Assembly: GCA_019637105.1 (NCBI GenBank)
Contig: JAHBWF010000015.1
Span: 1-64,000, forward strand
Origin: Labilithrix sp.
GTDB taxonomy: Bacteria > Myxococcota_A > Polyangia > Polyangiales > Polyangiaceae
Direction: 5' to 3'
Length of the DNA: 64,000 bases
Below are positions 1 to 64,000 of this stretch, one piece after another. The translations under genes and the position numbers were made by a program. A model generated the notes under the pieces. That model had not been told where the DNA came from and ran no database searches. It worked only from the letters and a program-made list of their open reading frames with translations. Position 1 is the stretch's first letter; the number at the start of each line of letters is the position of its first letter.

Positions 1-904
1 CCCGCGCGCGCTCGCGCGAGGCGCCCTCCGCGACCGACAGCGGATCGGTCCCGCGCGCGATCGCGGCGAGCTCGCGCCGCATCGCCTCGGCGGCGGGCCG
101 CGCCTCCGGCGCCTTCGCCATCGCGCGCAAGACGAGGTCCTCGAGCGCGCGCGGCAGCCCCGCGGGCGCGCCGCGCGAGGCCAGCGGCGGGGGCTCGACG
201 AACAGGTGCTGGGCCATGAGCTGCGCGGCGCTCTCGCCGTCGAACGGGGGCCTCCGCGCCAGGCACTCGTAGAGCATCACGCCGACGGAGTAGACGTCGG
301 CCGCGCCGGTCGTCTCCTTGCCCTCGCACTGCTCCGGCGACATGTAGTCGGGCGTACCGTGCGCCATCCCGGTCTCGGTGAGCTTCTCGATCGAGGTGTT
401 CGGGAGCTGCACGAGCCCGAAGTCGAGCAGCTTGACGTGATCCGCGGCGACGATCATCACGTTGCTCGGCTTGACGTCGCGGTGGACGATCCCGACGCCG
501 TGCGCCGCGACGAGCACCTCCAGGAGCTGGTCGAAGAGCGACGCGATGAACGGGATGGCGAGCGGCCCCTCCTCGATCACCGACGCGAGCGACCTCCCGC
601 TGACGAGCTCCATGACCATGAAGAGCTCGCCGGCGTCCTCGCCGAAGTCGAGGAGCGACACGATGGACCGGTGACGCAGGCGCGCGAGCGCGACCGCCTC
701 CCGCCGGAAGCGGGCGCGGAGCTCCGGGGTCGACGCGAAGACCGGGTGCAGGAACTTGATCGCGACCGGCTCGTCGAGCTCCACGTGGATCGCCCGGTAG
801 ATCGCCCCCATGCCGCCGCGCCCGACGAGCTCGCCGATCCGGTACTTGTCGCCGATCGCCGTGCCCGTCCGCGGGCCGATCGAGGGATCGCGCGCGTGGC
901 TCAC
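1..904 (-). CDS. Ser/Thr protein kinase, Pkn2/STPK type (3' end outside window)
   Basis: Cytoplasmic Hanks-type kinase phosphorylating Ser/Thr on partner proteins. The visible 301 residues hold nearly the whole catalytic domain: Gly loop GRGGMG (28-33), ATP-anchoring Lys50 in VAIKFLH, catalytic loop HRDVKPSN (141-148), DFG (161-163) and activation-segment SPEQC. The C-terminus runs off the left edge, so any membrane segment or sensor domain is unseen. The GTG start at 904 overlaps the TGA stop of the upstream adenylate cyclase (GTGA), which implies translational coupling. Third gene of an operon with an FHA-domain sigma-54 activator; FHA domains bind phosphothreonine, so the activator is a plausible substrate or partner (inference). 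Confidence 0.93.
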   Translation of the reverse strand, partial: MSHARDPSIGPRTGTAIGDKYRIGELVGRGGMGAIYRAIHVELDEPVAIKFLHPVFASTPELRARFRREAVALARLRHRSIVSLLDFGEDAGELFMVMELVSGRSLASVIEEGPLAIPFIASLFDQLLEVLVAAHGVGIVHRDVKPSNVMIVAADHVKLLDFGLVQLPNTSIEKLTETGMAHGTPDYMSPEQCEGKETTGAADVYSVGVMLYECLARRPPFDGESAAQLMAQHLFVEPPPLASRGAPAGLPRALEDLVLRAMAKAPEARPAAEAMRRELAAIARGTDPLSVAEGASRERAR

Positions 905-2655
905 GCGACGACCTCGAAGAGCTCGATCGGCTCGGCCTTGCCGCGGATCGGGTGGACCCCGAGCGAGCGCAGCTCGACGTCCGCGCCCGCCCGCTCCGCG
1001 ACCCGCGCGGTCACGAGCGTCTGCCCCGGGCGCGCGAGCGACTCGAGGCGCGCGGCCACGTTGACGGAGTCGCCGACGGCCGTGAACTCCATCCGGAGAT
1101 CGCTCCCGAGGTTGCCGACCAAGGCCTCCCCCGTCCCGACGCCGATCCCGAGCTCGACGTCGACCGCGAAGCGCTCGCGCCACCGCGCGCTCGTCGACGA
1201 CACGAAGCGGTGCATGTCCTCCGCCGCGGCGAGCGCGCGCGCGACGTGATCGCCGTCCTCGTCGTCGCGGACGCCGAAGACCGCCATGATCGAGTCGCCC
1301 ATGAACTTGTCGACCATGCCGCCGTGGCGGAAGACGACCTCCGAGAGCACCGTGAAGAGCTCGTTCAGGAGCGCCACGACGTCCTCGGGGCTGGATCGCT
1401 CCGCGAACGGGGTGAAGGACGCCACGTCGGCGAACACGACGGTCACGTCGGCGCGCCGCCCGCCGAGCGCGAGCGGCCCGCCGCCGCTCGCGACGGCCGC
1501 GGCGACCTCGGCGGGGAGGTAGCGCGCGAGGCCCGCCTCGATCCCGGCGCGCCGGACGAGCTCGCGCTCGCTCGACGCGAGCTCCTCCGCCATCCGGCCG
1601 AGCGAAGCGCCGAGCACGCCGAGCTCGTCGCTCGAGCGGACCTCGTTCTTGGCGTCGAACTCCCTCCGAGCGTAGGCGCGCGTCAGCTCCACGAGCTCGC
1701 CGATCGGGCGCGTCGTCCGCCGCGCGACCACGCTGCCGAGGACGATCGCGAGCGCCGCGAGCGCGAGCGCCGAGATCGCGAACGCCCGCCTCGCCGCGCC
1801 GAGCGCGCGGAAGGCGTCCGCCTCCGGGCGCTGGACCACGACCGCCCAGCGCTGCGCGGGCAGCGTCCGCACGGTGCCGATCATCGCCTCGCCGTCGGCG
1901 GCGCGGAAGCTCGCGCGCATCACGAGCGGCCCCGCGAACGTCTCCTTCGTGAGCCCCAGGCTGCGAAAGATGCCGTCCTCCGCGAGCGACGCGCCGCGGG
2001 CGAAGGCCGAAGGCGCGCCGGCGACGACGCGGAGCTCGTCGTCGACGACCACGACGAGGTCGCGCCGTCCGAACCGCGCGAGCCCGAGCTCGTCGACGAT
2101 CGCGTCGAGGCGCGCCGCCTTCGCGCCGGCGAGCAGCGCGCCGGTGACGGCGCCGTCCGCCACGAGCGGCTCGAAGTACCGCGACCCCGCGCCCGGGTCG
2201 TGGATCCAGCGCGGAGGGCCGCGGTCGGCGCGCAGCGCCTCGCCCAGCTCGGTCGCACCGCTGCCCGCGCCCTTCTCGACGCTGCCGATGAAGGCGCCGT
2301 CCTTCGCGAAGACGGACACCCACTCGACGACGTCGGACGACGCGATCGCCTCCCGCGCCAGGAGCAGGCGCAGGTCCTCGTCGGCGACGAGGTCGCTCGC
2401 GAGGATCGTCGCGGCCCGGTGCACCGTCCGCTCGCCGTCGTCGAGCGCCGCGGCGAGCTCGCGGCTCGTCTGATCGGCGATCGCGAGCTCGAGGTCGGCC
2501 TCCACCTCCGCCAGCCCCTCGCGCTGGATGCGGACGACGAGGACCGCCGCCACGAGCAGCGGCAAGAGGGCGACCGCGAGCATCGCCGCGGTCCACTTCA
2601 GCCTGAGCGACACCCTCACCGGCGTGCCGCCTCCGGACGGGCGCGCCGTCGTCAT
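901..2655 (-). CDS. Membrane-bound class III adenylate cyclase with extracytoplasmic sensor and HAMP
   Basis: Predicted to make cAMP from ATP at the inner membrane in response to an external signal. 584 residues: TM1 about 20-42, periplasmic Cache-like sensor about 45-285, TM2 about 291-311, HAMP 311-365, class III cyclase domain 400-580. Metal-binding Asp410 (FADVASFT) and Asp454 (KFMGDS) are present, and Lys450 is the residue that selects ATP over GTP in this family. The TAVGDSVNVAARLE segment carries the transition-state Asn/Arg. It lies 33 bp after the FHA/sigma-54 activator and its stop overlaps the kinase start. The ligand cannot be told from sequence. Confidence 0.92.
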   Translation of the reverse strand: MTTARPSGGGTPVRVSLRLKWTAAMLAVALLPLLVAAVLVVRIQREGLAEVEADLELAIADQTSRELAAALDDGERTVHRAATILASDLVADEDLRLLLAREAIASSDVVEWVSVFAKDGAFIGSVEKGAGSGATELGEALRADRGPPRWIHDPGAGSRYFEPLVADGAVTGALLAGAKAARLDAIVDELGLARFGRRDLVVVVDDELRVVAGAPSAFARGASLAEDGIFRSLGLTKETFAGPLVMRASFRAADGEAMIGTVRTLPAQRWAVVVQRPEADAFRALGAARRAFAISALALAALAIVLGSVVARRTTRPIGELVELTRAYARREFDAKNEVRSSDELGVLGASLGRMAEELASSERELVRRAGIEAGLARYLPAEVAAAVASGGGPLALGGRRADVTVVFADVASFTPFAERSSPEDVVALLNELFTVLSEVVFRHGGMVDKFMGDSIMAVFGVRDDEDGDHVARALAAAEDMHRFVSSTSARWRERFAVDVELGIGVGTGEALVGNLGSDLRMEFTAVGDSVNVAARLESLARPGQTLVTARVAERAGADVELRSLGVHPIRGKAEPIELFEVVA

Positions 2656-2688
2656 GTCGGACGCGGCGGCTCGAGCCTCGCCCGAGCC

Positions 2689-4032
2689 TCAGTCATCGAG
2701 CGTCCTGAGCCCGCTCCTCTGGAGGATGCGGTAGAGGTTCATGCGGTCCATGTTCGCGCGGCGCGCGGCCTTCGACACGTTCCCGCCCGACCAGTCCATC
2801 AGCGCCTCGACGTAGCGACGCTCGAACGCGACGATCGCGCGCTCCTTCGCCTCGCGGAACGGCACGTCGAGGTCGACGACCCCCTCCGCGGCCGGCGCCG
2901 CGGCCGACGCGTCGCGGACCTCCGTCGGCACGGCGGAGCGGAGCACGACGCACCGCTCGACGTAGTTCCGGAGCTCGCGCACGTTCCCCGGCCAGTCGTA
3001 GTGCTCGAGCCGGCCCATCACCTCCGCGTCGAAGAGCGCGGTGTCGCGCGTCGCGCCGAGCGAGCGGAGGAACGCGCGCACCAGGAGGGCGACGTCGTCG
3101 CGCCGCTCGCGCAGCGGCGGGACGTGGACGGTGACGACGGAGAGCCGGTAGAACAGGTCCTCGCGGAAGCGGCCCTGGTTGACCTCGCGGTGGAGCTGGC
3201 GGTTCGTCGCCGCGACGACGCGCACGTCGACCTTCCGCGGCGTGTTCTCGCCGACGCGGCGGACCTCGCGGCTCTCGAGCACCCGGAGCAGCTTCGGCTG
3301 CATCTCGAGCGGCAGCTCCCCGACCTCGTCGAGGAACACCGTGCCGCCGTGGGCGACCTCGAACGCGCCGGCGCGATCGCGCTCGGCCCCGGTGAACGCG
3401 CCCTTCAGGTGCCCGAAGAGCTCGGACTCGATCAGGCTCGGCGCGATGGCGCTGCAGTCGACGATGACGAACGGCTTCTTCGCGCGCGCCCCCCGGCGGA
3501 CGATCTCGCCCGCCACGAGCTCCTTGCCCGTGCCGCTCTCGCCCTCGATCAGCACGTTCGCCTCGCTGGCCGCGACCTTCTCGAGCACCGCGAAGAGGCG
3601 CTGCATCGCGCGCGACTGACCGAACATCTCGCCGAAGGTCGCCTGGTCGAGGAGCTCGACCTCGGTGGCCGCCTGGATCTCTCGGATCTGAATCGCCGAG
3701 CCGCCGAGCTCGATCTCCGCGAGCGCCGGGAGATCGGCCTCGCGGATCGAGATGCCCGCGATGAACGAGCCGTTGAGCGAGCCCGAGTCGATCACCCTCC
3801 ACGCGGACTCGCCGCGCTCGATCACGCAGTGGAACCGCGAGACCTGCGGATCCGCCAGGACCAGGTTGTTCTTCGGGTGCGATCCGATGTGGAAGCGGTC
3901 GCCGTCCAGGGTCACCACCCGCGAGGCGGCGTTCCCGCCCTCGCGGATCACGGTGACCTCGAGCCTCGGGGCGGGGACGCGGCGGCGCCCGCTGGGCACG
4001 GTCGCGTCGGGGTGTTTCAACGGCTGAGTCAT
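2689..4032 (-). CDS. FHA-domain sigma-54-dependent transcriptional activator
   Basis: Enhancer-binding protein predicted to activate RNA polymerase sigma-54. 447 residues: FHA domain about 40-115 ([18 protein letters not shown]), AAA+ domain about 132-370 with Walker A GESGTGK (164-170), intact sigma-54-contact loop GAFTGA (211-216) and Walker B FLDE, then a Fis-type helix-turn-helix at the C-terminus ([20 protein letters not shown]). No receiver domain, so control is probably by phosphothreonine binding to the FHA domain. I chose ATG 4032 over an in-frame ATG at 4113 because a TATAAC -10-like element lies between them (4064-4069) and the FHA domain needs no extra residues. First gene of the EBP-cyclase-kinase operon. 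Confidence 0.9.
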
Positions 4033-4351
4033 CGGGCAAAGCGGGGGCGCAGGCTGAGAGACCGTTATACCCGGCGAGCGTCGGCGCGACACCGTTCGTG
4101 TCGGCCGCGTCAAACGCGACCGGCGCGAGGCGCGAACGCCGATGCGCAGTCCAGGGCCCGATCCCGCGTGGCGCGTCGCCGCTCCGCGACGATCGGTGTA
4201 GCGCCGACGCAGCAGCGCGGAGCCCGCGATCGCCGAATACTGGGCTCCGCGCGCTGGTACGGGCGATGCTGCAGCGCGGCGCGCCTCCCCGCCCTCTGCG
4301 CACGCGCGGAGGCTCGCGTGCCTTCCGTATCCATTTCACGAGGTGACGAAC
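4033..4351. other. Divergent intergenic region, activator / OmpA-like gene
   Basis: About 320 bp between divergent genes. On the minus strand a TATAAC hexamer at 4064-4069 could be the -10 of the activator operon; no convincing -35 lies at the right spacing. On the plus strand only the ribosome-binding site of the next gene (GAGG, 4339-4342, 9 bp before ATG 4352) is clear. No gene or repeat seen. Confidence 0.4.
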
Positions 4352-6166
4352 ATGGTCCCCAGGCGCTTCTTCGCCTTGACGCTCGCCGCGAGCGGCGTCT
4401 TCGCCGTCTCCCCTGCCGTAGCGCAGGAGCAAGTCGGCTACGCGTCCAATCACTTCAACCCGTCCGAGCGAGGCAGCCAGTGGTTCGTCCTCGACTCGCT
4501 CGACATGCGCGGCCATGGCCGGCTCGCGTTCGGCGTCGTCAACGACTACTCGTACCGCTCGCTCGTCGGCTACCACCCCGACGGCGACGTCACGTCGGTC
4601 GTCCGGAACCAGTATTTCACGCACCTCGGCGCGTCGGTCGTCTTCGCGGACCGCTTCCGGCTCGCGCTCAGCGTGCCCCTCCAGGTCTACGGGGACGGCA
4701 ACACCGCGACGATCAACGGGATCATCCACCGGCCGGCGAGCGACGTGGCCGTCGGTGACGTCCGCGTCTCCGCCGACGCCCGCATCTTCGGGGAGAAGGG
4801 CGACGCGGGCACGCTGGCCGCCGGCGCCGAGCTCATGATGCCCGCCGGCTCGAGGGAGGCGTACACCGGCGACGGCAAGCCGCGCTTCTTGCCGCGCGTC
4901 CTCTTCGCGGGGGAGGCGAGCTCGTTCGTCTACGCCGCCAAGCTCGGCTTCATGATCCGCGGCCGCGACGAGGCCTGGGGCAACGGGTACATCGGCAACA
5001 GCCTCGTCTTCGGCGCCAGCGCCGGCGTGCAGCTCGCCGACAAGAAGCTCGTCGTGGGCCCCGAGGTCTTCGGCTCGACCGTCACGGCGGACTCGCGCGC
5101 GTTCGAGAAGCGCACGACGCCGATCGAGGCCATCCTCGGCGCGCACTACGACGTCGGCGAGAACGTCCGCCTCGGCGCGGGCGTCGGCGCCGCGCTCGCG
5201 CCCGGCTACGGCGCCCCGGCGGCGCGCGCGCTCCTCTCGCTCGAGTGGGTGCCCGGCAACGCCAAGCCCGAAGAGGCCGCCCCGATCGACGATCGCGACG
5301 GCGACGGCGTCCCGGACTGCGAGGACGCGTGCGGCTGGGTCCCGGGACCGCGCTCGAGCGATCCGGCGCGGAACGGCTGCCCGCCTCCGGACGCGGACGC
5401 GGACCACATCCCGGACGAGCTCGACGCGTGTCCGCTCGCCGCGGGCCCCGCGACGGCGGACGCCAAGACGAACGGCTGCCCGGTCGACGCGGACGCGGAC
5501 GGGATCCCCGACAGCGAGGACGCGTGCCCGCGCGAGCGCGGCAAGCGCTCGCTCGACCCGAAGCTGAACGGCTGCGCCGATCACGACGGCGACGGCGACG
5601 GGGTCCTCGACTCCGAGGACGCGTGCCCCGCGGTCGCCGGCGTGAAGACGAACGATCCGAAGACCAACGGCTGCCCCGACCCCGACCGCGACAAGGACGG
5701 CGTGCCGAACGACGTCGACGCTTGCCCGGACGAGCCGGGCAAGGCCGACCCCGACCCGAAGAAGAACGGCTGCCCGAAGGCGTTCCTCGACAAGGGCTCG
5801 ATCAAGATCACCGAGCAGGTCCGCTTCAAGACGGCGAGCGCGGAGATCGTCGGCAAGGACAGCCAGGAGGTCCTCGAGGCGGTGCTCGCGGTGCTGAAGG
5901 CGCACCCGGAGATCGCGCGCGTGCGCGTCGAAGGGCACACGGACGATCGCGGCGGCACCGCGAAGAACAAGACGCTCAGCAAGGCGCGCGCGGAGTCCGT
6001 CGCGAAATGGCTGTCGGATCACGGCATCGACAAAGCGCGCGTGAGCGCGGAGGGCTTCGGTGAAGAGAAGCCGCTCGAACCGAACACGACGGAGGCAGGT
6101 CGCACGGCGAACCGCCGCGTCGAGTTCCACGTGGAAGAGGGTCAGGCTGGAGGAAACGCGCGATGA
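4352..6166 (+). CDS. OmpA-family outer-membrane protein with thrombospondin type 3 repeats
   Basis: Outer-membrane/peptidoglycan anchor. 604 residues: signal peptide 1-25 (ends SPAVAQ), an N-terminal barrel-like domain to about 305, then five Asp-rich Ca-binding thrombospondin type 3-like repeats (about 312-480; DRDGDGVPDCEDAC type), each with a Cys pair and an NGC motif, and a C-terminal OmpA domain (about 485-600) with the peptidoglycan-binding signature around GHTDDRGG and NRRVEF. ATG 4352 is preferred to GTG 4343 because GAGG sits 9 bp before the ATG and nothing precedes the GTG. The stop overlaps the start of the next gene (ATGA). Confidence 0.92.
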   Translation: MVPRRFFALTLAASGVFAVSPAVAQEQVGYASNHFNPSERGSQWFVLDSLDMRGHGRLAFGVVNDYSYRSLVGYHPDGDVTSVVRNQYFTHLGASVVFADRFRLALSVPLQVYGDGNTATINGIIHRPASDVAVGDVRVSADARIFGEKGDAGTLAAGAELMMPAGSREAYTGDGKPRFLPRVLFAGEASSFVYAAKLGFMIRGRDEAWGNGYIGNSLVFGASAGVQLADKKLVVGPEVFGSTVTADSRAFEKRTTPIEAILGAHYDVGENVRLGAGVGAALAPGYGAPAARALLSLEWVPGNAKPEEAAPIDDRDGDGVPDCEDACGWVPGPRSSDPARNGCPPPDADADHIPDELDACPLAAGPATADAKTNGCPVDADADGIPDSEDACPRERGKRSLDPKLNGCADHDGDGDGVLDSEDACPAVAGVKTNDPKTNGCPDPDRDKDGVPNDVDACPDEPGKADPDPKKNGCPKAFLDKGSIKITEQVRFKTASAEIVGKDSQEVLEAVLAVLKAHPEIARVRVEGHTDDRGGTAKNKTLSKARAESVAKWLSDHGIDKARVSAEGFGEEKPLEPNTTEAGRTANRRVEFHVEEGQAGGNAR

Positions 6167-7098
6167 AGACGATCTCGATTCTCGGGCTGCCCGTCGTCCT
6201 GACGGCGGCGCTCACCTCCACCTCCGCGGTCGCGCAGACCGCCCCCGCACCCTCCGGCCCGACCATCCCCGCCGAGACCGTCAAGGCGCAGACCGCGACC
6301 AGCGGCAAGACCGACGTCGCCACGGGAGGCTTCGCCACGAGCGGCCTCCCCGCCGAGGACGACGCGACGCACGCGACGGAGGCGGCGATCGCGGCCGGCG
6401 GCCTCTTCTCGTCCGGCAACGCGCGCACCGTGGCGGTGACGTCGAGCGGCAAGTTCCGGCTCCGCCGGGACGCTCACCAGCTCACCGTGCAGGCCGCCGC
6501 GAACTTCGCGCGCGCGGGCAAGAAGGGCGAGAGCGTCGATACGACGGTCGAGAACTACCAGGGCGTCCTCCGCTACGATCACTTCTTCACCGACCACATC
6601 GCGGGGTTCTTCCAGACGAGCGCGCGCCGCGACCGCTTCCAGGGCCTCGACATGCGCCTCAACTTCGACCCCGGCGCGGCCTACTACTTCATCAACACGA
6701 AGACCCAGCAGCTCCGCGCCGAGCTCGGCTACGACCTGCAGCACGACGTGCGCCGCGACGCCTCGCGCGTCACCCAGAACCCTCCGGCGGACGACGGGAC
6801 GCCGAGGCCGCCGACGATCGCCGACAAGACGCAGACGCTCCACAACGTCCGCGCGTTCCTCGGCTACGACAGCAAGCTCTACAAGGAGGTCGGGTTCATC
6901 ACGAGCTTCGAGTACCTCCAGAACGTGTCGGACCTCGGGACGTACCGCTTCATCTTCGACGTGGGGCTCAAGACCAACGTCGCCGAGAACCTCGCGATCG
7001 CGACCACGTACACGATGCGCTTCGAGAACAAGCCCCTGCCGGACATCGAGCAGGCCGACTCGATCGCGTCGGTCAACCTCGTCTACACGCTCTTCTGA
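6163..7098 (+). CDS. DUF481-family outer-membrane protein
   Basis: 311 residues. Signal peptide 1-24 ending STSAVAQ, a low-complexity Pro/Thr linker, then a beta-barrel-like domain typical of DUF481 (SSGNARTVAVTSSGKFRLRR near the start; repeated aromatic-ended strands; C-terminal strand ending VNLVYTLF with the terminal Phe recognised by BAM). Function in the family is unknown beyond an outer-membrane location. Start ATG overlaps the stop of the OmpA-like gene, so the two are translationally coupled; mscL follows after 6 bp. Confidence 0.88.
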   Translation: MKTISILGLPVVLTAALTSTSAVAQTAPAPSGPTIPAETVKAQTATSGKTDVATGGFATSGLPAEDDATHATEAAIAAGGLFSSGNARTVAVTSSGKFRLRRDAHQLTVQAAANFARAGKKGESVDTTVENYQGVLRYDHFFTDHIAGFFQTSARRDRFQGLDMRLNFDPGAAYYFINTKTQQLRAELGYDLQHDVRRDASRVTQNPPADDGTPRPPTIADKTQTLHNVRAFLGYDSKLYKEVGFITSFEYLQNVSDLGTYRFIFDVGLKTNVAENLAIATTYTMRFENKPLPDIEQADSIASVNLVYTLF

Positions 7099-7104
7099 GG
7101 CCTC

Positions 7105-7533
7105 GTGAGCATCTTAAAAGAGTTTCGAGAGTTCGCGCTCAAGGGAAACTTCGTCGATCTCGCGATCGCCGTCGTCCTCGGCGGCGCCTCCGGCAAGGTG
7201 GTCACGGCGCTCGTCGACAGGGTGATCATGCCGCCCGTCGGCATCGTGCTCGGGAAGGTGAACTTCTCCGAGCTGAAGTTCGTGCTCCAGGAGGCGACCC
7301 TCGGGCCGGACGGCAAGGAGCTCACCAAGGAGGTCGCGATCGGCTACGGGGCCGCGCTCCAGTCCTTGCTCGACTTCCTCATCGTCTCGTTCATCGTCTT
7401 TCTGATCGTGCGCGCGATGAACCGGTTCAAAAAGCAGGCGGCGGCCGAGCCGCCGCCCGAGCCGCCCGCGCAGGAGAAGCTCCTCGGCGAGATCCGCGAC
7501 CTCTTGAAGAAGAGCGCGAAGACCGCCAAGTGA
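7105..7533 (+). CDS. mscL: Large-conductance mechanosensitive channel MscL
   Basis: Homopentameric inner-membrane channel that opens under membrane tension to release solutes on hypo-osmotic shock. 142 residues, near the usual 130-150. N-terminal amphipathic helix and TM1 (FREFALKGNFVDLAIAVVLG, 7-26) with the conserved small-residue pore lining, TM2 about 82-103, and a cytoplasmic helical bundle at the C-terminus (LLGEIRDLLKKS). GTG start 6 bp after the DUF481 gene, so the OmpA-like, DUF481 and MscL genes form one envelope/osmotic operon. Confidence 0.96.
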   Translation: MSILKEFREFALKGNFVDLAIAVVLGGASGKVVTALVDRVIMPPVGIVLGKVNFSELKFVLQEATLGPDGKELTKEVAIGYGAALQSLLDFLIVSFIVFLIVRAMNRFKKQAAAEPPPEPPAQEKLLGEIRDLLKKSAKTAK

Positions 7534-7580
7534 TCGCGAGAGGAGCGAGCATCGACGTGGTCCGTCGGCCCTTCAGCGCG

Positions 7581-7608
7581 TCACGACGGCCTTCGCAGGC
7601 CGTCGTGA
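7581..7608 (+). terminator. 12-bp perfect stem-loop after mscL
   Basis: TCACGACGGCCT, loop TCGC, AGGCCGTCGTGA: a perfect 12-bp inverted repeat 47 bp after the mscL stop and 2 bp before the start of the next small gene. No T-run follows, so it is either a GC-type terminator/attenuator or an mRNA structure controlling the downstream start. Confidence 0.55.
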
Positions 7609-7610
7609 CC

Positions 7611-7826
7611 ATGGAGATGGACCTCGTGCAGACGGCCGAGGAGCTCGCCGCGATGCTCGGCGTCCGCCTCGACCGTCGGCCCGACTCGCCCGAGCGACGC
7701 ACGCTCGAAGGCGAGCTCTGGATGTATCGAAAGACGCTGAACCGCTGGCAGACGGTCCCGCCGAGCGACGACCAAGTGCGGGCGCTGCTCGACCTGCTCG
7801 AGCACCTCGAAGCCCGCGTCCGCTGA
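7611..7826 (+). CDS. Small orphan protein (71 aa), unknown function
   Basis: 71 residues, acidic and helical, with a leucine-rich C-terminus (VRALLDLLEHLEARVR). No signal peptide, no TM, no family recognised. Codon use is strongly G/C-ending, which supports coding. Two starts are possible: ATG 7611 (or 7617), just after the stem-loop, or an in-frame GTG at 7530 overlapping the mscL stop (GTGA) that would give 98 residues but would run through the stem-loop. I prefer the ATG. Its last codons and stop resemble the unit repeated just downstream. Confidence 0.65.
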   Translation: MEMDLVQTAEELAAMLGVRLDRRPDSPERRTLEGELWMYRKTLNRWQTVPPSDDQVRALLDLLEHLEARVR

Positions 7827-7985
7827 CCCACGCGCGCGCCGCGCCACGAAGGCCCGGCGTCCGCGGACCCACGCGCACGGCGCAGCACGAAGCCCGGCGT
7901 CCGCGGACCCACGCGTGCGCGGCGCGGCACGAAGCCCGGCGTCCGCGGACCCACGCGCACGGCGCAGCACGAAGCCGCGCGGCAC
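7808..7985. repeat. Tandem repeat of ~40 bp units carrying a 10-bp palindrome
   Basis: Three well-matched units at 7845-7885, 7886-7927 and 7928-7967 (41, 42, 40 bp), a degraded one after 7968, and a diverged one at 7808-7844 that covers the last codons and stop of the small gene. Each good unit contains the palindrome GTCCGCGGAC (7859-7868, 7899-7908, 7941-7950) and begins CACGAAG. There are no unique spacers, so it is not CRISPR. On the minus strand the units read TTCGTGCTG or close, the same bases that follow two terminator hairpins nearby. Confidence 0.8.
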
Positions 7986-8042
7986 GAAGCGCGCGTCCGT
8001 GGGGCACGCGCGCGCCCTCACAGCGCGCGCCCTCACAGCACG

Positions 8043-8073
8043 AAGGCCGCGACGCCTCTCGGCGCGCGGCCCT
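8043..8073 (-). terminator. Terminator hairpin after gltG-like gene
   Basis: Minus strand: AGGGCCGCG, inner CGCC-GAGA-GGCG, then CGCGGCCTT; about 13 bp of stem with one bulge and a GAGA tetraloop, 26 bp past the stop of the FHA/AgmX-tail gene. Followed on the transcript by CGTGCTG. Confidence 0.65.
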
Positions 8074-8098
8074 CGTTTCGACGACCCGCGGCCGACGG

Positions 8099-10288
8099 TC
8101 AGTCGCCCGGGTTGAAGATGATCGGGTAGACGACGGTGACGATGCCGCCCTCGGGCTGCGGGAACGAGAGGTTCCCGAAGCCGCGGACGACGCACGAGAT
8201 GACGCCCTGATCCGGCAGCTCGCTGCCGCCGTCCTGCGCCGTGGAGACGGCGCCCGAGCGGTCGATGACGAACTTCACGGAGACGCGGCCCGAGAGCGTC
8301 GGGTTGTTGCGCAGGCCGTTCTCGTAGCAGAGACGGAAGCGGCCGAAGTTCTGGCGAACGATGCGCTGGATGACCTCCGGCGGGAGGCGGCCGTTGACCT
8401 GCGTCGCGCCCTGACGGAGCGACGGCGCCTTGGTCGCGTGCGCGCCGCCGAGGCGGCCGTGGCCGTTGCCGAAGCCCTGGCCGGTGCCGGTGCCGGCGCC
8501 GTGGCCGAGGGTGCCGATGTTGCCGAGGCCGATGCCCTCGCCGCGACCGCCGCCGCCTTCGCCGACGCCGGAGAGGCCGAGACCGCCGGCGCCGAACGCG
8601 TCGCCGATGGCGTCACCCCACATGTTGCCGCGCGCGGAGAGCGGGTCGTTGCCGAGCGAGTCGTCGCGTCCCCACGGCGCCGTCGGGGCGTTCGGATCGC
8701 CGCCCGCGCCGACGTTGATGAGGCCGATCATGCCGAACTCCTGCGCTTCCTTCAGCGCAGCCTGCCGCGCGATGTGCGGGTCCGCGTTGTCCTGCGGCCC
8801 CTGCACGCCGTAGCGCTTGTTCGTGTCCTTGGTGTTCGGGTTCCCCATGGAACCCTCCTCACCCTTCGCGCGCGTGCCGGTGCCGCCCTCCTTGTTGTCG
8901 GCGTTCTGGTCCGGCTGCTGCTCGGTCTCCTTCTCCTCCTGCTCACGCTCGGCGGCGGCGTTGAGCATCTTCTGCATGAGGAGGAGCTGGTCGCGGTCGA
9001 TCGCCTCGGCGTCGTCGTTGCCCATCGACGGCATGAAGAACGCCATCGAGGCGACGATGCCGACGTGGAGGAGGAACGAGAGGCCGATGAACATGTACGC
9101 GGCCGGCTCGAAGCTCGAGAAGACGCCGACCGGCGGCGACTTGCCCGCGTTGACCGCGCTGACCTCGAAGACGAGGCCCGCGCCCTCGATCTCCATCCGC
9201 GCCCTCGCGTTGTTCGGGAGCTCGAGCTCGTGCGCGCCGCTCAGCTCCGCGGACGGACGAGCGCGCCCCGACGAGACGAGGTCGTGGAACGTGAAGGTGC
9301 CCTGCCCCGGGATCTCGACCGTGCCGCTCGAGCGCGGGAGGATCACGAGCGCCGCGCTCACGCCGCGCGCGACGACGACGGGCGCGCGCGTGGTGCCGAG
9401 CACCTCGCTCGGCACGAAGTAGTCGGCGCCGGGCTCCTCACCGACGAAGAAGCTCTTCGGCGGCGAGTTGTGCGCGACGTGGAGCGTGTTCTGGTCCCAC
9501 TTGACGAGGACCTCGATGGCCGCGGCGTGCGTCTCGACCTCGTCGGGGTGGACGTCAGGGCCGCTCTTCACGATCGAGAAGGTGTACGGCTGGCTCGGAT
9601 CGAAGTCGCTGCCGCCGGGCGCGTTGAGCGCGTAGCCGCCGCCCTGATCCGCCGCCGACGCGACGAACGGGTTCGCCACCGCCGCGAACGGGCTGGCCAC
9701 CGCCGCGAACGGGTTCGCCTGCGCGAACGGGTTCGCCGGCGCGGGGGGCGCGCTCTGGTTGGAGGCGGGCGCCGCGAACGGGTTCGCCGCGGGGGGCGGC
9801 TGCGACGGCGCCGCGAACGGGTTCGCCGGGGGCGCGCTCCCGCCGGGGATCGCCTGCGCGGCGATCGCCTCGGTCGGCGTGTTGACCTGCATCTGGTGCG
9901 GCGGCACCTGCGGCGTGACGGGCGGCGGCGGCACCGGCGCGCTCGCCATCGCGGCGGTCTGCGCGCCGCCCGCGAGCTCGGCGCTCTCCAGGTGAATCAT
10001 GGTCGACCCGATCTGGATCTGGTCGCCCGGCCGGACCTTGCACTTGTTGACCCGCTGGCCGTTCACCATCGTGCCCGGCTCGTTGCCGAGGTCGATCAGG
10101 GTGATGTCGTTCGGGCCGGCGACCTCGATGACCGCGTGCATGCGCGACGCGAGGTCATCGTCCACGCGCAGGTGGCTGCGCGGGTCCTTGCCGACCTTCA
10201 CGATGTCCTGGGCGATCGTGTCCCTACGCACGAGCTGCTCGCCCTGGTAGAGCGCGAACGTCAGCGCAACCTTCGCCTTGCCTTCCAT
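8099..10288 (-). CDS. gltG: GltG/PglI-like: FHA domain, one TM, AgmX/PglI C-terminal domain
   Basis: Predicted inner-membrane subunit of a Glt-type envelope machine, linking a cytoplasmic FHA domain to a periplasmic TonB-like tail. 729 residues: FHA about 20-105 (VGKDPRSHLRVDD, SRMHAVIE, NEPGTMVNG), Pro/Ala linker 146-213 with five NPF motifs plus one SPF, a second globular region, one TM about 393-417 (FIGLSFLLHVGIVASMAFF), charged then Gly-rich periplasmic stretch, and a C-terminal domain about 635-729 (RLPPEVIQRIVRQNFGRFRL, CVVRGFGNLSFPQPEGG) of the AgmX/PglI tail family. ATG 10288 has AGAGGAAGG upstream; an ATG at 10348 is less likely. Known GltG of Myxococcus has this role; assignment here is by architecture and neighbours. 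Confidence 0.8.
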   Translation of the reverse strand: MEGKAKVALTFALYQGEQLVRRDTIAQDIVKVGKDPRSHLRVDDDLASRMHAVIEVAGPNDITLIDLGNEPGTMVNGQRVNKCKVRPGDQIQIGSTMIHLESAELAGGAQTAAMASAPVPPPPVTPQVPPHQMQVNTPTEAIAAQAIPGGSAPPANPFAAPSQPPPAANPFAAPASNQSAPPAPANPFAQANPFAAVASPFAAVANPFVASAADQGGGYALNAPGGSDFDPSQPYTFSIVKSGPDVHPDEVETHAAAIEVLVKWDQNTLHVAHNSPPKSFFVGEEPGADYFVPSEVLGTTRAPVVVARGVSAALVILPRSSGTVEIPGQGTFTFHDLVSSGRARPSAELSGAHELELPNNARARMEIEGAGLVFEVSAVNAGKSPPVGVFSSFEPAAYMFIGLSFLLHVGIVASMAFFMPSMGNDDAEAIDRDQLLLMQKMLNAAAEREQEEKETEQQPDQNADNKEGGTGTRAKGEEGSMGNPNTKDTNKRYGVQGPQDNADPHIARQAALKEAQEFGMIGLINVGAGGDPNAPTAPWGRDDSLGNDPLSARGNMWGDAIGDAFGAGGLGLSGVGEGGGGRGEGIGLGNIGTLGHGAGTGTGQGFGNGHGRLGGAHATKAPSLRQGATQVNGRLPPEVIQRIVRQNFGRFRLCYENGLRNNPTLSGRVSVKFVIDRSGAVSTAQDGGSELPDQGVISCVVRGFGNLSFPQPEGGIVTVVYPIIFNPGD

Positions 10289-10410
10289 CGTATCGACCTT
10301 CCTCTGGTGCCGCCGCGTCTCGTCGCGGAGAGGCGGCGGTTGCTGCACGCGTCGTCGTCGTTGGTGTCCACCGCTTCGCGCGAACGGCGAAGCGACAATG
10401 AATGATCAGA

Positions 10411-10695
10411 TCAGAGGTTCTCGACGCTCTTCAACATCTCGGGCACGAAGGACGTGCGCGGGCGAATGAGCGTCGTGCGCACCGGGCCGGGACGCACGCG
10501 GATCGTCGCGTCGTTCGGGCCGAAGCCGCCCGCCGCGAGCGGATCGTCGGAGAACTCGTAGCCGTACCCCTCGTCCCTGCCCGTGCCGCCGGTGGCCTTG
10601 ACGCCGCCGCCGCCGCCGGGCTGCTGCGCGAACGCCGAGGCGCTCGTGAGGACGAGCGCTGCTCCCAGGAGACCGAAAAGAACCCGCTTCATCAT
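10411..10695 (-). CDS. Small exported protein between gltE- and gltG-like genes (GltF position)
   Basis: 94 residues. Signal peptide 1-23 (ends SASAFAQ), Gly-rich segment, then a short conserved-looking tail ending FVPEMLKSVENL. No known domain. The ATG pair at 10695/10692 follows GAGGAG by about 6 bp; an ATG at 10755 is not needed. It lies 122 bp before the GltG-like gene and downstream of its own candidate promoter. In Myxococcus a small gene, gltF, holds this slot; homology cannot be shown by eye. Confidence 0.75.
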   Translation of the reverse strand: MMKRVLFGLLGAALVLTSASAFAQQPGGGGGVKATGGTGRDEGYGYEFSDDPLAAGGFGPNDATIRVRPGPVRTTLIRPRTSFVPEMLKSVENL

Positions 10696-10826
10696 CTTCC
10701 GCTCCTCATTTCTCCGACGTCGGGCACCGCTCGAAGGCCCGTTCGCGACGGGCACGTTAGCGGCATTCGTGCCGAAGGGGTAAATCTTCCAATTTCCCAG
10801 GATTTTTGCGCCGCGATTACAGTGAC

Positions 10827-10855
10827 AGTGTACCGCCGGACGGACCGGGCAGCAA
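10827..10855 (-). promoter_or_regulatory. Candidate sigma-70 promoter for the gltF-gltG pair
   Basis: Minus strand: TTGCTG (10850-10855), 17-bp spacer, TACACT (10827-10832), in a locally A/T-richer pocket, about 125 nt before the small exported gene. Hexamer matches are 3/6 and 4/6, so this is a weak call. Confidence 0.35.
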
Positions 10856-11040
10856 GCGGTTCATGTACGCGCGGAGGATCGATCCTGCGAGTTTCGTCGT
10901 CTTTCTAACCGGGAAGCGCCGGGTTCAAGACGTCCTGACAACGTCTCGACCCAGAAGGTTCCCGAGAATCGCAACACGGCTCGCGGGCGACTCCTTTGGT
11001 CGCCCCTCGCCGCGCGCGTCGTTCCGCGCCCCAGCAGCAC

Positions 11041-11072
11041 GAAGGCCCCCCTGGCGAACCAGAGAGGCCTTC
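11041..11072 (-). terminator. Terminator hairpin after gltE-like gene
   Basis: Minus strand: GAAGGCC, TCT, CTGG-TTCG-CCAG, GGG, GGCCTTC: outer 7-bp and inner 4-bp stems capped by a TTCG loop, 20 bp past the stop of the TPR lipoprotein gene. The transcript continues GTGCTGCTGG rather than a T-run. It suggests the three upstream TPR genes are one transcription unit. Confidence 0.65.
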
Positions 11073-11092
11073 GAGCGCGCGGCGCGCGGTGG

Positions 11093-12535
11093 CTACTGCT
11101 TCTCGGACTCGGCCGCCTCCGCGGAGCTCTGGTTGGTCGCGTCCTTCTGCGCGTTCGCATCGAGCTTGAGGAAGGCGATCGTGTCGTCGATGTCGCCGAT
11201 ACGACCGAGGTCCTTCTTCGAGCCGTCGCCCTTCACGCGCTTGACCGCGCCGTCGTACTCCGGCTTGCCCGACGCCTTCTCGAGGAAGGTCTGGAAGATC
11301 TTCTTCGCCTCCTCGAGCGAGGCGATCGTCTTCTCCTTCGCGCCGCCCGACTTCGCCTTGAACTCCTGCGTGAGGATGCCCTCGTTGTAGAAGGCGTCCG
11401 GGCGGTTCGGGTCGATCTTCTTCGCCGCGTCGAGCTCGGCCTGGACGGCCGCGACGCGCTGATCGTAGTCGGCCTCGACGCCCGTGATCGGACCGCGGAG
11501 CGCGAGCGCCATCCCGAGGTGCGCGTCGTAGTCGTTCGGGCGCATCTCGAGCGCCTTCTTGAACGCGCCCTGCGCCTGCTCGAAGCCGCGGAAGCCGAGG
11601 TTGACGAACGCGTAGTTCATCTGCGCCTCGAAGAACTTTGGATCGAGCTTGGCCGCCGTCGCGAACGCGGCGACCGCGCCGTTGACCTGACCGAGCTCGT
11701 TCTGGATGAGGCCCGCGGTGTTGTGGATCGGCGCGTAGTTCGCGTTCTTGCGGATCGCCTGCGAGCAGACGAGGGCCGCGAGCTCGAGCTGCTGCACGTC
11801 CGCCTTCTTCTGCTGCGACGCGTGCGTGATGACCTGACGGCCCTTGCTGGTCTTGCTCGTCCCCTTCACCGCTCCGGCGCGCTTCTTCGCGAGCTGGAAG
11901 TAGTAGAGGGCGAGCTGGTTGAACGCCGGCATGTAGGCGTCGTCGATCGCGAGCGCGCGCTGGAGGTTCAGCTTCGCGCAGTCCATGTCGTCCTTGCAGC
12001 CCTGCCCGCCCTGCGCGCTGTCGCGCGCCATCTGCACGAGGGCGAGGTTGACGAGCGCCGGGACGTTCTGGAACTGCGCGTCGGTGACCGCCTGCTGGAG
12101 GGCGCCGATGGCGGCGTCCTCGTTGCCGTCGGCCTTGTACTGGTAGAGCGCGATCTGCGCGCGCGCGTGGTGGAACTTCGGGTCCGCCGCGAGCGCGGCG
12201 TCGAACTTCGCCTTCGCGTTCTTGTCGTCGTTGCAGCGCTGGTACGCGAGGCCGGCGTTGAAGATCGCCTGGGCGTTCTTGCCGACCTCGTCGAACTTCT
12301 TCGCCACCTCGGCGCAGGCCTCGTTGCTCCAATCGTTCTTCTTGTCGTGCTCGACGAAGAGATCGATCGCAGCGTTGAACTTCGCCTGCGCGTCCTTGCT
12401 CAGCTCGGCGGCGGCGCCGCCGCTCTTCCCGGATTTGCCGTCGGCGCCGGTCTTCGGGCTCGGCTTGTCGCCGCCGCCGCACGCCGCCGTGAGAGCCAGG
12501 AGCCCCGAGACCATGAGTGTCGTGATGCGCTTCAT
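11093..12535 (-). CDS. gltE: GltE/AglT-like TPR lipoprotein
   Basis: 480 residues, close to the length of Myxococcus AglT/GltE. Lipoprotein signal peptide with Cys19 (LLALTAAC), a Gly/Ser/Lys linker, then tetratricopeptide repeats over most of the length (for example AIFNAGLAYQRCNDDKNAKA, ALAADPKFHHARAQIALYQY), a solenoid for protein binding in the periplasm or under the outer membrane. ATG 12535 has GGAG 8 bp upstream. 17 bp after the 1263-aa TPR gene. Proposed role: outer-membrane-side scaffold of the Glt complex; a non-motility role is possible. Confidence 0.8.
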   Translation of the reverse strand: MKRITTLMVSGLLALTAACGGGDKPSPKTGADGKSGKSGGAAAELSKDAQAKFNAAIDLFVEHDKKNDWSNEACAEVAKKFDEVGKNAQAIFNAGLAYQRCNDDKNAKAKFDAALAADPKFHHARAQIALYQYKADGNEDAAIGALQQAVTDAQFQNVPALVNLALVQMARDSAQGGQGCKDDMDCAKLNLQRALAIDDAYMPAFNQLALYYFQLAKKRAGAVKGTSKTSKGRQVITHASQQKKADVQQLELAALVCSQAIRKNANYAPIHNTAGLIQNELGQVNGAVAAFATAAKLDPKFFEAQMNYAFVNLGFRGFEQAQGAFKKALEMRPNDYDAHLGMALALRGPITGVEADYDQRVAAVQAELDAAKKIDPNRPDAFYNEGILTQEFKAKSGGAKEKTIASLEEAKKIFQTFLEKASGKPEYDGAVKRVKGDGSKKDLGRIGDIDDTIAFLKLDANAQKDATNQSSAEAAESEKQ

Positions 12536-12552
12536 GTTTGTGTCTCCTTCGC

Positions 12553-15500
12553 TCACTTCTTCTTGCCGGCCTTGGGCTTGGCGGGAGCGGCCGCCGCGGG
12601 CTTCGCGGCTTCCTTCTTGTCGCCCTCCTCCGAGCTGACCGTGGTCTTCTCGGGGGCGGCCGCCGGCGGGTGCCAGAAGGTCCCGTCCGGGAGGACCGGC
12701 GGCACCTTCTCGTCGAGGCCGCTGTTCGCGAGCGTCGGCGCGCCGCGGAGCTCGTCGACGACGTGGTACTCGGCCTTGTAGTTCTTCGCGAGCCAGACCT
12801 CGCAGCTGCGGCTGAACTCGTCGAAGTACTGGTACTTCACCGACAGGTCGAGGCACTTCTTGAGCGCCGGCTTGGCGTGGTTGACCTTGAAGGGCTCGCT
12901 CGCCGCGTCGAGCGCGTCGTAGTACGTGCCGCGGATGTCGGCGTCCTTCTTCCACGCCTCCGGGATCGGAGCGCGGCGGAAGTCGTCGACGAGGTCACCC
13001 CACATGAGGCCCGCGCGCGAGCCGGCGGCGATGACCCACTTCGGCGGCGGCACGGGCTTCAGCTCGAGGATCTTGACGTACTCGGGCTCGACCTTGCCGA
13101 TCGCGTCGCGCTTCTTCGTGTACCACTCCTTGACCTTCGTGTTGATGTGCTTGAGGACCGAGTCCTTGTCGCCCGGGCCCTTGTAGGCCGGGAACTTCAC
13201 GGTCTCGACGTCGGCCTTGCGGCGCTCCTCCGCCGCGAAGAAGAACGCTTCGCCGACGGCGTTGAGCGCCTTCGCGAGGCGGCGGTCGTGCTGCGCGTTG
13301 TCCTCGTCCGGGTACGCGGCCTTGATCTTCGCCTCCGCGTCGGCCGGGTTGCTCCAGAGCGCGCGGACCTTGGCGTACTCGGCCTTGGCCTGGTTCTCAC
13401 CGCCGCGGAGCTTCGTGTGCGCGCGGGCGAGCGTGGTGCGCGCCTGCACCTGGATGTCGGGCGCCGCCTTCGAGATCGTGCCCATCGCGCCGGACAGGGC
13501 CTTCTGCGCCTTGTCCCACTGCTCGTTGTCGGCGTAGTGCGAGCCGACCGCGAACGCGATCTGCGCCGTCTGCGCCGGCTTGCTGCCGCCGTAGTTCTTG
13601 GTGAAGAGCTGGGCGTCGGCGATCGCCTGATCCTCCTGGCCGAGGCCGAGGCGGAGGATGACGGCGTCGGAGAGGGCCTTGTCGGCGTCGGGCGCCTTCG
13701 GGTCCATCTTCGCGTACTTCTCGTACCACTCGGCCGCGAGGTCGTAGACCGCGATGGCCTGGTAGTTACCGCCGATCTCGTAGGTCGCCTTCTTGGCGAG
13801 CGGCGAGTTGCCCTTCGTGCGCTCGTCGAACGCGAGGAGCGCGCGGCGGACGGTGATCGCCTTCGCGACGAGGCGAGCGGCCTGGAAGGCGCGCGCCGCG
13901 TTGTAGGCGATCTCGTCGCACCTCTCCGCCTGCGGCTGCTGCCCGTTGTTGACCGGGTCCTGGCAGTAGCGGCGGAACATCTCGAAGTACGCCGTGCCGC
14001 CCTTCTCGTAGAGGGCGATCGACTCCTTGCCGCCTTCCTTGTCCGCGCGCTCGACCAGCTTCTGGGCCTTGAGGCGGAGGATGTCGACCTGGATCTTGTT
14101 GAGCGTCGTGCACTGGTCGGCGTTCTTCTGCGCCTTGTCACCGGTGCAATACAGCTCGATGAACTTCGGGACGTCCTGCTCCATGTCGTCGAAGCAGTTC
14201 GTCTTCGAGAAGTGCGAGCCGAGGACGTTGATGCTCTCGAGGTAGAGCTGCGCGGCGTAGATGCCGACGTCGCGATCGGAGTGGTTCATCGCGATCTCGC
14301 GGAACCCGATCGCCGACTCCTCCCAGTGCTGCGACTCGAAGTACGTGCGCGAGCGGGCGTACTTGACCTCGACGAGCTGCTCCTGACCGGCGGCGTCGTT
14401 CGCGGCCGGCTTGATGTAGCAGATGTACTTGTTGAAGGCCGAGACCATGCCCTTCTGGTTCTCGGTCATCTCCTTCGGCTTCAGCTTCTCGGCCTCCGCC
14501 GCGGCCTGGGCCTTCTTGTCGCCCTTCTTGTCGTTCTGGCCGGGCAGGTTGCCCGCGCCCTTCTTGCCGGCGTCGCCCTTGTGGGTCTCGTCGTAGATGT
14601 TCTGGTAGCAGAGCACCGCGGCGTACGCGGCCTCCGCGGCCTCGGGCGCCTGCGGGTTCTCCTGAACGACGGAGTCGAAGGCGGGGCCGCACTTCGCCCA
14701 GTCCTTCTGGAAGTAGAGCAAGTCCGCCATCGCGTACTTGATCTTGTAGATGCTCGGCCAGTCTTCCTTGACGATGCGCGGGAACGTGAACTTCGCGAAC
14801 TCGTCCGCCTGCCAGTTGTCGACGACCTTCTTGTAGAGCTGCGCCGCGAGGCCCATCGTCTTCTGGTCGCCCGTGCCGCGCTGGCCCTGCGAGCCGACGG
14901 CCTCGAGGTGCCACGCCATCGCGGTCTCGGTCGCGAGCGACGCGGTCTTGTTCGCGCACTCGGCCTTCTGCTCGGCGGTGTACCCGCCCGACTTGACCTC
15001 GTTGAAGACCTTGATCTGGTTGTCGACCTCCTTGACGATGATGTCCTTGTTGCCGGACTTCAGCGCCATGGTCGCTTCGGTGATGTGCGCCTGGTAGACG
15101 CAGTGCCGCCCGCCCTTGTCGCGGGTCATCAGGTCTTTGTAGAGGATGATGGCCTCCGGGTAGTGGCCGGTGTCCAGGTAGTTGTTACCCAGATCGTCCA
15201 TCATCCGGTACGTCTTCTCGTTCGACCCGCTCGCGTCGCCCGAGATGTTGTGCATGAAGTTGTAGGCCTGCGCCGGGTCGCCCTTCAGCGCGTAGACCGG
15301 GATGACGTCGCGGCGCGCGGAGTCCGCGAGCTTGGCCGCGCCCGGGAGCTGGGCGTGCACGACGCCGAACTCGACGACCTTCTTGAACGCGTTGAGCGCC
15401 TTCTCGAGCTCGCCCTTGTTCCAGAAGACGTAGCCGAGCTTGTACCAGGCGTAGCCGTACACCTTGTTGTTCGGCGCCGGGTACTTGGTCACCTCGGTGT

Positions 15501-16344
15501 AGGCCTGGGCGGCGAGGTCCCACTTGCTCGGATCGCCCTGCGCCTCGTTGAAGAACAGCTCGCCGAACGCGAGGTACGCGTTCGGGATGTACTTCGACTG
15601 CGGCGCCTTCTTGATGAGGTCGTAGTAGACCGAGCGCGCGTTCTTGAGGTCGTTCGCCTGCTCGTACTCGTACGCGAGGTAGTAGAGAACCTCGTCGATC
15701 TGCCCGTAGTTCGGGTACTCGTTGACGATGAGCGTGTAGTTGGCGATCGCCTTCTTGCGGGCGGCCTTCATGACGGCGTCGGCCTGGTTGGCCTGCGTCT
15801 GCTGCTGCCCCGCCGCGTTGGGGTTCGTCTTCTTGAGCTCGTCGCGCTTGATCTCCGCCTGCGTCTTGTCGCGGAACGCGGCGGACTCGAGCTCGACGTA
15901 CGCCTCGGCCAGGCGCCGCGCGAGCTGCGGGCGGTCCGGCTTGTTCTTCGCGGTCGTCTCGAAGAGGCGCTCGAGGCCCTGGATCTCGGTGACGAGGAGG
16001 GCGCGCTGTCGCGCCTGGAGGCGGCCCTTGCGCTCGTCGCGCGGGGCCTCCTCGATGTTCGGCTTCCCGGGCTTCGTCTGCTGGTCGCGCTTCTTGAGGT
16101 CCGCGGACTGCGGCGCCGAGTGGAAGTTCGTCGCCGGGGTCTTGCTGCCCTTGAACTCCTTCGGCGCGACGCCGCCGGCGCAGGCGTTGAGCGACTGCTT
16201 CGCCTTGTCGTCGATGCAGACCTCCGCGGCGAGCGCCTCGACGCCCACCGTGACGGCGGCGCCGACGACCAGCACCTGGAGGAGGCGACCGAGGGTCGCC
16301 GAACGCGGGCTCGTGGGGGATGCCCCAAGTTGAAGTCGATTCAT
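12553..16344 (-). CDS. gltD: GltD/AgmU-like large periplasmic TPR protein
   Basis: 1263 residues, comparable to Myxococcus AgmU/GltD (about 1.2 kb residues, TPR). Signal peptide about 1-39 (LGRLLQVLVVGAAVTVG, cleavage after EALAA), a charged N-terminal segment, then many degenerate tetratricopeptide repeats (ALNAFKKVVEFG, IANYTLIVNEYPNYGQIDEV, AAAEAEKLKPKEMTE linker) and an Ala/Pro/Lys-rich tail. ATG 16344 was chosen over 16404 because GGGAGG lies just upstream and overlaps the stop of the previous gene; the gap is 7 bp. Proposed structural subunit spanning the periplasm. Family membership rests on size, repeats and gene order. Confidence 0.8.
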   Translation of the reverse strand: MNRLQLGASPTSPRSATLGRLLQVLVVGAAVTVGVEALAAEVCIDDKAKQSLNACAGGVAPKEFKGSKTPATNFHSAPQSADLKKRDQQTKPGKPNIEEAPRDERKGRLQARQRALLVTEIQGLERLFETTAKNKPDRPQLARRLAEAYVELESAAFRDKTQAEIKRDELKKTNPNAAGQQQTQANQADAVMKAARKKAIANYTLIVNEYPNYGQIDEVLYYLAYEYEQANDLKNARSVYYDLIKKAPQSKYIPNAYLAFGELFFNEAQGDPSKWDLAAQAYTEVTKYPAPNNKVYGYAWYKLGYVFWNKGELEKALNAFKKVVEFGVVHAQLPGAAKLADSARRDVIPVYALKGDPAQAYNFMHNISGDASGSNEKTYRMMDDLGNNYLDTGHYPEAIILYKDLMTRDKGGRHCVYQAHITEATMALKSGNKDIIVKEVDNQIKVFNEVKSGGYTAEQKAECANKTASLATETAMAWHLEAVGSQGQRGTGDQKTMGLAAQLYKKVVDNWQADEFAKFTFPRIVKEDWPSIYKIKYAMADLLYFQKDWAKCGPAFDSVVQENPQAPEAAEAAYAAVLCYQNIYDETHKGDAGKKGAGNLPGQNDKKGDKKAQAAAEAEKLKPKEMTENQKGMVSAFNKYICYIKPAANDAAGQEQLVEVKYARSRTYFESQHWEESAIGFREIAMNHSDRDVGIYAAQLYLESINVLGSHFSKTNCFDDMEQDVPKFIELYCTGDKAQKNADQCTTLNKIQVDILRLKAQKLVERADKEGGKESIALYEKGGTAYFEMFRRYCQDPVNNGQQPQAERCDEIAYNAARAFQAARLVAKAITVRRALLAFDERTKGNSPLAKKATYEIGGNYQAIAVYDLAAEWYEKYAKMDPKAPDADKALSDAVILRLGLGQEDQAIADAQLFTKNYGGSKPAQTAQIAFAVGSHYADNEQWDKAQKALSGAMGTISKAAPDIQVQARTTLARAHTKLRGGENQAKAEYAKVRALWSNPADAEAKIKAAYPDEDNAQHDRRLAKALNAVGEAFFFAAEERRKADVETVKFPAYKGPGDKDSVLKHINTKVKEWYTKKRDAIGKVEPEYVKILELKPVPPPKWVIAAGSRAGLMWGDLVDDFRRAPIPEAWKKDADIRGTYYDALDAASEPFKVNHAKPALKKCLDLSVKYQYFDEFSRSCEVWLAKNYKAEYHVVDELRGAPTLANSGLDEKVPPVLPDGTFWHPPAAAPEKTTVSSEEGDKKEAAKPAAAAPAKPKAGKKK

Positions 16345-16351
16345 GGAAACC

Positions 16352-18118
16352 CTACCTCCCACACTTCGAGGTGATGGTCTGCCGGTAGAACCCGAGCTCA
16401 TCACGCCAGTACTCGCCGTCGAACGGCCAAATGACGTGCTCTTCGTCCGGCTTCACGATGTTGCGCTCTTCCGTCGGGCCCTGCACCTGGGAGCCGGCGA
16501 TGGCCGCGTCGAGCTGGTTGCGCTTCGCGGAGTTGATGTCGATGAGGATCTTCGCGCTGTCGCGGAGGTGCTCGTTGAGCTCGTCGAGGTTCCGCTGGTA
16601 GCGCTCGCGGGCGAGCTGACCGGCGTTGCGGACCGCGATGTCGCGCGCGAGCTGCATCGCGTCCTTGACGTCGTTTCCGAGCGGCGAGTCGCGGAACGCG
16701 GCGGGCGCCTTGCCGAACCGCTTGTTCTCGTCGTCGAGCACCTGCACGTACTGGAGGTGGCGGAGCAGCTGGCGATCGCCGAGCGCGTTCTCGACGACGA
16801 TCTTGATGCGCGGAGGCAGATCGGCCTTGCCGTCGCGGACCTGCTTCAAAAACTTGTAGAACGGCTCGTCCTGGTCCTCGCCCTGGAAGCGCTTCAGGAC
16901 CTTGTTCAAGTCGTCGTACATCGGCTGGTACTTCTTCTGGAACTTGGCGACGATCGTCTCGGCGTCGTCGTACTGGCAGTTCGCGAAGTAGATGACCGCC
17001 TTGAGGATCTCGGCCTCGGGGTAGTACGAGTTCGGGAAGTACGGCGACTCGATCGTGTGGATGTTGCCGAGCGCGTGCGCGTAGTCGCCGGCCATGAAGT
17101 AGGCCCACGACTCCTCGAACAGCGCGTCGAGCCAGTACTCGCTGCCCTGGTCGACCTTGTTCCAGTACTTGACCGCCGCCGAGAGCTTCGCGCTGTCGAT
17201 CGTCGGCGAGTTCGACTCGTCGAGGCGGACCGACGCCGAGTAGTACGTGCGCGCCATCGAGAGGAACGCGAGGTCCCTCATGCGGTCCTCGTCCTCGAGC
17301 GTCTCGATCTCGCCGCTGTCGATCGCGCCGACGATGCGCTGGAACGACTGCACCGCCGGGATCGACCGGCGGAGCTGGACGTTGGAGATGCCGGAGAAGA
17401 ACTGACCGCGCACGTAGTACTTCGACTGGCGATCGACCTTGCTGAAGAGGCGGAGCGCGTCGTCGTACTGGCGGTTGCGGTACTTGTAGCGGCCGAGCAG
17501 GTAGTTCAGCTGCCAGTAGAGCTCGCGCTGGTTCGAGTTGTTGAACTTGTCGATCTGCGAGTCGTTGTACTTGCCGACGCGCTCGACGATGTCCGCCGGC
17601 TCCGGCAGGTCGGTCGCGAGCTTCGCGAGCCAGAGGAGCGTCTCGTTGAACTTGAGGTGGTTCGGCTTGTCGGCGATCTCGGAGAAGATGCCGTACGCGC
17701 CTTGATAGAACTTCAGGCGGTAGAGCGAGATCGCGAGGTGGTACTGCGCGAGCTGCTTGTTGCCCTCGTCGTCGCCCGTCTCGCCCTTGTAGACGCGATA
17801 GAGAGCGGCGGCCGCGTCGCCCCACTTCTCACCGTCGAAGAGGCGCTTCGCCTGCGCGGCCTGCTCGGTCATCTGACCGGCGACGGGCGCGGGCCCGCTG
17901 TCGACCGCCTTCGGCTGCGCCGGCGCGTCCGCGGGCGCGGCGGGCTCGTCGAGCTCGATGGCCTGCGATCCGCCACCTGCCGGCGGCTTCGCGGCCGGCT
18001 TCGCCGCGGGCGACTTCGGCCGCGGCTTCTGCGCCATCGCTGGCGACGTCGCGAGCGAGACCGAGAGCATGCACGTTGCCGATCCGATCAGGAGCTTGCG
18101 CAATAGGGAGAGACGCAT
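16352..18118 (-). CDS. Periplasmic TPR protein, first gene of the glt-like operon (possible GltC)
   Basis: 588 residues. Signal peptide 1-29 (ATSPAMAQ), Pro/Ala-rich linker to about 75, then TPR-like helices (AKRLFDGEKWGDAAAALYRV, YHLAISLYRLKFYQGAYGIF) and a C-terminal helical, charged domain with many Arg/Asp/Asn. GAGGAAT precedes ATG 18118. It leads the operon, 7 bp before the GltD-like gene. Myxococcus GltC is also a periplasmic TPR protein but is encoded elsewhere there, so GltC is only a suggestion. Confidence 0.72.
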   Translation of the reverse strand: MRLSLLRKLLIGSATCMLSVSLATSPAMAQKPRPKSPAAKPAAKPPAGGGSQAIELDEPAAPADAPAQPKAVDSGPAPVAGQMTEQAAQAKRLFDGEKWGDAAAALYRVYKGETGDDEGNKQLAQYHLAISLYRLKFYQGAYGIFSEIADKPNHLKFNETLLWLAKLATDLPEPADIVERVGKYNDSQIDKFNNSNQRELYWQLNYLLGRYKYRNRQYDDALRLFSKVDRQSKYYVRGQFFSGISNVQLRRSIPAVQSFQRIVGAIDSGEIETLEDEDRMRDLAFLSMARTYYSASVRLDESNSPTIDSAKLSAAVKYWNKVDQGSEYWLDALFEESWAYFMAGDYAHALGNIHTIESPYFPNSYYPEAEILKAVIYFANCQYDDAETIVAKFQKKYQPMYDDLNKVLKRFQGEDQDEPFYKFLKQVRDGKADLPPRIKIVVENALGDRQLLRHLQYVQVLDDENKRFGKAPAAFRDSPLGNDVKDAMQLARDIAVRNAGQLARERYQRNLDELNEHLRDSAKILIDINSAKRNQLDAAIAGSQVQGPTEERNIVKPDEEHVIWPFDGEYWRDELGFYRQTITSKCGR

Positions 18119-18753
18119 CCTGTGATTCCTCTTCTTCGTGATGAGGGCCCCACGTCTTTCGTGGGGTAGAACTGCCTGCCCCGCGCGTGTGAAACGTGGA
18201 GCGAGAGAGCCGGAGGGTGCTGCTGCGACGAAGCGCGATGTCGACGCGCCGTTCAGGCGACGCGGAAGGAGAGAGCGTGAAGCGCGGTGTTTTCACGGAA
18301 GAGCTCGACGAAAAGCCGAGCGTTTTAGCAAAGATATTCCCCGCGGGCGGCGAGATGGTACGGAGGCCGTCGAGAATTTGTCAAGCCGGATTCCGGCCCC
18401 ACGCCTCCGCGACGCCCCGGGAGAGCGCGCATGGGAAGGATGAGGAGGGCCGGAGCGGCAGGAAGTGTTCGCCGTCGGTGGAACACGGAGGAAACCCCCG
18501 ACGTGCGCGGGTCATTGGATCGAGATGGCCGCACGCTAGTCCAGCGAGGCCGCGCACGGGAGGGGTGTTGGGACGGGACGCGATCGAGACGAGCCCCGGC
18601 CGGCGGCGCCCGCCCGTTCACGGCGCCCGCTCCGCGACGGAGGATCCCTGCGCCGGCCATCCTCCGAGTGCCCGGCGCGATGACAGCTCGGTTCCCGAGC
18701 GGGGGCGCCGCGCGGACGGCGCCTCCCGGACGACGCCTCGGGAATGATGAGAG
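18119..18753. other. Long divergent intergenic region (635 bp)
   Basis: Lies between the glt-like operon (minus) and a Cys-rich lipoprotein (plus). It contains the TTGACA promoter on the minus strand. Candidate ORFs here on either strand are short, Arg/Pro-rich and without coding-like codon use. I see no gene; the plus-strand promoter is not identifiable. Confidence 0.55.
18355..18384 (-). promoter_or_regulatory. Strong sigma-70-type promoter for the glt-like TPR operon
   Basis: Minus strand: consensus TTGACA (18379-18384), 18-bp spacer, TACCAT (18355-18360), in an A/T-richer patch; predicted start near 18348 leaves a leader of about 230 nt before ATG 18118. The best promoter match I found in the window. 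Confidence 0.55.
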
Positions 18754-19494
18754 ATGGAGAAACCTATGCTTGACGCTCTCGCTGCGAAAACAGTACCGTC
18801 CCGCACGATGACGCGCGACGCACTGGTCATGTCCGCCTCTCGACCGATCGGCCCCGTGGGCCGCTTCCTTCGCCCGCTCGCCGCGCTGGTCGTGCTCGGC
18901 GGCACGCTCCTCTTCGTGGCCGGTCCCGGCTGCGCCGAGCAGGGCATCGGCGATCCGTGCACTCCCGAGCAGGAGTACAACGCGGACTTCCTCGGGTTCG
19001 ACGAGAAGGAAGTCAACGTCGAGTCGAAGAGCTTCCAGTGCCGCACGCGACTCTGCCTCGTGAATCACTTCCGCGGCCGCGTCTCGTGCCCCTACGGGCA
19101 GAGCGCCGAGGGCCAGGGCCCGCCGGGCGGCACGAACTGCACGATCCCCGGCAGCGATACGCCGATCGTCGGCGAGAAGCTGCCCGACTCGGACGAGTTC
19201 GTCGACACGCGCCGGAAGTCGACGGTCGCCGCTCAGTGCGTCGATCGCGCCGCGGACAAGGCCGTCTACTGCTCCTGCCGCTGCGCCGACATCAACGGCC
19301 AGCGCCCGAGCGACCAGAACTTCTGCGACTGCCCCGACGGCTTCCAGTGCGAGCGCCTCGTGACGTCGATCGGTCAGGGCAACGAAGGCCTGACCGGCTC
19401 GTACTGCATCAAGGCGAACACGAAGTACGATCCGACGACCGCCTGCACGCAGGGCGAGTGCGACCTGAACGACCCGTCGCGCAACTGCAACTGA
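18754..19494 (+). CDS. Cys-rich exported lipoprotein, unknown function
   Basis: 246 residues from ATG 18754; ATG 18808 or 18829 would trim a long N-terminal region and none has a strong ribosome-binding site. A hydrophobic segment (RPLAALVVLGGTLLFVAG) is followed by a Cys that could be lipidated (AGPGC), then a secreted domain with about 15 Cys in short spacings (YCSCRCADINGQ, FCDCPDGFQCERL), giving an EGF-like disulphide pattern seen in many myxobacterial surface proteins. No enzyme motif. Followed by a strong terminator hairpin, so probably monocistronic. Confidence 0.75.
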   Translation: MEKPMLDALAAKTVPSRTMTRDALVMSASRPIGPVGRFLRPLAALVVLGGTLLFVAGPGCAEQGIGDPCTPEQEYNADFLGFDEKEVNVESKSFQCRTRLCLVNHFRGRVSCPYGQSAEGQGPPGGTNCTIPGSDTPIVGEKLPDSDEFVDTRRKSTVAAQCVDRAADKAVYCSCRCADINGQRPSDQNFCDCPDGFQCERLVTSIGQGNEGLTGSYCIKANTKYDPTTACTQGECDLNDPSRNCN

Positions 19495-19525
19495 GGCTCG
19501 ACCGGCGCCCCGCGCCGGCGTGAAG

Positions 19526-19556
19526 AGACGCGGCGGCCCCACGGGTCGTCGCGTCT
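19526..19556 (+). terminator. Terminator hairpin after Cys-rich lipoprotein gene
   Basis: AGACGCGGCGGCCC, loop CAC, GGGTCGTCGCGTCT: a 14-bp stem with two G-U pairs, then TCTG, 31 bp after the stop. A second smaller inverted repeat (CCGGCG/CGCCGG, 19503-19518) lies just before it. Confidence 0.65.
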
Positions 19557-19719
19557 TCTGCGTCGTGGCCCGCGCGCGGCGCGGACACGGGCACGACGAC
19601 CGCGCGCGAGCTCGACGAGACGTGCGGCGCGTGCAGCTCGGGCGCCGAGGGGCGCGGACACGACGGCGGCACGACCCATTTCGCGCAACGCGCGGGGGCG
19701 CGGGCCGAACGTCGCCGTC

Positions 19720-20103
19720 GTGGAGATCCACCGCACCGCGATCGGCCGGAGCGCCGAGGACCTGGCCGCCGAGCACGTCGCGCGCGACGGCTTCCGCGTC
19801 CTCTGGCGGAACGTGCGCATCGGGCCGCTCGAGATCGATCTGGTCGCGAAGAAGGGCGACCTCGCGATCATCGTCGAGGTGCGCTCGCGCGGCGCCGGCG
19901 CGTTCGAAGGACCGCTCGCCAGCGTCACGTGGAGCAAGCGACGGATGCTCCTGCGCGCCGCGCGCGGGCTCTGGCGCGGCCGCCTGAAGAAGATGCCGGA
20001 CGTCCAGCGCGTCCGGATCGACGTCATCGCGATCACGACCTCGCGCGAAGCGCCCCCGCGCGTCGAGTGGATCCGGGGCGCCGTCACCGACGGCCCCCGC
20101 TGA
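19720..20103 (+). CDS. yraN: YraN / UPF0102 family nuclease-like protein
   Basis: 127 residues, usual length about 120. PD-(D/E)xK-like fold family: GRSAEDLAAEHVARDGFRVL corresponds to the GE.A..yL...G..i motif, and EIDLVAKKGDLAIIVEVRSR holds the catalytic-type Asp...Glu-x-Arg (normally Glu-x-Lys). Cytoplasmic; family role is poorly known. GTG start 19720; no clear ribosome-binding site. Convergent with the next gene (53 bp apart). Confidence 0.87.
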   Translation: MEIHRTAIGRSAEDLAAEHVARDGFRVLWRNVRIGPLEIDLVAKKGDLAIIVEVRSRGAGAFEGPLASVTWSKRRMLLRAARGLWRGRLKKMPDVQRVRIDVIAITTSREAPPRVEWIRGAVTDGPR

Positions 20104-20156
20104 CGCGCCCCCGCGACGCCGCCTCGCGCGCCCGAGCGAGGGCTCCCTCCCCGTCC

Positions 20157-20903
20157 CTACTTCTCGAGCGACGCCTTCATCCCGTCGCGCACCTTGGCGA
20201 TCTTCGCGATGGCCGCGTCGCTCGCGCCGGTCTCCTTCGCCTCCTTGATCGCCGCGTCGAGCTCCTCGACCTCGGCGGCCTGGCGCGCCTTGAGCTTCTC
20301 GACCATCCCCGCGAAGACCTCGAAGAAGTCCTGGAGCTCGTCGCCTTTGCGCAGCTTCCCCTGGAAGTTGAGCTTCCCGTCGCCGACCTGCCGGAGCAGC
20401 ATCTTCATCTTGTAGATGGGGCCGACGACCTTGTGCGTGAAGTAGATGCCGAGCAGGCCGATGAGCGCGACGAGGAGCGTGAGGCCCGCGATCAGCGAGA
20501 GCATCATCGTCTGCTGCTGGCTCTTCGTCTTCGCGGCCTGCGCCTCGAGCGCCGCGTGCTTCTCCTGGAGCTGTTTGTCGAGCTCGTCGGCGCTCTTCGT
20601 GAAGGTCGCCGCGAGCTCCGGAGAGTCGGCGTACTGATCGTGGATCTGCATCTTCACGAGGTCGGAGTTCTTCTGACTCTCGCTGATGAGCGCGTCGCCC
20701 TGCGCGATGACCTTGTGGCTCTGCTCGGTGACCTCGCGGCTCGTCTGGTAGAGGAAGACGCCCATCAGCGCGCTGATCGCGAGCGCCACGAAGATGATGC
20801 GGCCCGTCCATTTGAGCTGGAACTTGGCGTCGAGCAGGTAGTTCTTGATGCTCCGCTTGTACTTGGGAGCAGCGGCGGGAGCGGGCTGTGCGGAGGTGGT
20901 CAT
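20157..20903 (-). CDS. Membrane protein with HAMP domain and no output domain
   Basis: 248 residues. TM1 about 35-53 (IIFVALAISALMGVFLY), periplasmic helical region with coiled-coil character (about 55-130), TM2 about 133-155, then a HAMP-like segment (THKVVGPIYKMKMLLRQVGD) and a short charged helix to the end. There is no kinase, cyclase or chemoreceptor signalling domain, so it may be a partner or regulator of another sensor. 79 bp after the HEAT-repeat gene upstream on the same strand. Confidence 0.82.
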   Translation of the reverse strand: MTTSAQPAPAAAPKYKRSIKNYLLDAKFQLKWTGRIIFVALAISALMGVFLYQTSREVTEQSHKVIAQGDALISESQKNSDLVKMQIHDQYADSPELAATFTKSADELDKQLQEKHAALEAQAAKTKSQQQTMMLSLIAGLTLLVALIGLLGIYFTHKVVGPIYKMKMLLRQVGDGKLNFQGKLRKGDELQDFFEVFAGMVEKLKARQAAEVEELDAAIKEAKETGASDAAIAKIAKVRDGMKASLEK

Positions 20904-20982
20904 CGAAACCTCATCGGCGGCGCGAAGACACGAGGCAGGGTGCGCTTGGGGGCTCGGCGAAGCCCGTACGTCGAGTTCCAGA

Positions 20983-21894
20983 TCATAGGAAGGCGCTCGC
21001 GTTCTGGGCGAATTGTTCGCTCGCCAGGCCCGCCGCGAGCTCGAGCAAACGGTCCTCGGACGCCTTGTCTCCGCTCGAGACCCCCTGCGCCGTGAGCGTC
21101 TTGTCGATGTTCCCGAGGAGCGACTTGTTCGGATAGTTGAAGACGCCGATCTTCACCTTCACGCGGAGGTTTCCGTCGGCGTACTCGAACCGGTCGACCG
21201 CGAGCGCGAGGTAGAACCCCTTCATCTTGCGCCCCTTCATCACCTCGCGCGCCTTCTCCGGCGACTCCGTCGACGGCGCGAGCTGGACGACGCCCGCGGC
21301 CTCGAGCTTCTGGCGGACGGACGCGAGGACGATCCGCTCGACCTCGGTCTGCGCGCGGCCGGTCTGGTTCGCGACGGTCGAGAGCGAGATGTAGTACTTC
21401 GCGTTGGGGTTCTCCTTGATGGGCTCGCCGCCGCCGCCGCCGCCGCCGCCGTCGCCGCTCGAGGAGATCGCCTCGATGGCGCGGGTGACCGCGATCTTCA
21501 CGGCCTCGTTCGACTCGACGCGCTCGCGGTTCCGCAGGCACTCGAGCGAACGGCTCCGGCTGAGGCGCTTGAGCGCGACCGCCGCGGCCTGGCGGACGAC
21601 CTGCTCCCGATCGCCGAGACCGCCGCAGAGCGGGTCGACGGCGCCGTCCTCGTTCGACGCGCCGAGCGCGAGCGCGGCGCTCGTTCGGACGCGCGGGTCG
21701 GCGTCGCGCATCTTCTCGGAGAGGAAGCGCAGGCGCGCTTCGTCGGCGTGCGCGACGCGCGGCGCGAGGCCGAAGAGCCCGGCGACGAGCAGCGAAGCCA
21801 CGAGGACTGCTTTTCCACCTCTCACGCGCCCCACCTTCGGCGCGCGTACCGGGGAGAAGAGCCGCGCCGACACTCCGCCAACGTTATCACGCAT
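20983..21894 (-). CDS. Exported HEAT-repeat protein
   Basis: 303 residues. A long N-terminal region, then a hydrophobic signal segment (KAVLVASLLVAGLFGLAPRV, cleavage after HA), two to three HEAT-like repeats about 55-140 (MRDADPRVRTSAALALGASN, DREQVVRQAAAVALKRL), a run of eight Gly encoded by repeated GGC-type codons (about 150-157), and a C-terminal domain of mixed strands and helices. Function unknown; HEAT repeats usually bind proteins. The true start may lie downstream of 21894, nearer the signal peptide. Confidence 0.78.
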   Translation of the reverse strand: MRDNVGGVSARLFSPVRAPKVGRVRGGKAVLVASLLVAGLFGLAPRVAHADEARLRFLSEKMRDADPRVRTSAALALGASNEDGAVDPLCGGLGDREQVVRQAAAVALKRLSRSRSLECLRNRERVESNEAVKIAVTRAIEAISSSGDGGGGGGGGEPIKENPNAKYYISLSTVANQTGRAQTEVERIVLASVRQKLEAAGVVQLAPSTESPEKAREVMKGRKMKGFYLALAVDRFEYADGNLRVKVKIGVFNYPNKSLLGNIDKTLTAQGVSSGDKASEDRLLELAAGLASEQFAQNASAFL

Positions 21895-22072
21895 TGACCA
21901 CGCCTCCGGAACCGCTTTTCGTTAGCCTCAGGGGGGTCCGCCGAGAGGCCAGAAGGATCGACGTCGCCCCGAGCCAAATAGTCACCGCGAGCTCTCATCC
22001 GTTCCACGCCCCATCGGGGGACAGACTCCGGTCCGACGAGCGAGCGTACCGAACCCGCCTCCTTCGCAACAC

Positions 22073-24010
22073 GTGAACTTCAACGCCGTCATCCCTCCTC
22101 GTTCGCTCCCCCACGCGCCGACTACGGCGCTGGCGGCGCTCGTCTTCATCCTCGCGTCGCTCCTTCCGGCTCCGCCCGCGGACGCAGCGCCGCTGAGGGT
22201 GCGTGTGCGTGGAGCGGCGAAGCTGAACGCACGCGCGTCGCGCGTCGCGTCGCCGGCGGCCCCCGGCGACGCGCGGACGCCGGCGGACGGCGGGGCGCCC
22301 GGCGTGAACGAGCTCCTCCTCAGCGGCACGCTCACCGACGACGCCGGGCAGCCGCTGCCGCTCCAGCCGGTGGTCGTCCGCGTCGTCAAGGAGACGGACG
22401 CGCACGACGCGCGGACCGCGGAGGCGCTCGCGGGCGCGCGCGGGTGCGACACCACCGCCGGTCCGACGCCAGGTGCGCCGCGGCGCGGCCCGACGGCCTG
22501 GGGGATCGCCGTCTCGGGCCCGACGGACGCGCCGGAGGTCACCGCGACGACCGACGAGGAGGGCCGCTTCTGCCTCCGCGCGCGCCTCGATCCCGATCGC
22601 TACCGAGCGACCCTCGTCTACACCCCGCCGCCGACGCAGGCGCTCCTCGACGGCGTCGAGCGCGAGATCGCGTTCGACCTCTCGCGCCGCGGCCTCGCGC
22701 TCCGCTTCGATCCGACGCCGAGGATCATCCAGCTCGACGCGCCGCACGCCACCGTCGAGGCGATCGCCATCGTCGACGACGACGACAGCCCGCGCGTCGC
22801 GCCGGCGCTGGACCTCGTCCTCGCCAACGAGAGAGAGGAGCTCGCGCGCGCCGAGACGGACGCCTCCGGCCGCGCCCGCTTCGTCCTCCCGGGCGCCAAG
22901 CTGGGCGCGCCGGGGCCCGGCGAGCTGCGCGTCTCGTTCCGCGGAGACGCCGAGACCGCGAACGCGTCGCACAGCGAGGACGTCGAGCGCCACGTGAAGG
23001 TCGCCCTGAGGGTGCCCGCGGCCGACCGCGGCGAGCTCCGACCGGCGATCCCCGAGGACGGGATCGCGCTCGTCGCCGAGGTCGCCGCGAGACCGGGCGC
23101 GCCGGACGCGCCCGCCGAACCGCTCTCCGAAGGCTCGGTCGAGGCGCGCATCGGCGACGTCGTCGTGGGCACCGCGCCCGTCGAGCGCGGGCTCGCCCGG
23201 CTCGTGCTGACGTTCACGGCTCAGGGGGACGAGGCGCAGGTCCGCCTCCGCTACGTCCCCGCCTCGCCGTGGTACGAGCCGCTCGGCGAGCCGACGATCC
23301 GCGTCCCGATCCGCGGTCCGAGCCTCTGGTCGAAGGCGCCGATCCTGCTCGCCGGCGCGGCGGTGCTCGCCTTCTTCCTCGTCGGGCGGGTCTCCGGGCA
23401 GAAGAACAAGCCGGAGCCGGCGCCGGCGAAGGCCGACGGCCAGGCGCGCGATCCCAAGCCACGCGTCGACGTCGTCCGCCCCGCCGAGCGCGGGCAGGAG
23501 GGCTGGAGCGGGCGGGTCGTGGACGCGCACGAGGGCGCGCCCGTGCGCGGCGCGCGCGTGTGGATCGAGCGCGGGACGTTCGAGGGGCGCGCTGTGCTCG
23601 CGAGCGTCGAGACGGACGCCGACGGGCGCTTCACCCTCCCGGGGATCGGCGCGGTCGCGGGGGACGAGAGCATCGCCGCCGAGGGACGCCTCCACGCGCG
23701 CCTCGCGCAGGACCTGCCTCCGCCCGGCGAGATCGCCATCGCGATCGCGCAGCGGCGGCGCGCGCTGCTCGCGGGCCTCGTGAAGTGGGCGCGGCGGCGC
23801 GGTCCGCCGTTCGACGCGCGGCCGGAGCCCACGCCCGGGCACGTCCGCCGCGCGGCGTCCGCCGAGGTCGCGACGGCGCGCTGGGCCGACGCCGTCGAGC
23901 GCGCGGTGTTCGGGCCCGGCGAGGTCGACGCCCGCGCCGAACGAGAGGTCGCGGATCTCGCTCCCGAAGAGCGGCCGCGCCCCGAGCCGGCCCCGAAGAA
24001 CGACCGCTAG
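22073..24010 (+). CDS. Exported membrane protein with carboxypeptidase-regulatory-like domains
   Basis: 645 residues, GTG start. Signal peptide 1-39 (ALAALVFILASLLPAPPADA), Ig/carboxypeptidase-regulatory-like beta domains about 75-415 (GTLTDDAGQPLPLQPVVVRV, TDEEGRFCLRARL), a TM segment about 420-442 (APILLAGAAVLAFFLVG), then another regulatory-like beta domain on the far side (GRVVDAHEGAPVRGARVWIE, TDADGRFTLPGIG) and a charged tail. No catalytic motif. 143 bp before ftsY. Confidence 0.78.
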   Translation: MNFNAVIPPRSLPHAPTTALAALVFILASLLPAPPADAAPLRVRVRGAAKLNARASRVASPAAPGDARTPADGGAPGVNELLLSGTLTDDAGQPLPLQPVVVRVVKETDAHDARTAEALAGARGCDTTAGPTPGAPRRGPTAWGIAVSGPTDAPEVTATTDEEGRFCLRARLDPDRYRATLVYTPPPTQALLDGVEREIAFDLSRRGLALRFDPTPRIIQLDAPHATVEAIAIVDDDDSPRVAPALDLVLANEREELARAETDASGRARFVLPGAKLGAPGPGELRVSFRGDAETANASHSEDVERHVKVALRVPAADRGELRPAIPEDGIALVAEVAARPGAPDAPAEPLSEGSVEARIGDVVVGTAPVERGLARLVLTFTAQGDEAQVRLRYVPASPWYEPLGEPTIRVPIRGPSLWSKAPILLAGAAVLAFFLVGRVSGQKNKPEPAPAKADGQARDPKPRVDVVRPAERGQEGWSGRVVDAHEGAPVRGARVWIERGTFEGRAVLASVETDADGRFTLPGIGAVAGDESIAAEGRLHARLAQDLPPPGEIAIAIAQRRRALLAGLVKWARRRGPPFDARPEPTPGHVRRAASAEVATARWADAVERAVFGPGEVDARAEREVADLAPEERPRPEPAPKNDR

Positions 24011-24153
24011 CGAGGCCGCGGCCCGGCCCTCCCGGACGCGGCCCCGCGCTGCGGGGGCGGAGGCTCCGCCGGACGGCGCGAGGCCGAGCTGCCCCGCCCG
24101 GTCGAGCGGCGTTGACGGGGCGTGCCCCCCCTCCTTATAAGAAGCGACCCTCG

Positions 24154-25383
24154 ATGGACAACCTGCCTATCGTCATCGGCGTCGTCGTCGTGGTCGCGGT
24201 GCTCGCCTACTTCCTCTTCTTCCGGAAGAAGGCGCTGCCCGAGCCCGCTCCGAAGACGCCGGAGTCGGCGCCGACGCCCGCGCCGGCGCCGAAGGCCGAG
24301 GCCCCGGCGCCCAAGAAGCCGGAGGTCTCCGCCCCGGTCGCCCCGACGCCCTCGGTCGAGGCGCCGCCTCCGCCGGAGGCCGCCGCGGCCGAGGAGTCGG
24401 TTCCTGAAATCGTCGCGCCCTCCGCCGAGCCCCCGCCGGTGGTGTCGAAGAAGGACGTGGCGGGGCTGCGCAAGGGCCTGGCCGCGACGCGCGGCGGGTT
24501 CATGGCGCGTCTCAAGGCGATTTTCACAGGCAAAAAGGAGATCGATCCGGCCATTCTCGAGCAGCTGGAGGAGGTCATGCTCACGAGCGACGTCGGCGTG
24601 AAGACCACGCAGGCGATCCTCGAGCGGCTGCGCGACCGGATGAACAAGAGCGAGCTCGCCGACACCGACGCCGTCTGGGCCGCGCTCCGCGCGGAGGCCA
24701 CGCGGATCCTCTCGGTCCCCGTCCCCACGGCGAAGCGGACGTCGAAGCCGCTCGTGGTGCTCATGGTCGGCGTGAACGGCGTCGGCAAGACGACCACCAT
24801 CGGCAAGCTCGCCACCAAGTGGAACGCCGACGGAAAGAGCGTCATGCTCGCCGCCGGCGACACCTTCCGCGCCGCCGCCGTGCAGCAGCTCGAGGTCTGG
24901 GGCAAGCGCGTCGGCGCCGAGGTCGTGAAGGGCAAGGAGGGCGCGGATCCGGGCGCGGTCGCCTTCGAGGCGACGAAGAAGTCCGTCGACGGCCAGGCCG
25001 ACGTCCTCCTCGTCGACACCGCGGGGCGCCTTCACACGAAGGTGAACCTGATGGACGAGATCAAGAAGGTGAAGAAGACCATCGGCAAGGCGCTCGACGG
25101 CGCCCCGCACGAGACGCTCCTTGTCATCGACGCGACGACAGGGCAAAACGCGCTGACGCAGGCGGCGCTCTTCAAGGAGGCCCTCGAGCTCACCGGCCTG
25201 ATCCTGACCAAGCTCGACGGCACCGCGAAGGGCGGCGTCGTGCTCGGTGTCTGCGACGAGCTGAAGGTCCCGGTTCGGTACATCGGCCTCGGCGAGCGCG
25301 CGGAGGACCTCCGCGAGTTCGTCGCCGCCGACTTCGTCGAGGCGCTGTTCGGTAAAGATGACGACGAGGCCGCCGCGGCCTGA
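24154..25383 (+). CDS. ftsY: Signal recognition particle receptor FtsY, membrane anchored
   Basis: GTPase that docks SRP-ribosome complexes at the inner membrane and hands them to SecYEG. 409 residues: N-terminal TM anchor 6-22 (IVIGVVVVVAVLAYFLF), Pro/Ala/Glu linker to about 105, then the NG domain: G1 GVNGVGKTT (about 205-213), DTAGR (about 288), TKLD (about 352) and GLGERAEDLREF at the C-terminus. The TM anchor replaces the acidic A domain of E. coli, as in several other phyla. ATG 24154 is the only start that keeps the anchor. Confidence 0.97.
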   Translation: MDNLPIVIGVVVVVAVLAYFLFFRKKALPEPAPKTPESAPTPAPAPKAEAPAPKKPEVSAPVAPTPSVEAPPPPEAAAAEESVPEIVAPSAEPPPVVSKKDVAGLRKGLAATRGGFMARLKAIFTGKKEIDPAILEQLEEVMLTSDVGVKTTQAILERLRDRMNKSELADTDAVWAALRAEATRILSVPVPTAKRTSKPLVVLMVGVNGVGKTTTIGKLATKWNADGKSVMLAAGDTFRAAAVQQLEVWGKRVGAEVVKGKEGADPGAVAFEATKKSVDGQADVLLVDTAGRLHTKVNLMDEIKKVKKTIGKALDGAPHETLLVIDATTGQNALTQAALFKEALELTGLILTKLDGTAKGGVVLGVCDELKVPVRYIGLGERAEDLREFVAADFVEALFGKDDDEAAAA

Positions 25384-25700
25384 CTTCCGAGAAATGTGCA
25401 AGGTGCACGAGATCGGTCTTAGACTGACGCGGCGCCGTTCGAAGGACCGCGCGCCAGCGAGCCTTTGACGGCGTCACGCGAAGCTCTCCTAGCCACGACG
25501 ACTCGCCACGACGACCGGACGCCGACGTCGATCGACGGTCTACGAGAGGTACTTGGGGATCTCCCCCAAATTGAGATTGCTCGGCCAAAAAGATCCGTGT
25601 TATCGTGCCGCGCAACTCTGCAGTACCCCTGATTCCTCAATTTTTCTCACGTGTTGCAGGCCCGAATGTTGATGCGGCCAGGATGTGGAAGGGGTTCTTG
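25384..25700. other. Intergenic region upstream of outer-membrane barrel pair
   Basis: About 317 bp. An A/T-richer stretch at 25560-25650 probably holds the promoter (TTGCTC at 25578 and TTATCG near 25601, 17 bp apart, weak match). A GGAAGGGG ribosome-binding site at 25686-25693 fixes the downstream start. No gene seen. Confidence 0.4.
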
Positions 25701-26687
25701 ATGAAGCACGCTCGATGCTGGCTCCTCGCGGTGGTGGCCCTGTGGCTGCTGCCACAGGCTGCTTTTGCGCAGCCGAAGAAGCCCGCTGGAGGCGGCAAGC
25801 CTCCTCCCACGGCACCCGAACCGGCGCCCGCCGGCGGCGATATCGAAATCGACGATCCGAACGTCCCGGCTCCCGAGGAGCCGACGGAGCCTGCGCCCGC
25901 CCCGAGCGGTGAAACGGGCGACGGCGGCGGCGGGATCTGCGAGATCGATCCCACGGCCTGCCCCAAGCAGGGCGACATCAAGGCGCTGTCCGAGCGCTCC
26001 GTGAAGGCGGACGTCTATGCGGTGCAGCAGATCTACGCGCTGCGTCGCGGCCGCTTCGAGATCAACCCGTACTGGAGCCAGAGCCTCAACGACCAGTTCG
26101 TGAGCCACCCGGGCCCCGGCCTCGCGGTGAACTACTACCTCACGAACGTCCTCGCGGTCGGCGTCAACGGCACCTACTACCAGCCGTTCAACTCCGACGC
26201 GGACTTCAACTTCGAGAACCGCCGCGCGACGCGCATCGCCGTCCCGCTCACGGAGTACCTCGGCGGCTACGCGGTGAACTTCACGTACGTCCCGATGTAC
26301 GGCAAGTTCGCCGGCTTCAGCCAGTTCATCTTCCACTACGACGGGTACCTCGTCGGCGGCGTCGGCGGCCTCTTCACGCGCCCGATCCCGGTCATCGATC
26401 CCGACAACCGCAAGTTCGACTTCGAGCACCGCATCGCCTTCAACCTCGGCTTCGGGCTCCGCATCTTCCTGAACCGGTGGTTCGCGGTGACGGGCGAGAT
26501 CCGCAACTACATCTACGTCGAGCACCTCGAGAACACCGAGGTCGCGGCCACCCAGGCAGCGGCGCAGAACCCCAATGACCCGGCGTCGCCTTGGATCAAG
26601 GAGAAGCCGCTGACCGTCAACGTCCAGGCCCAGGTCGGCATCAGCGTGTTCTTGCCGTTCAGCTGGGAATACAGGTTGCCCAAGTGA
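25701..26687 (+). CDS. Outer-membrane beta-barrel protein (OMP_myx_plus type), first of a tandem pair
   Basis: 328 residues. Signal peptide 1-24 (LPQAAFAQ), Pro/Gly/Ala linker with a small Cys-containing piece, then a barrel: KADVYAVQQIYALRRGRFEI, NYYLTNVLAVGVNGTYYQPF, ending in strand VGISVFLPFSWEYRLPK. The motif of a ruler-like first strand followed by NPYWSQSLNDQF resembles the myxobacterial OMP_myx_plus family. ATG 25701 follows GGAAGGGG by 7 bp; upstream ATGs at 25605/25683 lack this. Next gene 29 bp on. Related barrels (GltA/GltB) are part of the Myxococcus Glt complex; this pair is a candidate equivalent. Confidence 0.82.
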   Translation: MKHARCWLLAVVALWLLPQAAFAQPKKPAGGGKPPPTAPEPAPAGGDIEIDDPNVPAPEEPTEPAPAPSGETGDGGGGICEIDPTACPKQGDIKALSERSVKADVYAVQQIYALRRGRFEINPYWSQSLNDQFVSHPGPGLAVNYYLTNVLAVGVNGTYYQPFNSDADFNFENRRATRIAVPLTEYLGGYAVNFTYVPMYGKFAGFSQFIFHYDGYLVGGVGGLFTRPIPVIDPDNRKFDFEHRIAFNLGFGLRIFLNRWFAVTGEIRNYIYVEHLENTEVAATQAAAQNPNDPASPWIKEKPLTVNVQAQVGISVFLPFSWEYRLPK

Positions 26688-26716
26688 TCTCCTCGAACCG
26701 GCACCAAGGACGAACG

Positions 26717-27577
26717 ATGAAGCAGGCCTGCAAGCTCGCTCTGGCGGCAGCGGCACTCGCGACCGGCGTTTCTGCCGTCCCCGCGACCGCGAGCGCCCAG
26801 GAGATCCAGATCACGGGTCCGCTCGCCGGCGCGCCCGCGGGGCGCAAGCTCCGTCTCTACCGCGAAGGCCGCGCGGAGCTCGCGCTCGGCGGCGGCTTCA
26901 CCCTCCTCGACGAGTACAAGCGGACCATCTTCATCTCGGGCCGGCTCCAGTACAACGTCTTCGACTGGCTCGGAATCGGCGTGTTCGGCGGCTTCTCGCC
27001 GGAGGCGCTGAGCCTCAACACCGACCTCACCGACCGCATCGACTCCACGCCCGCGCCGCGCAACAGCCGCACGGCCGTCAACCTCCCCGGCACCGTCGGG
27101 CAGCCGGCGTTCGAGCAGCAGACCGGCAAGCTCGGCTGGATGGCGACGCCGCAGGTGACGTTCAGCCCCTTCCGCGGCAAGCTGGCGCTCTTCCAGAAGC
27201 TCTTCGTCGACACCGACCTCTACCTTCACGGCGGCGTCGCGTTCGTCGGCGTGAAGGAGCGCGGCGACTGCGGCGCGCCGGGTCAGACGGCGTGCACGGC
27301 GGCGGCGAGCTTCCAGCAGGTCGACCGCGTCGCGGTCGCGCCGTCGTTCGGCCTCGGGCTCACGCTCTACCCGTCGAACTTCGTCAGCATCAACCTCGAG
27401 TACCGCGCCTTCCCCTTCTCGTGGAACCGCGGCGGCTTCGACTCGCGCGGCGCGGGCCCCGACGCGTCGTTCCCGGACAACCGGATCGACTCCGAGGACC
27501 GGACGTTCAAGTTCAACCAGATGATCTTCGTCGCGGCCGGCTTCCACTTGCCGACGTCGCCCAAGGTCAGCGACTAG
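26717..27577 (+). CDS. Outer-membrane beta-barrel protein (OMP_myx_plus type), second of a tandem pair
   Basis: 286 residues. Signal peptide 1-28 (PATASAQ), then barrel strands starting [20 protein letters not shown] and ending [18 protein letters not shown]. It shares length and layout with the preceding barrel, suggesting an old duplication or a heteromeric pair. ATG 26717 has AAGGA 7 bp before it. A short extracellular loop carries the only Cys pair ([13 protein letters not shown]). A GGCGG/CCGCC inverted repeat follows the stop. Confidence 0.8.
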
Positions 27578-27695
27578 CATCGCTCGCGCTCCGTCGCCGC
27601 GGCCGCAACCCCGCGGGCGCGCCAGACGGCGGTTGAGACGCCGCCCGCGCACCTCTAACGTGGGGGGGAGCGCGGGTCGGTCCCGCGACGCCGCG

Positions 27696-29186
27696 ATGTC
27701 CCAGACGCTCTCGCAGACCCGGCGCGAAGACCTCTCCGCGGACGAGGGGGCCTGCGTCGCCTGCCCCTCGCTCTACGTCGTGCTCGAGGGCGAGCGGCCG
27801 CTCTCCGGCGGGATGCGCGCGCCGCTCGACGGGGTCGACGCGCTCCGGATCGGCCGCGGCGAGACGCGCTCGTTCACCGTCGAGGGGGACCGGACGGCGA
27901 CCCTCACCATCCCCGATCCGCGCATGTCGAGCCGCCACGCGCGCCTCGTCCGAGGGCGCGCGCGCGCCGACGCCGAGCGAGGCGGCGGGACGACCGGCTG
28001 GCTCCTCGAGGACCTCGGCTCGACGAACGGCTCCTTCGTCGAGAGCAAGCGGACCGCGCAGGCGGCGCTCACCGAGGCGACCCTCCTCACGCTCGGCGCG
28101 ACGTGTCTGCTCTTCGATCCCGAGGAGGCGGTCCCGGTCGGCGTCAAGAACGACCCGGTCGACGCCGCGGCGCTCCGCGCGCGACCGCGCGGCACCGCCA
28201 CCCTCGTCCCGGCGGTCGAGCACGCGATGCCGCGCCTCGTCCGCGTCGCGATGTCGAAGCTCCCGGTGCTCTTGCTCGGCGAGAGCGGCTCCGGCAAGGA
28301 GGTCCTCGCGCGGACCGTCCACCAGCTCTCGGGTCGCCAGGGGCCGTTCATCGCGATCAACTGCGGCGCGCTCGCGCCGACGCTCGTCGAGAGCCAGCTC
28401 TTCGGCCACGTGAAGGGCGCCTTCTCCGGCGCGGCGCGCGACGAGCCCGGCCTCGTCCGCGCGTCGTCGGGCGGGACGCTCTTCCTCGACGAGATCGGCG
28501 AGCTGCCGCCGAGCGCGCAGGCCACGTTGCTCCGCGTCCTGCAGGAGAAGGAGGTGCTCCCGGTCGGCGGGACGAAGCCGGTCCCGGTCGACCTCCGCGT
28601 CGTCTCGGCGACCCTCAAGCCGATCGACGGGGGCGAGGCGACGACGTTCCGCGCCGACCTCTACGCGCGCGTCTCGGCGTTCGTGCACCGGCTGACGCCG
28701 CTCCGCGAGCGCCGCGGCGACGTCGGGCTCCTGATCGCCGATCTCCTCCCGCGGATCACGCCGGAGCGCGCCGAGAGGATCCGCTTCGCGCCCGACCTCG
28801 CGACCGCGCTCGGCGCGCACGCCTTCCCGCTCAACGTGCGCGAGCTCGAGCACCTGCTCTCCGTCGCGCTCGTGACCTCGACCGAGGACCTCCTCCGCCG
28901 CGAGAGCGTCGGCGACGCGCTGCGCCCCGCGCGCGAGCGCGCCGCGAGCGAGGCCGACGCGCGCGACCCGCGCCGCGAGGCGCTCCCCGCCGGCTCCCCC
29001 GCCCGCGCCGCCCAGCCGCGCGCCCCGACCGAGGAGGAGCTGAAGCTCAAGGACGAGCTCACGCGCGCGCTGACGACGACGCGCGGGAACGTCAGCGAGA
29101 TCGCGCGGTCGATGGGCAAGACGCGGATGCAGATCCACCGCTGGATGAAGCGCTTCGGCCTCGATCCCGAGTCGTTCCGCGGCTGA
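27696..29186 (+). CDS. FHA-domain sigma-54-type activator with GAFSGA loop
   Basis: 496 residues from ATG 27696 (27633 also possible; no clear ribosome-binding site). FHA domain about 45-140 ([22 protein letters not shown]), AAA+ domain with Walker A GESGSGK (195-201), sigma-54 loop GAFSGA (241-246) in place of GAFTGA, Walker B FLDE, arginine-finger region around RADLYARVS, and a Fis-type helix-turn-helix near 460-485 ([20 protein letters not shown]). An Ala/Arg/Pro linker separates the last two. Predicted DNA-binding activator; the Thr-to-Ser change is conservative and may still allow sigma-54 contact. Convergent with the next gene. Confidence 0.88.
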
Positions 29187-29214
29187 CGGCGCCCGGGCGC
29201 GATCCGGGCGAGGA

Positions 29215-29961
29215 TCAGCGCTTGGTCACGAGGCCGGCGCCGTCGACGCCGAACTGCGGGGGCAGCACCTTGCGGACGGCGTCGCGCTGGTCGGCGGGGA
29301 TCTCCCACCCCAGCGCCGCGATGCCGTCGGCCACCTTCGCGCGGACGCGCACGCTCTCCTCGTCGAGGAGGAGCGTGAGCAGCGGGCCGAGCGACTCCGC
29401 GTCTTTCTGGGCGAGCGTCGCCGTCACCGCGTTGAAGCGCGCCGGCTCGTTCACGTCCTCGAGGAACGGCTCGACCGCCTCGCGGATCTGCGGGCTCACG
29501 TGGTCGCCGAGCTCCTCGAGCAGCTGCAGCTTCGGATCGATGAACTTCGCGTACTCGGTGTCCCATTTCCCGAGCCACACGATGAGCTCCTCGACGAGCT
29601 CGTCCTCCTCGAGCGTCTCTTTGAGGATGCGCATCGGCCAGCGCAGGCTCTCGGCCTTGGCGGCGAACGCGCGCACGGGCTCGATCGCGTCCTTGCCGGC
29701 CTTGAGGATGCCGTCGAACGCGAGCTCCTTCTCTTCCTGGTCCGTGATCGACGGCTCGATGGCGAAGGTGAACCGCTTCAGCAAGGCCTCGACGGCTTCG
29801 GCGGTCGCGAGCTTCGACAGCTCCTGGATGGCCTCCTGCCGATCGTACGCCTGGGCCCGCTTGCTCCCCGCGGCCTCCGCCCACTTCGCCGCTGCGTTCG
29901 ACTTTTTCTTGGTGCCGTCGCCGCCCTTGCCGTTGCTCTTGAAGAAGTCGAATAGGCCCAT
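29215..29961 (-). CDS. Cytoplasmic HEAT-repeat protein
   Basis: 248 residues, no signal peptide. Starts MGLFDFFKS, a common N-terminus of small cytoplasmic myxobacterial proteins, followed by a Lys/Gly-rich spacer and HEAT-like helix pairs (AIQELSKLATAEAVEALLKR, ARFNAVTATLAQKDAESLGP, DEESVRVRAKVADGIAALGW). Likely a protein-interaction scaffold; the partner is unknown. 85 bp after the sensor-like gene on the same strand; a 12-bp palindrome (29189-29200) lies between its stop and the convergent activator gene. Confidence 0.8.
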   Translation of the reverse strand: MGLFDFFKSNGKGGDGTKKKSNAAAKWAEAAGSKRAQAYDRQEAIQELSKLATAEAVEALLKRFTFAIEPSITDQEEKELAFDGILKAGKDAIEPVRAFAAKAESLRWPMRILKETLEEDELVEELIVWLGKWDTEYAKFIDPKLQLLEELGDHVSPQIREAVEPFLEDVNEPARFNAVTATLAQKDAESLGPLLTLLLDEESVRVRAKVADGIAALGWEIPADQRDAVRKVLPPQFGVDGAGLVTKR

Positions 29962-30046
29962 CGTGAGGTGCTTAACCTAAGGCTGGTGCTGCGTGTTTCA
30001 ACCGATCGCCGGCGACAATGTGCCCTCGGCGACGACGTTCGAGCCG

Positions 30047-31447
30047 TCAGAGCGGGACGGCCAGGAGGACGACCTCGCGCCCGTTCACCTGGACCTGGTA
30101 GCGGACCGGACGGCCGTGCTTGGTCGCGGCCTCTTGCTCCATGCCCTGGATACGGCTCCGGAAGGCCGCGTCCGTGATGTGGTCGACCTGCTCGCCGAGC
30201 GAGCGCTTCGCGGCGATGTACTCGCCGTAGAGCCGCGTGTAGTACTGCTCCGCGGGCTCCTGGGCGAGCGCCGGACCGCCGCCCCCGCCCTGACCGCTCC
30301 GATCGACGGAGTAGGCGTCGCCGAAGCTCGCCGCCGTCGGCGCCTTCGAGACCCGCCCCTGCTCGTCGGTGTTGTCCTCCTCGACGCCCATGAGCTGGTT
30401 GAGGAGCTGGTCGATGCGGAACGCCAGGCCGCCGAGCTCGGCGTGATCGAGCTCGAAGCGCTTGTCGCTCTGCCCGTTGAGGATCGCGAGGAGGCCCTCC
30501 TCGAGCACGGCGATGGGCCGCGAGATGTACGTCCCGAGGAACCAGCCGCCGGCCACGACCAGGATCAGGCCGAGGGCCATCGCCCCGAGGATCGAGTAGG
30601 CCGCGCCGTTGGCGCCTTCGAGCAGCGACGTCGGCGCGACCGCGACGACCGCGCTCTTCTTCTCGCCGAACCCGTCGAGCGGCGCGGCCGCGAAGAGGAC
30701 GTCGTCCTTGCCGCCGGCGATCACGGTGCCGGTGGTGACGGCGTTCTTGACGTCGCCGGCGGCCTCCTTCACGGCCTTCTTCACGTCGTCGGTCGTCTGC
30801 GTGTTGGCGAGGACGTCGCCCGACTCGTTGACGAGCAGCACGCCGCGGCCGCCCGACGCCTCGGTGACCCGCGCCAGGGCGTCGTTGAGCGCCACGCCGA
30901 TGACGAGCATCATCTCGCGGTTGTTCTCGTCGTGCACCGGGGCGTACGACGCGATGTACTGATCGGCGCGCTTCGTGTCCGTCCAGACGTCGGAGCCCGG
31001 CGTGGTCTTGGCGAGGGCCTCCTTGAAGGCCGGATACGTCGCCGCGACGTCGGCGCCGCGCCCGAGGTTGGAGCCGTTTCGCCCGAGGATCTTCCCGTTG
31101 CCGTCGACGACGGCGACGATCGACGGCTTCGCGCCGAGCGCCGCCGGCGCCGCGTTCGCGATCTGATCGGAGAGCTGGCGGGCGGCGTCGCCGCGCGCGT
31201 CGGGGGTCGCCTTGGTCAAGAGCGCGCGCGTCGCCGGCTCGGCGGCCTTCGCCGAGAGCCAGCGCTCCGCGCGCAGCCCGTCGAGCTGCAGCTTCGCGGC
31301 GACGGCGACGGCGTCGCGCTGGGCGCTCCGCTTCAGCTGGTCGGTGCTGCTCGTCGCCAGCGAAAGCTGCGTCTTGACGATCGCGAAGGCAAGCAGCCCC
31401 ACGATGAGGACGATCACGGCGTTGACTGCGATGATCTTGTTTCGCAT
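30047..31447 (-). CDS. Sensor-like membrane protein with HAMP and MXAN_5187-type C-terminal domain
   Basis: 466 residues. TM1 about 7-25, periplasmic Cache-like sensor about 30-280, TM2 about 286-308 (ILGAMALGLILVVAGGWFLG), HAMP-like segment to about 350, Ser/Gly linker, and a C-terminal domain about 393-466 (YYTRLYGEYIAAKRSLGEQV, ending VQVNGREVVLLAVPL) that resembles the domain named after M. xanthus MXAN_5187. No kinase or methyl-accepting domain, so the output is unknown. Divergent from the histone-deacetylase-like gene. Confidence 0.8.
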   Translation of the reverse strand: MRNKIIAVNAVIVLIVGLLAFAIVKTQLSLATSSTDQLKRSAQRDAVAVAAKLQLDGLRAERWLSAKAAEPATRALLTKATPDARGDAARQLSDQIANAAPAALGAKPSIVAVVDGNGKILGRNGSNLGRGADVAATYPAFKEALAKTTPGSDVWTDTKRADQYIASYAPVHDENNREMMLVIGVALNDALARVTEASGGRGVLLVNESGDVLANTQTTDDVKKAVKEAAGDVKNAVTTGTVIAGGKDDVLFAAAPLDGFGEKKSAVVAVAPTSLLEGANGAAYSILGAMALGLILVVAGGWFLGTYISRPIAVLEEGLLAILNGQSDKRFELDHAELGGLAFRIDQLLNQLMGVEEDNTDEQGRVSKAPTAASFGDAYSVDRSGQGGGGGPALAQEPAEQYYTRLYGEYIAAKRSLGEQVDHITDAAFRSRIQGMEQEAATKHGRPVRYQVQVNGREVVLLAVPL

Positions 31448-31547
31448 TCCGCCTCAGAGCGTTGTTGCGAGGGGCACGTTGCCCTCTCGTCCCCCGCCGA
31501 AGGCTCTCCTCCGCGGGCTGGAGACTGCTCGTTCCTTCGCGAGACGC

Positions 31548-31553
31548 TATCAT
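31548..31553 (+). promoter_or_regulatory. -10 element immediately before the histone-deacetylase-like start
   Basis: TATCAT (5/6 match) at 31548-31553; a transcript starting about 7 nt later would begin at or next to GTG 31559, leaving no room for a ribosome-binding site. The -35 at the right spacing (CTGCTC) is poor. Confidence 0.35.
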
Positions 31554-31576
31554 CCGCCGTGCGCCTCCAGCAACCT

Positions 31577-32611
31577 ATGACTGACGCCCTACTCCTGTCC
31601 GACCCGCGGTTTTTCCAGCACCGCTCGAGCGCGTACCACCCCGAGCGCCCCGAGCGCCTCGACGCCGCGCACGCCGCCGTGGAGCGCGCCCGCAGCTCTT
31701 CCGGCCTCGTCTTCGCCCCGGTCGAGCCGCGCGCCGTGACGGAGGAGGAGCTTTCCCGTGTCCACAATCCTCGCTTCCTGAAGGAGATGTCGAAGCTGCG
31801 CGGCGAAGAGGGCTACATCGACGCGGACACCTACGTCGGGCCCGAGAGCATCGCCGTGGCGGAGCTCGCGGCCGGCGGGACGGTCGCGCTGACCGACCGG
31901 CTGATCGACGGTCCGGTCCCGCGCGGCTTCGCGCTCGTCCGGCCGCCCGGACACCACGCGCGCCCGGGTCAGGCGATGGGCTTCTGCCTCTACAACAACG
32001 TGGCCGTCGCCGCGGCCCACGCGCGCGCGCGCGGCGTCGAGCGCGTCGCCATCGTCGACTGGGACGTCCACCACGGCAACGGCACCCAGGAGATGTTCTA
32101 CGACGACCCGCGCGTGCTCTACGCGTCGACGCATCAGTTCCCGTTCTACCCGGGCACCGGCGCCGTCCTCGAGAGCGGCGAGCGCGACGGCAAGGGCTAC
32201 ACGATCAACGTGCCGCTCACGGCGGGGGGCGGCGACGGCGTCTACCGCGGGACGTTCGAGCGGATCCTCTTGCCCGCGCTCGAGGAGTACCGGCCGGAGC
32301 TCGTCATCGTGAGCGCCGGCTTCGACGCGTCCGCGCGCGATCCGCTCGCGGAGATGGCGCTCTCGGCCGACGCCTTCGGCTGGATGGCGCGCGCGCTCCG
32401 CAAGGTCGCGGACGCCTCCGCGGGGGGCCGCCTCCTCCTCGTGCTCGAGGGCGGCTACGACCTCGTCGCCCTCGAGGCAGGCCTGCTCGCGGCGACGCGC
32501 GGGATCGTCGAGGGCACCGCCGTCGAGATCGCGCGCGACGTCGATCACGAGGACCTCGCGCGCGCGAGCCGCGTCGCGAAGCAGTCGTGGCGCGCGGTCG
32601 ACTCGAGCTGA
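31577..32611 (+). CDS. Histone deacetylase-family (acetoin utilisation/HDAC) hydrolase
   Basis: Zn-dependent deacetylase of the class II HDAC/AcuC superfamily; in bacteria likely removes acetyl groups from small amides or lysines. 344 residues from ATG 31577 (GTG 31559 also in frame). Substrate pocket RPPGHHARPGQAMGFCLYNN (about 121-140), metal ligands in DWDVHHGNGT (about 160-169) and SAGFDAS (about 247-253), and the EGGYD segment with the conserved Gly-Gly-Tyr. Complete and of typical length. Possibly leaderless (see promoter entry). Confidence 0.93.
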   Translation: MTDALLLSDPRFFQHRSSAYHPERPERLDAAHAAVERARSSSGLVFAPVEPRAVTEEELSRVHNPRFLKEMSKLRGEEGYIDADTYVGPESIAVAELAAGGTVALTDRLIDGPVPRGFALVRPPGHHARPGQAMGFCLYNNVAVAAAHARARGVERVAIVDWDVHHGNGTQEMFYDDPRVLYASTHQFPFYPGTGAVLESGERDGKGYTINVPLTAGGGDGVYRGTFERILLPALEEYRPELVIVSAGFDASARDPLAEMALSADAFGWMARALRKVADASAGGRLLLVLEGGYDLVALEAGLLAATRGIVEGTAVEIARDVDHEDLARASRVAKQSWRAVDSS

Positions 32612-32787
32612 GCGACGAGGAGCGCGGGCGGATCGGCGGCGCGCACGTCGCCTTCGCGACGCGGCGCCGCCGCGTCAACCGTACGGATTTACTACGAAAA
32701 CGTCGACACGCCGGCCCGCGACAGGTTCCCTCTTCCAACCCATGCACGCGCGTGCAAATGGCAGTAGCCTGACGTTGGGAGGGGAAC

Positions 32788-33039
32788 ATGACCAGGAAAC
32801 GAACACGTCCAAGACCGGGCTCGCCCATACGTACGTTCTCGGCGCTCGTCGAAGCCGCGCGCGACGGTGAGCTCTCCGTCATCGTCGTGCCGGAGAACCG
32901 CCGGCTTCATCTCCGGGCGAGCCTCGTGCTGCAGCTCCTCCTCGCGCCGGCCTTCGCCCAGCCGCGCGGGGAGGTCTTCGAGTTCACGATGAACGGCGAC
33001 GAGATCGTGAACGTCGTGCCTGCCGACAGCGACGGCTGA
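32788..33039 (+). CDS. Small conserved-looking protein (83 aa), unknown function
   Basis: 83 residues with a near-ideal ribosome-binding site GGGAGGGG 3-4 bp before ATG 32788, which supports it being real. Basic N-terminus, a helix (IRTFSALVEAARDGEL), a beta-rich middle (SVIVVPENRRLHLRASLVLQ) and an acidic end. No signal peptide, TM or known domain. Confidence 0.7.
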   Translation: MTRKRTRPRPGSPIRTFSALVEAARDGELSVIVVPENRRLHLRASLVLQLLLAPAFAQPRGEVFEFTMNGDEIVNVVPADSDG

Positions 33040-33197
33040 CGCCCCGAGCCTGGGGTAGAGCCGTCGGCAGGCGCGGTCACGGGAAGCGCGCAGCGGGACG
33101 CTCGAGGTCGACGTGGACCGGACGACCGGTCCCGTCCCCCGCGAGCTCCACGCTGCCGCTTCCGCGGGGGCGCTCGCCGCGCGCTCGGGCGAGCCAG

Positions 33198-33219
33198 CGC
33201 TCGGGCGGAGGCCCGAGCG
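33198..33219 (-). terminator. Terminator hairpin of tRNA-His
   Basis: CGCTCGGGC, loop, GCCCGAGCG: a perfect 9-bp stem with a 4-nt loop, 8 bp downstream of the tRNA 3' end. Confidence 0.65.
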
Positions 33220-33226
33220 ACTCAGG

Positions 33227-33303
33227 TGGGGTGACCGACGGGGTTCGAACCCGCGACAACCGGAACCACAATCCAGCGCTCTACCAGCTGAGCTACGGCC
33301 ACC
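33227..33303 (-). tRNA. trnH: tRNA-His (anticodon GTG)
   Basis: Cloverleaf read on the minus strand: acceptor GTGGCCG/CGGTCAC with one G-U pair, D stem GCTC/GAGC, anticodon arm CTGGA-TTGTGGT-TCCGG with anticodon GTG, T arm GCGGG-TTCGAAC-CCCGT, discriminator C73 and encoded CCA. The extra 5' G (position -1) opposite C73, the hallmark of tRNA-His, is present. Stands alone with its own promoter and hairpin; no integrase or attachment-site duplication nearby. Confidence 0.97.
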
Positions 33304-33629
33304 GTGAGGGAGGCGGAACCATACCGCCGCCCCTTGGACTTGCAAGGGAATTCCCGTCCCCGCCCCCGACGGCCTCGTTCGGCTCGATCTTCGGCTCCTC
33401 CGGCCCCGCGCACGTGCCCGTGGGCGGACGCCGTCGGGGAGAGCCGACACCCCGGGTCGGAGGCGCGCCGCGCGGTCGTCTCTCCTGCATCGGATTGCAG
33501 CCATCACGCCGTCGTCCAACGCGGCGCCGTCGTTGCGCGCGCGGAGACGGCCCCGCCCCGCGCGCATTTCACGCGGCCCAGAACTTTACGAAGCTCGCCG
33601 CATTGGTGACCATGAGGGAGGGTTCTTCC
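33304..33629. other. Intergenic region between tRNA-His and a lipoprotein gene
   Basis: About 326 bp with the tRNA promoter at its left end and the ribosome-binding site of the next gene (GGGAGGG, 33616-33622) at its right end. Nothing else recognised. Confidence 0.5.
33318..33345 (-). promoter_or_regulatory. tRNA-His promoter
   Basis: Minus strand: TTGCAA (33340-33345), 16-bp spacer, TATGGT (33318-33323); predicted start about 8 nt before the tRNA 5' end. Confidence 0.5.
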
Positions 33630-33989
33630 ATGCGCTTCTCCTTCTCCTCCGCGTCCTTCGCCTTCGCCACCGTCCTGTCGCTCTCGATCTCCGGCTGCGC
33701 CGAGAGCTTCCCCGAGGTCGTCGCGCTCGCCGACGGCGCCGATCACGTCGAGGTCGTGAGCGACCCGCCGAACAGCGACGTCTACGAGCCCGTCGGCGGC
33801 GTCAGCGCGCGCGTCGCCGGCACCGAGGTCAGCTCGGCGGTTCGCGAGGCGAAGAACGAGCTCCGCAACCAGGCCGCGCAGAAGGGCGCGACGTTCGTGT
33901 CGATCGACGAGATCAGCTCGCGCGCGTCGTGGGACCTCCGCGGCCGCACCATCGTCTCGATGTCGGGCACGGCGTACCGCGCGAAGTGA
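33630..33989 (+). CDS. Small lipoprotein, DUF4156-like
   Basis: 119 residues. Signal peptide with lipobox SISGC, then a compact domain: VEVVSDPPNSDVYEPVGGVS, a helix AVREAKNELRNQAAQKGATF with Gly-Ala-Thr-Phe-Val, and a final strand VSMSGTAYRAK. This pattern resembles the DUF4156 lipoprotein family, whose function is unknown. ATG 33630 follows GGGAGGG by 7 bp; ATG 33612 is in frame but lacks a site. Confidence 0.82.
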   Translation: MRFSFSSASFAFATVLSLSISGCAESFPEVVALADGADHVEVVSDPPNSDVYEPVGGVSARVAGTEVSSAVREAKNELRNQAAQKGATFVSIDEISSRASWDLRGRTIVSMSGTAYRAK

Positions 33990-34085
33990 CGCGCGCGGCT
34001 CCCCGTGACCGCGCCCGCCCGCGACGTGCTCGCGGGCTCGGGCATGAGCCCCGCGCGCGTCGACGATCTCGATTTGGACGGTTCT

Positions 34086-35270
34086 TCAGAGCTCCGCGGC
34101 CTTCTCGAAGTCGCCGCGGATCACCTGACGGACCTTCGTCGCCTCGGCCTTGGAGTCGGTGAGCACGCCGATCTCGCGGTTGTGCTCGAGCGCCGTCGCC
34201 GTCATGTTCTGCGAGCCGACGAACGTGATCGCCTCGTCGACGACGATCGCCTTGGCGTGCATGTCGGGGCTCTGGAGGCCGCGGACCGGCACGCCGTACT
34301 GCTTCAGCTTCGCGAGCGCCGTGGTCTGGCCCGGCGTGGTGATCGTCTGCGCGTCGACCACCACGCGGACGTCGACCTTCGCCTGGTGCGCCAGGACGAT
34401 CGCGTCGACGACCGTCGTGTCGCTGAGCGACTGCGCCTCGACGTCGAGCGACGTCTTGGCCGAGTCGATGAGCTGCTTGAGGTGCGAGCGCGCGGGGTGC
34501 AGCGTGTTCGCGCCCGCCGGCGAGATCACGAGCTTGCTGGGGAAGCTCACCGCCTTGTTCGTGAAGTCGGCCTGGAAGATCTTCTCGAGGTCGGCCACGT
34601 CGTCGGGGTCGGTGTCGGTCGCGATGTACTCGCGGTTCGTCGTGGGGCTCGTGAAGGTGAGGTTCATCGTCATGATGAACGCCTTCTCGGAGTCGACGAG
34701 GATCGTCTTCGCGTGCGTGAACGTGTAGCCGTTCGGCGCCCACTCCACCTCGACGCCGCGGTTCTTCAGCGTGTTGTAGGCCGCCTGGTTCTGGTTTTCC
34801 CCCGAGGGGAAGTTCCTGTTGAGCACGACCTTCACGTCCTTGCCGGCCTGCTTGAGATCGCCGAGGGCGCGGATGACGTCGTTGCTCGTCAGGAGGTACA
34901 TCGTCATGTGCACGCTCTTCTGCGCGCCGCGGATCGCGGCGAGGAGCGCGGCGCCGGCGTCGGTCGGCTGCACCTGGATCGTGACGCCGCTGCTCGTCGC
35001 GAGCGGGACGTCGTCCGGCTCGGGATCGCGACCGCCGTCGATCGGGGGCGCGTCCGGCTCGGCGCCGTCGGGGCCCGGCCCCGGGCCGCCCGAGGTCGAC
35101 GGCGCCACCGACGCGGGCGTGAGGTCCGCGGTGCTGCAGGCCGCCGCGAGCGCGAGGGCCAACGTGACCAGGAGCGGACGCGCGCCGCGAAGAAGAGGAG
35201 AGCCCCGCGAGCCCCCCACGGACCGAACCCGCGACCCGAACCACCAGCGTAGCGCCACGGCGGCTACCAT
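34086..35270 (-). CDS. Phospholipase D-like lipoprotein
   Basis: 394 residues from ATG 35270. Hydrophobic segment and lipobox LALAAAC, a Pro/Gly/Asp linker, then two PLD halves. Both HKD motifs are intact: THAKTILVDSEKAFIMTMN and DMHAKAIVVDEAITFVGSQN (His-x-Lys-x4-Asp), so the enzyme should be active on phosphodiesters, at the cell surface or in the periplasm. The start is uncertain because the signal segment lies far from the ATG; an ATG at 35336 would overlap the divergent gene start. Confidence 0.85.
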   Translation of the reverse strand: MVAAVALRWWFGSRVRSVGGSRGSPLLRGARPLLVTLALALAAACSTADLTPASVAPSTSGGPGPGPDGAEPDAPPIDGGRDPEPDDVPLATSSGVTIQVQPTDAGAALLAAIRGAQKSVHMTMYLLTSNDVIRALGDLKQAGKDVKVVLNRNFPSGENQNQAAYNTLKNRGVEVEWAPNGYTFTHAKTILVDSEKAFIMTMNLTFTSPTTNREYIATDTDPDDVADLEKIFQADFTNKAVSFPSKLVISPAGANTLHPARSHLKQLIDSAKTSLDVEAQSLSDTTVVDAIVLAHQAKVDVRVVVDAQTITTPGQTTALAKLKQYGVPVRGLQSPDMHAKAIVVDEAITFVGSQNMTATALEHNREIGVLTDSKAEATKVRQVIRGDFEKAAEL

Positions 35271-35334
35271 GGCCCAGAGAGGTCGCCCAGGCCACCCGTT
35301 TCTACGGCACTTCGACGTCTCCCCTCGCTCGGAC

Positions 35335-36118
35335 ATGCCTGTCGCTCACACCCAACACCACGTCGAAAAGCGCCTGTCGCCCCGCGAGCTCCGGGAGCCC
35401 GAGGCGGTGGCGCGCCTCCGCTCCGAGGCGGCGCTGCTCGCGCGGCTCTCGGGCCGCGGCGTCACCCCGCGCCTCGTCGCGAGCGGCGAGGACGCCCTCG
35501 GGCCGTGGCACCGCGTCGAGCGCGTCCTCGCGCCGACGCTGGCGGAGCGCTACGCCCGGGCGGAGGGCCCGCTCGAGACGTCGTGGATCGAGCGCGCCGT
35601 CCACGCGGCGTTCGCGGCGCTCGCGGCGCTCCACGAGGCGGCCGACGCGCGCGGGCCGCTGCGCGCGGTCCACGCCGATCTCAGCCCCGCGAACGTCGCC
35701 GTCGACGACGCGGCGGCGCGCGCCGTCCTCCTCGATCTCGACCTGGCCTGGTGGCGCGACGGCCCCGACTGGCGGGGAGGCGCCTTTCGCGGGACGATCG
35801 CGTACGTGGCCCCCGAGGTCGCGCGCGGCGAGCGGCCGACGCCGGCGAGCGATCTGTTCGCGCTCGCCGCCACGCTGCTGCACGGCGTGACCGGCGCGGC
35901 GCCTCGGGTCGGGACGAGCTTCGCGGCGCTCCTGGCTGCGGCCGCGGAGGCCCCGCTGCTCGACGAGGCCGCGCGCGGGCGTCTCGCGGCGAAAGGGCCC
36001 CGGCCACGCCGCGCTCGCGGCGTGCCTCGCCCACGATCCCCCGCGGCGACCGGCCTCCGCGCGGGAGGCGCTCGCGGGCGTCGCCGGCCCCGTCCCGCCC
36101 GCGCCGCCCGCCGGCTGA
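35335..36118 (+). CDS. Kinase-like protein, reading frame broken near 36001
   Basis: Ser/Thr kinase fold with degenerate features: beta-3 Lys in VEKRL but no Gly loop, catalytic loop HADLSPANV, DFG replaced by LDLDLA, activation-end APEVARG and helix SDLFALAATLLHGVTG. After GRLAAKG the open frame turns into an Arg/Pro-rich tail that would overlap the next gene, while the +1 frame from 36002 reads GHAALAACLAHDPPRRPASA, the expected C-lobe end, and stops at 36116-36118. One extra C in the run GGGCCCC (35995-36001) explains this. Either a sequence error or a real inactivating frameshift. Confidence 0.75.
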
Positions 36119-36152
36119 CCGGAGCGGCGAGGACCTGTGCTAGATCGGGTCC

Positions 36153-37346
<1,194 letters not shown>

Positions 37347-37412
37347 GGCCATCCGTCCAGAAATGTTACGCTGGTTCTTGTAGGCTCCTTTCTTCACCAC
37401 CGGAGAACTCCG

Positions 37413-38000
37413 ATGTTCCGACGCCACCACGCGATCGTCGCCACGCTCTGCCTCCCCACCATCGCTCTGCTCGGCTCAGGCTGCGGCGATGACGAGAAGG
37501 CCACCCCGCAGGTCATCTTCGACGGCCGGCTCGAGCGCGGCGCGGGCACCGACTGCCAGGACGTCGGCGGCCTCTTCACGATCGGCGAGTTCGGCGTCGC
37601 CGCGCTCGAGCAGGGGTCGAAGCCGATCAAGGACGGCGAGCCCTTCGATCAGGGCAACGTCGCGGTGAGCTGCTCGGTCACGTCCGCGGGCTCCGACGAG
37701 TTCGACGTCGTCGGCTCGGTCGCCCTCTCCGGCGCGACGGGCGGCTTCTTCCGCGTCGACGGCAAGTTCAAGGCGACGGGCGAGCAGACCGGCATCCACG
37801 CCATCTTCTCGAGCCGCAAGAGCGGCAACACCTACGAGCAGGTCGATCGCGCGTGCATCGTCCGCTACACGACGTCGTTCCAGGGCGTGGCGGCGGGGCG
37901 CGTCTGGGGCGAGATCACCTGCCCGAACGCGGAGAACTCCGGCGCGCAGACCTCGTGCGCCGCGATCGCGCAGTTCCGCTTCGAGAACTGCGCCCAGTAG
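37413..38000 (+). CDS. Lipoprotein, unknown function
   Basis: 195 residues. Lipobox LGSGC (Cys24) after a typical signal peptide, then a beta-rich domain with six Cys (TDCQD, VSCSV, RACIV, EITCP, TSCAA, ENCAQ), probably three disulphides. No family recognised. 66 bp after the PLP-enzyme gene. Confidence 0.78.
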   Translation: MFRRHHAIVATLCLPTIALLGSGCGDDEKATPQVIFDGRLERGAGTDCQDVGGLFTIGEFGVAALEQGSKPIKDGEPFDQGNVAVSCSVTSAGSDEFDVVGSVALSGATGGFFRVDGKFKATGEQTGIHAIFSSRKSGNTYEQVDRACIVRYTTSFQGVAAGRVWGEITCPNAENSGAQTSCAAIAQFRFENCAQ

Positions 38001-38030
38001 CGCGAGCGCGCCGCCACCACCGGCGCGCCG

Positions 38031-38528
38031 TCAGTTCTCGTCCTTGACGGGGCCCGGGCCTTCCATCGCCGCGAGCAGGCCCTCGACCTCGATCCTCGTC
38101 TCGAGCTCGGGGTTCGCGCGGAGGAACGCCTCGAGGTGCCGGCGCGCCGCGACGTTGTCGCCGCGCGCGAGGTACGCGAGGCCGAGCGCGTAGAGCGCGT
38201 CGCCGTCCGTCGGCGCCTGCTCGAGCGCGACGAGGCCCTCCGAGACGGCGTCGCGCGTCTCGCCGAGCTTGCGGAGCACGTGGACCAGCGCGACGCGGGC
38301 GCCGAGGTGCTCGGGGGCGAGCCGGAGGGACGCGCGGTACGCGTCGCGCGCGGGCTGGAGCTCGCCGACCTCGTAGAGCGCCTGGCCGAGGAAGAAGAAC
38401 GCGTACGGGTTCTCCGGGTCCTGGCGGATGACGTCGCGCAGCACCTCGAGCGCCTCCCGGAAGCGCTCCTCGTGAAGGAGCTCGGTCGCCTCTTCGACGG
38501 CTGCCCAGTGCGCGGCGTCGCGATCCAT
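38031..38528 (-). CDS. Small TPR protein
   Basis: 165 residues, no signal peptide, about four tetratricopeptide repeats (PYAFFFLGQALYEVGELQPA, LGARVALVHVLRKLGETRDA, DALYALGLAYLARGDNVAAR). Cytoplasmic adaptor of unknown partner. The ATG at 38528 overlaps, on the opposite strand, an ATG at 38527 within CCATGG, so the divergent gene probably starts further in. Confidence 0.8.
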   Translation of the reverse strand: MDRDAAHWAAVEEATELLHEERFREALEVLRDVIRQDPENPYAFFFLGQALYEVGELQPARDAYRASLRLAPEHLGARVALVHVLRKLGETRDAVSEGLVALEQAPTDGDALYALGLAYLARGDNVAARRHLEAFLRANPELETRIEVEGLLAAMEGPGPVKDEN

Positions 38529-38565
38529 GGCACCGCGAGCTAGCATGCCGCCCGGTCGACCGCCA

Positions 38566-40590
38566 ATGCCTCGGCTCTTCGCATCGATCACGGACCGCAG
38601 CCGCGGTGGATCGCTCGTCGCGGCCGCGCTCGCGGGCGCGGCCGGCGCGGCGTTCTGGATCCCCGCGCGGGACGCCGGTCGCGGCTGGTTCCCGGCGCCG
38701 CTCGACGACGTCTACATCCACTTCGACTTCGCGCGCTCGCTCGCGCAGGGGCACCCGTTCGAGTGGATCCCGGGCCAGGGCTACTCGTCGGGCGAGACGT
38801 CGCCGCTCTACGCGGTGGTGCTGGCGGCCGGCTGGCTGGTCGGCTTCCGCGGCCGCGCGCTGGGGCTCTGGGCGGCGATCGTCGCGGTGGCCTCCGTCGC
38901 CTCGCTCCTCGGGGCGGTGCGGCGGCTCGTGCGGCCGTGCCCGGCGTGGCTCGCGTGGGCGCTCGCGCTCCTCCCGCTCTCGCTCGGCGTCGTCGACTGG
39001 GCGCTCTTCAGCGGGATGGAGGTCGCGCTCTTCGCGGCCGCGCTCGGCCGCGCGCTCGTCGCGCTCGAAGAGGCGGGCGGACGCCGCGGCGAGACGCGCG
39101 AGAGGAGGCAGTGGCGGCTCGGCGCCTGGGGGGCCGCGCTCGTCCTCCTTCGCCCGGAGGCCGCCGTCGTCGTCGCCGTCCTCGCGATCGCCGCGGCGCG
39201 CGCGGCCGGGCGGAGATCGGGCCTCGCGGCCGCCCTCCGCGTGGCGCTCCCCGGAGCGCTCGCGACGCTGGCCGTGGCGGGCTCCAACCTCGCCGCGACG
39301 GGCGACGCGCGCTCGGCCGGCGCGCAGCTCAAGCTGCTCTCGTCGAACCCGTACCTGTCGGACGTCGACCGCGCGCGCGTGTTCGCCGAGAACCTCGTCA
39401 CGTTCTGGGTGAAGGTCGTGCGGGGCGAGCTCGCCGTCACGCCGGCGCTCGGGGCGGCGCTGCCCGCGCTCGCGCTCCTGGGCCTCGCGCGCCGCGAGCA
39501 CCGCGCGATCGCGGGCGCGTGCGTCGCGTCGGCGATCGGCTGGACGCTGCTCGTCTCGTGGAACGGGAACGCGCCGCACCACAACTTCCGCTACTACGCC
39601 CCGGGCCTCGTCCTCGTCGCGATCGCGGCCGCGCTCGGCGTCTCCGCGATCGCGCGCGCCCGGCGCGGCGCCCCCGTCGCGGCCGCGGTCGGCCTCTTCG
39701 TCATCGCGATCGGCGCCGCGAAGGTCCCGGGGCAGGTCCGCCACTTCCGCGCGGCGAGCGCGAACATCCGCGATCAGCACGTCGAGGTCGGCGAGCGCGT
39801 CGCGCGCCTGCCCGAAGGCGCGCGCGTGCTCCTCGGCGACGCCGGCGCGATCCCGTACGTGTCGGGCCGCGCGGCGGTGGACGCGCTCGGGCTCGGCGGC
39901 TACCGGCGCGTCCCGTTCGCGCGCGCCGCGGTGCACGGCGAGGCCGCGACGATCGAGCTGATCGAGCGCCTCGATCCGGCCGACCGGCCGACGCACCTCG
40001 CGCTCTACCCGAACTGGTTCGGCGCGCTCACGTCGCGGTTCGGCACGGAGATCGATCGCGTCACCATCGAGGACAACGTCATCTGCGGCGGTCCTACGAA
40101 GGCGATCTACCGGGCCGACTGGAGCGCGCTCGACGCGCCGCGCGCCGGCGCGCGCGCGACGGCGGCCTTGGTCGACGAGATCGACGTCGGCGACGTCGTC
40201 GACGAGGCCGAACACGGCTACGCGCCTCCCCTCCCCCACGGCGGCTGGACGACGCTCGACGTGCTCTCCGACGCGGCCGGCGTGCGGCGCTTCGACGGCG
40301 GGCGCACGATCCCCGACGGCGAGCGCGAGTCGTTCGTCGTCAAGCGCGGGGCGAGCGGCCCGCTCGTCGTCCGCGTCCGCGTCGACGGCGGCGCGCGGGG
40401 TGTCGTCGTCCGGACGGCGCGCGCGACGACGGAGCTCGTCCTCGAGCCGCCGCGCGACGGCGCCTGGCGCGCCGGGACGGCGACGATCGACGGCGTCGCC
40501 GCGGGCGAGCGCGTCACGCTCGAGGCGCGCGGCGGCGGGTACCGCGACTACCACGTCTGGATCGAGCGCGCGGACGCCGTCGCGCGCTGA
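38566..40590 (+). CDS. Polytopic membrane glycosyltransferase, GT39/ArnT-like
   Basis: 674 residues from ATG 38566 (38527 and 38545 also in frame). About ten TM helices to residue 400, beginning LVAAALAGAAGAAFWIP; the first periplasmic loop has the Asp pair and Tyr of the family (PLDDVYIHFDFARSLAQGHP, GETSPLYAVVLAAGW), as in lipid-linked-sugar mannosyl/arabinosyl transferases. A large C-terminal soluble domain is predicted outside the cytoplasm. Donor and acceptor unknown. Convergent with the thioesterase gene. Confidence 0.8.
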   Translation: MPRLFASITDRSRGGSLVAAALAGAAGAAFWIPARDAGRGWFPAPLDDVYIHFDFARSLAQGHPFEWIPGQGYSSGETSPLYAVVLAAGWLVGFRGRALGLWAAIVAVASVASLLGAVRRLVRPCPAWLAWALALLPLSLGVVDWALFSGMEVALFAAALGRALVALEEAGGRRGETRERRQWRLGAWGAALVLLRPEAAVVVAVLAIAAARAAGRRSGLAAALRVALPGALATLAVAGSNLAATGDARSAGAQLKLLSSNPYLSDVDRARVFAENLVTFWVKVVRGELAVTPALGAALPALALLGLARREHRAIAGACVASAIGWTLLVSWNGNAPHHNFRYYAPGLVLVAIAAALGVSAIARARRGAPVAAAVGLFVIAIGAAKVPGQVRHFRAASANIRDQHVEVGERVARLPEGARVLLGDAGAIPYVSGRAAVDALGLGGYRRVPFARAAVHGEAATIELIERLDPADRPTHLALYPNWFGALTSRFGTEIDRVTIEDNVICGGPTKAIYRADWSALDAPRAGARATAALVDEIDVGDVVDEAEHGYAPPLPHGGWTTLDVLSDAAGVRRFDGGRTIPDGERESFVVKRGASGPLVVRVRVDGGARGVVVRTARATTELVLEPPRDGAWRAGTATIDGVAAGERVTLEARGGGYRDYHVWIERADAVAR

Positions 40591-40616
40591 CGCGATGGCG
40601 CGGCCTCGGCGCGCGA

Positions 40617-41105
40617 TCAGCTCGGCTCGTCGGCCCCCTCGCCGGGCGGGGCCGCGCCTTCGCCGCCGGGGCCGTTCAGCTCGAACGCGCGGCGGACGGC
40701 GTCCGGGATCCGGACCGGCCGGCCGCGCGCGAGCTCGACGTAGCCCCACGTCGTCCGCGCGCGCGCGACGATCGCCCCGTCCTGGTTCTCGATCTCCGTC
40801 GCGCGCACGCATTTCACGCCGGTCGCGCTGTCGATCCACGTACGCACCTCGAGGCGGTCGGTGCGTAGGACCGGACGCAGGTAGTCGATCTCGTGGCGCC
40901 GGACGAAGAAGACGCCTCCGAGCCTGCGGTAGGCCGCGAAGTCGAGCCCGACCGCCGTCGAGTGCGCGATCGCCACGTCCTGGATCCATCGCACGTACGC
41001 GATATTGCTGACGTGGCCGAGCTCGTCGATGTCGGCGTCGGCGACGTCGACGGTGATCGCGTAGGTCGAGAAGGGACGGGGTGGGCTCACGGGGAGGACG
41101 GACAT
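40617..41105 (-). CDS. Hotdog-fold acyl-CoA thioesterase (YbgC/FcbC type)
   Basis: 162 residues. 4-hydroxybenzoyl-CoA-thioesterase-like: DIDELGHVSNIAYVRWIQDV places the catalytic Asp in the expected helix-facing position, with the VFFVRRHEIDYLRPVLRTDR strand typical of the family. Cytoplasmic; substrate unknown. ATG 41105 was chosen because the hotdog fold starts soon after; ATG 41201 would overlap the divergent lipase gene. Confidence 0.86.
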   Translation of the reverse strand: MSVLPVSPPRPFSTYAITVDVADADIDELGHVSNIAYVRWIQDVAIAHSTAVGLDFAAYRRLGGVFFVRRHEIDYLRPVLRTDRLEVRTWIDSATGVKCVRATEIENQDGAIVARARTTWGYVELARGRPVRIPDAVRRAFELNGPGGEGAAPPGEGADEPS

Positions 41106-41127
41106 CGAGCGATCGAGCTTTAGCAGA

Positions 41128-41946
41128 ATGCTGGACGCGCTCGCACGGATCGTGCTTCTTGGAAGACACAAGGACGTCACCATGCCGCCGCTCGACGACA
41201 TGCCGCCCTTCCTTGGCCCTTCTCCGACCGACGCCGGACTGCGCGCGTCGCTCAGGGCTCAAGTGACGGAGACGCTCTCCACGCTCCGCGAGGTCGTGCT
41301 CATGCCGCGCGACCTCGTCCCGGTGGTGCCGCGCGAGCTCGAGCACGAGGACGACGTCGTGGTGCTCGTGCACGGCTTCTTCGCGAGCGCGGGCGTGTGG
41401 CGCCCGATGAAGCGCACGCTGGTCGAGAAGACCGGCGCGAAGGTCGCGAGCTTCACGCACGCGCCCGGCGTCGGCATCGACCGCATCGCGCGGAGCCTCG
41501 CGAAGATCGTCGAGCGCGTCCCCGCGGGCTGCCGCGTTCACCTCGTCGGCCACAGCCTCGGCGGGCTCGTGGTCCGCTGGTACGTGCAAGAGCTCGGCGG
41601 CCACGCGCGCGTCACCCAGACGATCTCGCTCGGCTCGCCGTTCGGCGGGACCGCGCGCGCCCACCCGTTCCCGTTCCTCGTCGGGCGCGAGCTCGGGCGC
41701 ACGAGCCCGCTCCTCGCCCGCCTGCGCGCGCGCGCGCACGAGCACGATGTGCCCCACACGTCCGTCGTCGGCGAGGGCGACCTCGTCGTGGTGCCGGCCG
41801 AGAGCGCCGTGTTCCCGCGCGGCGACGTCGTCGTGCTCCCGCGCTGCGGGCACAACACCCTCCTGTTCCACGACGACTCGATCGCGCGCGTCGTCGAGCG
41901 CGTCCGTCTCGTCCAGGCCGACGCGCGCCGCCAGCGGCTCGGCTGA
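41128..41946 (+). CDS. Alpha/beta-hydrolase, triacylglycerol lipase/PGAP1-like
   Basis: 272 residues. Oxyanion region VVVLVHGFFASAGVW, nucleophile elbow GHSLGG, acid in VVGEGDLVV, and catalytic His in CGHNTLL, so the triad is complete. Resembles bacterial lipases/esterases that cleave long-chain esters. No clear signal peptide. Starts 22 bp from the divergent thioesterase gene. Confidence 0.88.
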   Translation: MLDALARIVLLGRHKDVTMPPLDDMPPFLGPSPTDAGLRASLRAQVTETLSTLREVVLMPRDLVPVVPRELEHEDDVVVLVHGFFASAGVWRPMKRTLVEKTGAKVASFTHAPGVGIDRIARSLAKIVERVPAGCRVHLVGHSLGGLVVRWYVQELGGHARVTQTISLGSPFGGTARAHPFPFLVGRELGRTSPLLARLRARAHEHDVPHTSVVGEGDLVVVPAESAVFPRGDVVVLPRCGHNTLLFHDDSIARVVERVRLVQADARRQRLG

Positions 41947-41953
41947 GGCCGCG

Positions 41954-42709
41954 CTACTTGCTCGCGACCTCGGGCAGGTCGAGCACCCGAGCGTAGGCGG
42001 CGTCGCGCTTCGGCTGCGTCCGATCGGCGAGCCTGCGCTCGCGCCACGTCACCCCCGGCGGAGAGCCGTCGAGCCAATGGAAGCTCTGCTCGCGGACGTC
42101 GAGGTGGATGTACTGCGTCTTCGGGTGCGTGTAGATCCCGACGCCCGCGCGCGGGAAGCTGCGCGCGTAGGCGGCCAGCGCCGCCGCGCGGACGCCGACG
42201 AGCTGGAAGTCGAGCGCGTCGCCGGTGCCGTGCTTGCCGTGCGCGCCCTTCCGCGTCGCGCTCACGAGCACCATCGGCGCGCCCTTGAAGTGGTACGCGG
42301 CCCGAAACGCGAGCTGCACGAGCCGCGCGTCGAGCGGCTCGGCGATCTCCTGGCTCGACGGGTCCGGAGCGCTCGCCGCGACGCGCATGAACGCGCAGAG
42401 CGCGTCGCGATCGATCGTGCCGTCGTCGGCGTAGAGGCGGATCTTGGCCTGCGCGTTCGTGTTGCGGTTCTTCACGGAGATCGCCGGCAGCGCCGACGCC
42501 CAGGCGACCTTCGGCGGCGCCGGCGGCTTCGGCGGACGCGCGAGCGGGCGCGCCGGTCCGCGCGCGGCGACGCGCGGCTCGCGGAGGCCGACGCGCGCGG
42601 CGGCGCCGGGCGACGCGTCGCCGGTGCCGGACGCCAGGATCGCCGCCAAGACGATCCCTGCGTCTCGGGCGTGGACGCCCCAGCGAAGACGTGGCCGCGC
42701 GGCGTGCAT
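41954..42709 (-). CDS. Exported M15/DUF882-like peptidase (YcbK type)
   Basis: 251 residues from ATG 42709. Signal segment about 10-35, an Arg/Pro-rich linker, then a zinc-peptidase-like domain with GKHGTGDALDF (His-x6-Asp) and IHLDVREQSFHW (His), matching the D-Ala-D-Ala carboxypeptidase/YcbK metal set. Predicted role in peptidoglycan in the periplasm. Convergent with the lipase gene, divergent from the next gene. Confidence 0.83.
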   Translation of the reverse strand: MHAARPRLRWGVHARDAGIVLAAILASGTGDASPGAAARVGLREPRVAARGPARPLARPPKPPAPPKVAWASALPAISVKNRNTNAQAKIRLYADDGTIDRDALCAFMRVAASAPDPSSQEIAEPLDARLVQLAFRAAYHFKGAPMVLVSATRKGAHGKHGTGDALDFQLVGVRAAALAAYARSFPRAGVGIYTHPKTQYIHLDVREQSFHWLDGSPPGVTWRERRLADRTQPKRDAAYARVLDLPEVASK

Positions 42710-42768
42710 CGCGCACAAACCTAGCACCTTGCGGAAAGGCGCCCAGCGCGGTACCTCCAGCAGCCGAC

Positions 42769-43437
42769 ATGCTCGCGCCGACGCCCATCCACGCCCACAT
42801 CGGCGTGAGCCTCCGCCCCCGCCGCTGGGGACCGCGCACGTGCTCCGCGATCGCGCTCGGCGCCGTATGCATGATGCATGCGAACGGCGCCTCGGCGGAC
42901 GTGTCCTCGTGGCTCTCCGCGGGCGGCGGCTACGGGCTGAAGCGCAACGAGAGCACCGGCAGCTACGCCGACGCCGCGAGCGCCAGCTTCACGCTCGGCG
43001 TCGGCAGCGATCCGACGAAGAGCTTCGTCGTCGGCGGGGTCCTCCGCAGCACCACGTACTTCTCGCTGGGCACGGACCTCGGGCTCTCGGCGCGCTTCGC
43101 GACCGGGGGCTTCGCGCGTGGACAGTGGGGGCTCGCGCTCGACGCCGGGCCCATGTGGCGCTCGTTCGGCCGCGGGGAGTACGGCCGGTGGCCGATCTCG
43201 GCGATGGCGATCGGCGGCGCGCCGTGGGGCCTGCAGCTCGCCGTCGGCGGCGAGCTCTTCCGCGTCGCCGGCGACGACGCCCAGGCGCGCGGGGTCGTCG
43301 CGCTCCTCGAGATCGACTTCTTGCGCCTCACCGTCACGCGCCAGGGCGCGACGGATCGCTACTGGGAGAACCCCTCACCCGCCGGCGGGAGGAGCCCGAG
43401 CGCCCGCTCGCGCCCGCTCGCCGGCCTCCTCTGGTAG
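42769..43437 (+). CDS. Exported beta-rich protein, unknown function
   Basis: 222 residues from ATG 42769 (42691 also in frame but overlaps the divergent gene). Signal segment about 20-45, then repeated aromatic/Gly strands (SWLSAGGGYGLKRNE, WGLALDAGPMWRSFGRGEYG) typical of small barrels or autotransporter-like proteins, and a basic tail. No family recognised. Confidence 0.68.
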   Translation: MLAPTPIHAHIGVSLRPRRWGPRTCSAIALGAVCMMHANGASADVSSWLSAGGGYGLKRNESTGSYADAASASFTLGVGSDPTKSFVVGGVLRSTTYFSLGTDLGLSARFATGGFARGQWGLALDAGPMWRSFGRGEYGRWPISAMAIGGAPWGLQLAVGGELFRVAGDDAQARGVVALLEIDFLRLTVTRQGATDRYWENPSPAGGRSPSARSRPLAGLLW

Positions 43438-43487
43438 AGGTCGCGCCCCGCCGATCGGCGTGAGCGGCCCGAGGAGCCCGACGGCGC

Positions 43488-44510
43488 ATGGGAGGACAGC
43501 TCTCTCTGTTCGGCGGCGACGGCGACGGCCCGTCGAGGCGGAGCGGCCTCGTCGAGCCGCACGTGACCGACGAGGACCGAGCGCTCGCCGCGCGGCTCCC
43601 GCGCTTCGTCCGCTTCGGCACGAGCAGCTGGTCGTTCCCGGGCTGGGCCGGCATCGTCTGGAAGGGCAAGCCGACCGAGAGCGCGCTCGTGGAGGGCGGC
43701 CTCGAGGCGTACGCGCAGCATCCGCTCCTCCGCGCGGTCAGCCTCGATCGGAGCTACTACGGCCCCCTCGGCGACGCGGACCTCGCCGGCTACGGGGCCC
43801 AGCTCGGCGTCGCGCGCGAGAAGGCGCCCGAGCTCCCGCGCTTCCGCGTGCTCTCGAAGGTCTGGGACGAGATCACGACCGCGGTCTTCCCCCGGCATCC
43901 GCGCTACGGGGCCCGCGCGGGCATGAAGAACCCGCATTTCTTCGACGCCGCGCGCTTCGAGACCGAGGTGCTCGCTCCCTACCGCCGCTCGTTCGCCGGC
44001 GACGCCGGGCCGTTCGTCTTCGAGCTGACGCCGATGCCCCCCGGCGCGCTCGACGCGCGCGCGCTCGTCGCCCGCGTCGACGACTTCGTCTCCCGCCTCC
44101 CCTCCGGGCACCGCTACGCGTTCGAGCTCCGCAACGCCGAGCTGTTCGGCGCGCGCTGGGTCGACATGCTGCAGGCGAACGGCGCCGCGCACGTGTTCAC
44201 CTACTGGACGGCGATGCCGCCGCTCCGCGAGCAGCTCCGCGCCCGGGCCCTGACGGCGCCGTTCACGGTCGTGCGCCTCACGATGCCGCCGTACACGCGC
44301 TACGCGACGCGGAGGGCGGAGTTCGCGCCGTTCGACCGGTTGCGCGAGCCGCAGCCCGAGATGCGCGACGACGTCGTCGACATCCTGCGCGCCGCCGCCG
44401 AGGCGGGCTGCGAGGAGGGCTTCGTCCTCGTGAACAACAAGACCGAGGGCTCGGCCCCGCTCACCGTGCGCGCGCTGGCGGAGAAGACCGCGAGCGCCTT
44501 CGCGCGTTGA
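43488..44510 (+). CDS. DUF72 (YecE) family protein
   Basis: 340 residues. TIM-barrel-like DUF72: FGTSSWSFPGWAGIVWKGKP near the N-terminus, the family Arg/Phe pattern FRVLSKVWDEIT, FVFELTPMPPG and FELRNAELFGARW, and a C-terminal VLVNNKTEGSAPLT. Function unknown; some family members are suspected hydrolases. Stops 6 bp from the convergent mlaD-like gene. Confidence 0.88.
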   Translation: MGGQLSLFGGDGDGPSRRSGLVEPHVTDEDRALAARLPRFVRFGTSSWSFPGWAGIVWKGKPTESALVEGGLEAYAQHPLLRAVSLDRSYYGPLGDADLAGYGAQLGVAREKAPELPRFRVLSKVWDEITTAVFPRHPRYGARAGMKNPHFFDAARFETEVLAPYRRSFAGDAGPFVFELTPMPPGALDARALVARVDDFVSRLPSGHRYAFELRNAELFGARWVDMLQANGAAHVFTYWTAMPPLREQLRARALTAPFTVVRLTMPPYTRYATRRAEFAPFDRLREPQPEMRDDVVDILRAAAEAGCEEGFVLVNNKTEGSAPLTVRALAEKTASAFAR

Positions 44511-44516
44511 CGCGCG

Positions 44517-45686
44517 TCAGTTGCCGGCCTTCTGCTGCGTCGGCGTCGTGGTCGGCTGCGGCGTGTCCGTCTTGACCTCGACGCGCGGCTTGTCCTCGTT
44601 CTGCTTGATCGAGTAGCGGACGAGCGCGCGGAGGACCTGGTTGCGCTCGACGTTGCCGACGAGGCTCTTGATGTCCTCGTAGACCGTCGGATCGACGAGG
44701 AGCGCCCCCACGGTGCCGCGGCCCGCCTTCATGTTGGCGACGATCTCGCGCAGGTCGTCGCTCATCGCGTTGACGTTGCCCATCAGGTGCTGCGTCTGGT
44801 CGTCCCCGTAGACCACCGCGTGCGCCAGGCCGTTGCCGGTGCGGACGGCCTCGAGGCTCTTGTGGAGCTCCACCATCGTCCCGGTCATCCCCTGCGCGAG
44901 CTGATCGTCGTAGATCACCGTGTGCGCGAGGCCCGGCCCGCTCTTCACGCGGCCGCTCACGTCGCGGGCGTCGGCGCTCACGCGCGCCAGGTTGGAGGTG
45001 GTCACCTCGAGGTTGGCGAGGATCCGATCGACGCGCTTCGCCTCTTCGGCGTCGAAGATCATCCGGTGCGCGACGCCGTCCTTCTGCGAGACGCCCTCGA
45101 GGATCTCGCGGAGCGCGTGGACCGTGCCCTGGAGGTCCTCCTTGAAGCGGTCGTCGGCGATGCCCTCCGTCACGCGCTGGATGTTCTCGAGCGAGGCCTT
45201 CGCGCTCTGGACGGCGCCCTGGGCGTCCGCCATGAGATCGGGGGGCGTCGCCGTGACGAGCCACCCGTCGGGCGTCACGACGGCGTTCGGGTCCTTCCCC
45301 TGCTTTCGCTGCTCGTCCGCGGTCTTCTTGTCCCAGGCGAGCTGCACCATCTTGTCGCCGAGGAGGCCCTTGCCCTCGATCGTGGCGACGGTCGCGTTCC
45401 GGATGCGCCCGGCCTCCGTCCGCGCGACGGAGAGGGTGACGTAGACCTTGTGGTCGTCGGCGTCCTTGCCGTGCTCCACCGCGTCGACCGAGCCGATGTC
45501 GATGCCGCCCATGCGGACGACCGAGCCGGGCCGAAGCCCGACGACGTCGTCGTAGGCGGCGCGGTATTTCACCTTCCGGTCCCAGACGCGCCAGTTCTCG
45601 CCGATCGTGAAGACGGCGATCGTCGACAGGACGAGCCCGATGAAGACGAACACCCCCACCTTGAGCGTTCGGGCTTTGGCACTCAC
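44517..45686 (-). CDS. mlaD: MCE/MlaD-type lipid-transport protein
   Basis: 389 residues. Single N-terminal TM (VGVFVFIGLVLSTIAVFTIG, 10-29), MCE domain about 40-140 (GLRPGSVVRMGGIDIGSV, VATIEGKGLLGDKMVQL), then a long helical region that forms the tunnel-like extension of longer MCE proteins, and a Thr/Gln-rich tail. Predicted to carry phospholipid across the periplasm, powered by the adjacent ATPase. GTG start at 45686 overlaps the TGA stop of mlaF (GTGA). The permease MlaE is not in the window. Confidence 0.88.
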   Translation of the reverse strand: MSAKARTLKVGVFVFIGLVLSTIAVFTIGENWRVWDRKVKYRAAYDDVVGLRPGSVVRMGGIDIGSVDAVEHGKDADDHKVYVTLSVARTEAGRIRNATVATIEGKGLLGDKMVQLAWDKKTADEQRKQGKDPNAVVTPDGWLVTATPPDLMADAQGAVQSAKASLENIQRVTEGIADDRFKEDLQGTVHALREILEGVSQKDGVAHRMIFDAEEAKRVDRILANLEVTTSNLARVSADARDVSGRVKSGPGLAHTVIYDDQLAQGMTGTMVELHKSLEAVRTGNGLAHAVVYGDDQTQHLMGNVNAMSDDLREIVANMKAGRGTVGALLVDPTVYEDIKSLVGNVERNQVLRALVRYSIKQNEDKPRVEVKTDTPQPTTTPTQQKAGN

Positions 45687-46468
45687 GACGTCGAGAGTAG
45701 CACGGAGACGTCCTCCACCTCCGGCGCCTTGCCGTCGATGAAGTCACGTACGTAGGGATTCTGCGTGCGGCGGAAATCTTCCGGCGTCCCCTCCATCATC
45801 AAGCGTCCTTTTCCGAGCATCACGATGCGGTCCGAGACGGAGAACGCCGTGCCCATGTCGTGGGTGACGACCACGCTGGTCAGGTTCAGCGCCCGTTTGA
45901 TGCCGCGAATCAGGTTGTTGATGCGCGCCGTGTTGATCGGATCGAGGCCGGTGGTGGGCTCGTCGTAGAGCAGCACCTCGGGCTGCAGCGCCAGGGTGCG
46001 GGCGAGGCCTACACGTTTCTTCATGCCGCCGGAGAGATCGCTCGGGCGCATCTCCTCGATCCCGGGGAGCCCGACGCTCTCGAGGGACTGGGCGACGCGA
46101 CGCCGGATCTCCTCGTCGGACATCGTGTTCCAGTTCTGCTCGCGGAGGCCGTAGGCCACGTTCTCGCCGACGCTGAGCGAGTCGAACAGCGCGGCGCCCT
46201 GGAAGAGGTAGGCGACGCGACGTCGGACCTCGTAGAGCTCGAGCTCCGTCATCTTCGTCACGTCGCGGCCGTCGAAGAAGATGGCGCCGCTGTCGGCCTC
46301 GAGCAGGCCGATCAGCATCTTCAGCATGACGCTCTTGCCGCTGCCCGACGGCCCGAGGATCGTCACGGTCTCGCCGCGGTAGATGGCGAACTCCAGCCCG
46401 TTGTAGACGACCTTCGGACCGAAGGCCTTCTTGATGTGGTTGAAGTGGATGAGCGGCGCCTGGGTCAT
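45683..46468 (-). CDS. mlaF: ABC transporter ATPase, MlaF-like
   Basis: 261 residues, usual length. Walker A GPSGSGKS, ABC signature LSGGM, Walker B EVLLYDEPTTGLD and the H-loop TSVVVTHDM are all present. The FEMALE-specific segment (DLSGGMKKRVGLART) matches MCE-associated ATPases. Cytoplasmic, drives the MlaD-type lipid transporter. ATG 46468 was preferred over 46543 because homology starts there. Confidence 0.9.
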   Translation of the reverse strand: MTQAPLIHFNHIKKAFGPKVVYNGLEFAIYRGETVTILGPSGSGKSVMLKMLIGLLEADSGAIFFDGRDVTKMTELELYEVRRRVAYLFQGAALFDSLSVGENVAYGLREQNWNTMSDEEIRRRVAQSLESVGLPGIEEMRPSDLSGGMKKRVGLARTLALQPEVLLYDEPTTGLDPINTARINNLIRGIKRALNLTSVVVTHDMGTAFSVSDRIVMLGKGRLMMEGTPEDFRRTQNPYVRDFIDGKAPEVEDVSVLLSTS

Positions 46469-46581
46469 GGCACGCGAGCGCGGTCCCGGCTGCCCCGGGC
46501 GCGTCGCCGGGCACAATCTACCAACTCGCGGCGCGCAGCCCAACCACCAGCGTCGCGCCGGTCAGCGCGCGCCGCCGCCGG

Positions 46582-46887
46582 TCAGCGCGTGTCGATCGCG
46601 AGCCAGACGTCGTCGAGGCAGAGCTCGCCCCGCGCGCGGTCGGTGAGCTTCAAATCGGCGAGCCTCGCGGGGCGCCCGTTCAGCGTCACCTTCGTGCGGG
46701 CCGGATCGATCCGCCCCGTCACGGCGTGCTGGGCGCTCGCGATGGTCAGCTTCGCGGGCTCGATCGACGTGATCACGCCGTGGACGCGGCGCTCCGTGGC
46801 GAGGTCGCCGGCTGCGGCGCGGACGTCCACCGGCGGGCTCGCACCGAGCAGCGTGACGGCGAACACGACGAGCCCGAGCTTCTTCAC
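46582..46887 (-). CDS. Small exported protein (101 aa), unknown function
   Basis: Signal peptide 1-25 (VVFAVTLLGASPPVDVRAAA) and a small beta domain (GVITSIEPAKLTIASAQHAV) resembling OB-like or DUF5666-type modules that bind small ligands. GTG start 46887 follows GGAAGGGG by 5 bp. Sits between secF (148 bp) and mlaF (113 bp) on the same strand. Confidence 0.72.
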   Translation of the reverse strand: MKKLGLVVFAVTLLGASPPVDVRAAAGDLATERRVHGVITSIEPAKLTIASAQHAVTGRIDPARTKVTLNGRPARLADLKLTDRARGELCLDDVWLAIDTR

Positions 46888-47035
46888 GGCGACCCCTTCC
46901 TTCGTGCGGCCGGGCTCGACGCCCGGCGCGGGCCGCTCATACCACGTTTCCGGAGGTGCGCCGTCACAAACGGCTGAGCTCCGAGAGGTCGCCGCGGCGC
47001 GGAGACGCGTGGCCGCGGGCCGCGCTGCGCGCCGA

Positions 47036-48256
47036 TCAGGCCGGCTTCGCGCTCAGCCGCTTCTTGACGCTCTTCGTGCTGCCGGGCCGGCCGAGGCGCT
47101 TGTCGATCCACTCGGTCAGCGGCGCCGCGACGTAGATGCTGGAGTACGTGCCGGCGACGATGCCGACGACCATGCCGAAGGCGAAGTCCTTGATGACGCC
47201 GGTGCCCCAGACGAAGAACGCGAGGACCGACAGCATGGTCGCGCCCGACGTGAGGATCGTCCGGGAGAGCGTCTCCGAGACGCTCATGTTGATGATTTCG
47301 CCGAACGATTTGCCGCGGTGCTTGCCGAGGTTCTCGCGGATGCGGTCGTAGACGACGACGGTGTCGTTCATCGAATACCCGACGATGGTGAGCACGACGG
47401 CGATGGTCGACAGCGTGACCTCGCGATGCGTCACGACGAACGCGCCGAGGACGACGACGGCGTCGTGCGTGCAGGCGAGGACGACGCCGGGCGCGAACCG
47501 CAGGTCGAAGCGGAACGCGAGGTAGATCATGATGAACACGATCGAGAGCGCGACCGCGTTGCGCGCGCTGTCGCGGAGCTGCTTCCCGGCCTTCGGGCCG
47601 ACCCACTCGACGCGGAGCGCGTGGTCGGGGACGACGTCGGCGCCGAGCTCCTTGCGGAGGACGTCCATGAGCTGGTCGCCCTTGCTCTGGAGCTGGATCT
47701 CGACGCGGTGATCGCGCTTGTTCACGATCTGCGGGTTCTTGTCCGAGACGCGGAGCGTGACGTTCGGGACGGAGAGCACCTGCGTCTTGACCTTCTCGAG
47801 GTCGGGATCGGCGTCGTAGCGCACGCTGAGCTTGTCGCCGCCGGCGCTGAACTTCACCTCGGTCGCGCGGGCCTCCTTCGGGCAGGTCGACTCGTCGTCG
47901 CCCTCGACGCCGAGGCAGAGCGCCTTCTTCAAGGCCTCCTTCGTCGTGTCGTCGACCGTGCTGATCTCTTGGACGCGGATGAGAAACTGGGACGAATCGT
48001 CCTGCGTCTGGACCTGGACGACGTCCGGCTCGGAGAACTGACCCGAGGCGGTGACCGCGTCGCGGATCTTGCCGCCGTCGACCGGCTTCAAGAACGCGAC
48101 CTCGATCTCCGTGCCCCCGCGGAAGTCCGTGCCGTAGTTCGGGCCCGGGTAGTAGAGCAGGATGACCGACACGACCGTCAGCACGATGGAGAAGGAGATC
48201 CAGTATCTCCTCACCCGCATGAAGTCGTAGACCTTGTGAGACTTGAAGAACTCCAT
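47036..48256 (-). CDS. secF: Protein translocase subunit SecF
   Basis: 406 residues. Six-TM SecF: N-terminal TM (YWISFSIVLTVVSVILLYYP), GTDFRGGTEIEV periplasmic motif, and the C-terminal TM bundle with TIVGYSMNDTVVVYDRIREN. Uses the proton gradient to pull proteins from SecYEG on the periplasmic side. Longer periplasmic P1 region than in E. coli. 68 bp after secD. Confidence 0.95.
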   Translation of the reverse strand: MEFFKSHKVYDFMRVRRYWISFSIVLTVVSVILLYYPGPNYGTDFRGGTEIEVAFLKPVDGGKIRDAVTASGQFSEPDVVQVQTQDDSSQFLIRVQEISTVDDTTKEALKKALCLGVEGDDESTCPKEARATEVKFSAGGDKLSVRYDADPDLEKVKTQVLSVPNVTLRVSDKNPQIVNKRDHRVEIQLQSKGDQLMDVLRKELGADVVPDHALRVEWVGPKAGKQLRDSARNAVALSIVFIMIYLAFRFDLRFAPGVVLACTHDAVVVLGAFVVTHREVTLSTIAVVLTIVGYSMNDTVVVYDRIRENLGKHRGKSFGEIINMSVSETLSRTILTSGATMLSVLAFFVWGTGVIKDFAFGMVVGIVAGTYSSIYVAAPLTEWIDKRLGRPGSTKSVKKRLSAKPA

Positions 48257-48324
48257 GTGTCTTTCCGGTTCGGTCTCTCTTCATTCGAGAGGTGTCGCCT
48301 CTCGAGACGAATTCACCTTCGCCC

Positions 48325-50400
48325 TCAGAACTCCGCGCCGACGCTGAGGCGCTTCACCTTCGCTCCACGCACCCAGTACTCGAAGACGAGGCGGGTGCAG
48401 AAGACGCTGGTGAAGAGGCTGGCGATGATGCCGATGATGAGGGTGATGGCGAAGCCCTTGACCGGGCCGGTGCCGTACTGCGCGAGGATGAGGCCGGAGA
48501 TGAAGATCGTGACGTGGCCGTCGACGATGGCCGAAAAAGCCTTGTCGTAGCCCGCGTCGACCGCCGCGCGGATGCTGCGCCCCGCGCGGAGCTCCTCGCG
48601 AATGCGCTCGTTGATGAGGACGTTCGCGTCGACGGCCATACCGACCGTGAGCGCCAGCCCCGCGATGCCGGGGAGCGTCAGCGTGCCGCTGAAGGACGCG
48701 AGGATCGCGAGCTGGAGCAGGAGGTTGAAGACGACGGCGGCGTCGGCGACGAAGCCGGAGCCGCGGTAGTAGAGGAGCATGAAGGCGAGGACGAGCCCCA
48801 CGCCCGCGACCGCGCCCATGGCGCCCTTCGCGATCGCGTCGTCGCCGAGCGTCGGGCCGATGATCGACTCGTTCGACAGCTGGATCGGCGCCGGGAGCGC
48901 GCCCGAGCGGAGCACCATCTCGAGCTTCTCGGCCGACTTGAGCTGCTGATCCGGATCGCCCGCGCCCATCGTGATGCTCGCGCGGCCGCCGCCGATCTTC
49001 GAGCGGATGACCGGCGCGGAGTTGATCGTGTCGTCGAGGATGATCGCGAAGCGGCGGTTGATGTTGTCGCCGGTGATCTGCTCGAAGCGATCGGCGCCCG
49101 CCGGGCTGAAGGTGATCGCGACGTACACCTCGGGCACGCCGCTCTTCTGGTCGATCGCGCGCTGGGCGTCGGTGATGTACTCGCCCGTCACGTCCGCGCG
49201 GCTGCGGAGGTAGAACGTCCGCCAGCCGTCCTCGGTCGAGTGGCCGGTGTCGGGGTCGTAGTCCTCGGTCTTCTCGTAGCCGACGGTGTGGTCGTCCGGG
49301 ACGTCGAGCGTCTTGACGAAGTCCTTCAGCTTGTCGAGCGCGATCTGCATCGCCTTGATGCGAGCGACCTCGTCTTCCTTGGTGCTCTTGCCGTCGAGCT
49401 CGGCCGGGATCTTGATCGAGAAGAACTGGCGACGGGCGCTTTGCTTCTGGCCGTTGACCTCGCCGAGCGGCGCGTTCTCGATGCGGATCTCGATGCCTTC
49501 GGGGACGGTCTTCTCGTCGACCTTGCCGAAGAAGTCCGCCTCGTCGTCCACCATCTTGAACTCGAGGCGGGCGGTCTTGCGGATGATCTCCTTGATCTCC
49601 TCGAACTGGGCGCGGTTCGAGCCGGGCACCTCGACGATGATGTCCTCGTCGCGCGTCGTGACGCTCGCCTCGCGGAGACCGAGCTCGTCGACGCGGCGGT
49701 TGACGGTGTCCTTCGCCTGCGTGACCGCGCGCTCGCGGGTCTGGGTCTCGACCTCGGCGCGCAGCTTGAAGGCGACCTCGCCCTCGCCGCTCTTCATCTG
49801 AGCGAGCTCCTGGGCGAATTTCTTCTGGAAGCGATCGTCGATCATCTTCACGTCGGCGGGGTCCTTGAACTTGATGCGCAGGACCGCGCTCTCCGGCGTG
49901 TAGATGTGGACCTTCTCGTCGAGCAGCTTGAGCTCCGGCTGCTTGAGGAGCCCCTCGCCCTCGTGGATCTTGTAGGCGGTCGCCAGCTCCTGGCGCATCT
50001 CGTCCGCGAACTTGTCGCGCTTGTCGCGCAGGGCCTCTTCGACCTCGACGGTGTAGACCAGGCGCAGGCCTCCCTGGAGGTCGAGGCCCTTGACGACGCC
50101 GAACGTGATGTTGTCGCGCACGTACTGGGGACAGCGGAAGCGCGCGTGACCGTCCTTGGTCCGGCTGAGGTCCTCGAACGTCGGGAGGAGCACGACGATC
50201 GAGCCGAAGAAGACGGCCGCGACGAAGCCCACCTTGATGCGCCACGCGCTGTCCATGATCGGCAGCGCGGTGACGAGCGCCCAGATCACGGTGAGCCCCA
50301 TGAGGACGACGCCCCAGAAGTTGTCGGCGCGGTAGAAGGCGTAACCGGCAGCGCCGGAGACGGCGATGACGATGAGGGAGTTTCGCTGAGAGCTGGTCAT
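48325..50400 (-). CDS. secD: Protein translocase subunit SecD
   Basis: 691 residues, a long SecD. Two to three extra TM helices at the N-terminus (about 8-70) precede the usual first TM; GLDLQGGLRLVYTV, a large P1 periplasmic head (about 110-470), PAPIQLSNESIIGPTLGDDA and the C-terminal TM bundle with ALTVGMAVDANVLINERIRE. Works with SecF. ATG 50400, 61 bp after yajC. Confidence 0.95.
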   Translation of the reverse strand: MTSSQRNSLIVIAVSGAAGYAFYRADNFWGVVLMGLTVIWALVTALPIMDSAWRIKVGFVAAVFFGSIVVLLPTFEDLSRTKDGHARFRCPQYVRDNITFGVVKGLDLQGGLRLVYTVEVEEALRDKRDKFADEMRQELATAYKIHEGEGLLKQPELKLLDEKVHIYTPESAVLRIKFKDPADVKMIDDRFQKKFAQELAQMKSGEGEVAFKLRAEVETQTRERAVTQAKDTVNRRVDELGLREASVTTRDEDIIVEVPGSNRAQFEEIKEIIRKTARLEFKMVDDEADFFGKVDEKTVPEGIEIRIENAPLGEVNGQKQSARRQFFSIKIPAELDGKSTKEDEVARIKAMQIALDKLKDFVKTLDVPDDHTVGYEKTEDYDPDTGHSTEDGWRTFYLRSRADVTGEYITDAQRAIDQKSGVPEVYVAITFSPAGADRFEQITGDNINRRFAIILDDTINSAPVIRSKIGGGRASITMGAGDPDQQLKSAEKLEMVLRSGALPAPIQLSNESIIGPTLGDDAIAKGAMGAVAGVGLVLAFMLLYYRGSGFVADAAVVFNLLLQLAILASFSGTLTLPGIAGLALTVGMAVDANVLINERIREELRAGRSIRAAVDAGYDKAFSAIVDGHVTIFISGLILAQYGTGPVKGFAITLIIGIIASLFTSVFCTRLVFEYWVRGAKVKRLSVGAEF

Positions 50401-50461
50401 CGAGTTGGGCCCGCTTTCGACGCTGACGGAGACAGGTAGCCGAACCGCCGGTGGCGCAGGT

Positions 50462-50875
50462 TCATTTCTTGTCTGCGGTCGCTTTCGCTTCCTTGAGGTC
50501 GGACAGCTCCTTGTCCGTCTTCGTGGCGGCCTGCGCCTCGAACGACGAGACCGCGCTCGCGAGGACCTGGACCGTCGTCCCCGGCGCGATCTTCACCTTC
50601 GCGATGCGCTCGTCGAGCTCGACGAGCTCGCCGATGAGGCCGGCCTGCGTGACGACCTTGTCGCCCTTCTTGAGGTTCTTGCGCGCCTCCTGCTCCTTCT
50701 TCTGGCGCCGGAAGCTCATGAAGAGGAACGGCACCAGGATCAGGAACGGGAGCAGCATCGTGATCATGCTGCCGCCCGGCGGGCTCTGCTGGGCGGGGGC
50801 GCCGGCGGGCACCTCCTGGGTCGTGCCTGGCGTGCCCTGCTTGGGCTGGACGTTCTGGAAGAAGTAGAGGGACAT
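50462..50875 (-). CDS. yajC: Preprotein translocase subunit YajC
   Basis: 137 residues. One TM (ITMLLPFLILVPFLFMSFRR, about 36-55) followed by the conserved KKEQEARKNLKKGDKVVTQA and GLIGELVELDERIAKVKIAP domain. Partner of SecDF at the translocon. ATG 50875 has GGAGC upstream; the in-frame ATG at 50971 only adds an unrelated Arg/Gly-rich stretch. Confidence 0.92.
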   Translation of the reverse strand: MSLYFFQNVQPKQGTPGTTQEVPAGAPAQQSPPGGSMITMLLPFLILVPFLFMSFRRQKKEQEARKNLKKGDKVVTQAGLIGELVELDERIAKVKIAPGTTVQVLASAVSSFEAQAATKTDKELSDLKEAKATADKK

Positions 50876-51043
50876 CCGACGAGCTCCGGCTCCGCCCCTG
50901 CAAAGCCCCCGGTGGGAGCCGGAGTTCGGGCGAAGAATCGGGGGATTAGTCGAATCGTCCGATGGGGTCAATCGGACCGCGCCGCGGTGCCGGACAGGCT
51001 CGGCGTCGTCCCTGGCGGGTCGTCCCCGGCGGGTCGCCTCTGC

Positions 51044-52015
51044 CTAGTCGTCCTTGGCGCAGCGGAAGCCGACGTTCGGTCCCATCTCGCGGGCGGAGCC
51101 CCAGTTGCGGCTCGTCGTCTTGGCCTGGGAGGGCAGGCTGAGCCAGCCGCCGCCGCGGAGCACGTGGCTGGCTCCCGCGCGGGGAGAGAGGTCCGACACG
51201 GCCTCCCCGTACCAGTCCGCGACCCACTCCTCGACGTTCCCGCTCATGTCGTGGAGCCCGTAGGGGCTCGCGCCCCCGGGGCGGCTCCCGACGCGCGCCG
51301 GCCTCTTGCCGCTGCAGCTCCGCTGCGTCTTCTCGCTCGCGAGCGTGACCGCCGTGCCGCAGCCGGAGGCGCCGCCCCCGCCCCACGGGTACTTGCTCGC
51401 GGACGTGCCGCGCGCGGCGAGCTCCCACTCCACCTCGCGGGGGAGCCGCTTGTTCATCGCGGCGCAGTACGCCTGCGCGCTCGTCCAGGGGACGCACGAG
51501 ACGGGGAGCATCGCGTCGCCGAGGTCGTAGGTGCACGACGCGCTCGTCCGCGCGGGCCTCGGGCAGCCGCCGCGCTCGACGCAGGCGCGGTAGGCGCCGA
51601 CGGTCACCTCGGTCTTGTCGATCCAGAACGGCGACACGACGACGACGCGCGCGGGCCGCTCGTTCGGCGGCGCCTTCGTGTCGTCGGATCCCATGGTGAA
51701 GCGTCCGCCGGGGATCCGCACCATGCCGTCCTTGGTCACCGTCGCGACGCGGACGACCGCGGGGTGCTTCGACGCGGGCGCGGACGGCGGGGCGTGATCC
51801 GGCTCTTCGCCGTCGCCGTCGAGATCCGGGCTCGGCGGGGGCTCCGCGGCCTTCGCGTTCGCTCCGGCGGCCGCGTTCGCGCCGGCCGCCTCGCCCGCCG
51901 AGGCCGCGTTCGTCGCGGACCGCCCCGGCGGCGCCGCGTCCTCGGCGAACGCGAGTGGGATCGGGAGCGCGAACGCGAGGACGATCAGGCGTCGCTGCGA
52001 GCTCGGAGACCGCAT
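51044..52015 (-). CDS. Exported SUMF1-domain protein without the catalytic Cys pair
   Basis: 323 residues. Signal peptide 1-24, Ala/Pro linker, then a formylglycine-generating-enzyme-like fold: GGRFTMGSDD, EVTVGAYRACV, LPREVEWELAARG, YGLHDMSGNVEEWVADW, VLRGGGW, VGFRC. The two copper-binding Cys of true FGE, expected just after RGG.W, are absent (RGGGWLSLPSQAKTTSRNWG), so sulphatase activation is unlikely. Other uses of this fold include C-type-lectin-like binding. Confidence 0.86.
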   Translation of the reverse strand: MRSPSSQRRLIVLAFALPIPLAFAEDAAPPGRSATNAASAGEAAGANAAAGANAKAAEPPPSPDLDGDGEEPDHAPPSAPASKHPAVVRVATVTKDGMVRIPGGRFTMGSDDTKAPPNERPARVVVVSPFWIDKTEVTVGAYRACVERGGCPRPARTSASCTYDLGDAMLPVSCVPWTSAQAYCAAMNKRLPREVEWELAARGTSASKYPWGGGGASGCGTAVTLASEKTQRSCSGKRPARVGSRPGGASPYGLHDMSGNVEEWVADWYGEAVSDLSPRAGASHVLRGGGWLSLPSQAKTTSRNWGSAREMGPNVGFRCAKDD

Positions 52016-52051
52016 GCTCGCCGTCGAATCTAGCACGCGGCGGCGCGCGGA

Positions 52052-53842
52052 TCAGGCCACGCCGACGGGCCTCCCCGGATCGGGCTCGTCGCGCGGCGCG
52101 GAGAGGACGTCGCGCGTCGCCTCGAAGGCGCGCCGCGCCACCTCCGGTCGCCTCTGCGCGGCGCCCGGCAGGTTCGCCGACGAGCCGCGCGGCGGCGCCT
52201 CCGTCGAGCGGGGACCTGAGCGCACGCGAGGCGACCGCCGCGGAGCCGCGTCCGGCAGCGACGGCCGCCAGCGACGTCGGGGTGGGCTCCACCTTCGCCG
52301 AGCGCGCGAGAGGCAGAGCGCGCGACGCTCGCGCACGACGGTGCGCGCGGCCTCCGGCAGGACGCCGCTCGGGTCGGCGCCCAGGACGCCGAGGACGGCG
52401 CCGTCGGGCAGCGGCACGACCGCGCCGGCGCTCGCGACGCCGCGCTCGGTCGCGATCACCAGCCGAGGAGCGCGGCGCGCCATCCCTCCCCGCGCGTGAT
52501 CGCGCGAGGCCAGGACGTCGACCAGCGCGCCGGCGCCGGGCGTCGTCGCCGTGACGATCCCGTGCGCGCGGAGCCCGACGCCGCTCGCGAGCGACGCGCC
52601 GACCGCGCGGAGCACGGCCTCCGCCGCGGCGACGTCGTCGAGGACGAAGCGGATCGCGATCTCGCGCTCGGGCCGCGGCTCGCCGGACGGCGCGGGGGCC
52701 TCCGGCGCGCGCGTCGCGCGCGGGAGCGAGTGCTCCACGTCCATGAAGGAGAAGACGCGGCGGCCGCGCTCGTCGGCGAGCATGTTCTCGCAGACGGCCG
52801 CGAGATCGGCGACGTCGAACGCCGGCCCCGTCGCGCCGACGAAGAGCTTCGGGATGCGGCCGATGCCGGGGAACCCGGGGGCCCAGGTGATCGCGTCGGT
52901 GAACGCGGACTTCAACTCGCGCGCGAGCAGGCCGCCTTGCGCGAGCGGCTCGTCGGCGGGCTCGAGCACCGTGATCGCGAGCGCGCGCGCGAGCGCCTTC
53001 ACGAGCCGCGGCCCGGGGAACGGTCGGAGCGAGGTGACGTGGACCGCGCCGACGTCGTAGCCGCGCGCGCGGAGCTCGCCGGTCGCGTGGAAGAGCGCGT
53101 CGCCGACGGGCCCGAGCCCGACGAGGACGAGCGGCGACTCGCCGAGCGGGATCTTGTCGAACGTGTCGTGGCGGCGCCCCGAGACCGCGCCGTACTCGCG
53201 CAGCGCCGCGCCGAGCGCGAACGGAGCGCGCTCGGCGAACGCGCGATCGCCCGCGGCGGCGCGGGCGCCGTCCGCCTTGGAGCGCGCGCGCGCCGCCGGA
53301 CCGACGAACGCCTGGACGGCCTTGTCCTCCGGGACGCCGACCATCGCCGCGGCGCGGCCGGCCGCGTGCTGCGCGCGGCCGAGCCCGTGGACGACGACGA
53401 ACGGCACGCCCGAGTCCTCGGCCGCGCGCCGCGCGACCAGCGTGAGATCGAAGGAGTCCTCCGGCCCCGCCGCGGAGAGGACTCCCCAGCCCAGGTCGGT
53501 CAGCGCCGCGAGCTCCTCGGCGCCGTGACCGGCGATCGCGTGCGCGACGATCCCGAGGCGGGCGCTCGCCGCGCGGCGCATCGCGTCACGCGCCGACGCG
53601 AGCCGCTCGACGGGCGCGATCACCGTCGCGCGCGTGCTCTTGTCGGCGAGCGAGCACGCCTCGAGGATGGCGTGGGCGAGGTCGCCGTTCTCGGTCGTGT
53701 CGCCGAGGACGCGGCTGCCCGCGCCCTTCTCGGCGGCGGCGATGGCGCCCGCCACGTCGAGCATCTCCAGACGCGTCGGCGTCGCCGGGCGCGTGGACGA
53801 GACGGCCGGAGACTCCGTCGTGCGGTCGAGCTCATCGTGCAT
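52052..53842 (-). CDS. Stand-alone PFOR alpha-type protein (domains I-II and gamma-like), possible paired frameshifts
   Basis: 596 residues. N-terminal region resembles the pyrimidine-binding domain of 2-oxoacid:ferredoxin oxidoreductases (ATVIAPVERL, LTDLGWGVLSAAGPEDSFDL, VPFVVVHGLG), then the domain II-like part (VHVTSLRPFPGPRLVKALAR, VLEPADEPLAQGG) and a gamma-like part (IAIRFVLDDVAAAEAVLRAV). No thiamine-binding beta subunit or ferredoxin domain is fused or adjacent. Between about 52302 and 52170 the open frame becomes Arg/Pro/Trp-rich while the alternate frame reads VEPTPTSLAAVAAGRGSAAV; the normal frame then resumes (RRPEVARRAFEATRDVL). Two compensating indels are likely. Confidence 0.72.
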   Translation of the reverse strand: MHDELDRTTESPAVSSTRPATPTRLEMLDVAGAIAAAEKGAGSRVLGDTTENGDLAHAILEACSLADKSTRATVIAPVERLASARDAMRRAASARLGIVAHAIAGHGAEELAALTDLGWGVLSAAGPEDSFDLTLVARRAAEDSGVPFVVVHGLGRAQHAAGRAAAMVGVPEDKAVQAFVGPAARARSKADGARAAAGDRAFAERAPFALGAALREYGAVSGRRHDTFDKIPLGESPLVLVGLGPVGDALFHATGELRARGYDVGAVHVTSLRPFPGPRLVKALARALAITVLEPADEPLAQGGLLARELKSAFTDAITWAPGFPGIGRIPKLFVGATGPAFDVADLAAVCENMLADERGRRVFSFMDVEHSLPRATRAPEAPAPSGEPRPEREIAIRFVLDDVAAAEAVLRAVGASLASGVGLRAHGIVTATTPGAGALVDVLASRDHARGGMARRAPRLVIATERGVASAGAVVPLPDGAVLGVLGADPSGVLPEAARTVVRERRALCLSRARRRWSPPRRRWRPSLPDAAPRRSPRVRSGPRSTEAPPRGSSANLPGAAQRRPEVARRAFEATRDVLSAPRDEPDPGRPVGVA

Positions 53843-53898
53843 GAAGCGAACGATGCGACAAGGCCCTCGCGTTCGCAAGAGCGTCGGGGACGGCGGGC

Positions 53899-54378
53899 CT
53901 ATCTCCCGCCGCCCTGCCCTGGTCCGCCCGACGGCAGCGGCTCGATCCTCGGCGCGGGCGCCGGCCGCAGCGCCGGCGGCGGCGGGTTCGCGCCGCGATC
54001 GGGCGGCAGCGCGGGCGCCGGAGCCGCCGGTCCCGGGCCGAGCCACTTCACGCACACGCCGCTGGCGTGCGCGCGCGAATAGCCTTGGTCGATGAACGCG
54101 CGGAGCACGGCGTCGCAGCCGAGACGCCCGGCCTTGTCGGTCAGCGCCTTCGCGACGTCCTCGGGGTGCGCCTCGTCGCCGAAGCCGATCGCCTGGACGA
54201 GGGCGATCTCGTAGTACGGGCGCTCGGGCAGCGGCTGATCGGCCATGTAGAGCTCGACGGTCTTGCCCGTCGGCGGCGCGGGCGCGCGCAATAGCGCCTG
54301 GTGCGTCTCGGTGTGGCCGCACGCCGACGCGACCAGCGCGAACGCGACGAGGGCGAGCGGCGCGCGTCCGTCGCTCAT
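53899..54378 (-). CDS. Lipoprotein, unknown function (first of a pair, downstream copy)
   Basis: 159 residues. Lipobox ALVASAC (Cys20), a compact alpha/beta domain (YYEIALVQAIGFGDEAHPED, KALTDKAGRLGCDAVLRAFI) and a Pro/Ala tail. The helix LGCDAV and following strand resemble the RcsF/DUF4156-like fold. Start ATG overlaps the stop of the upstream lipoprotein gene (ATGA). Confidence 0.78.
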   Translation of the reverse strand: MSDGRAPLALVAFALVASACGHTETHQALLRAPAPPTGKTVELYMADQPLPERPYYEIALVQAIGFGDEAHPEDVAKALTDKAGRLGCDAVLRAFIDQGYSRAHASGVCVKWLGPGPAAPAPALPPDRGANPPPPALRPAPAPRIEPLPSGGPGQGGGR

Positions 54379-55007
54379 CGGCGCCGTCCGAAGTCGTCGT
54401 CGGCCGGGGCGGGCGCGCTCTCCGGCGCCGGAGCGCTCTCCGGGGCGGGCGCGCTCTCCGGCGCCGGCGCGCTCTCCGGGGTGGGCGCGCGCTCCGGCGC
54501 CGGCGCGTCGTTCGGGCTCTCCGCCGGCGGCGGGCCGGGCGGGATGAGCGGCGGCCCCGAGGCGCCCGGCAGCTGCGTCGTCATCGCGCGGCCGTACATG
54601 GAGACGGTCATGATCTCGTCATTTGTAGAATACACACGTGTCCCGGCGCAGGTCGCGCCGGTGCCGCACGTGTAATAGAACGTCTCGACGTGGCTGCGCC
54701 CGGCGAGCTCGAAGCGCGCGCGCGTCCCGTCGATGACCGCGACGTTGCCGCCGATCTGCGCGACCTTGCGGACGAACTGCGGGAGCAGCGCGTCGACGCT
54801 CCCCTCTTGCTGCGAGGCGTGGACCTCGACGACGCCGAGGTCCACCGCGCCCGGAGGCGGCTGCCCCATCGCGTAGATCGCGACGGGCCCCGCGTAGGCG
54901 GGCAGCTGCACCGGGCCCGTGCGGATGGCGCTGCCGCCGGCCGACGAGCACCCGGTCGCCGCGAGCGCGGCGGCGGCGAGCACGGTCGGGAGGAGCGCCC
55001 GTTTCAT
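54375..55007 (-). CDS. Lipoprotein with Pro/Ala/Glu repeat tail
   Basis: 210 residues. Lipobox AATGC (Cys20), a domain similar in layout to the next gene's (LGVVEVHASQQEGSVDALLP, VRKVAQIGGNVAVIDGTRAR), a Cys pair (YTCGTGATC), then a tail built of repeated APAPES units (about 175-205) encoded by an 18-bp tandem repeat. Translationally coupled to the following lipoprotein. Likely a surface- or peptidoglycan-spanning tail. Confidence 0.8.
   Translation of the reverse strand: MKRALLPTVLAAAALAATGCSSAGGSAIRTGPVQLPAYAGPVAIYAMGQPPPGAVDLGVVEVHASQQEGSVDALLPQFVRKVAQIGGNVAVIDGTRARFELAGRSHVETFYYTCGTGATCAGTRVYSTNDEIMTVSMYGRAMTTQLPGASGPPLIPPGPPPAESPNDAPAPERAPTPESAPAPESAPAPESAPAPESAPAPADDDFGRRR
54414..54510. 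repeat. 18-bp tandem repeat inside lipoprotein gene
   Basis: About five imperfect copies of an 18-bp unit (GCGCTCTCCGGCGCCGGC on the plus strand) encoding Ala-Pro-Ala-Pro-Glu-Ser. Copy number could vary between strains by slippage. Confidence 0.8.
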
Positions 55008-55161
55008 GTCCGGATCATGGCGGTCCACCGCGCGATCGGCAACGTGAAACTCGCGAAGCCCAGCCCTTGGAGCACGCTACGGGCCGGGCCTCGCCGCCGC
55101 CTCGGCGAGCGCGGCCCGGATCCACGCGAGCGGCGGCGCCTGCTCCACCGCGCCGCTGGCT

Positions 55162-56535
55162 TCAGAGCAGGTTGGCCGCGAGCTCGGCGAGCTCGCTGCG
55201 CTCGCCGCGCGTCAGGACGATGTGCGCCGCGACCTTCTCGCCGCGGAAGCGGTCCGCCGCGACGGACAGGCCGTTGGAGGCGCTGTCGACGTACGGGTTG
55301 TCGATCTGCCCCGGGTCGCCCGTGAGGACGATCTTCGTGCCGTCGCCCGAGCGCGTGATGATCGTCTTCACCTCGTGGGGCGTGAGGTTCTGCGCCTCGT
55401 CCACGATGATGTACTGCTGCGGGAGCGAGCGGCCGCGGATGTACGTGAGCGGCTCGACCTGGAGCTGCCCGCTGTCGAGCAGCTCGGCGTAGGCGCGCGG
55501 CCCCTTGCGCGTGCCGCTCGAGAAGAGGAACTCGAGGTTGTCGAAGATGGGCTGCATCCACGGGTTGAGCTTCTCGTCGACGTCGCCCGGCAAGAAGCCG
55601 ATGTCGCGCCCCAGCGGCATGACGGGGCGCGAGACGAGCATGCGCGTGTACATGCCGTCCTCGACCGTGCGCTTCAGGCCGGCCGCGAGCGCGAGCAGCG
55701 TCTTGCCGGTGCCCGCCTTGCCGACGAGCGTGACGAGGCGGATGTTCTCGTCGAGGAGGAGGTCGAGCGCGTGGCTCTGCTCCTTGTTGCGCGGGCGGAC
55801 GCCGATGACGCCCTCGCGCGGCGTGCGGAGCGCGACGATCTCCTTCTTCGCGGCGTCGTAGCGCCCGAGCGCGGTGTGCGACGCGTTCGCCCGGTCGCGG
55901 AGCAGCACGCAGAGGTTGGCGCTCAGGTAGACGGCCGCGTCCTTGTTGCCGCGCTCGCGGCCCTCGCGCTCGCCCTTCTCGGGCGGGACGAGGTGGGGCG
56001 GCGCCGGGAGCTTGCCGTCCTGGAAGAACGCGTCGATCTCGTCGGCGGAGACCTCGACGTCGGTGACGCCGGTCTCGACGCGCTGGGGCTCGACGCGCTG
56101 GTTCTCGTAGGTCTCCGCGACCATGCCGAGCGCGTCCGCGCGGATGCGGAGGTTCGTGTCCATCGTGACGAACACGGTCGGGCGCCCGCCGTCGGCCTCG
56201 CGCACGTCGAACGCGGTCTGGAGGATCGCGTTGTCCATCGCCGCCTTGTCGATCGCGCTCGGCAGCTCGGGGCGCTTGCTCGGGACGGCGACGGTGAGGA
56301 TGCCGCCCGACTTGATGCTGACGCCCTTGGAGAGCGAGCCGCCCTGCTCGCGGAGGTCGTCGAGGAGGCGCACGACGTGGCGCGCGTTGCGGCCGCGCTC
56401 CGACCCCTCGCGCTTGAACTGGTCGACCTCCTCGATGACGTAGATCGGGATGATGACGTTGTTGTCGTCGAACCGGAAGATCGCGTACGGATCGTGGAGA
56501 AGGATGTTCGTGTCGAGGACGTAGTTCTTCTTCAT
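55162..56535 (-). CDS. PIN-PhoH ATPase (PhoH2/YlaK type)
   Basis: 457 residues. N-terminal PIN ribonuclease domain about 1-150 (YVLDTNILLHDP, IYVIEEVDQFKREGSERG, VTMDTNLRIRA with the acidic residues in place) and C-terminal PhoH helicase-like ATPase domain (Walker A GKAGTGKT, DEAQN, GDPGQID). In known PhoH2 proteins the two together unwind and cut RNA. Cytoplasmic. GGAAGAG precedes ATG 56535. Some relatives pair with a small antitoxin-like gene; none is seen here. Confidence 0.93.
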   Translation of the reverse strand: MKKNYVLDTNILLHDPYAIFRFDDNNVIIPIYVIEEVDQFKREGSERGRNARHVVRLLDDLREQGGSLSKGVSIKSGGILTVAVPSKRPELPSAIDKAAMDNAILQTAFDVREADGGRPTVFVTMDTNLRIRADALGMVAETYENQRVEPQRVETGVTDVEVSADEIDAFFQDGKLPAPPHLVPPEKGEREGRERGNKDAAVYLSANLCVLLRDRANASHTALGRYDAAKKEIVALRTPREGVIGVRPRNKEQSHALDLLLDENIRLVTLVGKAGTGKTLLALAAGLKRTVEDGMYTRMLVSRPVMPLGRDIGFLPGDVDEKLNPWMQPIFDNLEFLFSSGTRKGPRAYAELLDSGQLQVEPLTYIRGRSLPQQYIIVDEAQNLTPHEVKTIITRSGDGTKIVLTGDPGQIDNPYVDSASNGLSVAADRFRGEKVAAHIVLTRGERSELAELAANLL

Positions 56536-56742
56536 CCGTTTCGCTCTTCCGTTGGGCGAGGCTTACCGCGCCTCCACGTACCCCGAGCTTGCCCCCGCTT
56601 GCAAGCGCAGTCGTAAGGGAAAACCGGGGCCGGCGCGCGCGCAGCGGAACGCGACACCCGGACGTCCCCGCGGCGCCCGAGGCCGCCGGCGACGGCGTTC
56701 CTTTTCGTCCGTCCGGCGGGATGGTCTACTCTCGACGACGGC

Positions 56743-57927
56743 ATGAGCCTCCGGCCCTCGATCCGAAAGCGCCCCACGACGGGAGATCTCGCCGGCCTGC
56801 CGCCGTGGCTCGTCCGCGGCGAGCGGCTCCTCGTCGAGGCCGTGCGCTCGGTCCGGCTGCTCGGCTCGGTCGTCCCGCGGAACGCCGCCCAGGAGCGCGC
56901 GCGCCTCGTCGAGGCGTTCGAGGCCGGCCGGATCGCGACCCCCCGGTGGTCGTACGCTCGGAGCGATCACAGCGCGCTCCGCAAGGCGCTCGCGCGCGCC
57001 GCCCAGCGGCTCGAGGCCGAAGCGCATCCGGTGGGCCTGCTCTACGCCGAGCGTGCGCGCGAGCTCGAGATCGAGGCCGCGCTCGCGAGCGAAGCCGGCA
57101 CCGGCGTCCTCGGCGCGCTCGCGCGGGCGCGCTTCCGCTCGGCCAACCCGGCGAAGGCCGGCGAAGCGACGATCCTCGCGCGCAAGTGGATCAACGAGGG
57201 CCGCGAGGGCGCGGCCGAGGCGAGCAGCGGCGAGGTCATCCTGAGCGACGCGCCGGTGCCGGGCTCGCTCCTCACGCGCATGCGCGAGGAGGTCGGGCGG
57301 CTCACGCTCCCCTTCGCCGTCGTCGTCCAGCCCTCGCTCGCCGCGCTCGCGGCCACGGGCGAGCGGCACATCCTCGTCGCGGCCGGGCGCGCGTGCACCA
57401 CGGACGACGTCGAGCGCACCGTCATGCACGAGATCGAGGCGCACGCGATCCCGCGCACCCGCGCGGCGCAGGCCCGGCTCGCGATCTTCCAGATCGGCAC
57501 GGCCCGGGGCATCGACGACCAGGAGGGCTTCGCGCTCGTGCTCGAGGAGCGCGGCGGCTACCTCGGCCCGAAGCGCAAGCGCGAGCTCGCGGCGCGCCAC
57601 CTCGCCGTCGAGGCGATGGACGGCGGCGCCCGCTTCCACGAGAACGTGAGCGCGCTCGTGACGGAGCACGGCCTCGGCGTGCGCGAGGCCGTGCTGGTCG
57701 CGGAGCGGGCCTACCGCGGCGGCGACGGGACGACGCCCGGGCTCGGCCGCGAGCGGATCTACCTCGAGGCGTTCTTGCGCGTCGGCGAGCACCTCGCGAA
57801 GCGGCCGACCGACGAGGGCCTGCTCACGAGCGGGCAGATCAGCCTCGCGGCGATCCCGACGATCGCCCCGTTCGTGCGGAGGGCGCGCGCGACCGAGCCG
57901 CCGCCCGCCGCCGGCCTCGGCGACTAG
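56743..57927 (+). CDS. DUF1704 family HExxxH metalloprotease
   Basis: 394 residues. The family (also called MATCAP in eukaryotes, where members remove C-terminal tyrosine from tubulin) has the motif HExxxH: here HEIEAH (about 230), followed by the DQEGF acidic segment that defines the QEGLA label and a YLEAFLRV helix. Bacterial role unknown. Leads with a basic N-terminus and no signal peptide. Convergent with the next gene, 10 bp apart. Confidence 0.85.
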   Translation: MSLRPSIRKRPTTGDLAGLPPWLVRGERLLVEAVRSVRLLGSVVPRNAAQERARLVEAFEAGRIATPRWSYARSDHSALRKALARAAQRLEAEAHPVGLLYAERARELEIEAALASEAGTGVLGALARARFRSANPAKAGEATILARKWINEGREGAAEASSGEVILSDAPVPGSLLTRMREEVGRLTLPFAVVVQPSLAALAATGERHILVAAGRACTTDDVERTVMHEIEAHAIPRTRAAQARLAIFQIGTARGIDDQEGFALVLEERGGYLGPKRKRELAARHLAVEAMDGGARFHENVSALVTEHGLGVREAVLVAERAYRGGDGTTPGLGRERIYLEAFLRVGEHLAKRPTDEGLLTSGQISLAAIPTIAPFVRRARATEPPPAAGLGD

Positions 57928-57937
57928 TACCCGGACA

Positions 57938-58975
57938 CTAGCCGGCCTCCGGCGTGCACACCGCCTGCACGTCTCCCGACCCGACGCCGGCGACGTTCAC
58001 GCATTTGTAGCCGTCGCGGCAGGACGGGGCGCTGAGGTTGCAGATCGGCAGGCAGTAGCCGCCTCCGGGGAACCTCGCGCAGAAGCTCTCGGGCCGCCCC
58101 GGCTGGAGCGGGCACTGCCCGTTGCAGCTCACCGTGCAGAGGCCGTCCGGGTAGTTGTCCGCGCAGATCGCGCCGTCGACGGCGCTGCACATCGCGGCGG
58201 TCAGGCACGGCTCGCCGATCCACCGGCCGTCCGCGAAGCCGATCGGGCCGATGTAGTCGAGCGCCACCGTGTAGTGGTTCCACACGTTCCAGAAGATCCA
58301 GGTCCCGCCGACCTCCCCCTCCGCGACGCGCGGCGTGCGGTCGTAGAGCGCCGCCGTCGCGTCGTCGACCGGCGTGACCTTGAGGTTGTCGAGCGTCAGG
58401 CTCACCACGTCCGGCCCCCACCCGGTCGCCGTCGTCTCGTTCGCCTTGATCTCGTCGATCGCCTCGCGGAGGGCGCGCCCGAGGCAGTCGACCTGACGGT
58501 CGAACCCCGCGAGCGCGGGCAGGCAGTTCTTCGCCTGGAGGCAGCCGCAGCCGAAGACGTACTCGACGCGCTCCGGGGGGAACGGGTAGTTGCGCTCCCC
58601 GACGAGGCCCTGCGTGACCTCGGCGAAGACGAGGAAGACGAGCGGGTTGATCCGGTGCTGCCGCGACGCCTTCATGATCGCGTCGACGGCGCGGACGCCG
58701 TTCGACTGGTACGTCTCGAGGAAGCTCGGCCGCCCGTACGGCGTCTTGCCCAGGAAGCGCTGGACGGACTGGCGGTCGAGGGTCTCGACGTCGGTGAACG
58801 CCGCCGACTCGACGATGCTGTTGCGGTCGAAGTCGCCCGCCTCGCCCTCGGGCCTCGTGAAATCGAGCGGCTGGAGGACCGTCGCGGCGGGCTCCTCCCC
58901 GCACGCCAGCGCCACGAAGGCGCCGGCGACGAAGACGAGGAGGAGGAGGAGGAGGCTCCGGAGCGCGCGCGACAT
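57938..58975 (-). CDS. Lipoprotein with lysozyme/transglycosylase-like domain
   Basis: 345 residues. Lipobox FVALAC. Residues about 50-190 follow the pattern of peptidoglycan-hydrolase domains (LDRQSVQRFLGKTPYGRPSF, IMKASRQHRINPLVFLVFAE, YVFGCGCLQAKNCLPALAGF), with Glu in FAEVTQGLV as the candidate catalytic acid. A second half is Cys-rich (MCSAVDGAICADNYPDGLC, CRDGYKCVNV). Likely acts on peptidoglycan or a surface glycan; match is by pattern only. Confidence 0.72.
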   Translation of the reverse strand: MSRALRSLLLLLLVFVAGAFVALACGEEPAATVLQPLDFTRPEGEAGDFDRNSIVESAAFTDVETLDRQSVQRFLGKTPYGRPSFLETYQSNGVRAVDAIMKASRQHRINPLVFLVFAEVTQGLVGERNYPFPPERVEYVFGCGCLQAKNCLPALAGFDRQVDCLGRALREAIDEIKANETTATGWGPDVVSLTLDNLKVTPVDDATAALYDRTPRVAEGEVGGTWIFWNVWNHYTVALDYIGPIGFADGRWIGEPCLTAAMCSAVDGAICADNYPDGLCTVSCNGQCPLQPGRPESFCARFPGGGYCLPICNLSAPSCRDGYKCVNVAGVGSGDVQAVCTPEAG

Positions 58976-59059
58976 CGACGGATCCAGCATGCCGCGGGAG
59001 CAGCGCGGATGCCAGCGGCGGCTGACCGGCGCGGATCCCGACGGTCCGCCGCCGCGGCG

Positions 59060-62000
59060 TCAGTAGGAGATGCTCTGCAGGCCCCACTCGCCGAGCGACG
59101 CGATCGCGCGGTCGTCGCTCATGAGCACGTGGGAGCTGTAGCCCCAGCCGCGGAGGTTGACCTCGGACACGAGGGTCGGCTTCGGCGTCGCCGTGTCGTA
59201 GATCGCCAGCCCGCCCGGCGAGTAGAGCGCGACCTTCGTGCCGTGCGCCGCGAGCGGCCATTCGGCGTCGCCCGCCATCTCGCTGACGATCGAGAGCTGG
59301 CCGGCGCGGACGCCGCCGATCGCCCAGAGCCCGCCGTCCTCGAGCACCTTCGGCGGCGTGTACGAGCCCGAGCTCGCGGTCGACTGCGAGTAGTCGTACC
59401 GCGCGTATCGGGTGACGTAGATGCGATCGTCGGCGATCTGGACGCCCGCGATGTTCTGCGACGGCGGCGTCATCGTCTGGCGGAGCGTCACCTTCGTGCC
59501 GGCGACGTCCGCGAGCTTGAAGTCACGCGCGACGGAGATGCACTGCTGCTCCTCGTAGTCGAACCAGCTCGTGTAGCCGAGCTTCTGGAAGCAGTCGGAG
59601 TAGTCGTTCGCGGGGACGCGCGTCGCGCGGTAGTCGGTCGTGACCCACCGGCCCGACGGCTCGTCGACGAGCAGGAGCGAGCCCGGGACGTTGATCGAGG
59701 AGAGGAGCGTCGGCGTCGCGCCGCCGAGGTCGACGCGGTCGACGAAGAAGCGGACCTTGTCGGGGTTCTTGGTCGACTGCACCCAGCGCGACGTCAGGAC
59801 GGCGCCCTGGTAGACGTGGAGCGGCGACGAGCCGAAGCTGTCGGGGAGCGCGATCGCGTCGGTCTTCGGCGCGGTCGGCGTCGTGAAGTCGAGGACGTGG
59901 ATCCGGCGGTGGATCCGGAAGTCCCAGCGCTTCGTGTAGCCGTCGTCGTCCTTGATCTCGATCGGCTCGCGGTCGTTCTCGATGTACGCGAGCTTCGCGC
60001 CGTGCTGCACCACCGCCTGGCCCGAGCCGACGAGCGAGCCCTGCTGCCCGCGGTAGTACGACCAGAACGCCCAGCCGTCCCAGAAGCCGCCGCCGTACCA
60101 GCCCCAGTAGCCGCCGTTCGACAGGTCGCGCTCGGTGAAGAGCGCCTCGGTCTTGCCCACGATGACCGGCTTCTTCGGGTTCGAGACGTCGATCGCCGCG
60201 GCGATCAGCTTCCCGCCGCGGACGTTGTCCGCGTAGCTGTAGACCGGCAAGGTCACGTAGACCGTGTCGCCGTTGGCGAAGAGGCGCGCCTCGTACCAGG
60301 AGGCCCAGCCGCTCGCGCCGGAGCAGTAGGTCTGGCTCGGCGGCGCGAGCGAGGCGAGCGAGAGCTTGCCCGAGACCGCGGCGTCGTCGGCGTCGTCCTT
60401 CGGCGTGAGCGAGAGCATCGCCTCCCCGCTCCACCAGTCGCTCGTGATGCTCGCGACGTGGTTCGCGACCTCGGCGAGGCGGTAGGCGGGGTTCGAGAGA
60501 TCGAGCTCGCCCGTCTTCACCGGCGCGTCGCGCGAGGTGATGTCGAAGCTCGACACGTTCCGGTCGGACATCGCCAGGAGGCGCCCGTTCGCGACGAACG
60601 CGCGGCGGGGCATGCCCCACTGCGGGGCCACGCCGCGGAGCGCGAGCTCGTCGCGCCCGTAGTCGAGGATCTGGATGCCGCTCTGCGCGGCCTCGCACTT
60701 GCCGTCGTTCCACCACCCGTAGCTCGCGAACGGCACGAGGATCATCCCCTGGTCGTCGAGGATGCGGACCGACTTGTGGATCCGGTCCTGATCCTCGGCG
60801 ACGCGCCCGCCGGTGGTCCCGAACGAGACGCGCTTGATCATCGTCGGGTTCGTGAGGTCGCTGACGTCGAAGAGCGAGACGGCGAGCCGCGCGCTCCAGT
60901 TCGTGTCGTCGTAGCCGAAGCCGACGAGGCGATCGCCCCGCGGCTCCATGTGGAAGATCCAGCCCGGCATGTGGAGCTCGCCCATCTGCGCGGGCGCGGC
61001 CGGGTCGGACAGGTCGATCGTGAACAGCGGGTCGGTGCGCTCGGCGGTGATCGCGTAGCCGCGCACGCCGTCGAAGCGGACGCTCCGGAGCTGCTCGGGC
61101 TTCGGCAGGACGAGCTCGGTCGAGCCGAGCGGCGTGACCTGGCTCGCGCTCGTCACCGTGAACGTCTGCACCTTCGGGTTGATCTGCCCGGACGAGCCCC
61201 ACCCGTCCCCGAACTGGCTGACGACGCGGAGGACGCCCTCGTGCTCGTCCATCTGCCAGCGGCTGTTGATCTGCCCCGCGACCGGGACGTCGGCGCCCTT
61301 CTTCAGCTTGCCGCTCGGATCGCTGATGTCGACGACCTGGATGACCGAGCTGGCGTTGGTCTGCCCCGGCGTCCACGACCACTCGGGCCCGGCGATGTAG
61401 AGGCGCTGGTTGGTCGCGCTGACGCTCCTCTGCCACGAGCTGTAGCTCTTGTCCTTCGCCGAGTAGACGAGCTGGTCGCTCTTCGTGATCGAGCCGCCGA
61501 CCTTGAAGCTCGTCACGATCGTCGCCGGGTTCTCCTGGCAGCCCCAGCAGTAGCCGTTCTCGTACGTGACGACGTACGCGGCGTCGCCGACCATGCGCGA
61601 GTCGGCGATCGTGCCCGGGACGTCGAAGTGCGCGACCTCGGAGATCGCCGCCGGGTTCGAGACGTCGAACGCGAGGATCTCGCTCGTCTGCACCCACTGG
61701 CCGTAGAGGCTGTGCTCGTCGTGCACCCAGCGGCCGAACTCGTTCAGCATGATGAACGCGCGGCCGGCGTCGACGTACATCTCGAACGGCATGCCGTCGA
61801 TGCGCTTGCGCCCGAGGAGCTTCATCGCGTCGGGGTTCGTGATGTCGACGATCGCGAGGCCGCCGAACTTCGACAGCGCGTAGAGGCGGTTGCCGTCGAC
61901 CTTGATGATGTCGGCCTCCTGGACGACGCGGTCGGCGCTGCCGTTGGCGCCGTCGTCGGCGTCCTCGGGCGCCGCCATCCCGGCGTCCGCCCCGCCGGAG

Positions 62001-62173
62001 CCGGACGACGAGCCCGACGCCGCGCGCTCCGCGCTCCGGCCGCTCGGATCGTCCGACTCGAAGCCGTTGTCGACCTCGCCCGCGGAGCCGTCGCCGCCTC
62101 CGCTGCCGCATCCCACGGCGAGGGCCGTGACGGAGATCGAAGCCGTAAGAAGGAGCAACGAACGAAGACGCAT
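59060..62173 (-). CDS. PF09826-type beta-propeller lipoprotein
   Basis: 1037 residues. Lipobox TALAVGC (Cys22), Gly/Ser/Asp linker, then the family signature VQEADIIKVDGNRLYALSKF and a long run of propeller blades with repeated Asp-x-Ser-Asp-Pro turns (VVDISDPSGKL, LFDVSDLTNPTM, TIDLSDPAAPAQ). Two Cys clusters (GYCWGCQ, PPSQTYC). Predicted surface-exposed binding scaffold or sugar-associated protein; function unknown. ATG 62173 follows the signal peptide; ATG 62278 only adds an unlikely extension. Confidence 0.85.
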   Translation of the reverse strand: MRLRSLLLLTASISVTALAVGCGSGGGDGSAGEVDNGFESDDPSGRSAERAASGSSSGSGGADAGMAAPEDADDGANGSADRVVQEADIIKVDGNRLYALSKFGGLAIVDITNPDAMKLLGRKRIDGMPFEMYVDAGRAFIMLNEFGRWVHDEHSLYGQWVQTSEILAFDVSNPAAISEVAHFDVPGTIADSRMVGDAAYVVTYENGYCWGCQENPATIVTSFKVGGSITKSDQLVYSAKDKSYSSWQRSVSATNQRLYIAGPEWSWTPGQTNASSVIQVVDISDPSGKLKKGADVPVAGQINSRWQMDEHEGVLRVVSQFGDGWGSSGQINPKVQTFTVTSASQVTPLGSTELVLPKPEQLRSVRFDGVRGYAITAERTDPLFTIDLSDPAAPAQMGELHMPGWIFHMEPRGDRLVGFGYDDTNWSARLAVSLFDVSDLTNPTMIKRVSFGTTGGRVAEDQDRIHKSVRILDDQGMILVPFASYGWWNDGKCEAAQSGIQILDYGRDELALRGVAPQWGMPRRAFVANGRLLAMSDRNVSSFDITSRDAPVKTGELDLSNPAYRLAEVANHVASITSDWWSGEAMLSLTPKDDADDAAVSGKLSLASLAPPSQTYCSGASGWASWYEARLFANGDTVYVTLPVYSYADNVRGGKLIAAAIDVSNPKKPVIVGKTEALFTERDLSNGGYWGWYGGGFWDGWAFWSYYRGQQGSLVGSGQAVVQHGAKLAYIENDREPIEIKDDDGYTKRWDFRIHRRIHVLDFTTPTAPKTDAIALPDSFGSSPLHVYQGAVLTSRWVQSTKNPDKVRFFVDRVDLGGATPTLLSSINVPGSLLLVDEPSGRWVTTDYRATRVPANDYSDCFQKLGYTSWFDYEEQQCISVARDFKLADVAGTKVTLRQTMTPPSQNIAGVQIADDRIYVTRYARYDYSQSTASSGSYTPPKVLEDGGLWAIGGVRAGQLSIVSEMAGDAEWPLAAHGTKVALYSPGGLAIYDTATPKPTLVSEVNLRGWGYSSHVLMSDDRAIASLGEWGLQSISY

Positions 62174-62400
62174 GGCAAGCCTCCAGGGGTGGCCGGCCCA
62201 ATGCACGCGCGGTGCCGCGATGCAACCTATCGAATACACTAAAAGGCGCACGATCTGGCACGTGCCCAGTTGTGCCACGCCGGGATGCGCGGATCGGGGG
62301 CGCGGGCCGCCCGGGCCACGGGGCGCCGGCGGCGCGGCCCACGCGGCGAGGCGGGCCGCCTTCGCGCCGTCGCGCCGCGCGCCGGCGCCTCACGCGCGGC
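62174..62400. other. Intergenic region with palindrome upstream of beta-propeller gene
   Basis: About 227 bp. An A/T-rich stretch at 62224-62246 could hold the promoter of the propeller gene (minus). At 62255-62269 lies CTGGCACGTGCCCAG, a 14-of-15 palindrome typical of an operator; TGGCAC is also seen once more, but the spacing to a following GC does not fit sigma-54. Confidence 0.4.
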
Positions 62401-63477
62401 TCACTTGACGTGGAGAGGCAACACGACGAACGCCGCGCCGGCGCGGTTGTCGTGCACGACCGCCCAGATGGTGCCCTCGCTCGGCGCGTAGGGCGGGCGG
62501 AACTCGACGTCGCTCTCGCTGATGCGCCCCGCCGTCGAATCGAACAGGAGGCGCGCCTCGTCCTGGAAGTCGCCGAGGTCCGAGTAGTACGCCACCCAGA
62601 TCTGCTCGCGCTGCCCGGCGGCCACGCCCGCCGACGGGTTCTCCTCCCAGCTCGAGTCGGACACCTTCACGTCGATCTTCACCGGCTTGCAGTTGGCGCG
62701 CCGGTCGGCGACGCAGCGCTCGACGGTGATGCCGGCGTCCGGATCGACGTCGACGCCGTCGAGCGTCACCCGCTCGACCACCGGGTTCGTGTTCGTCCGA
62801 TCGTCGTACGCGTAGACGCGGTTGATCCCGATCACGTAGTCGTCCGGCGAGAGCGGGACGCCCTCCTCGTCGGTGCACTGGATGGGCACCTGCTGCGGGG
62901 CGTTGCCGACGCGCTCGGCGAGCCGCACCTGACCGGCGCACGCGATGTTGAAGACGATCGCGAGGCCGTACGAGGGGCCGCCGATCCGCGGCTGGACGAT
63001 CTCGTCCGGCATCTGGAAGCTGAACGTCGGTCCCTCCGGGAGGAACGGGCTCAGGTCGATGCCGACCGGGATGCTCGAGAGGCCGCCGCTCGCGCCCACG
63101 CCTCCTTCGGGAGGGGCGCCGCCGTCCGGCGGGAACGGCGCGACGAGCCGCGTTCCGCCTTCGACGGTCCCGCCGTCGGGGGCCTCGGAGGGCAAGAAGC
63201 ATAGGTAGTAGAGGTCGTCGCGCGGGTTCACGCAGACGATCGGGATCCAGAAGATCTTGAGCGGTCGCGGCTTGTCGCGCCGGCCGTCGGCCGAGAGCAC
63301 CTCGAGCGTCACCGTCTCGCCCGGCTTCGCGTACGGCTTGTCCGGCCGGACGCCGAACATCCGCACGCTCGTCACCTTGCTCTGCGAAGCGAACCCGCCG
63401 GCGCCGCAGGCGAGCCCGAAGAGCGACGCGAGCGACGCGGCGAGGACGGAGACGACGACGAGGTTCCGCGCGCGCAC
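62401..63477 (-). CDS. Lipoprotein linked to a TonB-dependent receptor gene
   Basis: 358 residues from GTG 63477, 2 bp after the stop of the receptor gene. Lipobox LFGLACG (about 22), then beta domains with Asp/Pro turns (YAKPGETVTLEVLSADGRRD, NTNPVVERVTLDGVDVDPDA) and a Cys-bearing core (ERCVADRRANCKPVKIDVKV). Tight coupling to the receptor suggests it handles the same ligand at the outer membrane, like many substrate-binding partners of TonB receptors. Ligand unknown. Confidence 0.78.
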   Translation of the reverse strand: MRARNLVVVSVLAASLASLFGLACGAGGFASQSKVTSVRMFGVRPDKPYAKPGETVTLEVLSADGRRDKPRPLKIFWIPIVCVNPRDDLYYLCFLPSEAPDGGTVEGGTRLVAPFPPDGGAPPEGGVGASGGLSSIPVGIDLSPFLPEGPTFSFQMPDEIVQPRIGGPSYGLAIVFNIACAGQVRLAERVGNAPQQVPIQCTDEEGVPLSPDDYVIGINRVYAYDDRTNTNPVVERVTLDGVDVDPDAGITVERCVADRRANCKPVKIDVKVSDSSWEENPSAGVAAGQREQIWVAYYSDLGDFQDEARLLFDSTAGRISESDVEFRPPYAPSEGTIWAVVHDNRAGAAFVVLPLHVK

Positions 63478-63479
63478 GA

Positions 63480-64000
63480 CTACATCTCCAGGCGCATGCC
63501 GAGGCTCGGCAGGATGGGGACGCCGGTCGCGAAGGTCGACTGCGTCGAGTTGTAGTTGTAGCTCACGCCCTCGACGTTGCCCTGGTTGTAGGCGTTGTAG
63601 ACGTCGAGGTAGGCGCTCATCTTGACGCCCTCCTGGAAGTACCACGTCTTGTCGAGACGGATGTCGAGCTGGTGGAACATCGGGTTGCGCGTCCCGTACG
63701 GCGGGTAGCTCATCCCGGGCACGTAGGCGCCGACGTTGTTGTCGAAGAAGCCGTAGGTCTGCGGCGTGCGGAGGTTGCCGGAGACGAGGCGGAAGCGCGC
63801 GCCGATCTCCCAGCCGCCGCCGAGGCGGTAGCTGCCGATCGCCGTGAGGATGTGCGTCTGGTCGAAGTTGAACAGGCGCTCGGGCTCGTCCGGCGAGTCG
63901 CGCCGCACGCTCCGCGAGAGCGTGTACGCGACGAAGCCGAAGAAGCGCGCGTCCGGCTTGTAGCGGACCAGCGTCTCGATGCCGTACGCGCGGCCCTCGC
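63480..64000 (-). CDS. TonB-dependent receptor, C-terminal part (starts outside window)
   Basis: The last 173 residues of a 22-strand outer-membrane barrel: repeated aromatic-ended strands, YGIETLVRYKPDARFFGFVA, the RSVRRDSPDEPERLFNFDQT and HILTAIGSYRLGGGWEIGAR stretches typical of receptor C-termini, and a final strand ending RLEM. The plug domain and TonB box lie beyond the right edge. Substrate cannot be inferred. Confidence 0.85.
   Translation of the reverse strand, partial: EGRAYGIETLVRYKPDARFFGFVAYTLSRSVRRDSPDEPERLFNFDQTHILTAIGSYRLGGGWEIGARFRLVSGNLRTPQTYGFFDNNVGAYVPGMSYPPYGTRNPMFHQLDIRLDKTWYFQEGVKMSAYLDVYNAYNQGNVEGVSYNYNSTQSTFATGVPILPSLGMRLEM

Follow-up and report, generated by a model that had tools for sequence, protein, structure and literature searches.

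Myxococcus uses a machine that spans the cell envelope for gliding or for building the spore coat. The gliding system of M. xanthus (Agl-Glt) is distributed over separate clusters, termed G1, G2 and M1 (PMC3169522), and the spore-coat machinery (Nfs) is encoded by nfsA-H. Homologues of gltD, gltE and gltG, and of gltC, are also found in a core complex of gammaproteobacteria and Geobacter, and in motor-containing clusters of three f21 genomes (G007, G086 and G150; loci L160, L161 and L168).

We examined a stretch of 64,000 nucleotides from Labilithrix sp. (hereafter called the window), in which five adjacent genes resemble this family. Like the Agl-Glt system, the window has gltC, gltD, gltE, gltF and gltG together with gltA/B-type genes, its motor genes are unlinked, and its gltG product carries an FHA domain, one transmembrane segment and a TonB-like tail. 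Unlike that system, gltC heads the gltDEFG operon, the gltA/B-type genes are located ~8 kb away in divergent orientation behind ftsY, a GltI-like gene is absent, and GltJ and CglB are represented by uncertain candidates only. The window shares with Nfs an A-G set that has no gltI gene, whereas its genes do not form one uninterrupted cluster. Where the core complex and the three f21 clusters include aglRQS, the Labilithrix cluster instead has gltF, with gltA/B-type genes linked to it. We conclude that the Labilithrix cluster is a further example of the known Glt machine rather than a new kind, and that it very probably (about 0.85) encodes a vertically inherited trans-envelope machine of the Agl-Glt/Nfs type.

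The gltC-D-E-F-G cluster

By their sequences, the five minus-strand genes are the gltC-D-E-F-G genes of a Labilithrix-like myxobacterium. The original prediction had matched them to the Glt layout, and both the identities and the gene order are borne out by scores with NCBIfam models and family profiles. All frames are open, with GC3 values of 0.85-0.97.

16352..18118, minus strand: gltC-like gene, exported TPR protein of 588 aa (NF033756 gliding_GltC, 304.4 bits, E 1.9e-90, cut-off 450)
12553..16344, minus strand: gltD-like gene, exported TPR protein of 1263 aa (identified by position and family profile)
11093..12535, minus strand: gltE-like gene, TPR lipoprotein of 480 aa (NF033758, 52.8 bits, E 3e-14, cut-off 225)
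10411..10695, minus strand: gltF (CglF)-like gene, small exported protein of 94 aa (NF033764, 18.1 bits, E 0.002)
8099..10288, minus strand: gltG-like gene, protein of 729 aa with FHA domain, one transmembrane segment with SxxxH, and AgmX/PglI (TonB-like) tail (NF033760, 307.9 bits, cut-off 650)

The gene that had been described as a fifth periplasmic TPR gene in front of gltD is thus the one that matches GltC. Only 7 bp separate gltC from gltD, and 17 bp separate gltD from gltE. Inspection by eye reveals a lipobox (LTAAC) in GltE and a signal peptide in GltF, and the FHA domain of GltG is a match to PF00498. The equivalog matches in the window all fall under the curated NCBIfam cut-offs, and only the AgmX/PglI tail domain of GltG exceeds its own (NF033768, 83.8 bits, cut-off 40); we read the lower equivalog scores as those of distant family members. 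M. xanthus proteins are represented in these comparisons by the NCBIfam models, an indirect measure of whether the orthology is to Glt or to Nfs.

The NCBIfam models for GltD gave no match to the 1263-aa protein, which is 98% identical to a protein of Labilithrix sp. ACE_MYX5. A GltD profile drawn solely from loci of this family was evaluated on locus L131, where GltC and GltF surpass the curated cut-offs. When built without L131, the profile scores the GltD of that locus at 207 bits (E 5e-62), and this is the figure used, given that the 1065 bits obtained with L131 included are circular. The GltF profile finds a match in 29/34 loci, the window included and locus L040 left out, and 28 of these 29 share a common C-terminal motif; the GltF of L131 yields 27.6 bits with this profile and 100.5 bits with the CglF model (cut-off 90). 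Searches of solved structures with GltG returned FHA domains only. The SxxxH motif in the transmembrane segment of GltG occurs in the window and in 19/31 GltG proteins scoring >650 bits, and we did not accept it as a strict signature; several relatives are without it.

Across the phylum, the same genes are co-linear in all of the 18 loci that were fetched around GltC; among named relatives, this applies to 9/12 loci. Motor genes are present in none of these, as judged from all reading frames of at least 80 aa. One named relative (L040) carries gltD alone, without gltC, gltE, gltF or gltG, within its 23-kb locus.

The scores of GltE and GltF are low and cross-matches are wide among TPR proteins, as would be seen if generic TPR, FHA and TonB similarity had drawn attention to an unrelated TPR/Tol-type system. 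This explanation has almost no probability left, as evident by the matches of GltC and GltG over nearly their full lengths at E values of about 1e-90, the finding that distant genomes, too, have a gltF with the CglF C-terminal motif placed between gltE and gltG, the kept gene order and the linked GltA/B-type barrels. We reject chance similarity on the full-length matches and the kept gene order. A complete lack of similarity to Glt proteins, which would have spoken against the original prediction, is not what we found: GltC, GltE and GltG match at 304, 53 and 308 bits.

Linked barrels and the empty site after gltG

The original prediction placed the adhesin genes outside the window. This is wrong for the outer-membrane barrels of GltA/B type, two genes for which are present at 25605-27577.

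25605..26687, plus strand: gltA-type outer-membrane beta-barrel gene (TIGR04565, 86.7 bits, cut-off 60; linkage to gltC is kept)
26717..27577, plus strand: gltB-type outer-membrane beta-barrel gene, in tandem with the gltA-type gene (TIGR04565, 52.2 bits, under the cut-off of 60; tandem order is the same in relatives)
7534..8098, no strand: empty site after gltG; in relatives it holds genes for a TPR lipoprotein and for a giant GltI-like TPR protein (from comparison with relatives)

TIGR04565 describes a family of such barrels and not GltA/B alone. Tandem GltA/B-type barrels are linked to gltC in 8/8 genomes of the window's order (17 genomes were searched, and loci L040 and L036, the latter at a contig end, were left out of this count and of the GltI-like-gene count below). 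Pairwise interactions among GltA, GltB and GltC of M. xanthus have been described (PMC4488436).

The TPR lipoprotein gene and the giant GltI-like TPR gene follow gltG in 17/20 judgeable loci, but the window and two close relatives cleanly lack both. No ortholog of the giant protein was found at the locus or in the 91.5% complete genome, where the best matches (at most 26% identity) are read as generic TPR matches. Loss of these two genes is the unexpected feature of an otherwise known kind of machine. Lineages with and without the GltI-like gene offer a natural test of which parts make the gliding engine.

Motors elsewhere in the genome

The window contains no MotA/ExbB motor gene, and the motor profiles match none of its reading frames of at least 80 aa, in agreement with the original prediction that aglRQS lie outside it. 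The lack of motor genes, to which that prediction drew attention, is not an anomaly: M. xanthus aglRQS are also unlinked and 0/18 orthologous loci carry a motor. Across Myxococcota the ‘motorless’ layout of Glt clusters is common, and it is not a relic.

The suggestion that the machine acts with motors elsewhere in the genome is supported. A genome-wide search for AglR/Q/S-type motors located two AglR-Q-S-type operons, back to back on contig C314 and with the transmembrane Asp; motor type was assigned from gene order and trees, the libraries scanned being without an AglRQS model, and searches of solved structures returned TolQ/ExbB only. The motor type also co-occurs with GltC across the phylum: at thresholds set after the lists had been seen (GltC E<1e-10, AglR E<1e-25), 209 of 282 genomes have both, 14 have GltC only, one has the motor only and 58 have neither, leaving 15/282 discordant. 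With AglR E<1e-20 the corresponding numbers are 211/12/5/54. These genomes were counted by eye, with 34 GltC-negatives inferred from not being listed as positive and weak GltC matches (G050, G070, G148, G153 and G256) counted as negative. The Fisher p value overstates the case because co-occurrence is clustered by family and the thresholds are post hoc.

The tree and patterns of co-loss hint that the type 2 motor belongs to the window machine and that type 1 serves another Glt-like cluster, which is linked to polysaccharide. We did not accept that the cluster always goes with the type 2 motor, since three f21 genomes (G007, G086 and G150) have the cluster and are without type 2. This last pattern also fits a machine driven by the type 1 motor, or by both, as does the single motor that serves both Glt and Nfs in M. 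xanthus (PMC3858216). Such an arrangement is a tangible possibility, if not the one we prefer: in G036 and G089 the cluster is accompanied by type 2 only, the sole AglR-type match >50 bits in G107 falls in the type 2 clade, and the GltG paralog of the C179 type is absent from no genomes other than G036 and G089, both of which are also without type 1. Loss of that paralog and of type 1 is probably one event because the two genomes share a genus, and G172 is discordant with the co-loss. Genomes with one motor or with two provide a natural test of which motor drives which machine.

Origin and function of the machine

In the machine that we propose, a motor would use proton flow to move GltG, and the type 2 operon (minus strand of C314, about 19.6-21.5 kb) is the more likely one to encode it. 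GltG would serve as a TonB/TolA-like transducer, a role that fits its single transmembrane segment and TonB-like periplasmic tail. Its motion would pass through periplasmic GltD, GltE, GltF and GltC to the outer-membrane GltA/B barrels, which may then move a surface cargo such as slime, polysaccharide or an adhesin, resulting in gliding or Nfs-like polymer deposition. In two-hybrid tests, AglR of M. xanthus shows an interaction with both GltG and NfsG (PMC3858216).

Two other views of the cluster differ greatly in probability. The window has no motor gene and its scores to M. xanthus-based models are weak, as might be expected if the cluster were the ancestral, non-gliding and truly motorless form of the machine that the original prediction had raised. 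However, the ancestral core inferred in PMC3169522 includes aglRQS within the cluster and is without gltA, gltB and gltF. The window cluster does not combine aglRQS with gltCDEG in one region lacking gltF/A/B; it has the group A genes gltF and gltA/B, and the genome holds two AglRQS-type operons. In an unrooted tree displayed with a midpoint root, the motor-containing clusters of G007, G086 and G150 have GltDs that group in a clade of their own. With motors elsewhere, gltF and gltA/B present and a separate GltD clade, we reject the motorless ancestral form, which is very improbable. An Nfs-like function, in which surface polysaccharide of a spore coat or capsule is transported or wrapped with no gliding, is credible without being favoured. 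The A-G set with no GltI-like gene resembles nfs, which is without gltI/J/K (PMC3169522). The cluster is probably co-orthologous to both Glt and Nfs because these are each other's closest relatives, and its own branch probably predates the glt/nfs duplication. However, the GltI-like gene is retained in the majority of the orthologous clusters examined, as it is in the gliding cluster G1, and a polysaccharide-export gene adjoins the other Glt-like cluster at C179; none was seen in an unsystematic scan of the window neighbours.

A more specific history is conceivable and, on balance, doubtful. The Labilithrix lineage may have shed the GltI-like TPR component and the adjacent TPR lipoprotein and yet retained the motor, the transducer and the barrels of the outer membrane, perhaps in passing from gliding to Nfs-like surface-polymer transport, and may now run two specialised motor-machine pairs (type 2 with gltA-G, type 1 with the polysaccharide-export-linked C179 cluster). 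If true, the window cluster would be a natural GltI-free machine.

Candidates for other components were also observed. GltJ gives partial matches only, the best at 48 bits in the genome scan (cut-off 450), and contig C157 carries a Zn-ribbon+GYF piece (74.5 bits) and a transmembrane+tail piece in two overlapping frames. VWA lipoprotein-like candidates for CglB are located on C281 and C8, as found with a VWA protein of G001, itself a putative CglB.

Identity of the five glt genes and their outer-membrane partners

The original prediction that five minus-strand genes reproduce a Glt layout is borne out by NCBIfam matches to GltC (304 bits), GltE (53 bits), CglF/GltF (18 bits) and GltG (308 bits, with 84 bits for the AgmX/PglI tail); each of the equivalog scores falls under its curated cut-off. 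No NCBIfam GltD model match occurs in the window, and the putative GltD is assigned from position and profile. A locus from another genome of the phylum (L131, G001) serves as a bridge, as evident by GltC (480 bits, cut-off 450) and GltF (100.5 bits, cut-off 90) proteins that both exceed their cut-offs, and by a GltD beside them that scores 207 bits to a profile for which only the family of the window and the named relatives were used. The host genome (G000) is 8.45 Mb and 91.5% complete, with the window representing bases 1-64000 of contig C57. GltD of the window shares 98% identity with its counterpart in the close relative Labilithrix sp. ACE_MYX5. The ACE_MYX5 locus (L029) carries two extra reading frames between gltE and gltF (15525-17841), the first encoding an MbnP-family protein; the same gap in the window is too short to hold them.

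Outer-membrane genes that the original prediction overlooked are also present in the window:

25605-26687, GltA/B-type barrel gene, tandem (TIGR04565, 86.7 bits, above the cut-off of 60)
26717-27577, GltA/B-type barrel gene, tandem (TIGR04565, 52.2 bits, below the cut-off of 60)

A barrel query taken from beside gltC in G001 matches positions 26004-26516. The M. xanthus paralogs GltA and GltB are integral barrels of the outer membrane and both bind GltC (PMC4488436). Among 17 genomes searched, the barrels are linked to gltC in all eight from the same order (G000, G036, G089, G051, G102, G115, G149, G177), and a barrel gene adjoins gltC in G001. The best barrel match and gltC lie on different contigs in G037, G076, G085 and G263, and at least 200 kb apart in G007, G086, G107 and G150. 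The common order is gltB-gltA-ftsY-...-gltC, with some intervening genes unmatched in some genomes; ftsY encodes an SRP54-type GTPase (Pfam). This gene adjoins a gltA/B-type pair in two classes of the phylum, at L244 (G107, contig C44) and at window positions 24010-27577.

Motor operons outside the window

The gltC-D-E-F-G cluster is found in 18 of 18 GltC-centred loci across the phylum (L131, L133-L148, L152), and motor profiles have no match in any of these. The motor cluster M1 of M. xanthus is separate from G1 and G2 (PMC3169522). Therefore, the description of the window as lacking motor genes stands, but their absence is not odd. Among the loci of named relatives, all five genes are present in 9 of 12, a contig end truncates two more (L036, L038), and L040 has gltD only (9989-13699, 63% identical), alone in a 23-kb locus with no gltC, E, F or G, which may represent misassembly or a real break-up.

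The suggestion that motors reside elsewhere is supported by a genome search. Two of the eight MotA/ExbB-family genes in G000 head divergent AglR-Q-S-type operons (types 1 and 2) on contig C314 (L041, 5648-10632 and 16572-17606), and a gene for MreB (498 bits, Pfam) lies at a distance of about 6 kb. Both operons keep the transmembrane Asp in both TolR-like subunits, and the divergent pair recurs in five further members of the order (G177, G149, G102, G115, G051). The genome also carries a second Glt-like cluster:

L046 (G000, contig C179), 4021-16000, GltG paralog, GltD-like protein, small exported protein and Poly_export/SLBB gene

Here the GltG paralog neighbours the polysaccharide-export gene and the GltD-like protein, which is at least 1480 aa and groups on a long branch with embedded-motor GltDs in the GltD tree. 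It is possible that this cluster is a polysaccharide machine. Elsewhere in the genome (L049, contig C157, 6024-7695), two overlapping frames encode separate GltJ-like pieces, one with a Zn-ribbon and GYF and one with a TM and an AgmX/PglI tail, which may reflect a sequencing error or a real frameshift.

In a tree built from concatenated AglR-Q-S sequences (30 sets), the type 2 clade (100/100, 13 rows) includes one C314 operon together with G036, G089, G107 and G037. The type 1 clade (100/99, 10 rows) includes the other, and joins four motors beside second-cluster GltG paralogs (G001 and the f21 group, G007, G086 and G150) at 92/94. The type 2 motor is the favoured candidate for driving the window machine because G036 and G089, where the gltC-G cluster is accompanied by a type 2 motor alone, are also the only genomes of the order to lack the C179-type GltG paralog (present in 41 of 43). 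This pairing evidence probably rests on one co-loss. In G172 the paralog is present but a clear type 1 motor is not, and the f21 genomes carry the cluster yet lack a type 2 motor. In motors beside second-cluster GltG paralogs and in a third motor lineage (L160, L161, L168, L162, L169-L171), the AglQ-position transmembrane Asp reads Asn and AglS keeps its Asp, so that the acidic residue persists in just one TolR-like subunit of the pair.

Across 282 genomes of the phylum, GltC and an AglR-type motor (at E<1e-10 and E<1e-25, respectively) occur together in 209, GltC only in 14, the motor only in 1 and neither in 58 (Fisher, 1.6e-45), with thresholds picked once the lists had been seen and with AglR counts covering all motor lineages rather than type 2 alone. 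Since the absences are also clustered by family, this is an association and not proof.

Predicted working order and the missing GltI-like gene

GltG combines an FHA domain, one TM segment that contains the pattern SxxxH, and a TonB-like tail. In TonB and TolA, SxxxH is the motor-contact pattern. A conserved His has been noted there (PMC12204202). Of 31 GltG proteins scoring over 650 bits, 19 have the pattern; in five of the remaining 12 the script apparently chose another hydrophobic segment, and in others the His is truly absent. Published AglR-GltG and AglR-NfsG interactions (PMC3858216), together with those of GltA, GltB and GltC, suggest that motion would most likely pass from the motor to GltG, the periplasmic proteins, the outer-membrane barrels and then surface cargo. 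In M. xanthus the closest relative of Glt is the spore-coat machinery Nfs, and vice versa (PMC3169522), so the window cluster is probably a co-ortholog of the two.

A TPR lipoprotein gene of ~300 aa lies downstream of gltG in 17 of 21 loci examined (L031-L035, L037-L039, L135-L139, L141, L142, L149, L152), at a larger distance (about 1-7 kb) in L139 and in L149, a second gltG copy. A giant TPR gene accompanies it in 16 of the 17, with L035 ending before it. Giant reading frames of 3356-4148 aa are present in all 11 genomes for which a longer downstream neighbourhood was fetched, seven of them already counted among the 17 loci, and the lipoprotein query matches in 10 of these neighbourhoods. 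M. xanthus GltI is a TPR-rich protein of 4132 aa with no signal peptide, encoded downstream of gltG (PMC3169522, Table 1), and the size, architecture and place of the giant gene suggest that it is GltI-like.

The window, L029 and L030 have neither gene at the locus and no significant remnant; L140 is not judgeable due to a contig end. No ortholog of either gene was found in the G000 genome at 91.5% completeness (best matches, 26% identity over 495 aa, and 20.9 bits). This lack is a real loss. L034 keeps both genes and is nested between L030 and the window in the GltD tree, such that two losses or one regain are needed. Under the published speculation that AglRQS plus GltA-G may suffice for gliding in any bacterium (PMC3169522), G000 would rank among the potential gliders; the lack of a GltI-like gene speaks against gliding. 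Where relatives carry this gene, the window has, convergent to gltG (4343-7533), genes for MscL, a DUF481 protein and an OmpA/thrombospondin-3-repeat protein whose TraB-model score of 210 bits falls short of the cut-off of 700.
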